Source: Cafeteria roenbergensis (lineage: Eukaryota; Sar; Bigyra; Bicosoecida; Cafeteriaceae). From it: DNA of 64,000 bases. Location: NCBI GenBank assembly GCA_008330645.1, contig VLTN01000058.1, forward strand, positions 62,001-126,000, given 5' to 3'. The position numbers and the translations under genes were made by a program. Positions 1-64,000 of the stretch are shown here, in pieces. The notes beneath the pieces were generated by a model. It was not told the origin of the DNA. It ran no database searches and worked only from the letters and a program-made list of their open reading frames with translations. Position 1 is the stretch's first letter. Each line of letters opens with the position of its first letter.

Positions 1-2
1 TG

Positions 3-1949
3 AACCGCACCAAGGCGCTGGAGTACATGGAGCGGGCCTCCGAGGAAGGCGACGCCCAGGCCAGCACCAACCTGGCCGTCCTGTTGCTCGACGGCAGCGG
101 CGGCGCCGCAGGGGTGGACGGCATCGCCGAGAGCGAGGCCGCGCCGCTCGGCCCGGACGGCCAGCCCGACTGGAACTACATCCGCCCCAACACGTCCCGC
201 GCGCGCCACCACCTCAGCCTGGCCGCAAACGCCGGCGTGCCCGAGGCCATGTTCAACCTCGGCATGATGGAGATGTACGGCTGGGACGGCGAGGCCAACT
301 GCACCAAGGCGCTGCCTTGGATGCGGGCAGTGGCCGAGCGAGGGATCTGGCGCCAGCACACGCTGGTCAGCAGGGAAGCTGCCGACGTAGCATGGACCCC
401 GCCGCCCGAGGGCGGCGCCGCCCGGGATGAGGACCTGGCCGTGAGGCACCTGGCCGCTCTCTCGGCGCTGGGGATTCCAGACGCCCAGTCCGACCTCGGC
501 TTCGCCCTGGAGAGAGGCGTGGGCGCGTCGACGCTGGGCCCGGCTTGGCCCGAAGACGCTGGCCCGCACGCGCCGGCCGCCTCAGAGCCGACAGCGGGCG
601 AAGCCGGTGCCGGGCCCTCCAGCGCCCCGGAAGGGGTGCTGCCCCAGGTGGCCTGGAAGCCGGTGCTGGGCTGGGCGGCTGCGTTCGACCAGGGCGCTGC
701 CGAGCTGGTTGCCATTCTCGGCGTGAGGGACGCGCGGTCGCTGGTGAGGGGTCCGCACCTGTTGCCCGGCGCGGCAGACGGCGACGCGGACCGGGCCGGC
801 GACACCGACGGCCACAGCAGCGGTCGCAACAGCGGCCGCTCGACCGAAGCGGCGGCTGCGGCAGACGGGGGCGAAGAGGCCGAGAAGCAGGATGTAGACG
901 ACGACGACGATGTCAACAGCAAAATGGGGGCGGAGGCGGGCGGCGGGAAGCGGCGCGAAGGAGGACTGCAAGGCGACGCACTGAAGCCAGCAGAGGCGCC
1001 CGGCCGCTTGCCGCTTACAGGCTCCGCCTGGCGGACGTGGGCTGCGTGGCACGTCACGCACGAAGTGTACCCCGAGGCTGCCGACGCTGGCATCGGCTTC
1101 GCGATGCGGCGGCTGGGCATGTGCTGGTCCCCGGGCGGCAGCTGCGGCGTGAACCTCACGCTCGCGGCAGAGTGGCTGTGGCGGGGCGTGGAGGCCATGG
1201 ACGGACACTCCCACCACGCGCTTGCCCTGCTCGAGGCTCGAGAGGGGGGCGTGCTGGGGCCGCCGGGGGAGCGAGCCTGGGCCGCCGTGTGGGACCTGCT
1301 CGATGACTGCCTGGGCAGCGACTACCTGGCCGGGCTGCCTGTGTCCGTGGCGAGGGCTGAGGTTCTCTGGCGCATGGGAGCGGAGGCGTTGGCCAACCAG
1401 GGCAGGGCCGACTACGAGGGCAACGTGACGATTCGGGCCGTGCTGCGAGACGCGTGGGACCTTGTGACGCAGCCCTCGCCGGCGGCGCAGCAGCCTGCAG
1501 GCGCTGACGAACAGGCGGCGCCAACCGGCCTCGGCGACGACGCTGGGCGCGCGGAGGGTGAAGAAGTTGGTGACGGCACCCCGGCCGCCGTCGGGGAGGC
1601 GCCCGCCGCAGGGCAGACTGCCGTCGACGGCGCGGGGTCAGGAGCCGGCGGTTCCGACTCCGACGCCCCGCAGGACGAGGCCAGCGCAGCAGGCGGGCCA
1701 GGCCAGGACCACTCCGCTGCTGGCGAGGGCCGGGGGCCCGAGGGGGACGCCCACCGCGAGGTCGACGGCGGTGACAGGCCTCTGGGCCCGCTGTGGCTGG
1801 GGCGGACTGACGCCCGTGCGCTCGCGATGGTCCTTCGCAGCACACTGGCGGCGACTGCCTTTGTGGCGCTCGCCCTCGTCATGGGCGCTTGCACGGCCAT
1901 GGCTGAGCACCGGCAAGCCGCACGACCGGTTCCCCTCGGACGGCAATAA
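3..1949 (+). CDS. SEL1-repeat (SEL1L/HRD3-like) membrane protein, 5' end missing
   Basis: The reading frame is open from the first bases of the window, so the true start lies outside; 648 codons plus stop are present, and the first ATG inside is at 27. The sequence shows degenerate SEL1/TPR-like repeats (ALEYMERASEEGDAQAS near the start, NLGMMEMYG about residue 80, AAEWLWRGVEA about 385). N-glycosylation sequons recur (NRT, NCT, NLT, NVT). Acidic, low-complexity stretches separate the repeats, and a single hydrophobic segment lies near the C-terminus (about TLAATAFVALALVMGA). Lumenal SEL1 repeats followed by one C-terminal anchor is the layout of SEL1L/HRD3, the scaffold of the HRD1 ubiquitin ligase in ER-associated degradation. 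The family is fairly clear; assignment to HRD3 itself is inference, because other SEL1-repeat proteins can look similar. No intron is needed in the part seen. Confidence 0.6.
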   Translation, partial: NRTKALEYMERASEEGDAQASTNLAVLLLDGSGGAAGVDGIAESEAAPLGPDGQPDWNYIRPNTSRARHHLSLAANAGVPEAMFNLGMMEMYGWDGEANCTKALPWMRAVAERGIWRQHTLVSREAADVAWTPPPEGGAARDEDLAVRHLAALSALGIPDAQSDLGFALERGVGASTLGPAWPEDAGPHAPAASEPTAGEAGAGPSSAPEGVLPQVAWKPVLGWAAAFDQGAAELVAILGVRDARSLVRGPHLLPGAADGDADRAGDTDGHSSGRNSGRSTEAAAAADGGEEAEKQDVDDDDDVNSKMGAEAGGGKRREGGLQGDALKPAEAPGRLPLTGSAWRTWAAWHVTHEVYPEAADAGIGFAMRRLGMCWSPGGSCGVNLTLAAEWLWRGVEAMDGHSHHALALLEAREGGVLGPPGERAWAAVWDLLDDCLGSDYLAGLPVSVARAEVLWRMGAEALANQGRADYEGNVTIRAVLRDAWDLVTQPSPAAQQPAGADEQAAPTGLGDDAGRAEGEEVGDGTPAAVGEAPAAGQTAVDGAGSGAGGSDSDAPQDEASAAGGPGQDHSAAGEGRGPEGDAHREVDGGDRPLGPLWLGRTDARALAMVLRSTLAATAFVALALVMGACTAMAEHRQAARPVPLGRQ

Positions 1950-2113
1950 TAGTGGTGACTCCTCCAGCCGTGCTGCTTGGCGGGGCGGGCGTTTGCGTAC
2001 AGTGCCAGTGCGAGAGTGCAGTGTGCCATAGTTCGGGCCGAATTAGCAGCGATGCCGCGCTTGACTCGGCGCCTCCCCGCCACTCGACCGCGAAATCCTG
2101 GCACTCTGAGGAC

Positions 2114-3639
2114 ATGGCAGCAGCCGCCGCAGCCGCGGGCACTGGCTCGTCCAGCAGCTCCTCTGCGTCTGCCGTAGCTGCCGCTGCGGGGGCACGCGAC
2201 GACGCGTCCGGCGTGGTGCTGGTGCACCCGGTGAGGCGCCGGCGCATTCCGCCGCCCTCGACTCCGCCCCGAACCGCCCAGCGTCGGCCCCCCTGCCGCA
2301 ACCCCGGCAGCGTGGCCGCCGCGCAAGCGCTGCTGCTCTGCGCTGGTCATGTCGGTCTGCCTGCAGGCCCGCGCGAGCAGCCGCTGCGGTCCGTCCATTG
2401 CCGGCTGCCTCGCAGATGGTGATCATGAACATCACGGACCACCTCACGCGCGTGCGGCAGCAGACCAGCGCCACCACTCAGCGCGTGTTTGGGGTGCTGT
2501 ACGGCAAGCAGTCGGGCTTGTCGGTGGAGGTCACCACGTCGTTTGAGCTCAAGTACGCGGAACGCGAGGGCGGGGGCATCGAGATCAGCAAGAGCTACCT
2601 CGAGAAGAACATCCAGCTCAGTGAGTGGGGCCCCGACGCCGTGGGCAGTGCGCACCGAGGGGGTGTCGATTGTGGGCGGAGCGGCTCGTGCTGCGCGGGC
2701 CTCGGGCGGAGTCGGGGCGCGCGCCCAAGTCGCGAGCCTTGTCGGTGTCCCCGAGTCGATTCCAATCGCACAGCTCGCCTCCGCCGGCGGCCTGGCCGGC
2801 GCACAAGCACCAAGCGGAGCCTGATGCCTCCTTTGTACTGCGCGCCGCGTTGCCCACTGCCGGCCCCTTCTTCCGCCACGCTCACGTCCTGTGCGGCCCG
2901 CTGCCGATTGCGCCGCGACCCCGCAGCCAAGGAGGTGTTTCAGGACCACGAGCTGGTCGGCTGGTACGCCACCGGCCCCGGACCGATCGCCGCGGACATG
3001 CTGACGCACCGCGACATCCTGGCGCACAGCGACAACCCTGTGCTGCTCAAGCTCGACTCTGACATCGCGGAGGACCAGAGGGACCTGCCTATCGCCGTGT
3101 TCGAGTCCATCTTCGCGGAAGCCGCGGACGGCTCGCGCACTCTGGTCTTCTCGCCCCTGACATACAAGATCCAGGCCGGCGAGGCCGAGACCGTCACCCT
3201 CGAGGCCGTGGCGAACACCCGGCCCGACGTCGAGAACGACAGCGTCCTCACCCACACATACGCCAAGACGGCGGAGGCGATGCGCCGTCTGTCCGAGCGC
3301 GTCGCCGTGCTCCAGCGCTTCCTCCGTGAGGTCCACTCGGGGAAGATCACCCCTGACCGCCACCTCTTGCGCCTCGTGTCCGACGTCGTCGCGCGCATCC
3401 CCACGGCCGATTCGAGCGACTTCCGCGGAGCGCTGCTCTCCGACGTGAGCGACACCCTGCTGACCACTTTGGTGGCGGCCATGGCCAAAGGCGCAGCCGG
3501 ACTCAGCCAGGTGCTGGGGCGCTTGGAGGACGGCAAGGACGCCGCGGCGCTCTCCCGCTCTCGGGCGTATGGCGCCCACGCGTTTGCTGGCGAGTACGGT
3601 GACTACGACATGGGCATGGATATGGGCACAGACGCGTGA
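2114..3639 (+). CDS. CSN6: COP9 signalosome subunit 6 (CSN6)
   Basis: Exons 2114-2230, 2416-2620 and 2927-3639 join in phase to a 344-residue protein. Exon 1 encodes an Ala/Ser-rich leader ending VVLVHP; exon 2 continues MVIMNITDHLTR, the typical opening of the CSN6 MPN domain; exon 3 carries HELVGWYATG and the C-terminal helices that pack in the COP9 helical bundle. CSN6 is a non-catalytic MPN subunit of the complex that removes NEDD8 from cullins, and no JAMM metal site is visible, as expected. Both introns have GTGAG donors and CGCAG acceptors. The start is the only ATG giving the conserved VHP leader in phase. The 3' tail is acidic (YGDYDMGMDMGTDA). eIF3f and Rpn8 share the MPN fold, but the sequence fits CSN6 best. 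Confidence 0.85.
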
Positions 3640-3991
3640 TGAAGCGCGCACGGCATGCTTGCTTGCCCCTGCCAGCCTGCCCAGCCTTGCCGGCTGGCCG
3701 CGGGCCGTGGGCGACGTTCGTTCTGCTGCGTTGTGCGCTCTCATGCGGCCAGGTCTGAATTTTTCGCGCTCGCGCGCCTGCGAGCCGCGCCGCACTGGCA
3801 CACGGGCACACGGGCCTGCGCATGAAATGCAGCGCGCGTGCCCACCCGAGCCACGCGCCGCAGGCCGGGCGCCGAGGGCCCGTCCACCTCGCAGGCGTCG
3901 CCGCTGCGCCCGGTTGGCGGCTGCTCTGCAATGAGCGCCGCGCCGTGTGCAACCCCACTCCGTGCCCGCCGCCTGGAGCGGGCCTAGCGGT
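3640..3991. other. spacer between CSN6 and the next gene
   Basis: No gene is seen. It holds the CSN6 3' flank and the presumed promoter of the next gene. A T-run followed by an alternating CG stretch (TTTTTCGCGC, about 3758-3767) is the only striking composition and loosely resembles an E2F-type site. Short tandem copies of CACGGGCA occur near 3795-3812. Confidence 0.4.
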
Positions 3992-6240
3992 ATGGAGCTT
4001 CCGCCAGACTTTGCGGAGGAGGCCAAGACCATCTCTGACTTTCGGCGCACGCTGGAGGCCCAGCGCCTGGGCAGTATGGACCCCATGGACGCGAAATCGG
4101 CCGTTGCGCGGTGGCACAGCGATGTCCAGAGCCTGACCTCCAAGCTCGCCGCCCAGCTCACCTACAGCCGGTGAGCAGGCACTGTCCTGGCCCTCGGGGC
4201 CCGGCGACGGTGCGGCACAGTCGCCGGGCCGCTGGCTCGCGTCAAGGGCGCCTCGCCAGCCGGCCGCAGCAAGCGGTGAGCGACCGACCTGCACTCCGGC
4301 CCAACGCCCGCTGCTTCTCTGCTCGCCCGCGACGGCCGCCACGCAGTGCGCTCTCGAAGCACGAGGAAGTGACGTCCCTCATGACCGAGCCCCCCGAGCA
4401 GCGGGAGCGACGCGAGCTCCAGCAGTGGATTGCGCAGACCAAGACGGACACACGGTTCCTTCACGACCTCGTCTGCGAGTCCGTGCACCACCCTGCATCG
4501 AAGCAGGCGAGGCGCGCGCAGGTGCGAACGGCCCTGGAGGCGTCGCGCGCAGGCTCGTCCGCTGCGGCCACGGCCGCAATCATGAACGTGGCCACGCAGC
4601 CGCTCGACCCCGCGACAATTGCCTCCCGGGAGCTGGAGCGCCGCCTGCGGTCGCTCGTGTTCGAGGACGAGGACGAGCTGCTGGCCGTTGTGAAGGACCC
4701 CCGCGGAACAGCAGCGGCCGCACGCGCCGGCCGCCGATCCGGCGATCGGTCCAACATTGACCCGAGCGTGAAGCGAGCGATGACGTCAGCAGCCGACCTG
4801 CGCATGCGCGCGCACGGCAAGTTCCGCAAGGGGTACCTGGTCCCGGGGGCCGGTGGGGGCACAGGGGGCAGGCCGGGCGAGGCCGGCTCCAGGGCGGGCT
4901 CCGGCGGGGCCGGCGGCGGGGCCGGCGATCGACGAGTGGCCTTCGGCGAGGTGCAGGAGTTGCTCAAGCTGCGAGATGAGTCGGTCAGCGCGCTGGCTGC
5001 CCACGTGCTCCGCCGCCACGCGGAGCTGCAGTCCTCGCTGGGGCTGTCCGGCTGGTCCTCAGGGCAGCCGGGCGCGGGCGGCGGCGGCGGCGGCGGCGCG
5101 GCTGGCGGGATTGGAGGCGGCATGGGCGACGGGGGCGGCGGCGGGGGAGGCAGCGGAGGGGCTTACGGCAGCAGAGCCGGCCCCGGCGGCAGCGCGGCCA
5201 CTGGAACGCCGCGTTTGCGCCGGCTGCGAGAGAGCGCCTCCTCCTTCGCGACGAGCCTCGCCGACGTGCTGTCTGTCTTCGACTCGGTCGACGCTGTGCT
5301 GAGGAGGGTTCGGCTCACGGAGGAGGGGCGGTCAACCGCCACCACCATCGTCATGCTGCAGCACGAGCTGGACGAGGCCAAGGCCAGCCTTGCGGAGAAG
5401 GAGGTGGAGCGTCTGCGCCTGGCAGAGCGCCTGGCAGCGCTCAAGCAGTCCCGCAGCGGCGGCGTCACCACGCAGGCGATGGAGATCGACACGCAGCTGC
5501 TCGAGGCGCAGCAGACGCGGGCGCAGCTGGTGGTGCGGGAGCGAGAGGCTGAGGCGCTGGCTCGGCAGAGCAACGAGACTGCAGAGCGGAACGCTGCGCT
5601 GCAGCGGGAGATCACGCTGCTGCGGACGCGGCTGGGAACGGCCAAGGAGGCGCTTCGGCCGCGCGTCGTGGAGGTGGAGTCTCGCACGAGGGAGGCCCTG
5701 TCGACGGTGCAGGAGCTGCGGCAGTCTCTCGACCTGCTCGCAGGGATGTACCAGCGGGCCTGCGACCAGCTCGCCGCGTCCAAGCGGTGCGTGGAGGACC
5801 TCACCGAGGAGCGCGGAAGGCTGGCCAAGGCGGTGCAGGCTGAGGTGAAGCGTGCGCGCGTGCTTGCAGGGGAGGTCGCCCGGATGGATGCGGTGAACGT
5901 CCGGCTGATGGCCGCGCACGACTCGCTGCGAGCGGCGTACCGGGGCATGAAGACTGCGGCGGGGGATGCGGGGCGGGGCAAGGCGGGCCGGGAGGCTGCC
6001 CAGCGCGCCGCGGAGGAGGCTGGCACCGAGGCGATGCGACGCCTGGCCGGTGGGATCAAGAGCATCGCCCGGGAGGCCATGGAGCGGCTCAGGCTGGTGC
6101 AGGGGGCGGGGGGCGACGGGTCTCTCCTCAGCGCAGAGGCACTCCGGCGCATCGTCGACGTCTGTCACACCGCGAGCTCGACGGGGGCGGTGCTGACCCA
6201 GGAGCCCGTGGACTCGGCGACGTGGGGCGCTTCCCGGTGA
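3992..6240 (+). CDS. coiled-coil protein of unknown function
   Basis: Exons 3992-4170 and 4347-6240 join in phase (CG|T) to 690 residues. The N-terminus is helical and charged (MELPPDFAEEAKTISDF). About residues 224-345 form a Gly-rich linker. Roughly residues 385-600 are a long coiled coil with heptad-like Leu, Glu and Arg content (LQHELDEAKASLAEKEVERL, later LREITLLRTRLG-like blocks). There is no transmembrane segment or catalytic motif. I do not recognise the family; a cytoskeletal, basal-body or flagellar role would be usual for such a protein in a flagellate, but that is a guess. The intron is GTGAGC...CGCAG. The stop (6240) faces the reverse-strand uL24 gene. Confidence 0.7.
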
Positions 6241-6599
6241 TGGCCCCGTGGCGGCCGGGATCCAGGGAGCGCCGTGGGCCCAGGTCGGGTCGGCTTCCTG
6301 CCCGGAGGCCTGGGCGGGGGGGGGGGGGGGCTCGGGGCACGCAAATAGGAGTGACTGCCGCGGCGCTCCCCGGGGCCGCCCGGGGCACGACTCGAATGCG
6401 AGCGTATGCCAGTGCAAGTGCCAGTGCAAGTGCCAGTGCGTGCGTGGTTGTGGGGGGTGCTGTCAACTAAAGTGTCGATCGCATGCGCAGCGAGCTAGCA
6501 AACGGGCGGGCGCACCGGCCTGCCGGCAGACACATTGGAAGCGCAGCGACGCCGACCACGAGACACAGAGGGGGGAGGGGGGGGGCGAGAGACTGAACA
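6241..6599. other. convergent 3' spacer, coiled-coil gene / uL24
   Basis: No gene. It holds a G-run near 6317-6330, a 12-bp tandem repeat at 6407-6442, and at 6441-6450 the decamer TGCGTGGTTG that recurs downstream of two other genes (50102-50111 and 56257-56266). Confidence 0.5.
6407..6442 (+). repeat. 12-bp tandem repeat, three copies
   Basis: The unit TGCCAGTGCAAG is present twice exactly, followed by a third copy ending GTG. It lies about 170 bp past the stop of the coiled-coil gene, immediately before the decamer TGCGTGGTTG, and is probably transcribed as 3' UTR. Confidence 0.8.
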
Positions 6600-7643
6600 T
6601 CAAGCGCGCTCGTCCGGCTCGCTCTTGGCAAAGGGGGCGCGGTTGAGCGCGGGAGGGGGCACGAAGCCGGAGTATCCCTGGGCGCGCTGGCGCTGCGCGA
6701 GCTGCAGCTTGCGCCGCAGGCGGCGCCGGCGGACAGCGCGCTCCACCTCGGCATCCAGGCCGGCCCAAGTCTCCTTGGTCACCACCTCGGACGGCGTGTC
6801 GCCGGGCGCAGCCTCCGAGGGGCGGGGCTTCTTGCGGATGCGGGACTCGTCGGACCGCGGGATGATCGCGCCGGAGCGCACGGACACGCGCACAGCAGTG
6901 CCGTCCTCGGTCTTGCGGTAGCGGACCTTGGACCCTTGCCTGCGGGGCAACGGTGGCGGCGGGAACGGCAGCGGCAGCGGCAGCGCGGGCGACGGTGGCG
7001 TCCGCGGACGGCACGCACTCCCGCCGCAAGGCCGCAAACTCTAGCGCGTGTCCGGCGCAGCCGACTCACCCAGTGGTGGGGTCAACAAGTGCCACGTTGG
7101 AGTAGTGGATGGCGCCCTCCACGGGGACCATGCCTCCCTCCTTTCCGGGCTCGGGCCGAATGGCCTTCTTGCGCTGCGCGACGAGCAAAGGGCACCCGGC
7201 CAACAGCAAGCAAAGCCACCGCTGTGGAGGCGGCGCACGACCCAGGTACGCGCCCAGCACCGGTCACGCGGCTGGAGCCCGCGCGGCGCAGCGCGCGCGC
7301 ATGCAGGCCGGCCAGGGACGCAGCGCGGCGAGCTGCGGGAGCGCCGGCCGCTGGCTGCGGGAAGACGCAGCGCGCGCTGCCGGCCAGCGGCGCGGGCCGC
7401 GCTCACCATGGCCACCCCCTCCACGTAGACGCGGTTCTTCTTGCGGTCCACCCGCAGAACCTTGCCCTGCTTTCCCGCGTCCGCGGACACCTTGGGGTCG
7501 GCGATGATCTCCACGGTGTCGCCGCGCGTCACACGCCAGCGCTTGATGGGCACCACGGGCTTCTTGGGCGCCTTGCGCAGCGCAGTCTCCATCAGGAAGT
7601 TGCGCGAGCGCCGGAGCGCGTTGAGGGCGGCGGCCTCGGCCAT
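6600..7643 (-). CDS. organellar ribosomal protein uL24 (L24), probably mitochondrial
   Basis: Exons 7643-7407, 7173-7070 and 6939-6600 join in phase to 226 residues. The KOW motif region reads RGDTVEIIADPKVSADAGKQG, with KVLRVDRKKNRVYVEGVAM following. Exon 2 gives the family-typical VEGAIHYSNVALVDP, and exon 3 VRYRKTEDGTAVRVSVRSG. uL24 initiates assembly of the large ribosomal subunit. The basic Ala/Arg-rich N-terminus (MAEAAALNALRRSRNFLMET) suggests import into mitochondria; a plastid location cannot be excluded from sequence. The start is the only upstream ATG in frame; the frame stays open further upstream but has no earlier ATG. Its promoter is shared with eEF1B beta, 173 bp away on the other strand. 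Confidence 0.85.
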
Positions 7644-7816
7644 GGCGCCCGCCTGTGCCGCGAAGGACCGCCGCGCCGCGAGGAGAGCGCCGCAGGTTTG
7701 GCGCCCGGGTCTGGCCCCAACTGGGGCAGAGTTGGGGCGCGAATACGGCGGGCAGTTGCTCTGCACGCCGGCTTTGGCCGCGAGGCGAGAAGCACTCTGC
7801 CAGCGAAGTTTCTGCT
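7644..7816. promoter_or_regulatory. divergent promoter, uL24 / eEF1B beta
   Basis: 173 bp separate the two start codons, so both promoters must lie here. It contains TTTGGCGC (7697-7704), an exact match to the E2F consensus TTTSSCGC. There is no TATA box and no CCAAT. Function is inferred from position only. Confidence 0.5.
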
Positions 7817-8875
7817 ATGGCCGTGAGCATCGTGTTCAACACGGCCACGGATGCCGGCCTTGCCGAGCTCAACGAGTTCATGGTCGCCCGGAGCTACCTC
7901 GTCGGGTGAGTGCGGCCCTCGAGGCCGGCCTGGGGCGCGCGCGAGGAGCGCGCCGCTGCTCGCGCGAAGAATCTCGAGCCGCAGTCCACCCGCCCCCGCC
8001 CCACGACCCGTCGCCCTCCCCGCAGCTTCTCGGCCACCCAGGCTGACGTCGCCCTTGTTGCCGCCATCGGCAAGTGCCCCAGCGCGGACAAGTTCCCCCA
8101 CCTGGCCCGCTACTACAACCACATCAACGCGCTCACCGCCGCCGCCAAGGGCTCGTGAGTCCGATCCTGCGCCTGACACGCGCCGCCGCCCTTTCCCACG
8201 CTCCCGCGCCCCCCGCGCCCCGCTGAACTGGGCTTCTGCGGCTGCGCCCTTGCTTCCGCAAGCGGTCCTGCAGCCGTGGCGGCCGGCTGCGGCGCGCTGC
8301 GCGCGCGGCGTGCGCGTTGACTTCGCTCTTCGCGCGCCCCGCCAAACTCGGCGGACCTGGCCCCGCGGGGCCAGGGCAGCCGCCTCGCGGCCAGCGCTGC
8401 GGCCTGGGCAAAGGAACCATCGCCGAGGCCCCCTTGGTGACCCTGGGGGGAAGCTCATTGGGTGGCGCCCTTGCCTGGCGAGCGGGGCTCGCGCGCGTGC
8501 GCAAGGTTGCCGCTTGCTCGCGCGAGCGCGCTGCTTTGCATCCGCGCCGCCGGGCTGCGTCGGGGCACCCTCGCGGCACACGGCCCCGTCTTGACCCATC
8601 GTTCCCTTCCTCGCTTGCTTGGGTTGGTCCGCTCCCGTTCGCAGCCTCGCCGCTGGCGTGAAGGTCGTGGCCGGCGCTGCCACCGCTGCCGCCTCTGGCG
8701 CCGGCGGCAAGAAGGCCGCTGAAAGAAGGTGCCCGTTGCCTTCGGCATCGTCAAGCTCGTCATCTCCGCCGTGGTGGAGGACGAGAAGACCAGCCTCACC
8801 GACATCGAGGAGGAGATCGAGAGCTGGGAGGAGGTCGGCTCCCTCGACCAGCTCGACATGCAGAAGGTCACCTGA
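7817..8875 (+). CDS. translation elongation factor 1-beta, internally shortened and out of frame
   Basis: Exons 7817-7905, 8026-8154 and 8645 onward join in phase and encode the GST-C-like N-terminal domain (ATQADVALVAAIGKCPSADK, FPHLARYYNHINAL). In exon 3 the frame reads an Ala/Gly linker ending GGKKAAE at 8723. The unmistakable C-terminus of eEF1B (VPVAFGIVKLVISAVVEDEK, ending at 8875) is then in the -1 frame from 8723. Between these two parts a normal eEF1B beta has the acidic linker and the first half of the GEF domain (SILLDVKPWDDETDM-like and LLWG-like blocks); all of that is absent. eEF1B reloads GTP on eEF1A. As it stands this locus cannot encode an active exchange factor. Either the assembly has collapsed here, or this is a damaged copy. 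Without a frame change, translation would run to 8963 in an unrelated frame. Confidence 0.75.
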
Positions 8876-9194
8876 AAGCGGCCGCTTGGTCCGTTTTTGC
8901 GTGGCGGCGAAGGGCAATGCGCCACGGTCAGGCGCCATCCGCGCTCCAGCGCGGGGCTTGTAGCGCGCGGCACAGTCGCGCCTTAGCGCGTTCTGTCTGC
9001 GACGCTGCTTGCGTGTGTCTTGGCTGCTGACTCTTGCCTTGGCAATCGCCGCTCGCTGGCGCACTGTCTTCGCGTTGGCCACCTCCCTGTGCCGCGCTCC
9101 ACGCGCTCGTTGGGGTGCCATGCACGCACACGCACAAAACGCCCAGACAAAGCCTGTTTGCCAGTTGCACTCATCCTATCAGCCACAGCTCCGC
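8876..9194. other. convergent 3' spacer, eEF1B / ACAD
   Basis: No gene. It contains GTGCATG on the reverse strand (9119-9125), about 70 nt past the ACAD stop, preceded by a TG-rich run. A perfect 12-bp palindrome AAGCGGCCGCTT lies directly after the eEF1B stop (8876-8887). Confidence 0.5.
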
Positions 9195-12156
9195 TCAACG
9201 GCGGCTGTCCGAGGTGGTGGCGTCGAGCGGCCGCCAGCGCCGCAGCTCGGCCTTGCCCACGGAGGTCCAGTGCACCTCATCCGGCCCGTCCGCCAGCCGC
9301 AGCGCGCGCGCGGTGGCGTACATGTGCGCCAGGGGGGTGTCGTGCGAGAGTCCCCCTCCGCCGTGCAGCTGCATGGCCTGGTCCACCACCCGCCCAGCCG
9401 CCGAGGGAACCACTGCCTTGATCATGCCCACCATTCCCCGCGCCGCCGCGTTGCCGTGGGCGTCCATGGTCGAGGCCGCAGAGAGCGTCAGCAGGCGGGC
9501 CGCCTCGACCTCGGCTCGCATCTGCCCCAGCGCCACCTGCACGCCCCCCTGGGCCGCAAGCGGCTTCCCGAAGGGGGAGCGCGTCCAGCTGCGCCGCCCG
9601 GCCAGCTCCACGGCGCGCTCTGCCATGCCGATGAGGCGCATGCAGTGGTGCACGCGCCCGGGACCCAGGCGGCCCTGCGCGATGGCGAAGCCCTTGCCGC
9701 GGCCTGCGATGAGGGCCTCGTCCGCAGGGAGCACGACGCTCTCCACGGCCACCTCGGCGTGGCCGTGCGGCGCGTCGTCGTACCCGAACACGTGGAGGGG
9801 CCTCTCCACGCGCACGGAGGGGTCGGGCATGGGAACAAGCACCATGCTGTGCCTGCTGTGGCGCGGCGCCGGCCGCTCCAGCTCCTCCCCGCCGGCGGCG
9901 ACGTCCCTCCCCATGAAGATCATGAGCTTGCAGGCAGGGTCCATCGCCCCCGTGGTCCACCACTTGCGGCCCACCAGCTCCACGACGGGCCTGCCGCTGG
10001 CGTCCTCGCCGTGACGAACCTGCGCCTCCATGTTGGTGGCGTCCGATGACGCCACGCCAGGCTCCGTCATGCCGAAGCAGGAGCGCATCTCGCCCGCCAG
10101 CATGGGCTTGAGCCAGCGCTCCTGCTGCTGGGCGCTGCCGTACATGGCCAAGACCTCCATGTTCCCAGTGTCGGGCGCCTGGCAGTTGAATACCTGAGGG
10201 CCGATCACGCTCCTGCCCATTTCCTCGGCCATGGGGGCGTACTCGCGGACAGAAAACCCGGGGCCCCAGCGGCGGTCGGGGTCGGCGTGGGGGGGCATGA
10301 AGAGGTTCCAGAGGCCGCTTGCGCGCGCCTCCTTGGCGAGCTCCGACAGGCGTGGGTCCTCTCCCGCCCAGCGGGAGGCGCCCTCTGCCTCGTAGGCGTC
10401 GCTCAGCACGGCCTCCTCCACTGGCAGCACGCGCTCGCGCATGAACTCGCGGACCTGTGCCAGTGTGGCCGCGGCCCGGTCGGACATGGCGGGAATGGTT
10501 GCCTCGCCCCCCGCCCTGGCGGCAGAGCCACCCACACTCTGGGGCTCCATGTGGGTCACGAAGCGGCCCTGCTTCGAGGCCGGGGCGGTAGTGGCAACGG
10601 CGGCCGAAGGCGCTTCCGTGGCGGAGGTCGCTGCTGCGGGGGCCGCGGCGGGACCACGCGAGGGGGCGGGCTGGGAGGGACTCTGGGGTGGGGGCGGGGG
10701 TGCCGCTGCGCCCACGGCGCTGGCGGGTGGCACGCTGAACATGGCAGTGAAGCCTGTGCCTGCTGCGGTGGTTTCGTGCCTGCGGAGGTGCGCGACTCCG
10801 CGCTCTGCCAGCAGGGCCGCAAGCCGGCCGACACTCTCCGCATTGGCAGCGCTGGCGTTGCCCGCCAGGGCGCGAGCAAAGACACCGTGAAGGATGGCTG
10901 CGGCGCGAAAGAACGCAACGGACATGTAGAGGTCCCACCCCATGGGCATGCCGTCGGTGCCGACGCGGGAGGTGACTCGCGCGAGACCGGGCTGGAGCTC
11001 GGAGCCCCCAGATGACCCGCCCATGGCGCCAAAGTACGCTCGGACGAGGGCGTCCGGCGTGGGGACGCCCATGGCTGCGAGAAAGTCGGGTCCCCCCGCG
11101 CCGCCGCGCTGGGAAGAGGTCATCGCCCTGGCGGGGAGGCCGCCGGCCAGCATCTCCTCTGGGGTGGTGGCGTGGCCAAAGCCGCTGACGGGGGAGCCCT
11201 TGATGCGGGGCAGGTGGAAGGGGAGAAGGCAGTGGGCCAGGTCCACGAGCGGGTGGCCGAGCGTGGCCAGCTCCCAGTCGAGGATGGCGGCCACGGCAGG
11301 GCTCTTGCCGGAGAAGATGACGTTGTCGAGGCGGAAATCACCGTGCACGAGGCACACTGGGCCCGCGGGCTTGGGGATCGCGCCGGGGAGGGCGTCGATC
11401 AGGTACTGCAGGTCCGCCGGCACGCTGGCCATCGACGGGTGCCCCTTGCCGGCCGCAGCGCGCTCAGCCACGGCCTGGATCTGCTTGGTCCACACGCGAA
11501 CCTGGCGGCTGACAAAGTGCTCGGCGTCGCGGCCGATGGTCTGCAGGCAGGCGGCTGACGCGTCGATGGCGTGGACGCTGCCGAGCGTGCGCACGAGCGA
11601 GGTCAGGATGGCGCCTCGCTGCTGAGCGTCCTCCCCCAGCTCCGGCATGCATACGTCCCGAAACAGACGGCCATCGACGTAGTCGTAGACGAAGAAGGGC
11701 GTGCCTACCACCCCGGCGTCCTCGCACGCAGCGCGCACTGTGGGCACCGGCACAATGCCGTGCAGGCATTTCATGATCTTGCACTCGCGAAGCACGTCGT
11801 GGGCACCGCGCAACAGCGACCCAGGGGGCTGCTTGCGGAGCACCACCTTGTGGCCTCGAGCTGGCGTGACCACGTACGTGGGGTTGGACTGGCCGTGGGC
11901 AAACTGCTCCACTGACATGCCCTCGAAATCTGCCGTGGGAACTGCGTCCCGCAAGAAGGCCTGGAGCTTAGCAAGGTCCAGCTCGTGGCCCCTGCGACCG
12001 GAGCGCAACCAAAGTCAAAGGGCGGGGCGGGAGGGGGGTCGGCGTGCGTGCTCCCAGGGGCCGTCGGCGCGCGGCGCTGCCAGCGTACGCCGGTCCCACG
12101 CAAGCGCTTCGGCGGGGCCGCCGAAATCACGCGGCCGGGAAGGCTCACTTGCGCAT
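9195..12156 (-). CDS. ACAD10/11-type fusion: aminoglycoside-phosphotransferase-like kinase plus acyl-CoA dehydrogenase
   Basis: The main exon, 11991-9195, has no ATG at its 5' end. An 8-nt coding exon, 12156-12149 (ATG CGC AA), followed by a GTGAGC donor, joins it in phase through a CGCAG acceptor and gives 934 residues beginning MRKGHELDLAKLQ. The N-terminal half is an APH/choline-kinase-like domain (FAHGQSNPTYVV, VVLRKQPPGSLL, HGDFRLDNVIF, ILDWELATLGHPLVDLAH). A Pro/Ala-rich linker follows, about residues 400-470. The rest is a complete acyl-CoA dehydrogenase (CFGMTEPGVASSDATNM, RKWWTTGAMDP, C-terminal GPDEVHWTS). In animals ACAD10 and ACAD11 handle 4-hydroxy fatty acids by phosphorylation and then dehydrogenation in mitochondria or peroxisomes. 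No clear PTS1 is seen (ends DSRR). The domains are certain; the micro-exon is inferred from phase and splice sites. Confidence 0.85.
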
Positions 12157-12623
12157 TGCAGTGGTCGGGGACGCGAGCGACGACATTGCCCGTCGCCGTG
12201 CGCCTTGGGCGCGATTCCACGCCATCGCCGCGGGAGCGAACGGGGCGGGAGTGCCCGCGCAGATACGACGCCCAATCAAGCAATATTCACTCTCCGCAAC
12301 ATCGCTTGCGGCCGGGTGCTCGCGGGGTCGCGTCGCGATGCTCGGTGGTACCTGTTCGGCCGGTTAAGAGGGACATCGGCCGCCCGCAGGCGTCCAGGGC
12401 CCTTGGCTCGCGCCCCGCGCGACGCGGCAGCTGCGACGGGCTACCGCGGGCCAGAAAGGCCATGGCTCTGCGCGAGCCGCTGGCGGGCGCTTCATCGCAC
12501 TCGAGGAGGCACCTCGAACGTGAGAACCTGCGTTCCAGCTGGCGAAAGGAACAAGGTCACTTGAGGAGGGCGCCAATGCGCGCATCTCCGCCGTGGTGCG
12601 CTGCACAACGCAGCGCGGCCACC
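12157..12623. promoter_or_regulatory. divergent promoter region, ACAD / glycosyltransferase
   Basis: 467 bp between start codons. It holds CCAAT boxes at 12272-12276 and 12573-12577 and an AT-rich AATATTC element at about 12282-12288, unusual in this GC-rich sequence. No gene is seen. An upstream ATG in frame with the glycosyltransferase occurs near 12462. Confidence 0.45.
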
Positions 12624-14414
12624 ATGAGAGCGCGAGTCTCACGGCGCCCACATCGGCCCTCAGCCAAGCCCAAGCCCGCGGTGTCTCCGTTGATGCTCGC
12701 GCTGGTGTGCTGCCTCTGCTTGTTCCCGCCGTGCTTGATCTGGCTGCTGTGGCGCCCCAGCCTGGGGCAAGGGAGCTGGTTTCACTCGCCCAGTCCCCTG
12801 CCGCCCCCAAGTCCGCTTGCTCCCCTCGGCGAGGGAAACTGGACTAGTGCGTTATTCTTGGGAGACTCGTCGTTTGTGGCTGCTGTCCATGCCGCTGGCC
12901 GCGCGTTCCATGCCGAGCTGGTCGACGAGCAGCGGCCGCCACTGCTTGTCACCGTTGCGGAGAAAGCTGACTCTCCTCTCCTGCAAAACTTCCTGCAATC
13001 GTCCATTCTCAAGCACGAGCTGCGCCACTGGCTGGTGGTTGCTCTTGATTCCGGGGTGTGCGAGGACCTTCCCGACGATGTTCAGTGGATGGCGTGCGTC
13101 TCGGTGCCGGCCCAGCAGGAGCCGGCGGACTCCGCGGAGCCCGCGCTGGCTCGCCCCGTCAACGCCAAGGCCCAGGTTCTCTGGGCCACCGTCAAGCTAG
13201 GGTACGACTCGCTCCTGGTCGACACGGACGTCGCGTTCTTGCAGAACCCGCTGCCTGTGCTGGCCGACTACGACAGGGCGCACCAGCAAGTCCGATGCGG
13301 GTCGGCGGGCGCCGAGCCGTTCTTGCCGCACTACCCGTGGCTGGGCGCGCATGTTGCCGAGAGCGCAAGCACGTGCGAGTCTGTGATCGACCTCCAGGCC
13401 CAGAGGGACGAGGAGCACGGCATCGGCGCAGGGTTCATGCGAGTCAAGGCCACGCCCGGAGGCCTCTTGCTGCTGAGCCGAGCCATGGCGCTGTCGCTCA
13501 AGGCCCCGGAGCTGACCCTGCAGCAGTCTGTGAGCCAAGCGGTCGGTCAGCTCCGGGGCGTGATCACAGCCAACACCCTGCCGCCGGCGACTTTTCCCAG
13601 CCGGCTCGTCCACTTGGCAAGGCCTAGCCGTGTCTTTGCCTACCACCAGCCATGCCCCAAGTGCGTGGTCGTGCACAGCAGCTGGCTCACCGGGCACGCC
13701 GCCAAGGTCTGGCGCATGAAGGACCAGATGCTGTGGTCGCTGGACGGCCCGAAGAAGTACTACTCAGACCCGAAGCGCAAGTACATTGAGTACAGCAACC
13801 CCTCGTCCATGGCCAGCCAGGAGGCGGAGCTCAACGCCCTCAAGGCCGCCTTCATGCTTGGCGCGATGCTGGACCGCACGGTGATCCTGCCGGAGTTCCG
13901 CTGCCACCGGTGTCCGACGGCGGACGGCAAGGGGACGACGCCCAAGTGCTCGGACATGGTCACCCGGTGCTCCCTGGGGGCGTTTGGCCAGCTGGACCTG
14001 GCAAAGTTCGCCGGGGCGATCCCCGAGGACCTGTTCCGCGAGCGAATGTTCCGGTACAACCCCCTGACCCCCAAGTCCGCGTGGGGGGGCTCGCTCTTTG
14101 ACAGCCCTGTGCACCTGTCGTTTGACTCGGGCAAGGGCGGCATCGGGTCCCTGCAAGCCAGCCCAGAGCCCGGGTGGGAAATCCAGTCATCGCGGGCCCC
14201 TGAGATTCTCAGCGGGGCCGAAGTCCACCCGGACAACGTGCTGACGCCCGCGGCAGACGGCTCGCCAACGGAGGACGAGGTTATTGCTTGGTTCGGCTCC
14301 CAAACAGCCCCCGTCCTGCGCTTCGAGCACCTGTACGGGCTCAGGCCGCAGTTTCGCCACCCGGCCAGAGCCAGCGCCTTTGACGCCATGTGGAATCGGG
14401 CCACTGGCATGTAG
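12624..14414 (+). CDS. type II membrane glycosyltransferase, Nucleotid_trans domain plus a second C-terminal domain
   Basis: A single exon of 596 residues. I start at 12624 because it has a perfect GCCACCATG context and is followed by a basic stretch and one membrane segment (about residues 20-43, LMLALVCCLCLFPPCLIWLL), the layout of Golgi type II enzymes. Residues about 60-370 resemble the nucleotide-diphospho-sugar transferase family PF03407: VKLGYDSLLVDTDVAFLQNP carries the DxD metal/sugar site at D200 and D202, followed by GAGFMRVKAT and a C-terminal HSSWLTGH. From about residue 385 a second region begins (ALKAAFMLGAMLDRTVILPE, then a Cys-rich patch), which recalls the opening of O-fucosyltransferase-type folds. 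Acceptor and donor sugars are unknown. The second-domain assignment is tentative. Confidence 0.7.
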   Translation: MRARVSRRPHRPSAKPKPAVSPLMLALVCCLCLFPPCLIWLLWRPSLGQGSWFHSPSPLPPPSPLAPLGEGNWTSALFLGDSSFVAAVHAAGRAFHAELVDEQRPPLLVTVAEKADSPLLQNFLQSSILKHELRHWLVVALDSGVCEDLPDDVQWMACVSVPAQQEPADSAEPALARPVNAKAQVLWATVKLGYDSLLVDTDVAFLQNPLPVLADYDRAHQQVRCGSAGAEPFLPHYPWLGAHVAESASTCESVIDLQAQRDEEHGIGAGFMRVKATPGGLLLLSRAMALSLKAPELTLQQSVSQAVGQLRGVITANTLPPATFPSRLVHLARPSRVFAYHQPCPKCVVVHSSWLTGHAAKVWRMKDQMLWSLDGPKKYYSDPKRKYIEYSNPSSMASQEAELNALKAAFMLGAMLDRTVILPEFRCHRCPTADGKGTTPKCSDMVTRCSLGAFGQLDLAKFAGAIPEDLFRERMFRYNPLTPKSAWGGSLFDSPVHLSFDSGKGGIGSLQASPEPGWEIQSSRAPEILSGAEVHPDNVLTPAADGSPTEDEVIAWFGSQTAPVLRFEHLYGLRPQFRHPARASAFDAMWNRATGM

Positions 14415-15863
14415 CCTGCTCGTGGGCCCGCCGCGATGTTGCCCCTGGACGGTGTACCCTGCCCCGTTATGTTGCTATTTGCCCCTCCCCCCCTCCCCCC
14501 TCCCCGCCCCCCAGCCCTGCCCTGCCCTTCCCTTGCCTCAACTTCCTCCTCTGCTCCGGGCATCATCTGGCATCGCCCTGGGAGCTGCAATCGATGGGGG
14601 CGGGCAGGCGCGTGTGAGGTTTGGCTCGGATGCCTTTGCTGTGCGTTCCAAGCCGACATCCATCGTTGGGCGTGCCACGCATGCATATGTGTCACACACA
14701 CACACATAGGTTCCTGCGCATGCCTCACGCCGGCTTCAGCCTTGCTTGGCCTTCCCTGGGCGCTCTTGGCCGCGTCGGCTGCGGCTTACAGGGAGCCTCA
14801 AGCGGCCGCAGAGAGTTCCTCCGGCCCGCCTGCCAGCTAGCCCCAGCCGCGCACACTGCCCAGGCCGACGCGGACCAGCTGCTCCGCTCGGCCGAAACCG
14901 GTCACCCGTGCCGAAGCTGCTTCTGCGTCCTCCAAGCTGCGGAGCTCCCTCCGTGTCCTCGGGCGCGGCGCGGCCGTAGCGGCCCGGCTGCCCGAACCGA
15001 CGGCGCGACTCGCCCAGCGATTCGGCCCGGGTCATGAGCGGGCTCGCGCGACCGAGAGCGTGCAAGCGAAGAAATTCCAGCATCGTCGCCCTGAGCTGGC
15101 TGGCTACGCAGGAAACGAGTTGCCCGCGCCAGAGCCTCCGGGCGTCGACGCAAAGTGGCACGTTCCACCGCCTGTCCGTGTGTCTGTGGGCCGCGCAGCC
15201 GATGGCGCGCTTGAGGCTGCCGCTCGCGTTCCCGAGGCGGCTTGGGCGGCAAGGGAGTGCGCGCCGGGAGCCGAGCCCGACACTGCAGCAGGGCCGGCCA
15301 GCGAGGGCCAAAATGAGAGCTGGCCGGCGGCGAGTTGCGGGTTTCCGATGGCGCTGCCGCCGCCAGGAGCGGTAGCAAGCGCGCCGGAAGCGCCGGCCGC
15401 AGCCTCCGCCGCCACGTCCTCGGACCGCTCCCTCTTGCGAGTGCCACTGGCCAGGACGCCGGGCACAAGCACCCGAAAGCCCTCAGGCCCAAACCTCCGA
15501 AGCCGGATCGGCTCCATGCTGCGCGGGGAGCGGCGTGCGTGCCGGACCGAAAATATTCTGTCTGCAAACACTCCATCACCACACAATGCGGCAGTCCGAC
15601 GTGCCCCTCGAGTGTTGATGCCAGCCGAGGAGCGCCTCCCCGGCTCTGGGCAGCACGGCGAGCCACCGCGCCGTCGAAGAAACAGCTCTTGCACGCGCTC
15701 GGGCGGCCTGGGCGGGCCGTGGCGGCGTTCCACAAGGGGCCGGCCGTGCCCGCGCCGGCAGAGCTCTGCTGGCGCTGTTGCCAAGCCGGAGGTTGTGGTG
15801 GCGCCCAGGCGACGCCACTCCATTCGTCGGGACAAGGAATCCCAGGCACCGGCGCGCCTTGCG
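14415..15863. other. long spacer between glycosyltransferase and MAP65
   Basis: No convincing gene in 1.45 kb. The first 300 bp look like 3' flank: a C/T-rich tract at 14483-14540, a CA repeat, and GCATGCAT near 14680. From 15060 the frame of MAP65 exon 1 is open with no stop for 268 codons upstream of its ATG, but codon third positions are not GC-biased as in the neighbouring genes, so I leave it out. An AT-richer patch (AAAATATTC, about 15549-15557) may belong to the MAP65 promoter. Confidence 0.5.
14692..14706 (+). repeat. short CA microsatellite
   Basis: An uninterrupted CA dinucleotide run in the 3' flank of the glycosyltransferase gene. Confidence 0.85.
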
Positions 15864-18363
15864 ATGGACGGCAAGCCGTCAATTCAAAAGCTCGTGAATG
15901 ACACGCAGGTGTACCTGACGGGCGTGTGGGACGCCATGGGCACGACGACCGAAGCGCGCACTGCTGCCCTCGAAACGCTCCGCGAGGACCTCGAGCAAGT
16001 GCTCTCCCGCGCCCGCGACGGGGCAGACGCAGAGCGCGATGAGCTCGAGACCGAGCGCTCCACGATTCAGGATGAGATCGCCCACATGGCGACGTGCATG
16101 GAGGTGGCTGCCGAGGCGCCCGAGCAAGGGAGCAAGGGAGTGATCCAGCACACCGCCGCGCTCCGGGCCCGCGCCGCCGAGCTGGCGTCCCTTAAGATGG
16201 AGCGCGTGGAGCAGATGTCGGCCCTGTGCAACGAGGCCGCGGGCCTCTTCAAGGACATTGGCGTCGCCGTTGAGGTGAGAATGGTCGGCGGCCACCGTTA
16301 CGGCTCTGCCACCAGTTGCCTTCCAACGAGCGCGAGCGAGGTCGCGGCCGCCGCCGCCCCGCCGGCTGCCAAACCAACGAAAGCGGTGCCAGAGGGCCGT
16401 CGACAACGGTGCCTCCGAAGCCCATCGAGTGTCCCTGCCCTGCCGCTTGCGATTCGCGTCACGATCGCAGCCCGAGTTTGCCGCGCCTGGCGACAAGCTG
16501 ACCACCTCGCGCGTGCACTCCTTCGAGAACCGCATCGCCGAGCTTCGCGCCGACAAGGAAGCCCGCCGTGCGCGCATCCAGCCCTCTTGCGATGCCATTC
16601 TGGGAATCTGGGACGACATCGGGCACGCCGCCTCGGGCGACGAGGAGGCTGCCATCGCGGCTGGCCCGGAGGCCGTGGGCTTTGCGGACGGGGACATCGA
16701 AAAGCTGGAAACGTGCCTCGAGTTTTGGCAAGCCGAGAAGGCCAGCCGCGAGGAGCGCATCCGCGAGATTGGCGAGCGCATCACGGTTCTGTGGGAGAAG
16801 CTGGATACTCCCGAGGGGGAGCAGACCACGTTCCTTGAGAGCCACAACGGGCTCGGAGACGACGTCATTGCTGCATGCAAGGCGTACATGCACGCAAAGG
16901 CGGAGGAGTTCCAGGCCCGCCTGGACGAGCTGGTCGCGGTGAGTAGCCCTCCCGCACCGGGCTCGCCTAATGTGGCGTTGCAGCAAGCGGCCGGCGCGCG
17001 CCCCTGGCAAGTTGCCGCGCACCGCGCAGCTGCATGCGCCACTTGTCTCGTGCGGTGCTGCCTCTTGCGATCCGCCTCGGCCACCGCGCCTCGCGCTTCT
17101 TGCACTCTGCGATATGCCGAGCGACGCGCCCCATCGCCCCATCCCTCCCGCGCCGCTGCTGCCCCCGCCGCCGCTGTCCCTGCAGGGCCTTCGCGAGCGC
17201 ATCACCCAGGTCTGGGACGAGATCGACGCTGGAGAGGAGGAGCGGGCGGCGTTCGCGCCATTCGCGGCGTCGGGCGACGCCGTGGACGAGGCTTGCTGGG
17301 AGGCGCACAAGGCTTGTCTCGCCGAGATCGAGGTCCGCGCTGAGCGCATGAGGCCGATCCTCCGCATCCACGCCAAGCGGCAGGAGCTGCTGGCGGACAA
17401 GGACGAGTACGAGCGTATCATCGCCGACCCCACGCGCCTCACCAGCCGCCGCGGCGGAGCAGCGTGAGTCCTGCGCCGAGCTCCGGCCAAGAGCGGAGCC
17501 AGGCGTCCCGTTGCCGGGCCGCAGGGAACCGGACCGCTGTTGCGGCGGTGCCACGTTGCCTCGCCCCGCGCCCAGGCATACGTTAGTCGCGCTAAAAGCT
17601 GCTGTGCTCAATCGCCTGCCCCCCCCCTCTGTCTCCGCCCCGCAGTCGCCTCCGCGAGGAGAAGCTGGAGCGCCGTATCAAGCGCGACCTCCCCAAGGCC
17701 ACGGCCAAGCTCCGCGCGATGACCGCTGCCTGGGAGGAGGAGGCCGGCGAGGAGTTCGTCGTGGGAGGGGAGCGCCTCCTCGACGCCCTGGAGGCCGAGG
17801 CCGAGGCGGAGGCGGAGCGCAAGCAGCGCCGTGTGACGCAGCGCCACGCCAGGCGAAACGGCGCAGCAGCGGACGCGGCAAGCGGCGGCGACGCGGCCCG
17901 TGCAGGCCGCACCAGCACCGTCGGCCGCGGCCGGCGCACCTCGGCCATGCCGGGCGCTACGGCCGGGTCTACCCGCGGCGGCTCTGTGCGCAGCGCGTCG
18001 CGGTCCAGCGTCGCGTCTCACACCTCGTCCGACGACCGAAGCACCGCCGGCGTCCCTGCCGCTGCGTCAGCTGCGGCCCCAATCGCGGCTGGGGGGCGCA
18101 AGCCCCTGGCCAAGTCCACGGGAGCGGCCAACGCCCGTGGCGCGGCCCGTAACGGCAAGCGCGCCGCGGTCAGCAGCAGGATCGGTCGGCCCAGGCCGGT
18201 CACCACCACCGCGCACAGCTCCGCGGACGGCAACGAGGACGCTGACGAGGAGGGCCCCTCGGAGGTCCCCCTGGACCCCATCACCCCGTCCGCGGTCAAG
18301 GTGGCGAGAGAGTCCCGCACGGCCGCGGCCGCCATGGCCGAGGCCCTCGACGCCGACTACTGA
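15864..18363 (+). CDS. MAP65/PRC1/Ase1 microtubule-bundling protein
   Basis: Exons 15864-16274, 16471-16938, 17186-17463 and 17646-18363 join in phase to 624 residues. The N-terminal part (LVNDTQVYLTGVWDAMGTT) starts a spectrin-like coiled coil. Repeated family signatures follow: CDAILGIWDDIG, ITVLWEKLDTPEGE, ITQVWDEIDAGEEERAAF and RIHAKRQELLADKDEYERI. Exon 4 gives the basic microtubule-binding segment (REEKLERRIKRDLPK) and a disordered Ser/Arg/Ala tail. Members crosslink antiparallel microtubules at the spindle midzone and drive cytokinesis. The ATG at 15864 is chosen because homologous sequence starts there; the frame is open upstream but has non-coding-like composition. PRC1-type regulation by CDK is common; Thr/Ser-Pro sites occur in the tail (ITPSAVK). 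Confidence 0.85.
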
Positions 18364-18820
18364 GCTGTGGGCCACGCAGCTTTGCGGCCTCGGCGCCGGC
18401 CTGGCCTGGCCTCGGGCGAAACCGCCCAGCTTTCCGTCCAATCCTCGCGTAAGTCTTCACTCGCTCGTGTTTCCGCGTGCGGATCGTTTCGTTTGCGTTG
18501 CGTGACCAGACGTGCATGCAGTTCCCCAAAATATGCGTCGTGCCTCTGCTGCTGACGCCACACAGCCACACCTGCCGCGCGTGGCGCAGCGCGGGCGGCC
18601 AAGCCTCGCCGAGCGAGTCGCTGTCGTGCGAGCCTCCGCCTCCAAGCCCGGCCAGGTCGGGCACGGCCGGGACCCGTCCAAAGGGCGGGGGGTCGCGCCC
18701 AGGCGGCGGCAGGCGCGAGGGCGGCTGCGTGGCCCCGACACGCTCGCAGTCTAGCCAGCGGACGAGCGGCCCGCGGGCGGCCCGGCCCCCAGGGTGCCAG
18801 TTTCCGTGATCCCCTCCGCG
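18364..18820. other. convergent 3' spacer, MAP65 / alpha-beta hydrolase
   Basis: No gene. The MAP65 3' flank carries GTTGCGTG shortly followed by GTGCATG (18512-18518), the same pair seen after cathepsin C. Confidence 0.5.
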
Positions 18821-21094
18821 CTAGACGTGGCTGGAGCGAACTCGCGGGAGCTTGTTTGCGCGCTGGATGACGTCGAGGATGAAGGCGGTGTGCGACTCCG
18901 CAGCGAGCACGGCCGCCAGGAAGGAGACGGCGAACTGTTCGGCGTAGCTCGCGCCCGTTGGAACGAGGCCCTCGTGCCAAGCGCAGTGCCCGCCGCGGTG
19001 GGTGTGGGCGTAGACGATGTTGGGGTTGGCCAGAGCTGCCTGCCGCAGCGTCTCCCCGAATGAGGGGGGCATCAGCTGATCGTCGTCCGCCAGGAAGACG
19101 AGGCAGGGCACGCCCACCCGGTCCAGGTTGTTGCCTGCGGTGCGGGAGTAGTGGTCGGCCGTGTTGTGGCCGAACGGGGAGCACATTGCGAGCGGCAGCG
19201 GCTCCGGGGCCAGCGCGTACTTGCCTAGCAGAGCCGAAACCCTGCCCGTCACGCTGGTCGACTCGTGGCCGGACACCGACCCCGCGGCTGAGCGCGGGGC
19301 GACGGCGTCAATATCGTCGCTGGAAGCCGCGCCCTCGGCGCCGCCGTCGTCCCCTTCGTCGTCGTCGTTGCCCGTGCCAGTCTCTCCTCGTCCGGCGCAA
19401 CCACCATCGCCACCAGCGGCGACGGCGGCAGAGGCGGTGGCGGCGGCCACCGCGACTGTCGGCCTGGACGAGGCCAGAGGAGACGGCTGCATAGGGGAGC
19501 TCACCGCCCTCCCGTGTGCCGCGGCTAGCACGCCGGAGGGCGCAGCCGTGCCGGGCGGGAGCGTCGCCTTCCCCAGCAGCGCGGGCCCCGGCCGAGGAGC
19601 CGGCGCCGGCGCGTCTGACATGTGCGAGTCCGGGCTGGTCGACGAAACCGGCGTCAGGACGTCGACGTCTCGCTGGGCAGATCCAGACGCCAGTCCCGGG
19701 CGAGGCGCCACAAGCGAGTCTCCGGCACGGCGCAGCCGCGAGGCAGAGGCCTGTCCCGATGCGGAGGCGGAGGGCCCCATATGGGCACTGGACGCGGCCT
19801 GGAGCGCCGCTGCGCCCGATCCCCCCCGGCCCCCGCCAGCCGCCAGCTTGGCCCCGGCGCCGGGCGCCCCTCCCGCCACGAAACCGCTGCGTGGCGAGGC
19901 GGTGTCGCCCCTGCGCCCCGGCAGCGGCGCGAGGGCGCCCGACTGCTCCGCGCCGTGCCTGGCCAGCGAGGCAAAGGTGGGCGTGCCCCCGAAGAGCGAG
20001 CGGGCCTCCCGGCCGCGGGGCGTGGCAAAGAGGGGCGTGCCCCTGTGCTGCCTGCACCTGGCGGTTTCGCGCGCCTCGGTGCGGGCGGACGCCAGGGCGT
20101 CTGCCTCCTGCTTGGAGCGCCGGGGGTCCCCCGAGAATGTGGGCAGGAGCGTGAGGAACCTGTCGTAGAGCCAGTGGCAGCGCACGCGGCGGGAGGTGGC
20201 GAGGGCGGACTCGAACTTGTGCACGGCGGAGCGGTCGAGGTTGCGGTCGTGCTCCACGTGCCGCTCGACGCTGGAGAGCATCATCGACTCCATTGCGTTG
20301 GCGTACGCGGGGTTGGTCGCGGAGTGAGGCGTCTCCATCCACGAGATCATCTTCACCAGGTCTAGGGCCGGGCTGACGACGCAGCTGCCCACCAGCGGCG
20401 TGTCGCTTCCCAGGGCCTGCAGGTAGGAGAGGAGGACGTGCGCCCCGGCCGAGAACGCCGTGGCAACGATCGGGGCGTCGGGGTAGCGCGCGGCGATGTG
20501 CTGGACGGAAGCGTGAACGTCGCGCCACTCCGCGTAGTCGAGCCTCCAGCGGAAGTGCACAACGGCGCGCCAGCCGCGCTCCACGCAGTGGGCCACGAGG
20601 TTGCGGCAGTAGTTGTCTTCGGGGGAGCCGGCGAGGCCGTGCTCAATGTAGACGATGGGCGCGTCCGGTGGCGCGTGCTTGAGCGCAAGGTCCGTGGCCC
20701 AGTCCAGGCAGACCACGTTCCCGTCGAACGCCGGAATGGTCTCGCGCTGGTACTTTGGGGACGGCGACATGGACTCGTTGAGGCGGTTAATGAGGTTGCA
20801 CACGACCGTCTGGACGTGGGTGGACACGCCCCAGGGGACCGGCCGGAACCGCCGAATGTGCAATCGCTCCAGCACCGACTGCGACCAGGGCGTGCGCGAG
20901 AAGACGAGCCGAGGCCGCTCCGTGAGGTTCATCTCGTAGAAGATTGCCCAGAAAAGCGTCACGAACCCGGCGAACGGGGCAAGATAGCCTCGGGGCCGAA
21001 GCGCAGGCGGGAGCACCGCAGCTGCCTTGTGGGCGACGAACGTCAGCGCCGCCGCAATGATGGCCACGTTCCTCAGATGCCGCGATCCCAGCAT
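18821..21094 (-). CDS. EMB8/ABHD1-3-type alpha/beta hydrolase with large disordered insertion
   Basis: Single exon, 757 residues, ATG at 21094. One or two hydrophobic N-terminal segments (VAIIAAALTFVA; FAGFVTLFWAIFYE) suggest membrane anchoring. The family marker RFRPVPWGVSTHVQTVV is followed by an oxyanion region (IEHGLAGSPEDNYCRNLV). The nucleophile elbow reads TAFSAGAH with Ser215. The C-terminal part supplies Asp (CLVFLADDDQLMPP) and His (HRGGHCAWHEG), completing a Ser-Asp-His triad. Between the two halves, about residues 335-620, lies a low-complexity Ala/Ser/Gly/Pro-rich insertion absent from typical members of about 400 residues. Relatives include phospholipases and plant EMB8; the substrate is unknown. 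The elbow is A-F-S-A-G rather than the usual G-x-S-x-G. Confidence 0.75.
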   Translation of the reverse strand: MLGSRHLRNVAIIAAALTFVAHKAAAVLPPALRPRGYLAPFAGFVTLFWAIFYEMNLTERPRLVFSRTPWSQSVLERLHIRRFRPVPWGVSTHVQTVVCNLINRLNESMSPSPKYQRETIPAFDGNVVCLDWATDLALKHAPPDAPIVYIEHGLAGSPEDNYCRNLVAHCVERGWRAVVHFRWRLDYAEWRDVHASVQHIAARYPDAPIVATAFSAGAHVLLSYLQALGSDTPLVGSCVVSPALDLVKMISWMETPHSATNPAYANAMESMMLSSVERHVEHDRNLDRSAVHKFESALATSRRVRCHWLYDRFLTLLPTFSGDPRRSKQEADALASARTEARETARCRQHRGTPLFATPRGREARSLFGGTPTFASLARHGAEQSGALAPLPGRRGDTASPRSGFVAGGAPGAGAKLAAGGGRGGSGAAALQAASSAHMGPSASASGQASASRLRRAGDSLVAPRPGLASGSAQRDVDVLTPVSSTSPDSHMSDAPAPAPRPGPALLGKATLPPGTAAPSGVLAAAHGRAVSSPMQPSPLASSRPTVAVAAATASAAVAAGGDGGCAGRGETGTGNDDDEGDDGGAEGAASSDDIDAVAPRSAAGSVSGHESTSVTGRVSALLGKYALAPEPLPLAMCSPFGHNTADHYSRTAGNNLDRVGVPCLVFLADDDQLMPPSFGETLRQAALANPNIVYAHTHRGGHCAWHEGLVPTGASYAEQFAVSFLAAVLAAESHTAFILDVIQRANKLPRVRSSHV

Positions 21095-21684
21095 GGCAAT
21101 CCCAATGGAGCGAAGCGCGTCCGTCCAGTTGAACCGCGTCAGGTGAAGGATGCCCCTGCGGCCGACGGGGAGGAGCGTGGCAGCGCGCCGGCAAGCGCAG
21201 ACAGGTCCGGTGGCACCGGGTCAGTTCGGGCCCGGGCGGGGCAGGCGGGCCCCCTGGCGACGGGCGCGGGACAGAAAAGAAGCGCCGTCGCGGCGGGGCA
21301 AGCCCGCCGCTCTCCCCCCGCCGTGCACGGGACCGCCATGCGCGCCGCGGCAGCGCCACGCCAGCAACTGCGTCACCCTCGTCACACGTGCTGCTGCCTC
21401 CTCACCTGCTCAGCCAGCCGCGGCGCGCGAGCTCCCCCACGCCCAGGGTGCCGACGACCGCGGCCGCCGCCAGGAGGTGCCGCATTGTCGACCTCATGGC
21501 TGCCGGCAACCTGGCGCGGTCGCAAGTGCCGCGCTGGCAAGAGGGGGAGCCCGCGCCTCTGCCGGAGGGTGCGCGTAGCAGCAACTTGCCGTCCCGGCCG
21601 GAGCAGCTGCGCCCCGAGCGGCACTCTGGGCGCGCGCCTCCCCCGATCCAGCCGGGCGGTCGTCGCCTGCTTCCCACTGTCTCC
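21095..21684. promoter_or_regulatory. divergent promoter region, hydrolase / twinfilin
   Basis: 590 bp between start codons. A CCAAT box lies at 21102-21106, very close to the hydrolase start. The twinfilin frame is open upstream to 21388 without an ATG that adds recognisable sequence. No other gene is seen. Confidence 0.45.
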
Positions 21685-22782
21685 ATGGTCACCGCGAACT
21701 TGACCGTCACGGCGGAGCTTGAGGCCGCCCTGGCCTTGGCGACGGCCGAGGACGCCCCCCGCGCGATCGAGGTCGTTGTCGACCCAGCCGCGCTGACCCT
21801 GTCCCCGGGGCAGATCACCGCAGCCACGGAGAGCTCTGTGGAGGACGACTACGCTGCATCGATCGCGCCAGAGTGCGCTGAGGGCTCCGCGCCGAGGATC
21901 TGGCTGCTGCGGCTGTCTCCCACCGCCTGGTCCTCGGTGCTGTTCGTTCCGGATGACGCGGCCGTGCGCCTCAAGCTTCTGTTCGCAAGCTCGCTGCAGC
22001 AAGTGCGCGAGCTGCTCGCCAAGCACGTCACGCTCGAGGCCGGCGGCTTCCGGGCGTCGGATTCCAGCGAAGCCTCCGCTTCGGCGTTTGCAGCGTGGCG
22101 CAACCGTGAGCACGGCAGCCGCGAGCTCATGACGGACGCCGAGAAGATCCGCGCCGCTCTTGCGGCGGAGGAGCTGGCCGAGGCGGCTGCCGCGTCTTCC
22201 GCTGCGCCAGCCGCCCCGAGGGGCGGCATCGTGCCCTTCCGAGTGTCGGACGAGCTCATTCCTGCGCTTCGCCGCTTTGCCGACGGCTCCGCCGCGGTCC
22301 TGGTAGTGAGGCTTGACCTTGAGAAGGAGGAAATGGGATGCGCGGCGGAGAGCGCTGAGCCAGGGGCGCCGTTCGTGGAGGAGGCAGTTGCCGCCGGAGG
22401 ACCCTGCTTCCTGCTGCTGAGCCGAGCGGCTCTGCTGGCTCTCGCCCCGCCGGACGCCGCGCCCCCCGCGCCAGCAACCGGGTCGCCGCCGGGCTGCGCG
22501 CTGGTGTACTTCTGCCCCGACGACGCGCCGGTGCGCGCGCGTATGACCAACTCGACGGCAAAATCGACGCTTGTGCAGCAGGCCAAGTACGAGGCCGGGG
22601 TCGAGGCGGCAGCCGCCTTGGAGGTGGGGTCGGTTGCGGAGCTGCGGGAAGACGTCGCCAGGATGCTGGCAGAGCAGGCGGAGGCCGCAGCGGCCGCAGG
22701 ACAAGTGTCCCTCGCGACCGGAGCGGCAGCGCCATCGGCGTCCTTCGCCAAGCCGTCCCGGCCCGGACGCCGCCGCAAGTGA
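21685..22782 (+). CDS. twinfilin (two ADF-H domains)
   Basis: Single exon, 365 residues. The first ADF-homology domain spans about residues 1-140, with PTAWSSVLFVPDDAAVRLKL and SSLQQVRELLAK. A short linker contains SRELMTDAEKIRAAL, the twinfilin hallmark preceding the second domain. The second ADF-H domain runs about 175-320 (VSDELIPALRRFADGSA, LVYFCPDDAPVRARMTNSTA, STLVQQAKYEAG). The tail is basic (PSRPGRRRK), as in twinfilins, where it binds capping protein and phosphoinositides. Twinfilin sequesters ADP-actin and helps depolymerise filament ends. The ATG at 21685 is chosen because homology begins at once; the frame is open further 5'. Confidence 0.85.
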   Translation: MVTANLTVTAELEAALALATAEDAPRAIEVVVDPAALTLSPGQITAATESSVEDDYAASIAPECAEGSAPRIWLLRLSPTAWSSVLFVPDDAAVRLKLLFASSLQQVRELLAKHVTLEAGGFRASDSSEASASAFAAWRNREHGSRELMTDAEKIRAALAAEELAEAAAASSAAPAAPRGGIVPFRVSDELIPALRRFADGSAAVLVVRLDLEKEEMGCAAESAEPGAPFVEEAVAAGGPCFLLLSRAALLALAPPDAAPPAPATGSPPGCALVYFCPDDAPVRARMTNSTAKSTLVQQAKYEAGVEAAAALEVGSVAELREDVARMLAEQAEAAAAAGQVSLATGAAAPSASFAKPSRPGRRRK

Positions 22783-23212
22783 TCGCGCGGCCGCGCCGAC
22801 TGGCGTGTGCGCACGCGCCGGGGGGGGGAGGGAAGCATTGGCCAGACACGCGCACTTGCACGCGCGCTTCCCTGGGAACGCGCGGCGGTGCTGGACCAAC
22901 CGCCAGAGAGAGAGAGGGAGAGAGAGTGTGTGTGTGGCGGCGGATGACTGCGCCTGTATATTTTCAACCGCGTTCAGCGTGGCCTTGCCGGCGCAGGGGA
23001 CGAAGCAGCGGGCGTGGGCAAACGGCTAGCCGCTCGCACCAGCCATACACCTCACATGCTTGTCGAAAGCGCGGCGCGGGCCGTGGGGGTCGCGTGGGTG
23101 CAAGCCGCTTGCAGCGGGCAGGCGATTCTCGCACTGCCTCCCGGCCTGGCCGCGCAGTCGCGCCCCCGCAGCAGGGCGCACGCACTCCGTCGGCGGCTCG
23201 TCACCGCGGCGA
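22783..23212. other. convergent 3' spacer, twinfilin / SLC10
   Basis: No gene. It contains a GA/GT microsatellite and an AT-rich TATATTTTC patch near 22957-22965. GTGCATG is not present here. Confidence 0.5.
22903..22937 (+). repeat. compound GA/GT microsatellite
   Basis: A run of AG dinucleotides with one GGG interruption passes into a TG run, about 120 bp after the twinfilin stop. Confidence 0.85.
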
Positions 23213-24585
23213 CTATGCCTCAGCACCGCTGGGCGACGCAGCACCGCTGGGCGACGCAGCACCGCCGGGCGACGCAGCACCGCTGGGCGTCGCGGCTCCA
23301 GGCTCCACAAGGCCCACCTTGGACTCGGACTGGCGGGCGATGGGAGCCTCGCCCCGGGCAGCGTGCTTGTGCTGGTGCTTGCTCTCCATGGCAGTGGCGG
23401 AGGCCTCGGCAAGCTCTGCGGCGCGGCGGTGGTGCTCATCGTCCTCGGAGTCGAACCGGGCTACGAAGTAGAACAGTGCGGACATAGCGACGCCGCAGAT
23501 GATGAGAACGAGGCTGTACAGGAGCGGGAAGCGGAGCACGGAACCGAGCACGGCGCTGTCCGCAAAGGAGAAAGTCAGGATGGCGATGGTCAGGGTGGAG
23601 TTTTGGATGCCCGTTTCGAGCGCAACGGTGCGCGCCTGGTACCGGCGCAGTCCTGACACGATGGCGAGGCCGTAGCCCACAGCGGCCCCGCCGAAGCACA
23701 GCAGGAAGGCGGTGACCCACTCGGAGGCGGGGGCAAGGAAAATGTCCGCCTCGGTGATGGAGCCATAGACGATTGCAACGATGATGAAAACGGATCCGAG
23801 CACGGTGGCCGACTTCTCGAGGTACCACGCGACGTCGATCCACTTGGTTCGGACAGCAACGCCGATAGCGACGGGGATGACCACGAGGAGCAGCGCGAGC
23901 AGCACGTTCGTGAAGGGGATCTGGAGGGCGTTTGTGGCGAACGGCTCGGCCAGCATCCACAGCAACAGCGGCAGAGTCCCGAAACTGAGGGTTGAGCTGA
24001 TCACCGTCATGGTGATGGACAGCGACACGTCTCCCTTGGAGAAGTAGCTGAACAGGTTGCTGGTCGACCCGCCTGGGGGCGCGTGCCGGGAGGACAGTCG
24101 GCGGGGGCAGCGGCAGTGCGGGACAGCGGGGCCAGGTTGCACTTGCCGCGCGGATCGGCTGCCGGCGCGCGACAGCCCCGCACAGGCAGCCCGGCGGTCC
24201 CAGCAAGGCAGCAATGCGCGGACAGTCGCAGTTCGGCCGTGTCCCTCCAGCGGCTCGGCAGGCGGGGGGCGCGCACGGAGCCAGCCGTGGGCGCGCGAGC
24301 GCCACCCTGCAGGCAGCGCAAGCACCGCTTGCACGTCTCACCGGGCGTGCAGCCGATGGCGATCACGGACACGGTCGTGGCTGCCGGGAACTGGAAGATG
24401 ATGGAGAAGATGTATGCCAGGAAGGGCATGGCTAACGTCTGGCACGCAAGTCCGACGAGCGGGCCCTTGAGCTCTCGCACGTTGCGCACAAACTTGGCCA
24501 AGGACACGGTTGCACCCAGGCCCAGCATGAGCAGGCCCACCAGAATGGCCATGATGGTCTGCAGCGTGGATCCGGAGTCGGCCAT
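23213..24585 (-). CDS. SLC10 / bile acid:sodium symporter family transporter
   Basis: Exons 24585-24342 and 24072-23213 join in phase (G|GC) to 367 residues. The splice recreates the family signature GCTPGGSTSNLFSYFSKGD, which contains the conserved GGxxSN sodium-binding region. Eight to ten hydrophobic segments follow, for example TMAILVGLLMLGLGATVSLA-like near the N-terminus, LLLVVIPVAIGVAV, VFIIVAIVYGS and YSLVLIICGVAMSALFYFV. A second crossover region reads ETGIQNSTLTIAIL. Members cotransport sodium with bile acids, sulfated steroids or pyruvate; the substrate here is unknown. The soluble tail contains EDDEHHRR and ends in short repeats encoded by an 18-bp tandem array. The gene diverges from UROD, 165 bp away. 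Confidence 0.85.
23223..23294 (+). repeat. 18-bp tandem repeat, four copies, in SLC10 coding sequence
   Basis: The unit GCACCGCTGGGCGACGCA is present twice exactly and twice with one or two changes. On the reverse strand it encodes the six-residue repeat A-S-P-S-G-A in the C-terminal tail, so copy-number change would keep the frame. Confidence 0.9.
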
Positions 24586-24750
24586 GGCGCTGGCGCCCGG
24601 CTCGCGAGCCAACAAGCTGTGACCGCGGCGCCAGGAGGCGGGGGCGCTGGCAGCGGACGCGGGCAGAGCCCATCGGGGAACCAAGGCGTCAATGATGGAA
24701 ACCAGACGCGCAGGCCTGCTCGGCGGGCTGACTCCGCACCGCAGGCAAGC
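24586..24750. promoter_or_regulatory. divergent promoter, SLC10 / UROD
   Basis: Only 165 bp separate the two start codons. No TATA or CCAAT is seen. A CTCGCGAG palindrome lies at about 24600-24607. Confidence 0.45.
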
Positions 24751-26363
24751 ATGAGCAGCCCGTCCGTGTCCGCGTGGTTCGGCGACGGCTCCTCTCGGGG
24801 CGTCGCAGTGGCGGCGGCCGCAGGCGCGGCGGTGGGCGCAGCCGCCGCATGGGCCACAATGAGCGCGCTGCCGAAGCCCGCTGCTGCAGCCTCCGCGGCC
24901 GCGCCCGCCCCCCGCCTGGAGGACAAGGACATCCCGGAGTTCCCCCACTTTCGCTCGCTCACCCCGCTTCCCGAGGGCCGGCCCAAGTTGAAGAACGACC
25001 TGATTGTTCGCGCCGCCCGCGGCGAGCGCACCGAGCGTGTGCCAGTGTGGGCCATGCGCCAGGCCGGGCGCTACCTCCCCGAGTTCCGCGCCCTTCGCCG
25101 CACGTGTGACTTTTTCACCATGTGTGAGACCCCCGAGCTGGCCGCCGAGGTCACGCTGCAGCCGCTTCGCCGGTTCCGCGGCCTCCTTGACGCTGTCGTC
25201 ATCTTCAGCGACATCCTCATCGTGCCCCAGGCCATGGGCATGGAGTGCCAGATGCTCCCCGGCAAGGGCCCCGTCTTCCCGGCCCCGCTGCTGGACCCGT
25301 CCCACCTCGACCGGCTCAACCTCGCGCCGGATGCCTCCGACGACGGAGCCTTCTCCCCGCTCTACCGGGCCATCAAGCGGACCAGGATGCTCATGCAGGA
25401 TGAGGTGCCCGTCATGGGCTTCTGCGGCGGCCCCTGGACGCTGCTCGCGTACATGGTCGACGGCGGTGGCAGCCGGACATATGCCCGCAGCAAGACCTGG
25501 CTCTTCAAGGTGCGCTTGCCCCCCTGCCCCGCCCGCCGCCCGCCGCCCCTGCCCCCGCCCCGTCCCTGCCTCGCCACAGCACAGCCGCCCCTGCTCTCCC
25601 AGCGCCCACCCCGACTTTTTCGAGCGCGCACTGCTCGCGAACGGCCCGCCGCGCCGCGTTTCGCGGCAGCCACCTTGCACAAGCCGCCTCCCCGCCTGCC
25701 GCAAGCCCCCTCCCCGCCTGCCGCAAGCCGCCTCCCCCCTCCCCCCCACCTCCCCCCCCCCTTCTTCCCCTCGCTCGCTCGCAGCACGGTGCCGAGTCGC
25801 ACCGGCTGCTCGACGCCCTAGCCGAGGGCCTGGCCTCCATGCTGGTGGGCCAGTGGCGCGCCGGCGCCTCTGCTCTCCAGGTCTTCGAGTCCTCTGCCGG
25901 CGAGCTCTCCCCCGCCGATTTCCGGGAATTTTCCCTGCCGTACCTTCTGAAGATCGCGTCCCTGGTCCGCGCGCGGGTGCCCCCCGTGTCGGAGGGAGGC
26001 CCCCCCCTCATCATCTTCGCCCGCTGCGCCCACCATGCGTACGAGGCCCTGGCTGGCACCTTCGACGTCGTCGGCGTTGACTGGGCGATCGACCCCTCTG
26101 AGGTCGTGGCGCGCGTCGGTGACAAATGCAGCGCCCTCCAGGGGAACCTTGACCCGGGACGCCTCTACGGCGACGACGAGAGCATTCGCAAGGCCACTCG
26201 CGCCATGCTCGAGTCCTTCGGAGACATGCCGCTGATTGCGAACCTTGGATGGGGCATGCACCCCACGCACGAGCCCCGTGCCCTCCGCGCATATTTCACG
26301 GCTGTGCACGAGGAGAGTGCCCTGCTGCGTGCCGGCGGTGTGGCCACCCCCGCCAGCGAGTAG
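24751..26363 (+). CDS. UROD: uroporphyrinogen decarboxylase
   Basis: Exons 24751-25509 and 25785-26363 join in phase to 445 residues. Catalytic landmarks are all present: VPVWAMRQAGRYLPEFRA (substrate-binding Arg), the LDAVVIFSDILIVPQAMGM strand (catalytic Asp), GFCGGPWTLLAYMVDGGGS, and NLGWGMHPTHEP near the C-terminus with the conserved His. The enzyme removes four carboxyls from uroporphyrinogen III to give coproporphyrinogen III in haem synthesis. It has an N-terminal extension of about 60 residues containing an Ala-rich hydrophobic stretch (about residues 15-38), unlike cytosolic animal UROD; it could be a targeting or anchoring signal. The intron donor, GTGCGC, is the only one in the window that is not GTGAG. 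Its 3' flank contains GTGCATG 23 nt after the stop. Confidence 0.9.
25681..25738 (+). repeat. 22-bp tandem repeat in UROD intron
   Basis: About 2.6 copies of a unit beginning AAGCCGCCTCCCCG lie just before the pyrimidine tract of the intron acceptor. Confidence 0.75.
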
Positions 26364-26734
26364 CGGCGCTGGCATGGTTGTCTGAGTGCATGGTCCGCCC
26401 CGCAAGGGCTCCCTGCCTGCGCCCAGTGGCCTCGTGGCTCGCCACCACTCGCCCAAACGCAGCGCTGCCACGAACGTTCGTCACTGGGTTCACCCGGAGG
26501 CGCGGCAAGCGCCTTCCTGCTGCATTCGCCGGCCTCGCCCCGCGGCAAACGGTGGCTGCTCTGCAGGCAGCAGTTGGTCGCGCGCAGCGACCCGGGGCCT
26601 CGCACGTCCGCTCGGCAGCAGCGCGAGCGCGCCGCTCCCCGTCGGAGTTCCTGGGGCAAAGGGGTGCTGCGGGGGCTTGGGAGGCGCTCGAAGCACAGTC
26701 GCCCGGGCCGGCAGGCTGGAGCAGCAAAACCGGC
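26364..26734. other. spacer between UROD and the large unknown gene
   Basis: No gene. GTGCATG at 26386-26392 belongs to the UROD 3' flank and is preceded by ATGGTTGT. The frame of the next gene is open throughout this spacer, but I see no reason to extend it. Confidence 0.45.
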
Positions 26735-29700
26735 ATGTCTCGCGGGGGCTCACTGGCCGAGGCCAACCCCCCCATGTCACTCGAGCAGCTTGCGCGCGAC
26801 CCGCACATTGGGACACCCACTGCGCACTCCCCGGAGCCGGCATGGCCGCTGCAGCCGCTCGCGTGGGGCGGGGAGCCCCGGGAGTCGGATCGACCTTGGC
26901 GCGTGGCCGACGACCTCAGCGCGGTCCGAACGGAGCTGACCGCACTCTCACGCCGAGTGGCGGACGGTTTTGGCGCCAGTACAGGCGCCACTGGCGGTGG
27001 GGCTCCGCAGCTGCCCCTTTACCGAGGCGTGCGGCCGATGGGCGCCGGCGGCTGGCCGCTGCACTCGCCCCCGCTGGCCGTTCGGCCGCTCCGGTCGCGT
27101 TCCAAGGGCGCCGGTCTCGATCCAGCCACGCCCGTCGGACAGCGCCCTCGAGCAGGAGATGGGGCCTCCGCCGCTGGCCCGCCGGGCGGCGTCGCGGCAG
27201 GGGACAGCGCGCTGCCAGACGGCGGCTCGGCTGCCAAGGGGGGCTCTGCCGGGGATTCCGGCTCTGCAGCTTCGCGGCGGGCGCTGAACGACACGGTGCC
27301 AGGCGCCAGCCCGGCCACAGACAGCTCCTCCGCCGCAGGCGCCGAAGCCGACGGCGCCTCGGAGGACGAGGAGGACGAGGCGCTGGAGCGCGAGCTTGCA
27401 CGCGCTGAGCGGCGCGCGCAGGAGCTGGCCGCGGAAGCGTCCGTTGCCGAGCGGTTTCGCGAGGCAGAGCTTGCCAAGCAGCGTGCGGAGGAGGAGGTGA
27501 GGATGCTGAGGCGGGCCTCTGCGGAGCCCGCGGCGCCGGGCGCAGGCGGTCTCCCCGGGGGGGCGGGCGGCCAGGAGGACGGGGCCGGATGGGGCGACGA
27601 GGTGGGCGGCCCGATCGCGCTGGCTGTTGGTTCGGGTCGGGAAGCGCGTGCGCCGCGAACGCCGTCGCCGCGCGAAGGTGTAGTTTCGCGGGGACGCCGT
27701 CGCTCGATCTCCCGCGACAGCTCTGCCAGGAGGGCGCGCGGTCGCGCCAGCAGCCCGGCCGCCTCGGAGGCGGGGTCTGTGGGGCCGGCGGCGGCGGCGG
27801 CGCGGCGGCGGGCCGAGGCTGAGGCGAGGCGGTGGCGGCTGGAGGCAGCCGCCCTGCGAGGCGAGCTGCTGGGCGCGCCGGCGGCAGGCGCAGGGCACGG
27901 CCCTGGAGCCTGGGGCCGGGGGGATCCCGGGCATGGCGGGTTCATGGCCGCGGTTTCGGCGCTGCCCGGCGGCGCCAGCGGGTACCAGAGCGGTCCCAGC
28001 GTCAGCCGCGGGTCGTCCGTTGAGAGACGCGACTGCGACTCGGACGGTAGAGCTGATGGAGACTGGAGACGTCGCCGGAGCGGTGCGGGACGTCGGTCGC
28101 GAGACAGGCCTGACGTGGTCGTGACTGGGGGCCGGGCAACCTATCGGCGCGGTGAGGCGTTCGGCGGAGACTCGGACACCTTTGAGAGGCCATCACACTC
28201 ACGATTCAGGCATGGCGCTGGCACTGACGCGGCTGGAAGCGACTCTAGCGGCGGCGGAAGGCGGCAGCCGTCGGCGGGCAGGTTGCTGGTGCCCCTGGAG
28301 CGCGCGGGGCGGGGCCAGGCCTCGGGCAGGCTTGCTCTGCCGGGACCAGCCGCAGCTGCGGCTGCCGGCTCTGCCGGCTCTGCCGCTCCGTGGTCCGGCC
28401 CGCGGCTCGCTCAGTCGAGGGTGGCGACGAGGTCTCTGAGCTCAGCGCACCGCCGCAGTCGGCGCCTATCCTTCAGCCAAGCAGCCGCTGCGGCGGCGGC
28501 CTCCTCTGCTGCCCGGGCCGCCACCTCTGCAGCTGTTGCTGCTGTGTCCCCGCCCAACGGTACTGCGAGCCTGCGGCCCCAGAGGGGGCCTTCCGGCCGG
28601 GGTCACTCGTCGCCCCCGCGCACCGGACACCGCGCCAGCCAAAGTCCGCACCCTGAGCTCCAGCTCCGCCGCCAGCACCGCAGTCGAAGCCCGCGTCACT
28701 GCTCTGGCACCGGCGTCAGCCCAGGCCGCCACGGCGACATCCGCAGCAGCGCCGGCAGTGGCCGTTCCCGCGAAAGCACCAGCTTTGGGGAGCGCCAGGC
28801 CCTTCCGGCCCGCCCCATCCAACGCATCACCTCGCTCAGCTATGACCGCGAAACCGCCCAGCGTGCTGGCGATGGTGTGGCTGCTTCCGGGCTGCGAAAC
28901 CGCCGTCTGGATCGCCGCTCTCTTGAGCGTCGCCACCCCAGGGTGAGAGGTCTGCCCGCCCCCGCTGCAGCCACCGACCCTGCTCCTCCCCAGCGAGGCA
29001 CCCAGCTGCTCGGTTCCGCAGCGCCCCAGCCAACGCCGTGGCAGAGCTGGTTTTGCCCCCCCGGTGCTGCCGCGCCGTCGCAGGCGGCGCTCGCTCCCGG
29101 ACCGGCTGCCTTCGATCAGCCGGCCGAAGACGTCACTGCCGACGTGGCCCAACGGGCCAGCGACGAGCATCTCAGCCACAGGCAGAGCCGGTTGAGCGAC
29201 GCGGTGGCAGAGCTGCGGCTGTCTGCTCCGGGATCCTCGCGGGAGGCAGAGGCTCTTCGCTTCCTCGCGACGGCTCTGCCGGCGCATGGTGCGGCGATGG
29301 CGGAGGGGTGGGGGGGCGCGAGCGCCCGCGGCGAAAGTGAGTTTGGAGAAGCTGACATGCAGAGCTTGATGCAGAGCCACCGGGGGCAGCAGAGCAGCTG
29401 GGAGGGTGCGTCGTGGGGAGTGGGGGGCAGCCCCTCTCGGCGGAAGCCTGCTCCCGGGAGGGGCTCCGGATGGGGCGGCGAGGCTGGCCGGGGATCCGCT
29501 GGAGCCGCGGCGGGCATGGCTGGCGCCGCCGCAGCTGCTGGCGTGGCGGCAGCTGCTCGGGCGGCTCAGGCCAGAGGGCCCAGCGAGGGCTTGCTGCGGA
29601 GAAGACTGTCGTCTGATCGGCCAACGACAGCCTCGGACGGCTCTCCTGGGCCAAACGTTTCGCCGACGCACCAGCAATCGTTGGACCGGCCGACATCGAG

Positions 29701-31426
29701 AGTGCTACGCGGACCACGGACCCCTGCGGAAATCGACGCCGTGGCTACAGCTTCAACTGCAACTGCAGTGGCTCTGCGAGGCACAAGTCCCCCCGCTCAC
29801 CGCGGGAGGCTGGCGCCGCCGTCAGCGGACCGCGGTGGCAGCGGCCGCCACCAGTCAAGGGGGCCGCCGCTGGCGGCGTCATCGCTGGCGGTATCCCCGC
29901 CCCCAGCTAGCAGGCACGCTCTGCGCGCCAGCGCGGCACCGTCCGTGAGCCCCAGCGCGCCCCCGCTGCCGCCACCGCTGGCCGCGGGAATGTCAGCGCC
30001 GGCGCCGCTCACGGGCAGCTCGGTGCGGGCGATGGGTGGGCAGAGGTCTCTTGCAAGGAGCGCTCGACCGTCAACCGTGCCGTCAGCTGACGTCCAGGCG
30101 CTGGTGGACTCGCAAGTGGCCAGAGCCATGCGCGGAGGCGGCGCGGCGGAAGACGCCGTGGCGGCCATTCTAGCCGACGGGGTCCCGTTGCAGCAACGAC
30201 ACCTCGACAAGTGGGGGTTGCGGCTCGCATCGCCGGGGCAGGGCCGGTCCGGCGCTCGCGTGGTCAGAGCCGTCTCTCCGCAGCGAGAGTCCAACGGCGC
30301 TGGTGCCGGCAGAGCCGGAATCCGCGGCCCGCTTTCAAGAGACGCTCATGCGGCAGGGTTCAACGGGCAGCCCGGCGCGGACGATTCAGGCAGAGCCAAG
30401 CCGAGGAGGCATGCTCCCTCGAGCGCGCACGGGGCTATCGCCCCTGGCGGCAGTGCGAGAACCCAGGCCGCGCCTGCAGTCAGTGGCCCGGCGGCTGGCG
30501 AGGCGGCGGCTCAAGGCGTTTCGGCTGGCGAGGCGGCGGCTGGTGGCGCTCCCAGCCACGGTTTGAATCCGCTTGAGCAGGCGCACAACGGCTCTGCCGA
30601 TACCGACGACGTCGACAGAGTTGGCTTCGCGGATGCCTCGGGCGACGACGGCAGCGACGAGGACCTCTTCTCACCGTCACCACCCCCCCTGCCCGCCACA
30701 CCCGTCGTGCGGCGAGTGGGCGTGGCGCCGCTGGTGGAAGGGTCCACCCCAGAGGCGGCGCCCGAAGGCCGCTCAGCTGCGCACCCCGCTGCGTCGGCGG
30801 GGAAGTGGGACGTCCCTCGGCCAGTGAGCGATGCGACCCCCAGACCCCCGGCAGAGCCGTCGACACCCAGCGGAACCGCTTCGCGTCGTGTTGTCGTTCG
30901 CTCTGTTGGCAGCCCGTCGCCGGCGGCGTCGGCACGGAGGTCGTCGCTGCGCACAAGACCAGCGGTTGGCAACGTCCCGGCGCCAGCAGGCTTTGCCCCT
31001 GGGACGAGGGCGCCGGCGCCATCAAGCCACGCGGCGGCGACGCCGTTGGCAGCGGCGTCAGCGCCGGGGCCGCGTCGCGTCAGCGTCAGCGCGAGCCCGT
31101 CGCGGCCCGAGCAGCGCCCAGCCCCGCGTCGTTTTACCCAGCCGCACCAGCCGGGGGCGGACAGGCCTCAGCGTAGCCCGGCCAGGCGGCAGCACGACGG
31201 GTTTGATGCCGTCGCAGGGAGCGCTCGGGCCGCAGCGGGGGCGGCGCTGACTGCCTCCCGGCTGGAGCAGACGCTGCTCGGCGGCGGATCGGCCCTCCTG
31301 GGACAGCGCTCCGCGGTGAAGGTCCGGCGCTCTCCCGCTTCGGGACGGGTGGGCGCCGGCGGCCCTGGAGGAGCCGCCGGCCCCGGCAGCAAGCCCGCTG
31401 GTTTCGGCGCCCCGTCGCTTGCGTGA
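26735..31426 (+). CDS. large low-complexity protein of unknown function
   Basis: A single open frame of 1,563 residues from the ATG at 26735 (MSRGGSLAEANPPMS). The protein is mostly disordered and rich in Ser, Arg, Ala, Pro and Gly. Two short coiled coils are visible: about residues 210-260 (ELARAERRAQELAAEASVAE) and about 345-375 (RRRAEAEARRWRLEAAALRG). RS-rich and SP-rich blocks follow (RRRSISRDSSARRARGRASS). A possible folded segment lies near residue 1115 (DVQALVDSQVARAM). I do not recognise a family. Persistence of a 4.7-kb frame supports coding, but high GC makes long chance frames common, and unseen introns or a different start are possible. Its stop is only 75 bp before the TFIIF alpha start. 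Confidence 0.55.
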   Translation: MSRGGSLAEANPPMSLEQLARDPHIGTPTAHSPEPAWPLQPLAWGGEPRESDRPWRVADDLSAVRTELTALSRRVADGFGASTGATGGGAPQLPLYRGVRPMGAGGWPLHSPPLAVRPLRSRSKGAGLDPATPVGQRPRAGDGASAAGPPGGVAAGDSALPDGGSAAKGGSAGDSGSAASRRALNDTVPGASPATDSSSAAGAEADGASEDEEDEALERELARAERRAQELAAEASVAERFREAELAKQRAEEEVRMLRRASAEPAAPGAGGLPGGAGGQEDGAGWGDEVGGPIALAVGSGREARAPRTPSPREGVVSRGRRRSISRDSSARRARGRASSPAASEAGSVGPAAAAARRRAEAEARRWRLEAAALRGELLGAPAAGAGHGPGAWGRGDPGHGGFMAAVSALPGGASGYQSGPSVSRGSSVERRDCDSDGRADGDWRRRRSGAGRRSRDRPDVVVTGGRATYRRGEAFGGDSDTFERPSHSRFRHGAGTDAAGSDSSGGGRRQPSAGRLLVPLERAGRGQASGRLALPGPAAAAAAGSAGSAAPWSGPRLAQSRVATRSLSSAHRRSRRLSFSQAAAAAAASSAARAATSAAVAAVSPPNGTASLRPQRGPSGRGHSSPPRTGHRASQSPHPELQLRRQHRSRSPRHCSGTGVSPGRHGDIRSSAGSGRSRESTSFGERQALPARPIQRITSLSYDRETAQRAGDGVAASGLRNRRLDRRSLERRHPRVRGLPAPAAATDPAPPQRGTQLLGSAAPQPTPWQSWFCPPGAAAPSQAALAPGPAAFDQPAEDVTADVAQRASDEHLSHRQSRLSDAVAELRLSAPGSSREAEALRFLATALPAHGAAMAEGWGGASARGESEFGEADMQSLMQSHRGQQSSWEGASWGVGGSPSRRKPAPGRGSGWGGEAGRGSAGAAAGMAGAAAAAGVAAAARAAQARGPSEGLLRRRLSSDRPTTASDGSPGPNVSPTHQQSLDRPTSRVLRGPRTPAEIDAVATASTATAVALRGTSPPAHRGRLAPPSADRGGSGRHQSRGPPLAASSLAVSPPPASRHALRASAAPSVSPSAPPLPPPLAAGMSAPAPLTGSSVRAMGGQRSLARSARPSTVPSADVQALVDSQVARAMRGGGAAEDAVAAILADGVPLQQRHLDKWGLRLASPGQGRSGARVVRAVSPQRESNGAGAGRAGIRGPLSRDAHAAGFNGQPGADDSGRAKPRRHAPSSAHGAIAPGGSARTQAAPAVSGPAAGEAAAQGVSAGEAAAGGAPSHGLNPLEQAHNGSADTDDVDRVGFADASGDDGSDEDLFSPSPPPLPATPVVRRVGVAPLVEGSTPEAAPEGRSAAHPAASAGKWDVPRPVSDATPRPPAEPSTPSGTASRRVVVRSVGSPSPAASARRSSLRTRPAVGNVPAPAGFAPGTRAPAPSSHAAATPLAAASAPGPRRVSVSASPSRPEQRPAPRRFTQPHQPGADRPQRSPARRQHDGFDAVAGSARAAAGAALTASRLEQTLLGGGSALLGQRSAVKVRRSPASGRVGAGGPGGAAGPGSKPAGFGAPSLA

Positions 31427-31474
31427 TATTTGCTAGCGGCCCAACAACAGCGGTTTGCCTCTCGCTGCCGCGAG

Positions 31475-31479
31475 CCAAT
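31475..31479 (+). promoter_or_regulatory. CCAAT box upstream of TFIIF alpha
   Basis: CCAAT lies 23 bp before the ATG, inside the 75-bp spacer after the preceding stop codon. Such a short spacer means the TFIIF alpha promoter or 5' UTR must overlap the end of the upstream gene. Confidence 0.4.
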
Positions 31480-31501
31480 TGCAGACTGCACTCGCGCACC
31501 A

Positions 31502-33922
31502 ATGGCATCGTCGTCTTCGGCGGCGGCGGAAGCTGCTGCTGCCCAGTCGGCCCCAAGCATCGGGCAGGTGCTGAGCTCGTACAAGCTCACCAAGGCGACG
31601 GCTCCAGGCAAGCTGATCATTGGCAGGTTCGATCGCTTCGACACAGTTGTGAGAGTCGCGCACGTCGCACCCAGAACGCCCCAGCACGGGGGTCAGCAGC
31701 GTGATATCGCCGTAGCATCACTGCCCTTTGTCGTGCGCGGATTCTGCGGGACGCGCTTGGCCTGCACAGGTGTCCGAGCGGCTGCCCGATGGCAAGCGCG
31801 TGACCAAGCGCCTCAAGAAGCTGCGCCCCGACCTGGACCAGTGCCCCAATGGCCTGGCAATGGCAGACTCTACAAACCACGACAAGACGCGTGAGTCTTT
31901 GCTGCGGGAAGGGCGAGCGGTGACGTGGACAATGGGCTCCGTGCTCCCTCGTTGCGCCCATTTCGCTGCGCGCCCTTGTTCCGCACCCGACCGCAGCGGT
32001 GATCTTGCTTGGGCACACGACGGACGTTACCAAGCCCGCTGCGGACCGGCCGCTGGGCGCTGAGGTGTACGAGGGCGAGGAGGAGAAGATGCCGGCGCGG
32101 CACCGTGAGCGCCGCTCGGGCTCATCGCGCCAGCACCACGCGACGCTGCCCGGGACAGTGCCTCGCCCGCCCGGCAGGGATTAAGGTGGAGCGCAACTGG
32201 GCTCAGGAGATCGCTACCCTCTCTCCTGGCTGGGGCCGGCGGAAGCAGGCGGCGGCACTGCGCTGGCCTTCAGCGCTGCTGCCGCCATGGGGAGTCGCAA
32301 GCCGCAGCCCTCGCTTTGCCCCTCCCCCCGAGACACACACGCGCCCCGCGCCCGCCCTGTCACTGCTCCGCAGTTTTGCTTCGCCGCGTCGTCGAGAATG
32401 GCGCCGCTCGCTTCGAAGTGTCCGTCGTCAACGGCTGGCACTCATTTGCCAAGGCCACCACCGTGGCCGCACCCGTGGACGACGACCCCGACGCCGCGGA
32501 GAAGGCCTTCGAGCAGCACCAGGCCAACGCGTCGGTGAGCGCAGGCGCGCCAGCACGCCCTCGAGCACCGGCCGGGACCCCGTCCTCGTCCGGCCCCCAC
32601 CCCCGCCCTCCTCGTCCGCCCCGCGCCCCCGCGCCCCCGCCCTCCGCGTCGCTCCGCTGCCGCGCGCGCCTCGGTCCCTCGGCCAGCCCCTCCCGCTCGT
32701 CCTTTCCCGTGGCAGCCGCTGCGCCTGCCGCCGCAACCGAACCTGCCACCATTGACTCTCCTCGACGTGAAATCGCACCCGCTGCCTCAACCGTGTGCGT
32801 TGTCGCTTGCGCGTGCTGGTGTCCCGCTCGCAGCGCCGCCGATCTCGCCTGGCCGAGGCGTATGCCCGTCTGGCTGAGCGGCAGGGGACCGAACTGGCCG
32901 ACCTGGAGGGCGACGCCGAGAGAGCCCTGCTGGACGCGGAGGCCACGGGCGAAGGCGGCGTGTCCCGCACGCTGGCGAGGGATGGGGCGGCCAGGGGGGT
33001 GGTCCAGCTCGGAGGGCTGTGCGTGCGGGAGAAGTTCACACGCGTGCAGGTGGACGAGGACGAGCGCTTTGACGACAGCTACAGAGCCTCGTTCCAGGCT
33101 GACGTGGACAGGAAGCTGGGGAAGCAGAAGCGCCGGCTGGGGTACAGCGGCATCCACGGGGCTGACCGCGCGGTTGCGCATGACGGCATGGACCACGTGG
33201 ACGACGACGACGCCGAGCTGCGAGGGGACATGTCTGCCGCCCAGCAGGCGGAGGAGGCCATCTTCACGCAGTTTGACGACGACGACGACTTGGGCGCGGA
33301 GGCGGCCTTGCTACAGCTGAACGAGGGGACGGGAGCAGCGGACGAGGGAGGCGCCGAGGTGGTTGAGAGCGCGTTTGTGGGCGGAGACGACGACGAAGAC
33401 GATGGCGTCGCTGGCGACGACGACGACGCTGCAGACGAGGGCGTCCAGGCTAGCTCAAAGATGGGCCTTCTCGCGGCGGCGGCGTCGTCCGCCCCGACGG
33501 CCGTCGGGAAGCAGCGCCGCTTGGAGATGCAGAGGCGAGCCGAGGCCAGCAGGCAGGCGCGAGAGGCCGCGACGTCGGCTGAGGACGCCGCGTCGGGAAG
33601 CTCGTCCTCTGGCCGCACAGCGCAGAAGCGCCCCCGCGAAGAGGGGGGCGCGGACGGCTCTGCAGACCCCGGCACGCAGAGCAAGCGCAAGAAGAAGAGC
33701 CTGAGCGACCGCGTGGAGCGGCACGCGCGCAAGCTCTTCATCGACCGCGCTGGCAAGGTGACGGCGAAGCTGCTTGAGAAGTTCTTCGCCAAGCTGGCGG
33801 CGCAGCTCGGGGAGGAAGCGCGCCGGCGCGCCCCGGAGATCGTGGGCAGGCTGGCGTCGCGCCGAATGGAGGGCGGCTCCGTGGTGTGGAAGCTCAACGA
33901 CAACGAGTGGCGCCAAGGCTGA
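31502..33922 (+). CDS. transcription initiation factor IIF subunit alpha (RAP74)
   Basis: Exons 31502-31648, 31770-31890, 31997-32104, 32374-32534 and 32834-33922 join in phase to 541 residues. The N-terminal dimerisation domain is divergent, but exon 4 gives RRVVENGAARFEVSVVNGWHS, equivalent to the FEAFPVHNWYNF region of RAP74, followed by the ...AAEKAFEQHQAN helix. The middle is acidic (DDDDD, GGDDDEDDGVAGDDDD) and then basic (SKRKKKSLSDRVERHARK). About residues 465-541 form the C-terminal winged helix (DRAGKVTAKLLEKFFAKL) that binds RNA polymerase II and FCP1. TFIIF alpha stabilises the preinitiation complex. I skipped a possible extra exon around 32178 because its frame cannot be joined to exon 4, whereas exon 3 joins exon 4 exactly. 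The N-terminal exons are less certain than the rest. Confidence 0.75.
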
Positions 33923-34312
33923 GGCCGCAAGCACTTCGGGCAGAGCTCGGGCCCGCCTTGCCCTGAGCCCGGCACATAGGCGGGCTGGATTGGGGCTGGT
34001 TATGCCAACAGTCCAGGGTGCGCCGGTTGGCAAGGCACGGCCGCCGCGTCAATTCTCCGGCATGCCTGTGGGCTCGGGGTTGCGCGCGTGCATGTGTGCG
34101 AGGGGCGGCTGTGCGCAATCGCAGCTCGTTGCTCTGTGGCGTAGAAGTGTCTGGGGCGCTAGCAATCCTGGCCTGCTCAGAGCCGCCGCGACGCCACGCT
34201 CGCTTTGTGATGCTGCAAGCAGACCTTTGCACCGCGTTGTCCACACCGCGCGCGAAATGCTGTCAAGCATCACGGCAAGCTCAGCAGGAAGCCAGCGTCT
34301 GACCGAACATTC
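33923..34312. other. convergent 3' spacer, TFIIF alpha / UGDH
   Basis: No gene. GTGCATG occurs at 34088-34094, 166 nt after the TFIIF alpha stop, preceded by GGGTTGCGCGC. Confidence 0.5.
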
Positions 34313-36249
34313 TCACATTACCGTCGCCGAGGGCGAGGTTGGCTTGCCAATGACGTACACCTGGAAGCCAATGGCGCGGAGCTTCGCGTGGTCGAGGACG
34401 TTGCGCCCGTCGAAGACGAACGCCGGTTTGCGCATGGCTGCAAACGCTGCCTCAAAGTCGATGGAGGCAAACTCGTCCCACTCAGTCATGACTGCCAGGG
34501 CGTCGGCGCCGTCGCAAGCCTCCAGAGCGGAGGCGCACGACACAAAGCGCGTCTGCGAGAGCGAGCGCGCAAGGGCAGCAGGACGAGGCAGCAGACCAGG
34601 GATCGCACACGGCTCCCCGGCCACCGCTGGGGCTCGGACCGCAGGCAGGGCAAGACGAGGGCATCGCGGCTGCCTGGGAAGCACGCGCAGGCGGGGGCAT
34701 TTGGCCTCGGGCGGGGGCGCGCGGGGACCAGCGGAGCGAAGGCGGCTGCTCTGCGGCAGAGTGCGGAACTCACCGCCAAGTCCGGGCAGTTTTCGGGGGT
34801 CACGCCGCAGGTGTAGTCGAGCTCGGAGAGCATGGCGGGCAGGCGGACCTTGGGGTCGTACACGCGGAGGTGGGCGCGCTCCTCAAGCAGGAACTTGGAC
34901 ACGTAGGCAGCGGCAGTTTCGCGGACGTCCGCAGTGTCCTTCTTGAACGCAAAGCCGAGGAGGGCGATGCGCTTCCCCGAGACGGAGTTGAACATGGACG
35001 AGACCATGCCCTCAGCGAAGCGGCGCTTCTGCCACTCGTTCATGGCGATGACCTGCTCCCAGTAGGCGGCCACCTCGGGGAGGCCGAAGCGCTCGGCGAG
35101 GTAGACGAGGTTGAGGATGTCCTTCTGGAAGCAGCTGCCGCCGAAGCCGAGGGAGGCCTTGAGGAAGTTGGGGCCGATGCGGTGGTCGCTGCCCACGGCC
35201 CTCGCCACCTCGGAGACGTCGGCGCCTGTGCGCTCGCACAGGGCCGAGATGGAGTTGATGGACGAGATGCGCTGGGCGAGGAAGGCGTTGGCCACGAGCT
35301 TGGAGAGCTCGGAGCTCCAGAGGTTGGTGGTGATGATGCGCTCGCGGGCGACCCAGTTGTTGTAGACTGCGGCCAGTTGCGCCACGGCTGTGCGGCCTGC
35401 GGGTTTGTCCTCGCCCCCGATGAGCACGCGAGAGGGCTCGAACAGGTCGTCCACTGCGGTGCCCTCAGCCAGGAACTCGGGGTTGGAGAGGACGCTGAAC
35501 TCGCAGCCGGGACGCTTGTTCGCCTCGAGCACGCGGCGGATCGTCTCCGCCGTCTTGATCGGCACCGTACTCTTCTCAACAATGATCTTGTTGCTGCTCG
35601 ACACGCGGGCAATGGTGCGCGCGCAGGCCTCGAGGTTCTTCACGTCCGCGGCGCGGCCCTTGCCCACTCCGTGCAGCTTCGTGGGCGTGTTCACTGACAC
35701 AAACACGATGTCGGCAGCGGCCACCGCGCCCTCCACGTCTGTGCTGAAAAAGAGGTTGCGGCCTCGCGTCTCGGCCACCACCGCAGCCAGTCCGGGCTCG
35801 TACACCGGCAAGTTGTCGAGATCCTCGTCGTTCCACGCAGCGATGCGCTCCTCGCTGATGTCAAGCACCGTAACCGTCACCGTGGGGCACTTCATGGCGA
35901 TGACGGCCATGGTGGGGCCGCCAACATAGCCTGCGCCCGCCGTGAAAGCGCCGAAAAGCGAGGTGCGGATGGGCCAGCCCGCAAGCTCGCGCCCCGAGCC
36001 GCAGCCATGCCTCTTTCAACGCGTGGAATCAGCGAGCGCCCCGCGTCCGCTGCATGGATGGTCGCAACGGGGCAGCGCGTCCTGGGGGGGCAGCCGCGGC
36101 GTGACGGAAAGGCCGGCCAGGCGGTGCAGCTCACCTGCGCCGATGCAGGCCACTTTGAGGCCGTCAATCTTGACCCCGGTGATATCGATGTCACTCATGG
36201 GCGGCGTGGCGGCGGAAGCGCCTGCTGGAGCTGCGGCTGCGGCTGCCAT
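34313..36249 (-). CDS. UGDH: UDP-glucose 6-dehydrogenase
   Basis: Exons 36249-36135, 35930-34774 and 34552-34313 join in phase to 503 residues. Joining exons 1 and 2 rebuilds the Rossmann motif ([13 protein letters not shown]). Exon 2 carries the family blocks [36 protein letters not shown], and [11 protein letters not shown] with the catalytic Cys305. Exon 3 holds the C-terminal UDP-binding domain ([22 protein letters not shown]). The enzyme oxidises UDP-glucose to UDP-glucuronate with two NAD+, feeding glucuronic acid into polysaccharides. An Ala-rich N-terminal extension of about 30 residues precedes the fold. It lies 197 bp downstream of a GH79 glucuronidase gene on the same strand. Confidence 0.95.
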
Positions 36250-36446
36250 GGCGGGACTGGCGGGTCGGCGTGTGATCCTGCGCCTGCCAGCGCAGGAGCG
36301 CCAGAGCTCTGTCGGCGATGCTCAATTGCGAGTGGGCTGACCGACGCTTGGGCAGCACGCTTGGGAGGCGCAGCGCGCGAAGAAGACACGCAGCGCTCAC
36401 GCAATACCGGTTCGGGCATATCGCCCCCACGAAGACGGGGGACGGA

Positions 36447-38179
36447 TCACGCCCACAGGACGGCAACACTCGCGGGCTCGACTGAGAAATCAAACGTGCC
36501 CGCAGCCGACCGCTTGACCGAAGTTGTCGTCCGCTGGCCGCTGGGAGTTCCGTCAGTGGTCCCATCCCAAGTCAGGCCCACCCACACCAGGCCGGACTTG
36601 GCCGTGGCGCCGCCCGGCGCGCTGAGTGTGCCCAGTTGCGCCGTGTCGGGCTCGCTCGTTTCGAGCTTTGACAGCGAAACAGCCGCAGGTCCCGCGGCGC
36701 TCGGGTCCTTGTGGATCACCACAAATACCGTCTTCCCGACTCCCTGCAGGGCCCAGACACGTACCTGCGAGTTCGTCGTCTGAGTTACGTTCACGCTCAA
36801 CAGGCGACTCTCCGCGGCGGTGACTTCCGAAAACACGCGCATCGCGTAGTACAGCGGCTGCACCGTGGGCGGCATGCCCGCGGAGGTGTTGGCAAACTTG
36901 ATAGGGGGGTAGATGCCCCTCGGCCCGCCATGGAAGTTGACCATGGACGCGTTGATGCTGGCCATTTCGAACAGAAAGTCGAGCGCCCACAGCGCCGAGC
37001 CGAGGACGTCCGACACGCCCTCTTGGCCGCCGCACGCCACGCTGTTGGACTCGCCGATGACAAAGGGCACGCCCGCGGCCGCTGCACCTTCGCTGAAGGG
37101 CCGCATCTTGTCGGCCTGCCCCGATGACGCCTCTGGCGCCAGCAGGTCCTCGAGGGTGGTCGTGTGCCCGTCGCAGTGCGACAGCGGGTAGCGGTGGTAC
37201 GAGATGTCGCGCAGCAGCGCCGCCTGCGAGCTGGCGTAGTCGGCGAAGGCAGCCTCGTTGAACGTCCCCTGAAAGCAGCACCACGTGGCTCCGCGGATGG
37301 TCTTCGCGGGGAGGCCGGCAGCGGTGATGGCGGCGGCCGCGGCCTCAAACTCGGCCTTGTACTGGCTGTAGTCGTAGTCCGGCTTGCGCAGCCCGTTTTG
37401 CGCAAACAAGTCGCACTCGTTGCCTATCGACACGGCGTGGATGTACGACCAGCTAATGCTGTTGTTGATGGCCAACGCCTCGGCTGCGGGCCAGGCGAAG
37501 TCGTGTCCTCGGATGAAAGACAGGTCGGGGACGAAGGCGGTGCGGCCGCCCATCGCGTTGCCGAAGCCCTGGTATGACTTCAGGTCCGCAGCTGTGATGT
37601 TGTACGTGATCTTGTACTGCGGCGGCAGGGCCTGGTGGTCGGGGTTCCACACGGACTCGTCGGCACTGTTCCCCCCGGCGCGGACGACCGTGGGCGCTTG
37701 CAGCTCGGAATGGTGAAGCCCTCGGATGAGGTTGACCAGAGCCAGCCGGGGGGGGTCGGGGGACTTCCCGATCATCTCAGTCGCGTCCGGGACCTCGATG
37801 GAGAAGCCCACGAGGTTTGTCGGGACCGCCCTGCGGTGGGCGGCAATGCGCGAGTCAGCACGGGACAGTCTTGTCTCCATCGCGTGCACGGGCGTGTGCC
37901 ACGCCACGAGGCGGGCCGCCCATTCGCCACGAGCGGTCGCCCCGCCGCGCCCCCTTGCCCGCAAGCCACAAGGAGTGTCAACGCAACGAATCGGCGTCCG
38001 GGGGCGGACGCGGCGGGAGCACCTCTGTGCTGGCGCGCAGCGCGGCCAAGTCGCAAGCCAGCTCACTGCACCGGCGCAAGGCCCATTGCAACCGCGACGA
38101 CAGTGTCGGCGGGCGCCGCCGCACCGGCGAGGCCGGCCCCGAGCACCGTCGCAGCCAGGACTGCGGTTGACAGGACCAT
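36447..38179 (-). CDS. secreted glycoside hydrolase family 79 (heparanase/beta-glucuronidase type)
   Basis: Exons 38179-38067 and 37830-36447 join in phase (CA|G) to 498 residues. Exon 1 encodes a signal peptide (MVLSTAVLAATVLGAGLAGA). The (beta/alpha)8 barrel shows VGFSIEV, VRAGGNSADESVWN, VSIGNECDLF with the likely acid/base Glu176, ISYHRYPLSHC, and PFVIGESNSVACGG with the likely nucleophile Glu298, then NFHGGPRGIYPP. A C-terminal beta domain ends VEPASVAVLWA. GH79 enzymes release glucuronic acid or 4-O-methylglucuronic acid from proteoglycans or plant and algal polysaccharides. Several NxS/T sequons fit secretion. Substrate cannot be read from sequence. The neighbour UGDH makes the activated form of the sugar this enzyme would release. 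Confidence 0.8.
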
Positions 38180-38648
38180 GCCGGGCCCCTCCCGGGTGTG
38201 AGGTGTGGCGACTGGCGCTGTCGCCCACAAGTTGACCTGAGCGAATTCTGCAAGCAGAGCGCACGGATTGTCGCCGGCCATGCGGGCCCCTTGCCGGCCA
38301 GCAATGGCTCCCCACGCAAAATTGAGGACGCTTGCCGTGCGCTTGCTGGCCTGCTGGCGCGAGTGCCGCACTCGCTGATGCCGCTTGGGCGAGGCTGCTT
38401 CAGTGTGCTCTTTCGCCGAAAGTTCCTTGCTGCGCGCCCTGAATCGTGGCTCGCACGCACCACCGGCCCAGGAACCCAGCCCCCCCTACCCCCCATATAC
38501 ACACAATCGCCCCGGAAACGCGCACAGCCCCGCGTGCGCGCGTGAATGCGGTTCGCAGCCCCCAGCAGGAGGCGACGAGCTCGCCACGTCGCCCAGCCGA
38601 GCGACGGCCTGAATCCATCGAAGAGGCTTCCGTTTCGCTGCGCGCAGC
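38180..38648. other. spacer between Treslin-like gene and GH79
   Basis: No gene. It must hold the 3' end of the Treslin-like gene and the GH79 promoter, both on the reverse strand. An AT-richer patch (CCATATACACACAATC, about 38500-38515) stands out. Confidence 0.45.
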
Positions 38649-39416
38649 TCACGACAGCGTGCGCCGCGAGTGCCCTGAGGCCAGCCCCCCTTCCTCTGGC
38701 GAAAGGTCGCTCAGCATCTGCTCGACGAACAAGCGCCGCGACACCTCGGCGGCTGCTGCTGGCGAGGAACGGGCGCGCGCGTCGCGGGCGGCGGTCGGAG
38801 GCGCAAACGCGGAGCCCGGCACCACCGGCTCGCCTCCGGTTGCAATCATGGGTGTGCCCTCTACCAGGCCGGGCCTGGCCGGCCTGGAGGGCGTGGCGTT
38901 CGGGCCGGGGACGGCAGCATTAACATCCGAGCCCTGGGGCGCGACTGCCGCCAACGGCGGGGAGGCTGGTGCCTGGCTCTGCCGCTGGGCCTCGCGGAAC
39001 ACATCCGCCGCGCCGCCCCGGCTGACAGCCGAGCCCTCTGCCGGCGGCACGAGGCTGGGACGGATGCGCACGCGCACTGCCCGGGCCCGCACGCCCGAAA
39101 CCACCCCAGCGCGATGCACGGAAGGGGCATAAGCAGCGAAGCTGGCCGTGGCCTGGTCCGCCTGACTCGCCGAGGGCGCCACAGGCGCAGCTGCAAACGC
39201 GCCATGCGGTGCCGCCCCCGATCCAGTGCCGGCAGAGCCGGGACCAGCGCCAGTCGAGCCAGCGGACGAGGACCGCAGCACCAGCCGGGGAGCAAGGCGA
39301 CGCGCGACAGCCGTAGGGGCCGCGCTCGTGGCAGGCGACCGGGCTGTCAGCGGGGCGGCGCTCACTTTGCCCTGGGCGCCAGCAGCCGCGGTGGTGGGCG
39401 CTGCCGCCGCCGCCAC

Positions 39417-39447
<31 letters not shown>

Positions 39448-42400
39448 CCAAGCCTGCGATCGTCCACCCCTGCCCCCCCGTCTCCAACCCCCGCATGCAG
39501 CGAAACTGCGACCACAGTGGAAGGCAGCTCGGGCGTCATCGCGCCGCGAAGCCGCTTCGACGCGGGAGCCAGCCCCGCTCCAGCGCGGCCGCCGGCGGCC
39601 GCCGCGGCGCCGCCACCGCCTTCTCCAAGGCTCGGGAAGTCGCCGGCAAGCCCACCCAGCGACACAGCCTGCCCTGCGCCCGCGGCAGGGTCGCGCTCGC
39701 CACCGTCCCCTCCGCGCAGCCTCACGGCAGCCCGCCGGCCGGATCGCCGCACTGGGCTTGGAGAGAACACGCCAGCGAAAACAGCCGGCCTGGCCGGACT
39801 GGAGGGGCCGCGCAGAGCTGGAGGCTGTGGCAGCTGCAGCGCCTTGAACAGCCTGGTCCCAAGCTCCCCCATGCGCAGCAGCATCGCCTGCCCGAGCGTG
39901 CTCCGCTCCAGCAGCAGGCCCAGAGGCTCCTCGGCCGCTTCCGCGCCAGCCCCGCGCGCCCCGGCGCCACCGCCTCGCTCCCCCCCGGCAGCCCTCTGCT
40001 CCGCCTCGCGAAGCGCGCCTGCCGCCGACGGGAACCCGTCGAGCGCCGGCCGGCCCAGCACCCCGAGCAGCGTCGCCGCAACCTTGGCGCAGGAAGCAGC
40101 CTCCGCCACCCGGGCCTTGGCTGCGTCGGCTCTGCCTCGCTCAACGGCAAACGCGGACTCAAGACACTGCAGCGCCGTCTGAGCGAGGCACAGGCGCAGC
40201 ACCTCTCCCGGGGACGTCAGCGCCCCCACCGTGGGCAGCTCTGCGCTAGAGCCCGAGGCAGCTGCCGGTTCTGAGCCCCGCCTCATCGTCGCCAGCGCCA
40301 GCGACGCCAGGCGACGTCCGGCCGCGGGAACCGCCGCCTCGAGAGAGAGAAACCTCCTCACCACGACCTGCGCCCCGGCTCTGCCCAGGCTCTCTGCTTC
40401 GCCTGCCTCGCCGTCCGACTCGCGCTTACCGGCCTGCGGCTCTGCCTGGTTCCGCTCGCCGGCTGCCTCGCAGGGAGGCGACACCCTGCCAGCAGCACGT
40501 GCGGACCTGACCGCCTTGGAGCGAACTGAGGCCGGCGCCCACGCGATGCCCAGGAGCCGGGCGGTCTCGAGGGCCCTGGCGAGCCGGCGGGATGCTCGAT
40601 CTGCCGCGGGCTCAGCTGGTCGGTGGCCGTCTGAGACGACCGTTGCAGATTCAATGGCGGCAACGGCCTTGTCAAACAACCGGCCGAACACTTCGGCGGG
40701 CTCACGCCACGATCTGGCACGCTCGCTTGCGCCCGACGACGTAGAGAGAGTCCACGACGATGACGAGGACGACGAGGACGACGAGGATGAGGAAGAGGAA
40801 GAGGGTGGGTGCGTCCCCAGCACTGCCGCAGCGTACTCGGCACGTAGCCGCAGCAGCGGCCGCAGGCACACGGCCGGGAGGCGGGAGAGGAACTTGACAG
40901 AGGCCGGACGCAGCTGCGACGGAGTTGTAATGTCCGAGAGCAGCGGGTGGAGCGACGCGCGCTGCGCCCTGCCCTCCGGCATGGCAGCTGCTGCTGCGGG
41001 ACCGGGACCCGCCGTCGTGCTGCCAGCCGCAGCCGATTCCCCGTGATGGGTCCTGGCCACCGCGCCCGCGCTCGCAACAGCCGCGGCTTCGCCAGAGGTT
41101 GGAGCCAACTGGGGCATTGCTTCAACGGCAGGAGGAGGGGTGGCTGGACCGGCCGCAGCCGCCGCGGCGCCAGCGGTCTCCGTCGTCCCAGTCGCTGCCG
41201 GAGCCGCCTGGCCAACCCGGGACCGCTCGGCCGGGCGGCCGGCTGCCGCCTCGGCATCCGCTTCGGAAGCCCGTGCAGCGAGCCACCGCCGAGCGCTGAC
41301 GGCTCCCTTCATGGCTGTTCGGCCGTGCTGAAGCAACGCTGATGCGGCGGAGTGCGCCCACCGCCTGGGAGAGTCCGCACTGGCAAGCGATCCGCGCTGC
41401 AGGTCGCAGCCTCCGTCTTGGGCCGATGCCGCTGCCACCAACGTTGACGATGACGATGCCGATGACGATGACGATGGAGGTGCCAACGTCGCTGCCGACG
41501 TCCGCTGCCAGGACAGCAGCGGGCGCGAAGTGAGGCCGCAGCCGCACGCCACGGCGCGCGTCCCGACCGCTGCAACCTCCGCCAATCCGCCCCCACACCC
41601 TGACAACACACGACCTGAGCCCACTGAGCCCACGCCAAGCAGCAGCAGCGCCTCACACCAAGGCGATGACACGGAGGAAGGCAAGGCCGGAAGGACCACG
41701 GGCTCTGCCGGCTGGCTCCACGTCGCAACCCAGGTGGCTGCTCGATCGCCTTCACCGCCGCCGCCCCTGCCGCTGCCCCTGCCGCCAGCTGCGCTGCCGT
41801 TCGCTCTGGAATCCTCCCGCGCGGCCGGCTCCCGGCCGGTGGTGCAGTCCTCCGCCGAGTCGGGCTCAGAGGGGGTGGCAGCGAGGGCGGCGATGCGGGA
41901 GCGACGGCTGCCGGAGCGACTCTCCCCGGCAGAGCCCCTGCGATCGCTCCGCGGTCCGTCGTGCGAGGCAGAGCCCCGTCGGGATGCCGCCACATGCGCC
42001 AGTCGGACTGCCGCTGACGAGGCTGCCGGCCTGTGGGAGGCGTTGGCTGCCTCTGCCAACAGCGACGCCGAGGACTTTGCGGCTGCTCGCATCGACCTGC
42101 CCGTGTCGATGGGCCCGTGACTGTGCGGTGACGAGCTCGGGACGGGGCCGCCCATCACCGGGCCCGAGCGCGACGCGTCTGCCGCGCTGGCTGCCTCCAG
42201 CGAGGGAGAGCGTGTCGCACCGGCGGCCGTTTCAGAGAGAGGCCCTGCCGCATGAACAGAGTAGCCGGGCCGGCTGTCGGCGCTGGCGAGGCCACTGTAA
42301 GCGCCATCCGCAGAGTCGCCAAGGCTGCTGGCAGGCACCGACCCCGCGACATGGGCCAGCCGGCCAAACGCTGGGCCGAGGGACGAGCCCCAAGCGACGT

Positions 42401-44993
42401 CTGCCGTTGCCGACGACGGGCCCCCCGGGCGGGTTTGCGATGCGCCGCCGAAGCCCTGCCCCGCCGAGGTGCCTGGCGGCGCCGACGCGCCTTCCCACGG
42501 CAGCAAGCTCTCGGCCAGGCCGACGTCGGACGGCGCTGCTCCGTCCGGCAGAGCCGCCCCGGCAGCGTCGAGCGCCGACCATACTCCGAGGCGAGCCCGG
42601 CTCGGCCGGGGCCCCGCCGCGTCCGCCCCGCTGCCCTTTTGGCGAAGGGTCGCCCGCCGGCAGAGCCAGGCTCCCAAACCAGCAGCGGCGCTCACGGCCG
42701 CGCCTGGCGCCCCCGACGCAACGACCTCTGCCCGAGCGATCGACCATCCCGGCGCGCCCTGCGCCACTTGCCTCTGCAGGAGAGACCGCTGCGGCTGGTC
42801 GAGGCATCCCTCCGGCCACATGGGCAGAGCCGGCCCCACTGCAAGCGGCAGCGGGAGCACGAAGCACTGGCAGGCGGCAGGGAATACCAGCGCCCTGCCG
42901 GTGGGAAGCAGCACCAGAGTGCAGTCCGCAGCAGACTCTGCGGCGCCCCGGCCTCCGTCAGCGGCCCCTGGGGACGGCGGGTGCCCTCGCGCGGGCGCGG
43001 CAGTGGGTTCTTCGCTGGCAACCCCGGCGGTAGTCTCTCCGCTGACAGGATCTGCAGCGCGAATGCGCGCGCGCAGCCAAAGGGGCCGAGTCGGCCACGC
43101 CGGAGGAGGGCCCGAGAGCGTCAGCTGGCCGTGGCGTGCCCACGCCGCTGCCGTCGCCGTGGCCTCAGCGCCGCCTCCCAGAGCGACGCCCGGCCACTCT
43201 GGCTCGATTGCCAGGAGGGGCGGGGCCGAGCGCCGGGTGCCGGAAGCCGGGGGAGAAACAAGGCCTTCCAGCTCAGTAGACCTGAGCGGAGACGCAGACG
43301 GCAGAGCAAACAGAGCCAAGCCGCTTGACCCAGCGTGGCGGTGGCTGCCCAGCTGCGACAGCACCGGCGTCAGGTCCAGCTGCGCCGTGGCTGCGGGCTG
43401 CGAAGCCGCCGCTGCCTCGTCGGCATCGGGCTCGCATGCGGGTGCAGGCGCAGGCGCGTCCGACAGCGCAGCCGCGAGGCTGCGGGCGGCGGCGCGCGAG
43501 GCGCCCAGGGCGGTGGCCGGAGGCCATGCAGCAAGGTACGCCGCTACGGACGCCTCCGCCCAGAGCAAGCCGCCAGCGAGGCGCCTGAGAGACTTGACGA
43601 GGGCCGCGAGCGGCGGAGAAACTATGCCCCGATCAGCTGACCATCGAAATGCGGCCGGCAGCTCAGGGCCCGTCTGAGGCGGCGCTGCGCCGGGCGCCGA
43701 AGGGGGGGGCGGAGGGCGAGCTGCCGCTTGCCCGAGATGCGGCCGCGAATCAGCGGGGCTGTCAGAGTCAGAGCTGCTGTCGGAGTCACCGCCAGAATCT
43801 TCTGCATAGTCTCCGGCAGAGTCAGCCTTGCGCGGAGGGGGCGTCGCCTCCGCGGCCCGGCTTGCGCCCACCACAGGCGCCCACGCCACAGGCGCCACTT
43901 CGCCGGCAGTGTGCGCCCACCAGACGGCCACGCCTTCCCTGGAGCACGTGGCCGCCAGCCCGGCCAGGGACGCGGGCACGGGCTCCAGCCCGCCAAGGGC
44001 AGTTGCATCCGCGAGCACCAGCACCACCTTGCGCCTCTCGGGTGGGGGCAGCGCTGCTGTTACCCCTCCCCTCCCCGCGGCCGGCGCCGCGCCCAGCGTC
44101 ACCCTCGACAGGTCTGCCATGGAGTGCCCCCACGCCCCGCCCGCCGCCGCTGCAGCCACGCTATTCCGAAGCGCAGACGCCGCCGGGGCGCCCGCCTTCC
44201 CGTCCCGGGAAGCCGAACCGCCTGCACTCGCCGGTACGGCCCCCCTGGAGCCGCCGGCAGAATCGTCCAAGTGCCGTGTGGCGCCGTTGAGGAGGCGGCC
44301 GAGACGCACGCCGTCCGCCGCGAAGGCCGCCAGGGACGCCGGGGACAAGGGGCTGAGCGGCGACTGCAGGAAGTCCCTCCAGGCGGCTTGCGGCGTGGCT
44401 GCCGAATGCGCAGCGCCGCCGCTGCTCGTCGGACGGCGCCTCGCACAATCGCCGGCTTGGGCCGGGAGCGGGCGGCTGCGCAGCTGGTCCCACGATCGGG
44501 CGGACACCTGCGGTCGCAGAGAGCGGCGGAGTTGCTCCGCCGACGCCTCGGCGCCGGCGGTGGACCGGAAGAAACTATATCTGCGGACAGTCAAACATTG
44601 CAAGGGCGGGGCGGCAGCTACGCGCGCTTGCTGCGGAAACGAGGGCGCGGCGTGCGCGCGCCAGCCACTCATGCAACAGGAAACCGTTCCTGGCCACGGG
44701 CCTGCTCGGGCGCGACGGGCAGGCGGCAAGCCGCTGGGCTCGCGCGGAGCCCTGGGAGGTCGCTGGCGGCCGCTGCGCGAGGCCCAGCAGCAAGGGCCAC
44801 GAGGCGCACTGAGGCGCGCTCACCTCCAGAGGAGGCGCTCGTGCGGGTCGTTGTCCAGCGCAGCCAAGGCCTCGTGCAGACGGAGACGCAGGCGGCGGAG
44901 CGCTCGGCCACACCGTTGCCCAGCAGCCGCCGCGCCCGGCGCGTGCGCGGCCTCCAGAGAGGCGCAATCCACCACCACGTGCAACAGTGGCAT
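38649..44993 (-). CDS. Treslin/TICRR (Sld3-family) replication-initiation protein candidate
   Basis: Exons 44993-44824 and 44580-38649 join in phase (AG|A) to 2,033 residues. Exon 1 starts MPLLHVVVDCASLEA and a helix; the junction gives LLWRYSFFRSTAG, then SARSWDQLRS. This order matches the Treslin N-terminus, where a VMLLLD strand is followed by VHWAFKFFDSQG and SRSWEDFEEEL. Further strands fit the same vWA-like fold (KVVLVLADATALGG, EGVAVWWAHTAG). About residues 1465-1640 form a helical block (EVLRLCLAQTALQCLESAF, ending GTRLFKALQLP) placed like the Sld3-Treslin domain, which binds Cdc45. Ser/Thr-Pro sites with basic residues follow (SPSPVRRSGR). Most of the rest is disordered. Treslin/Sld3 loads Cdc45 on MCM under CDK control. 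The assignment rests on local similarity and domain order, not on a search. Confidence 0.6.
39418..39447 (+). repeat. (GAC)10 trinucleotide repeat in coding sequence
   Basis: Ten uninterrupted GAC units on the forward strand are read as a run of ten Ser codons (TCG) in the Treslin-like protein on the reverse strand. A second GA/GAC-rich patch lies at about 40762-40800. Confidence 0.9.
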
Positions 44994-45409
44994 GGAAAAC
45001 GGCCCTTCCCTCCCCCCCTCAGGCCTCAGGCAGACACCATGCGGGTGCACAGCGGCGCCGCTGGCGCACCGAGGGCGCAGCCTGCAGAGCAATCGAGTGC
45101 AATGCAAACCTTCAACTGCGGGGCTCGCATTTGCCAGTTCCGCCGCGCAGTGACGGGTCTTGTTCTGACGCTGGCGAGTTTCCGCGATCCACCACCTCGG
45201 CGTGCCGCTTGTTTCCGTTGTGAGCGCGCGCGTCGGGCGTTGCGTGGGAGGCGGGGGAGGCTGGGCTGCAAGAATGTGGCATCGCACGCGAGGCCGACGG
45301 CGAGCTGCTTGACATGGCCAGTCGCTGGCCGCGTAGGGAGGGCCGGCACAACGAGAAGAGGTTGCAAGCAGCGCAGCTGACCGCATGGCTCGACCTCGGG
45401 GCAACGCGA
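44994..45409. other. spacer between GH5 and Treslin-like gene
   Basis: No gene. It holds the GH5 3' flank and the presumed Treslin-like promoter (both reverse strand), with a GCGCGCG stretch near 45225. No CCAAT box is seen. Confidence 0.45.
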
Positions 45410-46639
45410 CTAGCACGAAAACTCAAACTCGGAGAGAGCCGCAGTGCTCAGCTGCGGCGGCGCCCCCGCCTGATCGAGCAGCATAAGCAAGTCCCAGCCC
45501 GCCTCGCCCGTTTCGGTTCGGAAGTTCCAAAAGAAGCTCCCCTTGCCCGGCCCCGCGCCGCGCCCTGGACCCCCCGCGAAGGAGCCGTCCCACGCGCCCA
45601 GCTGCGCGACGAGCATGGCGCGCAGCCACGACGCGGCTCCTCCCTGAAGACGCCCCCCCGGCGGATTGCGCTTGGTTACGGCGTTGGACCACTCGCCAAC
45701 CACCACCCAGTCAGCGTCGGTTCGCCCGGCCACGCCTGGGCCGTCCTGGTCGCACACGAACCGCACCGTATCCCACGCCGTCATGTTGGTGGTGGGCCCT
45801 CCGAACGCGTGATACAGATGCGAGTCCAGCAGCACGTCGGTGTACTGAGGCGGCGCAAGCACGCCGACCCATGGTCCGGAGCCCGCGAAACCGTCGCTCA
45901 CCCAGATGGTTCCGTTGAACCCCTGCTCGCGAACTGCATCGTACGCGCGCACGTAAAAGTCTCGCAGCAGGTCGTAAGTGACGGGCCCCCCCACGGCGGG
46001 CGTCCACGGCTCGTTCAGGACCTCGATGCCTGCAACCGCGCCGGCCATGCTGGCGTTGCCCGACGCGTCCCAGGCGACCACGCGGCGCGCGATTTCGGCC
46101 AGCACGGCCACGGTACGGTTGACATTGCCGGGCCTGGGCCACTGGATGTCCCCCGTGCGACCGGAGTTGTCATGCCCGTTTTGCGAGCCCGGCGCCCCGT
46201 GCAGGTCGAGCACGGCCCGCATGCCGTGGCTCTTGAGCCACCCAACAGCGCGCTCCAGGTACCACCAGCCGCCTGCGGGAAGCGGCTCGGTCGAGTTGCG
46301 GTCCACAATCCAGTACCCGAGCGGGATCCGCGCGTACTGCAGGCCGGCCTCCGCCAGGGTTGCGATGTGCGCCTCCGTCAGCCATGTGTCCCAGTGCTCC
46401 TGCAGCGCCGGCCCGCACTGGTCGCGGCCGACCTTTTCGCAAAACTGCCACTCGCCGGCACCTGCTGCCACGCCGTGCTTGGCAAACACGGACGGCGACA
46501 GCCAGCTCTCCAGCACCAGCCACCCGCCGAGGTTCACGCCGCGATACACGCCATCGGCATCCAGGCTTGCGGGTCCGGCGGCGGACACGGCGGCAGCGCA
46601 CGCCAGTGCCGCCGCGAAGGCGAGAGAAATCCGGGGCAT
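45410..46639 (-). CDS. secreted GH5 exo-1,3-beta-glucanase
   Basis: Single exon, 409 residues, ATG at 46639. A signal peptide (MPRISLAFAAALACAAAVSA) precedes the barrel. Family blocks are GVNLGGWLVLESWLSPS, ARIPLGYWIV, VLDLHGAPGSQNGHDNSGR, GIEVLNEPW with the acid/base Glu210, SHLYHAFGG, and VVVGEWSNA with the nucleophile Glu316, then SFFWNFRTETG near the end. This is the EXG1-like GH5 subfamily that releases glucose from beta-1,3-glucans such as laminarin or chrysolaminarin. In a protist it may digest algal storage glucan or remodel its own. Several N-glycosylation sequons are present. It diverges from the cathepsin C gene. Confidence 0.9.
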   Translation of the reverse strand: MPRISLAFAAALACAAAVSAAGPASLDADGVYRGVNLGGWLVLESWLSPSVFAKHGVAAGAGEWQFCEKVGRDQCGPALQEHWDTWLTEAHIATLAEAGLQYARIPLGYWIVDRNSTEPLPAGGWWYLERAVGWLKSHGMRAVLDLHGAPGSQNGHDNSGRTGDIQWPRPGNVNRTVAVLAEIARRVVAWDASGNASMAGAVAGIEVLNEPWTPAVGGPVTYDLLRDFYVRAYDAVREQGFNGTIWVSDGFAGSGPWVGVLAPPQYTDVLLDSHLYHAFGGPTTNMTAWDTVRFVCDQDGPGVAGRTDADWVVVGEWSNAVTKRNPPGGRLQGGAASWLRAMLVAQLGAWDGSFAGGPGRGAGPGKGSFFWNFRTETGEAGWDLLMLLDQAGAPPQLSTAALSEFEFSC

Positions 46640-47118
46640 GCTTGCAGCTGGGCGGGGCAACTCGATTCCCGCTTCCAGGCCGACTCCGGCTGCGGTGACA
46701 AGGCTGGCTCTGGTTGTCGCTGGCTAGCGCTCCCTTCGGCGGGGAGCGGGGCGCAGGGACCTGCTGGCTCGCTTGTGTGTGCACCGGCGTGGCGAGTTCC
46801 CAAGCTGCAGGTTTAATGCGGCTGCCAAAGTGCAACCCCTGGCCCACGCTCAGTCGCTCGGCTCAGCTGCCTCGGGAGCGGAGCCACCGCGTGGAAAACA
46901 GGTGGTGATGCGCCTCCCCCCGACCCAAAGCGGCCGACAGGGCCCGAATGCAGGCAGGAAGGCTGGAACCGCGCAATCGGGCTGGAGGCGTTTGCAGAGC
47001 AAGCCTCGGCTCTGCTCGGAGCAACGCAGACTGCCGCACGCAGCGGCCGCAAGCACCAGCGGCGCGAGCAGCGCCCGGTGGGCTCGGGGCCGCGCAGGAA
47101 GCGGCAGGCCAGGCAGTC
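46640..47118. promoter_or_regulatory. divergent promoter region, GH5 / cathepsin C
   Basis: 479 bp between the start codons of two secreted, probably lysosomal or extracellular hydrolases, one for glucan and one for protein. No CCAAT or TATA box is evident. No gene is seen. Confidence 0.45.
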
Positions 47119-49810
47119 ATGGGACTTCCCAGGAGCATCCTGGCGGCTCTGGCCCTCTGCGTGTGGGCGGCGCAGGCCGATCTGCCCATCCACTGCCTCC
47201 ACTGGCAGGTGAGCCGAATTGACGCAAGCCTCCCCGCCGCCCTGGACGCCCCGGGTGCCCGGTTCTCCGCCGCTGGCGCGTCGGCCCACCGCTCGTGGGC
47301 GCTCTCCCCTCCGCGTAGAGCCCGGCTGGCGCGCCGCCTTGCGCGCCGGCGCGCATTCGTGCTGCCGAGTCGCTTGCCGACCTCTGCCCTCCTCCCAACC
47401 CGCCCCGCAGGTCAAGGGCAAGTGGAAGCTCAAGCTCAGCAAGCCGGACGGTGACGCGTCGCAGACCTGCGGCCACAAGGTTCCCGACAAGGTCATGACC
47501 TCGGTGGACAACGACGTGAGCCGCGCCGCGCGCTCGCCGCCCGCGCAGCCCTCCCGACTCCGCCGCCCGCTTCCCCACCGCAACCGCTCCTCCTGCGCAC
47601 ACTGCCACCACCGCATTCCGTTCGTCGCAGGTCCGCTGGGACAACCCGGGCTTTGACGTGGACAGGGAGATCGATGTGGAGCTCAACGACCCAGCCACAG
47701 TCAAGGGCACGGACGGCGAGGGCCGCTGGACCATGGTCTACGACGAGGGCATCGACTTTACCATGGGCGACACCTCGGTGAGCCTGCGCAGCGTTGCGGT
47801 GGCGGGTTTTGCGACCTGCGCGCGCTGCTCCGCCCTTGGCCGCGCGGCGCCTCCGAGCGCCTGCGCGCGGCGGCCGAAGCTCGCGCCCAACCTTGACCGC
47901 CCGCCTCTGAGCCCCCGCCCTGCCCACGTTTGCGCCTGCAGTACCTGGCCTTCTTCCGGTACACCCCCAAGTTCGGCAGCAAGTCAGACCCCGAGAAGAT
48001 CGAACACTTCGAGTGGCACTGCGGGGAGACCATCTCGGGATGGTACCACCCCAACCAGAAGGGCGCCTCCACGGGGTGGGGCTGCTTCATCGCCCAGCAG
48101 GTGGATGGAAAGAGCGCGAACGGCAAGGCCTACAACACCGGCTCTGTGCCCGAGCTCACCACTGAGGGCGACGACACCCCAGACGGCCTCACCTCCGGCG
48201 AGAAGGTGCTGTCCCCCACGGCCAAGACGGATGGGGGGGACTCGGAGGACGTCAAGTTCCGCCAGGATGAGGGTGCCTGGAACGGCGAGGGCTTCGACCA
48301 GGACGCCGACTTCGAACAGGGGGTGCTGCTTCAGACGGCCAGCGCGGGGGCCGAGGCCACCCGTGCCTCTTCCGCCGCTGGGGTGGGCCCCGGCGCCGAG
48401 TGGCGCCTCCCGGCAGACCACTCCTACGTCTCCGAGGTGAACTCCCGCCCCGGCCTCACCTGGAAGGCGCGTGTGCATGACCACCTCACGGGAATGAACA
48501 AGGCTGAGGCCGAGCGCCGCCTGGGCGTGTCGGCCAAGAGCCTTCGCTTCCGCCTGGACGCATCGTCCTCGTCCTCGTCCTCGTCCGCGGCTGCGCGCCG
48601 CCACGCCAGCAAGCACGTCCAGCACAGCCACGGCAAGACCCACGGCAAGACCCACGGCAAGACCCACCACCGCCACTCTGGCACCGGCACCTCCTCGGTG
48701 TCCTCGGGCTCTCGCCTGGACGCTGCGCACGCCATCCCCATGCAGCCGCCGGCCAGCCTGGACTGGCGCGAGGTGGAGGGCGGCAAGTTCACCACCCCCG
48801 TCGTGGACCAGGGCAACTGCGGGTCCTGCTTCGCCATCAGCGCTGCGGACGTCGTCTCCATGCGCCGGAAGATCCACTCGCAGGAGGGAGGGTGGCAGCG
48901 CGTCGTGTCAGACTATGTCAACGGGCAGTCCGACGGCAGTAGCTCCACCTCCGCCACTGCCGCTTCGACAGAGGACGGGCAGCAGGACCCGGCTCTGGTG
49001 CAGGCCGCCGCCGCCCGCCGCTACACCGAGCACCGCCGCCACGCCGCCGTCAAGTCCCTCCGCCACGTGGAGAGCAAGCACGCTGCCCGCGCGGCGCGCC
49101 GCGCCGCCGAGGGCGAGAACGCCTACGCTAGCCTGGGCGAGGAGGCCACGGCAGTCGTGTCCGCGCAGGCTGTGGTGTCCTGCTCGGTCTACAACCAGGG
49201 CTGCGACGGCGGCTACCCCTACCTCGTGGGAAAGTTCGGCCGCGACGTCGGCTTCGTGCCCGCAGTGTGCATGGTCTACACGGCGCACGACTCCACCTGC
49301 ACCATCGCCGACACGTGCAAGGAGCAGGTCAGCTCCCACACGGCTGGATCCTTCCTGCAGAGCCTGGCAATGGGCTCCTCGGCGCACGCGTCGCAGCCCG
49401 ACGTGCCCCTGTCGGCGTACCTGCAGGCGCCCCGAATCTTCTCAAGCGACGTTGAGTACGTGGGCGGCCACTACGGCGCCTGCAACGAGGCTGCCATGAT
49501 GCGGGCCCTGATGCGCGGCCCGATCGCCGTGGTGATGTACGCGCCCGGAGACCTCTTCTACTACAGCGAGGGTGTGTACAACACCCCGCACACGCCCTCC
49601 TCCTTCATCGACAAGCAGGGCGCATCGCGCTGGGAGAAGAGCAACCACGCCGTCGTGTGCGTGGGGTACGGCGAGACGCCTGAGGGCCAGAAGTACTGGA
49701 TCATCAAGAACAGCTGGGGCGAGCACTGGGGCAGCGGCGGCTACTTCAAGGTTGCGCGCGGCAACGACCTTCTTTCGGCAGAAAGCTCCGCCGTAGAGAT
49801 CATGCCCTGA
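47119..49810 (+). CDS. cathepsin C-like dipeptidyl peptidase I with two insertions
   Basis: Exons 47119-47208, 47411-47515, 47631-47777 and 47942-49810 join in phase to 736 residues; human cathepsin C has 463. A signal peptide (RSILAALALCVWAAQA) leads into the exclusion domain (VKGKWKLKLSKPDG, GRWTMVYDEGIDFTMGD, YLAFFRYTPKFG). The papain fold shows PVVDQGNCGSCFA (Cys410), VVSCSVYNQGCDGGYPYLVG, SNHAVVCVGYG (His683) and IIKNSWGEHWGSGGY (Asn704). The enzyme removes N-terminal dipeptides in lysosomes. Extra sequence lies between the exclusion and catalytic domains (about 190-385, ending in HGKT repeats) and between the active-site helix and VVSC (about 430-505, Ala/Arg/His-rich). All catalytic residues are intact. 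Confidence 0.9.
48629..48664 (+). repeat. 12-bp tandem repeat, three copies, encoding His-Gly-Lys-Thr
   Basis: Three exact copies of CACGGCAAGACC lie in the pro-region insertion of the cathepsin C-like gene, giving a His/Lys-rich patch before the mature catalytic domain. Confidence 0.9.
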
Positions 49811-50217
49811 GCGGCGCCAGGCGCGCTGAGCGCGGCCTGGGAAAGAAGCTGTGTGGGGGGGGGGGGGGGGGGCGGAGGGGAGGGGGGATTAGGGCGGCTT
49901 GGGCGAAAGAGGGGGGTTGGGATGGTTGGACAGAGGGCAGGCGTAGCCAGGCTGACTGTTCGCAGTTGGGCGGGAGCAGCGCCCGCTGCGGTCGAGGACG
50001 GGGCTGCGCCCGGGCTCATCGGGCAGAGCGGGGCTGTGGGGCCCCGCGCACCTGTACAAGTTTGAGTGTGGAACGCAGCAGCTGCGCCTTGACAGCAAGT
50101 TGCGTGGTTGCGTTCGTTCCAGTGTGCATGCGATGCAGAGGCGTTTCGGCGAACAGCTGGCACCTGAATGCGCCGCATTGCCCGCCCACAGCTATTTGCC
50201 GCCGCGGCCACCACGTA
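49811..50217. other. convergent 3' spacer, cathepsin C / NFXL1-like
   Basis: No gene. After a long G-run it holds GTTGCGTGGTTGC (50099-50111) and GTGCATG (50124-50130), both on the forward strand, about 290-320 nt past the cathepsin C stop. Confidence 0.5.
49854..49872 (+). repeat. poly-G run
   Basis: About 19 uninterrupted G residues lie 45 bp after the cathepsin C stop; the exact length is likely uncertain in the assembly. Confidence 0.8.
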
Positions 50218-53079
50218 TCACGCACGGTTCATTCGCCTCACAATTAGCAGTGCCATCCCCAGCAGCACCAGCGCTCCAAACCCGATGGCGCCCACTGCCG
50301 CCCACCACCACACACCGCCAGCTCCTCGAGACTCGCTCGCCCCCTTGTCGCCCCCGCCGCTGCTGGTGCGTCCAACTCCATTGGCCGCCGCCGTCGTCGC
50401 CGCCTGCCCTGTGCTCTTCCCACCCCTGCGCCTCAAACCGCTGCGCCCTGTGCCAGCTGCATTCCGTGCCTCCGGCCGCACGCCGCCCGGCCCGACAGCG
50501 CCAGCGCCACTGTCACCGCCACTGCCACCGCCACTGCCACCGACACTGCCACCTCCAGCAGCACCACCAGCGCCGGCCCTGCTCGGCTCTGCCGCGGCGT
50601 GCGCTGCGTCAGACGCGCGAACCTCGAGCCCATCCTTCGCAGCAGCCGTCTGCGTGGCTCCGCCCGCCGCGGAGCAGGTCTCGTCGCAGTCTAGCAGCAC
50701 CAGGTACGACATGTCCATGGCTCTGCCGCACGCCTCACGGGCTGCCTGGGCCCGCCCACAAGCCCACTGTTCCGCCCGCTTACCGCACCTGCACCGGGCA
50801 TTCACGCTGCGCTGGCAAGCCCCGGGCGCTGCCCCCGGGCACGGCCCCGGGTGACACCTCTCCGAGCAGCCGTGAGCGCACTTGGGCAATGCCCTCCCGC
50901 ACGTGGCGCCGCAGCGCAGTTGGGACTCCGCAGCCGTGACGGCTCGCTCGGAGAACTCGGCAGGAGCGGCCGTGGCGCCAGCTGCCGACCTCGCATCCAG
51001 GGCCACTGCCACAGGCGATCGGCCAAGCACCTTAAGCAGAGCCGACGGGGCTGCAGAGCCGTGCCCGGCATTGCTCGCCGCCAAGGCGAGGGCCGTGGCT
51101 GCGGCTTCCCCGGTCACGCGGCCATCACCACCGGGTCCGGCACTTTTCAGCAACAATGCCTGCGCCTCGGCGCACGCCATCGCAACGGTTTCCCGGCCGC
51201 AGAAGCATCGCAGCGGCACAGCGTCGGCGACGTCGCACTCGCAGTCTCCTGGGTGGCAGAGCCCGCCGTTGGCAGAGCATGCGTGCCCGCACAGTCTGTC
51301 CACTTCACACCGCCTGGAACACTCCCCGCAGGGTGACGCCGGCGCGTGGCAAGCCCTGCTGCAATGGTGGCGGCCGCAGGGCAGGGCCCGGCCGCACGGC
51401 GCAGGGCAGGCCCAGAGGCGAGGAGCGGAGCACGGCTGCGAGCGGGAGGAGTGCCCCCCCACGCAGGGCACGGCCACAGGGACGGCGCAGGGGGGGCAAG
51501 GTTCCGGGTGGTGGCACGTGCGCTCGCAGGGGTGGCTGCAGCGGGGCCGAGGCTGCCCGCAGTCGGCCACGCACGGGGGGCAGGGTCCGGCGTGGCAGAG
51601 GTGGTCGGGGGCGGGGTGGCGGCATGGGGCCTTGCGCCGGCACATCTCCGGGCAAAACGGCGTTTCCGCCGTGTCGGACCCGCACGGCACCGTGACGACC
51701 GTTGCACCGCACGCGCAGCTGAGCCGGAGCTTGGCCGGGCAACGCGGGCACTTGCCGGGATGGCAGCGGCCCTTGCAGACGTGCACTCCGCATGCGAGAC
51801 GCCGCCCGCACTGCTCCTGGCAGAGCCGGCACTCGCCGTCCCCGCCGGGGCAGCAGCGCCGCCCGCACCTGTGCCGCCCGCAGGAGGCCAGCCGAGCGCA
51901 CCGAGTGGCGCACCGGAACTCGGCTCTGCCGGGCGGCCTGAGCGCTTGCTTGGCCCCGCAGCGGCAGTAGCAGCGCACCTTGGGGCCAACTCCGGCCAGT
52001 GCTCCGCCTCCGACGTCGCCTTTGCTGCCGGCGTCGCCGTCGCTCGCGGTGTCGCAGTCGCAGGCGCTGTCGCCGTCACTACCGGCGTCGCCGTCGCTGC
52101 CAGCGTCGCCACCCGCGCGGTGCCCCCGACCTGCTCTGCCGTCCTTCTCGCCGGCCCCGCTGGGGCGAGCGGGTTCCGTCGCACCAGTGCTGGGGCCTCC
52201 GGGATCAGTCGGCTGGCCCGCTTCGGCGCCGCCCCTGCCCTCCCCCGCCGCGCTTCCGCGCGCCCGCTCAGAGCCCGGCCGACCTCCGCTGCCCGGCGAC
52301 TGCCCGGCGTCTGCCGGGTCGGCCTGCACTGGGCGGCGCGCGGAGGGCAGCGCCTCGAAGCGAGAAGCAGCCGCCGCTGCGTCCAGTGCGCTTGTTCGGG
52401 CCATCGCCACGGCAGCAGCCTCCGAGAGGGCAGAGGCCCCCGTGGAGAGCGCCGCCGCGTCTGCGCGGGCCTGTGCGCACTCCGGTCGGGGGCAGGGCGG
52501 GCAGGGCCCGGCGTGGCACGGGCGCCGGCATGCGTGCGGGCAGGCTGGCAGAGACCGCAGGCATGGCGAGGAGCAGCAGTGCGGGTCCAGCCAAGTGTCC
52601 ACCGCGGGGCGGCGCGTAGCCCCGCAGAAGCACGAGTACTGCGACGGGTATTCGTCCGAGCGGTACTCGGCGCCGCAGCTGGGACAGCCGAATGAGCCGC
52701 CCGGGAGGCCCAGCCCGCGCGCGGCCGCGGACGACGGCGCTACCCACTGCTGCACGCACGCGAGGTGCGCCAGACAGAAGCACTCGTCGCACTGCCAGAC
52801 CTCGTCGTGCCGGGATGGAGCGCCGTGGTCGCACAAGGGACAGCCGAGGGGCCGCGCGCTCGGGCACTTGAGCTGACGTCGAACCGCTCGGCGGCCCGGC
52901 GGCGGACGGTTGCCCGCGTGTATTGCCGGCGCAGATGTTCGGGAAGCTGCTGCCGCGCGAGACGCTCCAGGGGCAACGCCAGAGGCGGGCGCGCGCCTGG
53001 GCGGCCCTAACACCGCCGCCATGGCCGCCGCTACGGCCGCACTGTCGCCGCGGCCGCGGCCCCTGCCTCGCCCGGCCAT
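50218..53079 (-). CDS. NFXL1-like NF-X1-type zinc-finger protein with C-terminal membrane anchor
   Basis: Single exon, 953 residues from the ATG at 53079; the frame is open upstream but has no earlier ATG. A RING/PHD-like cluster comes first (CPLCDHGAPSRHDEVWQCDE, CFCLAHLACVQQW, SFGCPSCGAEY). Then come many NF-X1 zinc-finger repeats of the form C-H-x-G-x-C-x-x-C (PCHAGPCPPCPRP, GRCHPGKCPRC, TCHHPEPCPPC, RCHPGPCPG). An acidic Gly/Asp/Ser linker interrupts them at about residues 200-340. The C-terminus has one membrane segment (VGAIGFGALVLLGMALLIV) followed by RRMNRA. RING plus NF-X1 repeats suggest a ubiquitin ligase; the C-terminal anchor is the feature of NFXL1 rather than nuclear NFX1. It shares a 201-bp divergent promoter with POLA2. 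Confidence 0.8.
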   Translation of the reverse strand: MAGRGRGRGRGDSAAVAAAMAAVLGPPRRAPASGVAPGASRAAAASRTSAPAIHAGNRPPPGRRAVRRQLKCPSARPLGCPLCDHGAPSRHDEVWQCDECFCLAHLACVQQWVAPSSAAARGLGLPGGSFGCPSCGAEYRSDEYPSQYSCFCGATRRPAVDTWLDPHCCSSPCLRSLPACPHACRRPCHAGPCPPCPRPECAQARADAAALSTGASALSEAAAVAMARTSALDAAAAASRFEALPSARRPVQADPADAGQSPGSGGRPGSERARGSAAGEGRGGAEAGQPTDPGGPSTGATEPARPSGAGEKDGRAGRGHRAGGDAGSDGDAGSDGDSACDCDTASDGDAGSKGDVGGGALAGVGPKVRCYCRCGAKQALRPPGRAEFRCATRCARLASCGRHRCGRRCCPGGDGECRLCQEQCGRRLACGVHVCKGRCHPGKCPRCPAKLRLSCACGATVVTVPCGSDTAETPFCPEMCRRKAPCRHPAPDHLCHAGPCPPCVADCGQPRPRCSHPCERTCHHPEPCPPCAVPVAVPCVGGHSSRSQPCSAPRLWACPAPCGRALPCGRHHCSRACHAPASPCGECSRRCEVDRLCGHACSANGGLCHPGDCECDVADAVPLRCFCGRETVAMACAEAQALLLKSAGPGGDGRVTGEAAATALALAASNAGHGSAAPSALLKVLGRSPVAVALDARSAAGATAAPAEFSERAVTAAESQLRCGATCGRALPKCAHGCSERCHPGPCPGAAPGACQRSVNARCRCGKRAEQWACGRAQAAREACGRAMDMSYLVLLDCDETCSAAGGATQTAAAKDGLEVRASDAAHAAAEPSRAGAGGAAGGGSVGGSGGGSGGDSGAGAVGPGGVRPEARNAAGTGRSGLRRRGGKSTGQAATTAAANGVGRTSSGGGDKGASESRGAGGVWWWAAVGAIGFGALVLLGMALLIVRRMNRA

Positions 53080-53280
53080 GCTGCAGCCACTGCTCCGTGC
53101 GCAGGGTACCCCTTCTATTGGCGCGCGGCCTGTGGAGCGCGGGGCTCGAGCGCTCGCACCCGCCCACCGCTCTGCCCGTTCTGGCCAGCACGTGGCCAGG
53201 CGCGAACCTGAATTCAAACGCGGGCGCCGGTCGTGGCTCGACCACTCACCTGCGCGCCCAGGGTCCGGTGCAGAGGAGCG
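53080..53280. promoter_or_regulatory. divergent promoter, NFXL1-like / POLA2
   Basis: 201 bp between start codons. It contains a reverse CCAAT (ATTGG, 53117-53121) running into GCGCGC; ATTGGCGC is one mismatch from an E2F site, which would suit a DNA replication gene. Confidence 0.5.
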
Positions 53281-56177
53281 ATGCCCCTCACAGCGTCGAG
53301 CATTGCCAGCGCTCTCGCTGAGCGCGGCCTCGATGCCAAGCCCGACGTGCTGGAGCGGTGTGAGCTGTCGCAGCCGAAATCAAACTGCGCGGCGCCGCAA
53401 CGCGAGCAAGCTCCGCCCTTGGCCGCCCCCCCCCCCGTCGCCACCCACGCTGGTGCGCCGCACCGGGCGGTTTGTGTTGCCTCTCTCGCAGGCGTGCTGC
53501 TGGCGTCGGAACTTAGGGTGGACGCCGAGGGGCTTGCCGACCAAGCCGAGGCCTCTGCCATGGCGCAGAAGGCTGACTCCGTGACCTTGAAGCTCCTGGA
53601 CAGCATGCGTGCAGCTGCCGTGAGCTTTGTGGTCGTGTCCTTTCGCCCGCCCACGTGGGCCTCACGCCAGGGAGAGGTGAAGGGTCGGGGGAACTTTGGT
53701 GTCGTGCCCACGGTTGCGGCGAACCGCAACCTTTTGAGCGCGCAGTCGCGCCCAGCCCCCTCCACACCGCCCGGCGCTCCCGTGTCGGCCCTAGCCCGCC
53801 CCGCAGAGCCGCCGTGCTCGCCCGTCCCAGAAGCCGCAACGCGTGGTGCGCGCTGACGTGCGCAGCGCCGTCGCTGTGGACTCGAGCTTCGAAGCGATGT
53901 ACGGCATGTCGGCCGCTGCAGCGCTTCCCAGCTCCCCCGGTGCTGCTGGGGGCTTTTCGGCCGTCAGCAAGGCGGCCCGCGTCGCTCCGTCGACCCCTGG
54001 CAAGCAGGACCCGCGCAAGCGCTCCCGCTCCGAGTTCGCCGACGCTTCCCCGCTCAGCAAGCGGCCTGCACCCGCCACCCCGGCCAGCGCGGCCACCGCC
54101 GCGACTGCGGGGGCGTTCTCCCCGGCGTCTGGCCCCGCGGACGCCGCCACCACGCCGGTCCGCCGCTTCGCCACACCTGGGTCGTCCCCCCCGACGCCCC
54201 TCTCAGCGTACGCCAGCCGGACCACGTCGGGTCAGACCACGGTCACCTACGCCGGTGCCGCTGCGCCAGCAGCCGACGTCGGCGGCCGCTTCGTGGCGCT
54301 TGACGACGCCGAGGCTCGCGGCACTGCCGCCGACGCCGTTCCCGCCGGCGACCCCTCGGCCGGCTGCTGGGCTGCCGGGGCGGACGGCGAGGGCGGGAGC
54401 CTCGTTCCCCGCCTCGTAGGGCAGGACGAGGCTCTCTTCGGGGCGGGCTCTGCCACTTCGAGCAGGAAGGCGTTCTTCACCACCATCGAGGACGTCGCCG
54501 CGTCTCTCGACCAGCGCTGCGACGTCCTCGGCAGAGCCGCTGCAGGGTCGGCGGCGTCCGCGTTGTTCCCCGTGAAGGAGCCGTCCCAGGACGAGGTCAC
54601 CGTGGCTGGAAGGATCGTGTGCGACGTGGAGGGGGAGGGGCGGCTGAACCCTGCCTCGGTGCTCCTGGAAGGGTCCAGGAGGACGTCGGGCGGCGACAGG
54701 GTGCAGCTGGACCTGATGGACTGCAAGGCCTTCGCCCTCTTCCCGGGCCAGGTGGTGGCAGCGCGGGGCATGAACGCCACGGGCAGCCGCATGGTGGTGC
54801 AGTCCGTCGCCCACGGGGCCCGCTTGCCGTTGCCGCGGTCGCCAGTGGCCTACCTGGAGGCGGAGGCTGCCCGCTGCGCCGCCAACGGCTCGGCGCCCAT
54901 GCGGGTGTGGGCCGCCGCCGGCCCCTACAGCCTCGCGTCCGACCTCGAGTACCAGCCGCTGGATGACCTGCTGATTGAGGCCACGCAGAGCGAGCCCCCC
55001 CCCGACGTGCTGGTGCTGTCCGGGCCCTTCGTCGACGCGGACCACCCGCACGTGCGCGCAGGACGCATTCGCGTTCGCAACTCGGAGGGGCAGTTCGTGG
55101 CCCTCGCCGCACAGGACCTGTTCATGTACAAGGGTGAGCCGCCCGACGGACGGACCCAGCCCCGCTCCCGGTGACAGATGCTGCCACAGTGGCAGCGAAA
55201 GTGTGCTGCTCACACGCTGGGGCGGTCCTGCTTGGCAAGCCTCCTCCAGCCCAGCGCCCGATCGCCCGCCCCGCCTCCCGCTTGTCCCACACCGCCTTCC
55301 CGACCCTGCGGCCCGCCCTCCCGCCCGATCGCGCAGTTCTGCAACTGATGAGCTCGGCTCTGGCACAGCCCGGGTGCGAGCGGATGCGGATCGTGTTGGT
55401 GCCGTCGACCCGCGACCTGACAGGCCTCTTCACCTTCCCTCAGGCTGCGTTCTCCAGCGGCCTGCTCGGATCCATCCAAGACGAGTCGGTTCGGTCTGTG
55501 AGCAGCAAAGCGCACTGCTCGCGCCCCGCGCGCCAATCGCCTGCGGGCGTGGCTTCCTCCACTGTCGCTGCCTGACAGCGGCCCGTGAACCCCCTCCCCC
55601 GCCTCCCCCGCCTCCCCCGCCTCCCCCACCTCCCCCGCCTCTGCCCTGCCCATTCGCCTCGCAGCGCATCACGCTGGTCCCCAACCCTGCCACCTTTTCG
55701 CTGGGCGGTGTTGTCTTCGGGACGACGTCGGCTGACCCGCTGTTCGACATCAACAGCGACTACACCGACAGGTTCCTCGTCAAGCCGCACCCGGACCGCC
55801 TACCGCGCCTGGCGCAGCACCTGCTCGAGCAGCGGTCGTACTACCCTCTATTCCCTCCCTCAAAGTCCACGCCGCTCGACGCGCGGGCCTATGAGCACGT
55901 GGAAATGCCCGTCACCCCGGACGTGCTGCTGCTGCAGTCCAAGCTCGCGGCGTTCGTTGCCGACATCGACGGCTGCCTGGTGGTGTCGGGCGGCACACTG
56001 AGCAAGAGCAATGCGGCGGGGACCTTTGCGCGCATCGAGATTAGCCCGATGACGACGGCGATGATCAAGCCGGAGCCTGCCGAGGACGCCGCCGCGGGAG
56101 CCGCGGCCGCGGCAAGTGCGGGCGTGGCGCTGCACCGCGTGCCCGAGCGCGCTCGCGTGTCCGTGGTGCGCCTCTGA
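53281..56177 (+). CDS. POLA2: DNA polymerase alpha subunit B (primase-associated)
   Basis: Exons 53281-53359, 53492-53619, 53807-55133, 55337-55497 and 55665-56177 join in phase to 735 residues. The N-terminal helical domain (SSIASALAERGLDAKPDVLE, LLASELRVDAEGLADQAEA) is followed by a Ser/Thr-Pro-rich linker (STPGKQDPRKRSRSEF, ASPLSKRPAPATP), typical of CDK-regulated POLA2. The OB-fold region has VTVAGRIVCDVEGEGRLNPA and FALFPGQVVAARGMN. The inactive phosphoesterase core reads VLVLSGPFVDADHPHV, VLVPSTRDLTGLFTFPQ, SYYPLFPPSK, MPVTPDVLLLQSKLAAFV, and AGTFARIEI near the end. The protein tethers primase to polymerase alpha at replication origins. Intron 4 carries a 9-bp C-rich repeat as its pyrimidine tract. 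An alternative exon 3 acceptor at 53831 would also keep the frame. Confidence 0.9.
55591..55642 (+). repeat. 9-bp CCTCCCCCG repeat, intron pyrimidine tract
   Basis: About five to six copies of a 9-bp unit form the polypyrimidine tract just upstream of the last POLA2 intron acceptor (55664). Confidence 0.85.
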
Positions 56178-56421
56178 AGTGACAACGGGTCCGCTTCGCT
56201 GGGGCGGCTGCGTGTGGTCTGGCCCAAGGTCGAGCCGGGGCCTCGTTTTGTGCGTTGCGTGGTTGCATTCTGCTGCTCGTCGCAATGCGGCGCATTGGTG
56301 CCTCAAACGGCAACCGTGGCGCTCTGCACCCGCAAGCGCTTCCCGCCCCCCCCCCAAGCACTCCCTGCGAGCCGGCACGGCCTGCACAGCGGCGCGGCTC
56401 TTGACCTCTAGCTCGAGTCGT

Positions 56422-57975
56422 ATGGCCGACCACTCTGCGCCAGCCGAGCCTCGCGCGGCAAACGCCGCAGCGTCGGATGGCGATGATGCTTGCGCGCTGG
56501 CGCCCCTGGAGCTTGGCCCGGCGCTCCGCAAGGAGTTTCGGCTGTGCGAGGGCGTCGTTCACCAAAATCACGGGTCCTTCGGGTCCGTTCCCCGGTGCGT
56601 GGCGGCCACGAGGCGCGAGATCTTGGAGCGGATCGAGGCCTACCCGGACAGGTTCTTCCGCCACGACGCGGTCAAGCAGTACGCAGAGGCTTGTGACAAG
56701 GTCGGAGCTTGGGTGGGCGCGGAGCCGGGATCGACGGTGCTCGTGGAGAACGCGACCGCGGGCGTGAACACTGCGCTCCTGTCCGCGCCGCTGGCCGCTG
56801 GCGACGAGGTGCTTTGCTTTGCGGGCACGTACAACGCGTGCAAGAACGCAGTGTACGACGTGTGTCGGCGTACGGGCGCCACCGCTGTGGTATCGTGGCT
56901 GCCTCTGCACTGCGAGGACGCTGACGCGGTCGTGGCCCGCGTTCGCGCTGTGCTCGACCGGCGGCCCGCCGCCAAGCTCGTTGTCCTAGACCACATCACC
57001 AGCCCCACAGCCGTAGTCCTGCCTGTCAAGGCGCTCTGCGCGCTCTGCAGATCACGGGGCGTCTTGACCATCGTCGACGGCGCGCATGCGCCCGGCTCAG
57101 TGGAGCTCGACGTGGCCGATGTTGGCGCGGACTGGTACACGGGGAACCTTCACAAGTGGGCCTTTTCCCCCCGTGGCGTGGCCCTTCTGCACGCCCGAAG
57201 CGAGGTGCAGGACCAGACTCGGCCCCTGGTGACCTCGCACTTTTGGGCGTCGCCGTCGATGCAAGCCCGCTTTTTCATGCAAGGCACCAACGATCAGAGC
57301 CGGTATCTCGCCTCCCCTGCAGCCCTGGCCTTCTTTGAGCGGCTGGGTGGGCGAGGAGCCGTGATCTCCTTTCAACAGGGGCTTCTTCGCGGCGCGGTGG
57401 AGGAGGCTCGCGCCCAGTGGGCAGCCATCGCTCCGTCCGCCGAGGCGGCTGCCAAGCTGGCGCCGCTCGGTTCGGAGCCTGGCTCCCTGGTCATGCCCGT
57501 GGACCGCTGCGCAGGCATGTGCAGCATATGCACCCCGCTGCGCGCCGAGCCGTTCCTCCGGGGGGCGGCGGCAGCCTCTCCCACGCCGCTCGACGTGGCG
57601 GGCTGGCGGGAGGGTGTCACCGACATGGTCGTGTCTCCGGCCGACGCCACGGCGGCCGCGCCGTCTGCCCTGGGCCCCGCCACCGCTCCGATCCGCACCC
57701 CCGTCTTCTCCTCCAACCGCGTCTGGGCCGAGGCTGAGGCGGACGGCGGGCTGCCTGAGCGAGTGGCCAGAGTGCTGTTTTCGGATGCCGGCGTGCAGAC
57801 GGCTCTCTTCGTCGCGGAGGGGGCCATCTGGCTCCGGGTCAGCGCTGCCGTTTACTCGTCCGCGGAGGACATCAAGGCGTCCATCACCGCCGTGTCAAAC
57901 CTGGCGCGCCGCTGCGCCGCCGCCGAGTTCGCTCGCGGCTCCATGGTGGCCGACGGGGAGGCGGCCCTCGTGTGA
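56422..57975 (+). CDS. class V PLP-dependent aminotransferase (isopenicillin-N-epimerase-like)
   Basis: Single exon, 517 residues, ATG at 56422. The fold type I core shows VVHQNHGSFGSVP (substrate-loop Asn/His), VLVENATAGVNTAL, VLVLDHITSPTAVVLP-like strand (KLVVLDHITSPTAVVLPV), IVDGAHAPGSVELD with the PLP-pyridine Asp, and TGNLHKWAFSPRG with the Schiff-base Lys245. The order is that of the isopenicillin N epimerase / cysteine-desulfurase-like group. Fungal and bacterial relatives act on ergothioneine intermediates, amino acids or isopenicillin; no substrate can be assigned here. Residues about 395-430 are a non-conserved Ala-rich insertion. Upstream of the ATG the frame overlaps the POLA2 3' end and is not counted. 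GTGCATG lies 37 nt after the stop. Confidence 0.8.
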   Translation: MADHSAPAEPRAANAAASDGDDACALAPLELGPALRKEFRLCEGVVHQNHGSFGSVPRCVAATRREILERIEAYPDRFFRHDAVKQYAEACDKVGAWVGAEPGSTVLVENATAGVNTALLSAPLAAGDEVLCFAGTYNACKNAVYDVCRRTGATAVVSWLPLHCEDADAVVARVRAVLDRRPAAKLVVLDHITSPTAVVLPVKALCALCRSRGVLTIVDGAHAPGSVELDVADVGADWYTGNLHKWAFSPRGVALLHARSEVQDQTRPLVTSHFWASPSMQARFFMQGTNDQSRYLASPAALAFFERLGGRGAVISFQQGLLRGAVEEARAQWAAIAPSAEAAAKLAPLGSEPGSLVMPVDRCAGMCSICTPLRAEPFLRGAAAASPTPLDVAGWREGVTDMVVSPADATAAAPSALGPATAPIRTPVFSSNRVWAEAEADGGLPERVARVLFSDAGVQTALFVAEGAIWLRVSAAVYSSAEDIKASITAVSNLARRCAAAEFARGSMVADGEAALV

Positions 57976-58404
57976 GGTCGTCGAGGAAGCGAAGCGGCGC
58001 TGGCCGCAACGGTGCATGTGGCGTGTGGCGAATGCGCTTGGTGAACTTGCCCTTGGACGGGGGTGGGGGGCTGGGGCAGCGGGCAGAATCGCAGGGCCCA
58101 GTGTGTGAGCGCAGCCGTGGGAGGGCTAGCCGGGGCGGTGAGGCGTGCGACGAGGCCACAAGCAAAATAGTATCAGCACGCGGGGCGGTGCCGCCGCACA
58201 CGCCCAGCCCACGCGCGCAAGCGAAGCGAGGCCGCCTCGCGCGGCATCGGCACGAACCACCGGGGCACCACACGCAGGCACGGGACGAGAGACACACAGG
58301 CAGCATCACGAAGGGCGCGGCAAGAATCCGCCTGACATCAATGGCCGGCCACACGGACGGCAACGAATCGCCTGCGCGCAGGCTCGAACGCATATGCCGC
58401 CCGG
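57976..58404. other. convergent 3' spacer after the aminotransferase
   Basis: No gene. It contains GTGCATG (58012-58018) and a G-rich stretch near 58060-58075. Confidence 0.5.
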
Positions 58405-58983
58405 TCAGGGCGGGGACAGCTTGGGCGCGGCGGCCGGGGCAGCGGGCTCCCTCGGCCTGCTTGCTCGGCTGCTCGGAGCAGCCGTGGCGGCGGCGGCACC
58501 AGCTGCAGCAGCAGCGGAGGCCGTTGGCTCGCCTGGTGCAGCTGCGCTGGCATTGCCGTCCGCGGGTACGTCCTCGTCTTCGTCGCCCCACCGCAGCTCG
58601 TGCGGGTCGCTGTCCGCGTCGAGGGCTTCGATGAACGCATCATCGTCGAACTCGGCCTCAGGACGCGCCGCGCCATTGCCCTGCCGACACCGCAGGCTCA
58701 GCGCCACAATGTCCTCGTCCATTTCTCCTTCCGAATCGAAGAGAGGGTCGTTCCTGGCTCCGGCGCGCTCGAGAGACGACGGAACCTGGCAAGCCGGTCG
58801 GCCCTTGAAGCACCGCCCCAACTCCGCCTCCACAGACCGGGCCACGCTCGCAGCAGCCAGCTGAACGATGGCGGCGGAGGTGGAAGCCGCATCGCGGGCT
58901 GCTACCACCGCCTTGCGCGCCGCTTCCTTGCTGAACATGGTCTCGTACCAGGTTGCCCCGGTGTTCGACCACGAGGGGTCCAT
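58405..58983 (-). CDS. small acidic protein of unknown function
   Basis: Single exon, 192 residues from the ATG at 58983. It opens MDPSWSNTGATWYETMFSKE and then a long amphipathic helix (AAIVQLAAASVARSVEAELG). An acidic segment follows (DDAFIEALDADSDPHELRW, GDEDED) and an Ala/Pro-rich tail. The Trp-rich start, the helix and the acidic tail recall BSD/SYAP-type adaptor proteins, but no BSD domain is visible, so I give no name. The frame is open upstream without an ATG, so a short 5' exon could be missing. It diverges from ASF1, 278 bp away. Confidence 0.55.
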   Translation of the reverse strand: MDPSWSNTGATWYETMFSKEAARKAVVAARDAASTSAAIVQLAAASVARSVEAELGRCFKGRPACQVPSSLERAGARNDPLFDSEGEMDEDIVALSLRCRQGNGAARPEAEFDDDAFIEALDADSDPHELRWGDEDEDVPADGNASAAAPGEPTASAAAAAGAAAATAAPSSRASRPREPAAPAAAPKLSPP

Positions 58984-59261
58984 GCTTGCCGCTGCGGCCT
59001 TGATCTGCCGGTTCTCTTCCCCTGCGGACCGATCGCGCCGGTGTGGCCCCTCCTGTGCGACCGGCAGCTCCCTGTGCGGCGTCGTGCCGCGCGCAGAACG
59101 AGTGCGGCGGGTTGCACGGAAACCCGGCCGGCAGAGCGACACCTGGCCAGGTGCTGGCCAGCGAGGCTCGCGCCTTCCAGCCCTTCCGAGGCGGCCACCG
59201 CGAGAGCTGGCGCGCCCCGGACTGCATCGCCCCTGCGCGCCCCAAATCCGAGCAAGGCGCC
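58984..59261. promoter_or_regulatory. divergent promoter, acidic protein / ASF1
   Basis: 278 bp between start codons, with no CCAAT or TATA box. Nothing else is seen. Confidence 0.4.
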
Positions 59262-60271
59262 ATGGCCGTCGTGACTGTGCTGAACATCGCGGTGCACAAC
59301 AACCCGGCCAAGCTCCTGAGCCCGTTTCAGTTCGAGATCACGTTTGAATGCACCAGCGCCCTGTCGGACGACCTCGAGTGGCGCGTCATCTACGTGGGCT
59401 CGGCCGAGTCGTCGGACCACGACCAGGAGCTTGACAACGTGCTTGTCGGACCGGTCCCAGTGGGGACGAACAAGTTCATGCTCTCGGTGAGGCGGCGAGA
59501 CCGCGCCGTGCCAGCGTTGGCGGCTTGAACATGCACGCGCAGCTGTGCGAGCAGGAGCAAACCTCGCCGAGCACGGCGAGCAAGGACTTCACGGGCTCCC
59601 CGTCTGACTGAGCTCTCAGGCGCTTACGCTCTCCCCGGGCCGCGATTGCGACCCCGCCACTGTCTGGTCGTTTTTTTCACCGTGGCGCTCCTCGCAGACA
59701 GACGCTCCGGACCCAAGCAAGATCCCGGCCACCGACCTGCTGGGCGTGACGGTGGTGCTTGTCACGTGCTCGTACAAGGCCCAGGAGTTCATCAGGGTGG
59801 GGTACTACGTGAACAACGCCTACGGCGAAGCGCTGCCGGAAGGTGAGGCCTGGCCGCGCCCACCCATGTGCCAAAGCTGGCGCCCCGGCGGCCCAGAACT
59901 TCGCAGCCCGCTCCTTGTTGCGCTGCCCACTTTGCCCCTTTGCCCGAGGGGGGCCGAGCGGCGCTCTGCCTCCGGGCTCTTCGGCCTCGGCACATCACTC
60001 TGCCGCTGCGCGTGATTCCTCCGCACCCGAGCTCTCGGGCCTGCCCCACCTCGCGCGACCCGCCACTGGTTGTCCTGCGACACACGGCCCTCCACGCCCT
60101 CCACCGCCGCCTGACCCCAAAGGCCTCCCCCCCCCCCCCCCTCCCCCCGACTCCGCCCCACCTGGACGTGCAGGCGAGGAAGCCGCAACAGCCATCGACC
60201 CGGAGAAGATTTTCAGGCACCTCCTGGAGGACAAGCCGCGCGTCACGCGCTTCCCGATCAAGTGGGAGTAG
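59262..60271 (+). CDS. ASF1: histone chaperone ASF1
   Basis: Exons 59262-59486, 59698-59842 and 60174-60271 join in phase to 155 residues. Family blocks are [98 protein letters not shown] and the C-terminal RVTRFPIKW. This is the complete immunoglobulin-like core that binds the H3-H4 dimer during replication-coupled and transcription-coupled nucleosome assembly. The long acidic tail of yeast Asf1 and the phosphorylated tail of animal ASF1 are both absent. Exon 1 ends exactly before the conserved DPSKIP loop. A perfect small hairpin follows the stop codon by three nucleotides. Confidence 0.95.
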
Positions 60272-61186
60272 CAACGATCCGGAAGGATCGGAAGCGGGGG
60301 AGAGAAGTGGAGGTGAATGCGAGGTGCTGCCTCAGTGCACGCGAGGCGCAGCAGGAGCGTGCCCGCAGCCTGCGCGCAGCTCGCCAGCCGAGGCGACGCG
60401 GCCCGTCCCTGGCTGCTCCCGGACGGACCCGCGCTGCCCCGGTTCATGGCTGTTCCCGGGAGTCGCTCTGCAGCCGCGCGGGGGAGCTGCCCCTCGTCGC
60501 GGCCGCCGCGACTGCCACGCGCCCCACGGCCAAGGATCGCTGGAACTTCCTGCCTCGCCCTCCCCGACCACCCGTCTCGCCCGCCCTGCCTCCTTGGCGC
60601 ATGGCTGTGTGGCTGTGCTGTGCGCTGGCGCGCTCGAGTGCGGCCGCGAAGGGTGTGCGGAGGGCGAGGGGGGGCGGGGACCCGCCAGAGACCCGGGCTC
60701 GTGTGTGAGTGTTCGTGGGTGTGTTTGTGTGCGTGTGTACATTCATTTGCGTGTGAAGGCTGGCTGGCTGGCTCGAACGCGGCGCCATGGGGGGAGCGGC
60801 CCCGGCTCCACGTCAAACGCTGGCGGCTCTCAATCGTGGGCCTTGCCACTCTCTCCGTTGTATGTTTGATATTGCTGCTGCCCCTCCCCCCTCACCCCCT
60901 CACCCCCTGTCCGCACGCCACACCTGCGGCATGCACCGCATCACACGCCTCGGGGTCCCGTCCACTGCGCTCCAGACCCAGCTCGCGGCTGGGGACCTCG
61001 CGATGCAGTCAAGTGGCCTTGGCCAGTGCAGCCAGCTTCCCGCGTGCGGCACAAGGGTGACCAAGCCTGCCCCCCGCCCCCGTCCCCGCCCTCCCCCAGC
61101 CTGTGACCCGCGCCGGGCTTGACTGCCTGCGGCTTGGCTCCCCCTCCCAAGCTCCGCCACCCCCCCTCCGGTGTGTGGAGCGTTGC
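60272..61186. other. convergent 3' spacer, ASF1 / IBA57
   Basis: No gene is seen in 915 bp. It holds the ASF1 hairpin, a TG-rich stretch (about 60700-60760), TTTGATATTGCTGCTGCCCC followed by a C/T-rich tract (about 60869-60912), and GTGCATG on the reverse strand (60930-60936) in the IBA57 3' flank. Confidence 0.5.
60275..60290 (+). promoter_or_regulatory. stem-loop after the ASF1 stop codon
   Basis: CGATCC-GGAA-GGATCG is a perfect 6-bp stem closed by a GGAA loop, which fits the GNRA tetraloop rule. It starts four nucleotides after the TAG. A role in the mRNA is inferred only from shape and position. Confidence 0.45.
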
Positions 61187-62641
61187 CTAAGCCGTCCCGC
61201 TTCGCTCTGCGGTAGATCGAAGCCGCTCATCAGCGGCCTGGTGAGACCCCTCCACCCACGGCCAGTAGGGCGGTGCGAGCGCCGTGACAGCCACGCTTTC
61301 GCCCTCGATGTCAACGCTGAACGCGGGGCTGCTGGGGTCCTGGCGTGCGCCCTGCAGAGCGCTTCCGACGGCTTCCCTGAGACCTTCCAGTCGCATCATG
61401 GCCAGGCCGACGTTGGTGCCCGGCACAACGGCCAGGAGCCTGCCCGCGCTGCGCCCCGCCGGGGACCCCCCGTCCTTAGACCCCCCCTCGATCCGAAGGC
61501 GCTGTGGCAGGGCCTGGGCCGCCCCCGCGGTGTCGCGCTGAGGGGGCGCCGCTGCCGCCGCCTGGCTCGCCTCCGCCAGCCTGCGCGCGGCCTGCAGCGC
61601 CGCCGCATCGCGCTCCGAAGCGCAGTCCGCGCCCTCGAACAGCACGCCCGGCACGCCCGGCAGGGTGATCTCGCGCCCGCCCTCCAAAGCCAGCCGGTGG
61701 CCGGCGTCGCCCTCCGAGGGGGGCGGCGCAACCGCTGCCCCAAGGTGCCCCTGCCCCAAGACCACGGGGAGCAGCCTCTTCCGGAGCAGGCCTCGGAAGT
61801 GCGCCCTGGCGACGAGCTCCTGGCCCACGTAGCAGCCCTTGACGAACGACACGCCGAGCAGCTGCTCCAGATTGAGCTCCAGGGGCACCGCCTCAAACAC
61901 CTCCGCTTCGCCCTCCGGCACGCCCATGAGGCTGCGAACCAAGCTGTAGGCGGTGGGCGCCGCAGGGGCGGCCACGGAGAGCGACGCGGCCGGCCCGCGG
62001 ACGAGGGCGCGCAGTCCCATCACCGGGCAGCGCGGGTCGGGAGAGGCAGCCATCACCTCCAGGTGTGATTGCGCGCTCTGCCCGGCGGACCCCCACGCCG
62101 CATCGAGCGCGGCGGAGACGGCGAATGCCGCAGAGGCGGAGCTAGTCTGTGCTGCCGCGGTGTAGGCCTCCATCACGCGGTCGGGCGCGGCGAGCTGGCG
62201 CAGGTCGGCCGGGAGAAGCTGCACCACGTGCACGTCCTCCGGCCGTTCCACGGCGAACGACTCCCGCACTTGGTAGCGATCGATCAGCCTGGCAACGCGG
62301 CCAAGCAGCGAAGAGCTGACCTCGACACACACGTCCCCCGGGTCGTCGCTGGCCCGCCACAGCACGGTCTCGAATCGCACGCGGCCCTTGGGAGACAGCA
62401 CAGTTGCAAAGCGGCTTGCGGGCCCGCCGCTCGCCAGGCCAGCCTCGACGTCCTGGGTGCACATTCCCTGCAGGAACGACACGCTGTCGCGGCCGCGCAG
62501 CCTGAGCACGCTCCTGTGCGGCAGGCTGACAGCCGGACCCGCGTCAGCGGCTCCAGAGAAGAACCCGCGACCCCTCGCCGCCAGGGCCGTCCGGGCCGCC
62601 ATCGCTGCCGCGGCAGCCGCTGACCGGGCGCGCGCCAGCAT
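61187..62641 (-). CDS. IBA57/CAF17-type iron-sulfur cluster assembly factor
   Basis: Single exon, 484 residues from the ATG at 62641. A basic Ala/Arg-rich N-terminus ([20 protein letters not shown], then RGRGFF) looks like a mitochondrial presequence. The GcvT-like fold begins SVLRLRGRDSVSFLQGMCTQ and FATVLSPKGRVRFETVLW. The diagnostic motif KGCYVGQELVARAHFRG is complete, with the conserved Cys270. IBA57 works with ISCA1/ISCA2 to build 4Fe-4S clusters for aconitase, lipoate synthase and complex I. The C-terminal lobe carries two insertions rich in Ala, Gly and Arg (about residues 305-410). It diverges from a coiled-coil gene 181 bp away. Confidence 0.9.
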   Translation of the reverse strand: MLARARSAAAAAAMAARTALAARGRGFFSGAADAGPAVSLPHRSVLRLRGRDSVSFLQGMCTQDVEAGLASGGPASRFATVLSPKGRVRFETVLWRASDDPGDVCVEVSSSLLGRVARLIDRYQVRESFAVERPEDVHVVQLLPADLRQLAAPDRVMEAYTAAAQTSSASAAFAVSAALDAAWGSAGQSAQSHLEVMAASPDPRCPVMGLRALVRGPAASLSVAAPAAPTAYSLVRSLMGVPEGEAEVFEAVPLELNLEQLLGVSFVKGCYVGQELVARAHFRGLLRKRLLPVVLGQGHLGAAVAPPPSEGDAGHRLALEGGREITLPGVPGVLFEGADCASERDAAALQAARRLAEASQAAAAAPPQRDTAGAAQALPQRLRIEGGSKDGGSPAGRSAGRLLAVVPGTNVGLAMMRLEGLREAVGSALQGARQDPSSPAFSVDIEGESVAVTALAPPYWPWVEGSHQAADERLRSTAERSGTA

Positions 62642-62822
62642 GCCAGCGCAGGTCCCGCGCCGGAGCGCCTGCGTGGGCCCGCCGCGCCGCCGCAGGGGCC
62701 ACGGGCGGCCGGCGCTCCGCAGCTCTGCCCGCGCCAATCTATGCGGAACGCCCTCGATTGCGCTGCTGTCCGCGGGCACTTGGCACCGCAACCCCGCGAA
62801 CGCAACACTGACAACGAGGCTA
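62642..62822. promoter_or_regulatory. divergent promoter, IBA57 / coiled-coil gene
   Basis: 181 bp between start codons with one CCAAT box at 62734-62738, near the middle. Confidence 0.45.
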
Positions 62823-64000
62823 ATGGACGAACCCTCTGGGCGGAACCGCCCTCCGGCTCTCAGACGCACCGCAAGCGCACTGGACAGGCTGGTGGACCAC
62901 CTGCGCAGCCAGCTGGAGGACCTGGTGTCGTGAGTTCGCAGAGTTCGACAGGCTTCCGTCGTGTTCCGCGCCCCCCACTGCCGCGCAAATGTCGTGCGGA
63001 CTCCAGACCGCTCTTTCGGCGCGCGCGCGCCACGGCACATGCCGCCCAGCTGCTACCGAGGCCCCACCCCTCCTCTGCGGCGCCGCTTGGTGTGATTTCG
63101 CTGCCGACCACGCGTCGCAGGCGCTCGTACGTGTTGGCATCCCGCGCCCGCGAGCTGCAGGCCGAGCAGGAGGCCCTCCGGGAGGCCCAACGGCGCATCG
63201 TAGAGGAGCTTCGCGACGCGCGCGTCGGCCCAGTGGAGCAGCAGGAGATCGAGGAGGAAGTTCGGTTTCTGGATCGGCGGATCAGCGCCGTCCGCATCAA
63301 GGTGGCTGTTGTGCGCGACAGCGCGCAGAAGGCCGCCTTCCTCAAGGCCGTTGAGCGCATGGAGGAGCTCAGGGCGCGGGCCCGTGCCGCCTGGGAGGCC
63401 GTGCAGGCGAGCCCGGGCGACGAGGAGCTGGCCGCCGAGCTGAGGGCAAGTGCCCGCGCGGTGCGCCAGCACTACGCGGCCACCCAGCCTGAGCCCGACG
63501 GCCCTGCCGACGTGAGGTACGAGACTGTGCTGAGCGGCTGCACTGCCGACGACCGGAGGGACCTGCGTGCGCGCTGGAAGGAGCTTGCGGCGTCTGCGGC
63601 CGAGGCGGAGCGGCGCGCCTCGGGCGACTCGCCGGCCGAGAGGGAGGGAAGCAGCACGCCGGGGGTCCACCTCCACGCGCTCTACGCGCCGCCCGTGTCA
63701 CTGGGCGAAGACAGCGACTCGGAGGACGACGGTGGCCAGATGGCGGACGACGCTGATGGAGAGTCGCCGCCGGACCCGTCCGATGCCGGCAGCTCCCCCC
63801 TCAACGCCGGTCCCTCCCCCTTGCACGCCGGCGGTGTGGGGCGGCCTGCCCAACTGCGCGCGGGCGGGCCACCCGCCGCCTCCTCTTCCTCCTCCTCTGC
63901 GGCGGCAGCTGTCGGTGCCCCTGGCGTCGCTGCTCCGGACAGGGTCTCGGCGCTAGGCGCGTCGGCGATGCCGGCAGCGCGCCGCCCCGTCCATCCGCCC
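62823..64000 (+). CDS. coiled-coil protein, unknown, 3' end outside the window
   Basis: Exon 1 (62823-62929) and exon 2 (from 63121) join in phase (TC|G), and the frame stays open to the last base, giving 329 residues so far. The protein starts MDEPSGRNRPPALRRT, then a long helical, coiled-coil region (SRARELQAEQEALREAQRRI, EEEVRFLDRRISAVRIKV, KAVERMEELRARARAAWEAV). After about residue 215 it becomes acidic and disordered (GEDSDSEDDGGQMADDADGE) with short SPLNAGPSPLHAG-like repeats. I do not recognise the family. Intron GTGAGT...TCGCAG. Confidence 0.65.

What the first reader, a model, noticed from the sequence alone, without database searches (positions are those of the whole stretch)
38649..44993. 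A Treslin/Sld3-family replication factor in a GC-rich protist
The two-exon model joins exactly in phase and places LLWRYSFFRSTAG and SARSWDQLRS directly after an opening strand and helix, the same order as VHWAFKFFDSQG and SRSWEDFEEEL in vertebrate Treslin. A later helical block is positioned like the Sld3-Treslin domain, and Ser/Thr-Pro sites lie C-terminal to it. Treslin/Sld3 is among the fastest-evolving origin-firing factors and is rarely annotated outside animals, plants and fungi. If right, this gives a deep-branching sequence for the family.
Basis: partly seen in the sequence, partly recalled or inferred. Interest (0 to 1): 0.75.

Follow-up and report, generated by a model that had tools for sequence, protein, structure and literature searches.

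The report
Possible divergent Treslin-like protein, unproven
A large single-copy gene in a GC-rich marine flagellate starts with a short stretch that looks like the start of Treslin, a protein that helps switch on DNA copying, but the rest of the protein gives no detectable match, so it is a lead and not an identification.

Summary
The gene model holds. A 170-nt first exon and a 243-nt GTGAGC...CCGCAG intron join in phase to a stop-free exon, giving 2033 aa. The genome resembles Cafeteria strain BVI in size and contig count.

The Treslin reading rests on one block of 46 residues (aa 53-98, RLLWRYSFFRSTAG...SARSWDQ). Set in register against Pfam Treslin_N, it adds 13-14 bits. None of 45 computed shuffles reached that (5 of aa 1-98; 40 of aa 53-98), but the best added about 9. 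I infer a chance near 1 in 1000 for this block, before allowing for how it was picked.

Little else supports it. Direct Pfam scans show no Treslin_N, Treslin_M, Treslin_STD or Sld3_STD. The helical block does no better than shuffles against Treslin_STD. AlphaFold models are too poor to use. Ser/Thr-Pro sites are not clearly enriched. An unrelated stretch of the same genome scores higher against human Treslin in plain alignment (84 against 51).

Verdict: a plausible divergent Treslin-like candidate at slightly under even odds, not filed as a member.

The parts
44824..44993 (-). Exon 1: ATG and aa 1-57 (last codon split); possible vWA strand 1 (LLHVVVD) and helix 1, ending LLW
   Evidence: In-phase join; coding-like GC by codon position. 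Similarity to Treslin_N of this exon alone: +0.6 bits only
44581..44823 (-). Intron, 243 nt, GTGAGC...GTCCGCAG; holds an in-frame TGA in the donor
   Evidence: open segments of Cdc45 in the same genome end at GTGAGC/GTGAGG
38649..44580 (-). Exon 2: rest of aa 57 to aa 2033 and stop
   Evidence: No internal stop; 11-26 stops in each of the other five frames of the region; single full-length match in its genome for aa 58-161
44457..44580 (-). Exon 2 part of the Treslin-like block (YSFFRSTAG...SARSWDQLRSRPLPAQ); the block begins at RLLW in exon 1 (aa 53-98)
   Evidence: +13.8 and +13.3 bits in register against PF21854; best of 40 shuffles about +9
43521..44456 (-). aa 99-410: rest of a possible vWA-like region, with a long Ala/Ser/Gly-rich insertion
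   Evidence: Order of WRD..SP, KVVLVLA and GVAVWW parallels human Treslin by eye; profile tests do not separate them from shuffles
   Evidence: AlphaFold2 all-helical but pLDDT 42; no Treslin_STD signal
38652..39830 (-). aa 1641-2033: low-complexity C-terminus with 10 Ser/Thr-Pro sites, three of CDK type (aa 1651, 1665, 1953)
   Evidence: not clearly enriched

Best explanation
The gene most likely encodes a very divergent, single-copy Treslin-like origin-firing factor of a bicosoecid flagellate: an N-terminal vWA-like domain (the region called CIT in animal and plant Treslins), a middle part that would bind an MTBP/Sld7 partner, a helical block that would bind Cdc45, and a disordered CDK-phosphorylated C-terminus that would bind a TopBP1/Dpb11 protein, so helping load Cdc45 on MCM at S phase. 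Shown: the gene model and the block similarity. Inferred: every functional step, from what is known of Treslin/Sld3.
For: Block aa 53-98 gains 13.3-14.4 bits against Pfam Treslin_N in register, above 5 of 5 shuffles of aa 1-98 and 40 of 40 shuffles of aa 53-98; against recalled human Treslin 39-90 it is reached by 24, 66 and 1 of 5000 shuffles with BLOSUM45, BLOSUM62 and PAM250. The recalled human sequence is itself a Treslin by Pfam (329.6, 202.7 and 229.2 bits for N, M and STD). With long gaps allowed, aa 1-640 against human 1-430 is reached by 7, 3 and 1 of 300 shuffles at three gap settings, and by 17, 6 and 3 of 300 local shuffles. No paralogue and no better Treslin candidate in the genome by profile. 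Cdc45, a partner of the pathway, is present.
Against: No direct Pfam match of any Treslin or Sld3 domain. STD: chimera gains -0.3 and -0.6 bits, no better than shuffles; plain alignment 24, reached by 950 of 1000 shuffles. M: 231 of 500 shuffles reach the score. Rest of the vWA region not separated from shuffles. A chance stretch at G000 C31 scores 84 in plain alignment, above this gene's 51, and the window was not listed in the genome-wide search with human Treslin. With standard gaps 2 of 108 ORF slices of the window also reach 51. MTBP not found. AlphaFold unusable.
Confidence: 0.45

Rival explanations
1. An unrelated, fast-evolving, mostly disordered protein whose Arg/Ser/Trp-rich N-terminus resembles Treslin by chance; the reader picked the best-looking stretch from memory.
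For: Strongly biased composition (22.7% Ala, 12.0% Ser, 11.2% Gly). Shuffles of the block reach about +9 bits, and a scramble typed by hand +6.5. An unrelated stretch of the genome scores higher in plain alignment. Other domains have no signal.
Against: The block beats all 45 computed shuffles, keeps both motifs at near-native spacing, and lies at the very N-terminus where Treslin carries it.
Confidence: 0.42
2. Another vWA-plus-beta-barrel protein of the same superfamily, such as an MTBP-like or Ku-like protein, not Treslin itself.
For: PMC8807876 (abstract and section 7) reports that Treslin, MTBP and Ku70/80 share a vWA plus beta-barrel N-terminus; the order of strand, helix, strand fits the superfamily.
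Against: No MTBP or Ku family in direct Pfam scans, and the SARSW motif is matched to Treslin_N in particular.
Confidence: 0.08
3. The long frame is not a gene but a stop-poor stretch of GC-rich DNA.
For: Weak third-position GC and flat codon preference, one antisense frame scoring as high; Markov simulations reach 1488 aa.
Against: No internal stop against 11-26 in each other frame; coding-like exon 1; consensus splice sites joining in phase; the NFX1-like ORF has equally weak bias.
Confidence: 0.05

Closest known systems
Treslin/TICRR (Pfam Treslin_N PF21854, Treslin_M PF15292, Treslin_STD PF21855)
   Same: W..FF block and SRSW motif at similar spacing near the N-terminus; large size; CDK-type sites near the C-terminus
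   Different: No direct profile match to any of the three domains; no STD or M signal; long low-complexity insertions
Sld3 (Pfam Sld3_STD PF08639)
   Same: Only the proposed helical block
   Different: No match in the genome at E up to 10; Sld3 has no CIT/vWA region (PMC8807876, passages)
MTBP/Sld7 and Ku70/80
   Same: Shared vWA plus beta-barrel order is possible
   Different: No profile match

Membership tests
Treslin/TICRR | Treslin_N (CIT, vWA) profile match | tested here: inconclusive
   No direct match at E up to 10; one 46-aa block gains 13-14 bits in forced register
Treslin/TICRR | Treslin_M (Ku-like beta-barrel) match | tested here: not met
   No match in exon-2 ORF at E up to 1 or in the genome at E up to 0.001; alignment at chance level
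Treslin/TICRR and Sld3 | Sld3-Treslin domain (STD) | tested here: not met
   chimera and alignment no better than shuffles. Distant STDs may be beyond these profiles
Treslin/TICRR | vWA fold in the N-terminal region | tested here: inconclusive
   Single-sequence AlphaFold2 on a read-through that includes the intron: pLDDT 39.6, pTM 0.22; no fold search run
Treslin/TICRR and Sld3 | Two CDK sites C-terminal to the STD that bind TopBP1/Dpb11 | tested here: inconclusive
   Three [ST]Px[KR] sites after aa 1640, 0.7 expected, 29 of 1000 shuffles; binding not testable
Treslin/TICRR | Partner MTBP/Sld7 in the genome | tested here: inconclusive
   MTBP_N and MTBP_C not found at E up to 10; no control genome rang, so absence is not shown
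Treslin/TICRR | Required for origin firing; binds Cdc45 | not testable with these tools
   Needs experiment; Cdc45 gene present

The most novel reading that the evidence does not exclude
A true Treslin orthologue in a bicosoecid stramenopile that keeps the N-terminal vWA (CIT) region, which would put that region outside animals and plants and support its presence in the last common ancestor of eukaryotes.
Probability: 0.4. Interest if true: 0.5.

Novelty: new member of a known kind. Interest (0 to 1): 0.3.

Why it matters
PMC8807876 (passages) says the CIT region is conserved in animals and plants and absent from fungi, and argues that it was lost in yeast. A stramenopile Treslin with a CIT would support that from a third major lineage and show how far the protein can diverge. 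If it is only a chance resemblance, it is an ordinary lineage-specific disordered protein.

Tried and rejected
Pfam on the exon-2 ORF, the spliced aa 1-504 and 1-173, and the 404-aa helical block: no Treslin, Sld3, MTBP or vWA match. Sequence search of the PDB with aa 1-410: none; with recalled human Treslin 1-1002: one weak hit to Rap1, E 0.76, so no Treslin chain was found to compare with. tblastn against phages with aa 1-101: none.

Own-genome search with recalled human Treslin 1-244: a single hit at C31, E 0.31, lacking FKFFDS and SRSW and lying where several frames are open beside a transporter-like ORF; I take it as chance. It adds 0.0 bits in the chimera test.

C-terminal tail SRRLFVEQMLSDLSP against human RRNLFNQELLSPSK: looked alike to me, rejected; 260 of 2000 shuffles reach it, and 76 of 2000 against the whole recalled sequence; for the whole C-terminal region 26 of 500 do.

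Two-sided profile tests: the W-SP block scored 273.3 against 266.2-272.4 for 4 shuffles; the KVVLVLA strand 284.0 against 273.6-287.6 for 4 shuffles, that is, no signal. vWA remainder: +2.2 against -0.9 to +0.7 (3 shuffles) and +2.8/+3.8 against +2.3 and +4.0 (2 shuffles).

Relatives in viral contigs and genome contigs: none confirmed; both are unlikely places for a protist gene. Fold search was not run because both models were below pLDDT 43.

Full report
WHERE IT IS. The window is G000:C58:62001-126000 in a genome of 36,303,456 bases and 167 contigs. Cafeteria roenbergensis strain BVI is listed with 170 contigs, 36,327,047 bases and 70.1% GC (PMC6972860, passages); the window's 2-kb steps run from 66 to 74% GC. 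I infer that strain or a near relative; no marker gene was checked (the rRNA search failed). Later papers in the listing call the species C. burkhardae.

THE GENE. Exon 1 (44993-44824), a 243-nt intron with GTGAGC donor and CCGCAG acceptor, and exon 2 (44580-38649) join in phase to 2033 aa. The reading frame has only the donor TGA and the terminal stop; the other frames have 11-26 stops. Exon 1 looks coding by phase, the stretch upstream does not. Codon bias of exon 2 is weak and does not single the frame out from one antisense frame, but a neighbouring NFX1-like ORF is as weak in third-position GC. Open segments in the Cdc45 locus of this genome end at the same kind of donor. A genome search with aa 58-161 returned the gene itself (E 5.9e-62) and 8 weak matches, the best at E 0.015, so I see no paralogue.

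DIRECT TESTS OF THE NAME. Pfam holds Treslin_N, Treslin_M and Treslin_STD; a human TICRR sequence recalled from memory hits them at 329.6, 202.7 and 229.2 bits, and its CDK sites fall at T969 and S1001 as published (recall checked by position; site numbers in PMC8807876 passages are 669 and 1001 in one legend, while 969 is from recall). The window protein hits none of them. Whole-genome searches with Treslin_N, Treslin_STD, Sld3_STD, MTBP_N and MTBP_C at E up to 10, and with Treslin_M at E up to 0.001, found nothing anywhere, and the control genomes did not ring, so absence is not shown. Cdc45 is present in four pieces on C14, best E 2.0e-28. One BRCT ORF of the PTCB-BRCT type is on C67; six neighbouring ORFs scanned had no match, so TopBP1 is not shown.

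REGISTER TEST. HMMER's filters drop weak matches, so I set pieces of the window protein next to genuine human sequence and read the change in Treslin_N score. Human 85-200 alone: 180.4 bits. With window aa 1-98 in front: 194.8. With aa 53-98 only: 194.2. Five shuffles of aa 1-98: 180.3, 186.2, 181.8, 181.5, 179.9. The C31 chance stretch: 180.4. With a short anchor: baseline 63.3, aa 53-98 76.6; best of 40 shuffles E 4.2e-20, about 72.6 bits by scaling. Cutting the block shows that both halves in register matter: without the SARSW half +1.8, SARSW half alone +5.1. The native human segment gives 151.2 bits, so the gain is 13 of 88 possible bits. Extrapolating from the shuffles I infer a chance near 1 in 1000 for this block.

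OTHER DOMAINS. Against Treslin_STD the helical block gains -0.3 and -0.6 bits; shuffles gain -0.6, +3.9, +6.1 and -1.5, -1.5, -1.4. Plain alignment to the STD scores 24, reached by 950 of 1000 shuffles, and to the M domain 38, reached by 231 of 500. The remaining vWA strands do not stand out. By eye the order VVVD, helix, W..FF, SARSW, W..SP, KVVLVLA, GVAVWW, GG.L follows human Treslin. With cheap gaps the aa 1-640 alignment is reached by 7, 3 and 1 of 300 shuffles at three settings (17, 6 and 3 of 300 local shuffles); at standard gaps by 20 and 32 of 300. For aa 1-410, 2, 0 and 1 of 108 ORF slices of the window score as high at three settings; the 108 include this gene's own unspliced ORF. 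AlphaFold2 without an alignment gave pLDDT 39.6 and 42.3, too low to interpret.

LITERATURE. PMC8807876 (abstract, passages, section 7) gives the Treslin architecture: vWA (CIT), Ku70-like barrel (M), STD, TopBP1-binding region; CIT in animals and plants, not fungi. PMC6377148 and PMC9219753 were seen as passages only. Three searches (20, 20 and 15 listed) showed no title on a stramenopile Treslin; that is not proof of absence.

WEIGHING. The genome should hold some Treslin/Sld3, no other candidate turned up, and the N-terminal block fits in position, spacing and score. But the defining STD and M domains were tested and not met, so I do not file it as a member. I put a divergent Treslin-like factor at 0.45 and chance resemblance at 0.42. 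The novelty label refers to what it would be if right.

Noticed in passing
window 53795-55174 (+): DNA polymerase alpha subunit B (POLA2): DPOA2_OB E 3.1e-27 and DNA_pol_E_B E 8.1e-8.
   Followed up: no
window 9195-12014 (-): Phosphotransferase (APH) domain fused to an acyl-CoA dehydrogenase in one frame, like animal ACAD10/11 (name recalled).
   Followed up: no
window 50218-53379 (-): Cys-rich repeats that look like NFX1-type zinc fingers by eye, with a C-terminal hydrophobic segment; no Pfam match at E up to 1.
   Followed up: no
window 26153-31426 (+): 1757-aa open frame, low-complexity with a short coiled-coil-like stretch; no Pfam match at E up to 1.
   Followed up: no
window 45410-46723 (-) and 36447-38399 (-): Glycoside hydrolases of family 5 (Cellulase, E 1.1e-5) and family 79 (C-terminal domain, E 4.8e-7) flank the gene.
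   Followed up: no
L003 3319-3630 (G000 C31:411318-411629): Chance stretch aligning with human Treslin 1-105 at 31% identity, E 0.31, without the key motifs; a useful warning for GC-rich genomes.
   Followed up: yes
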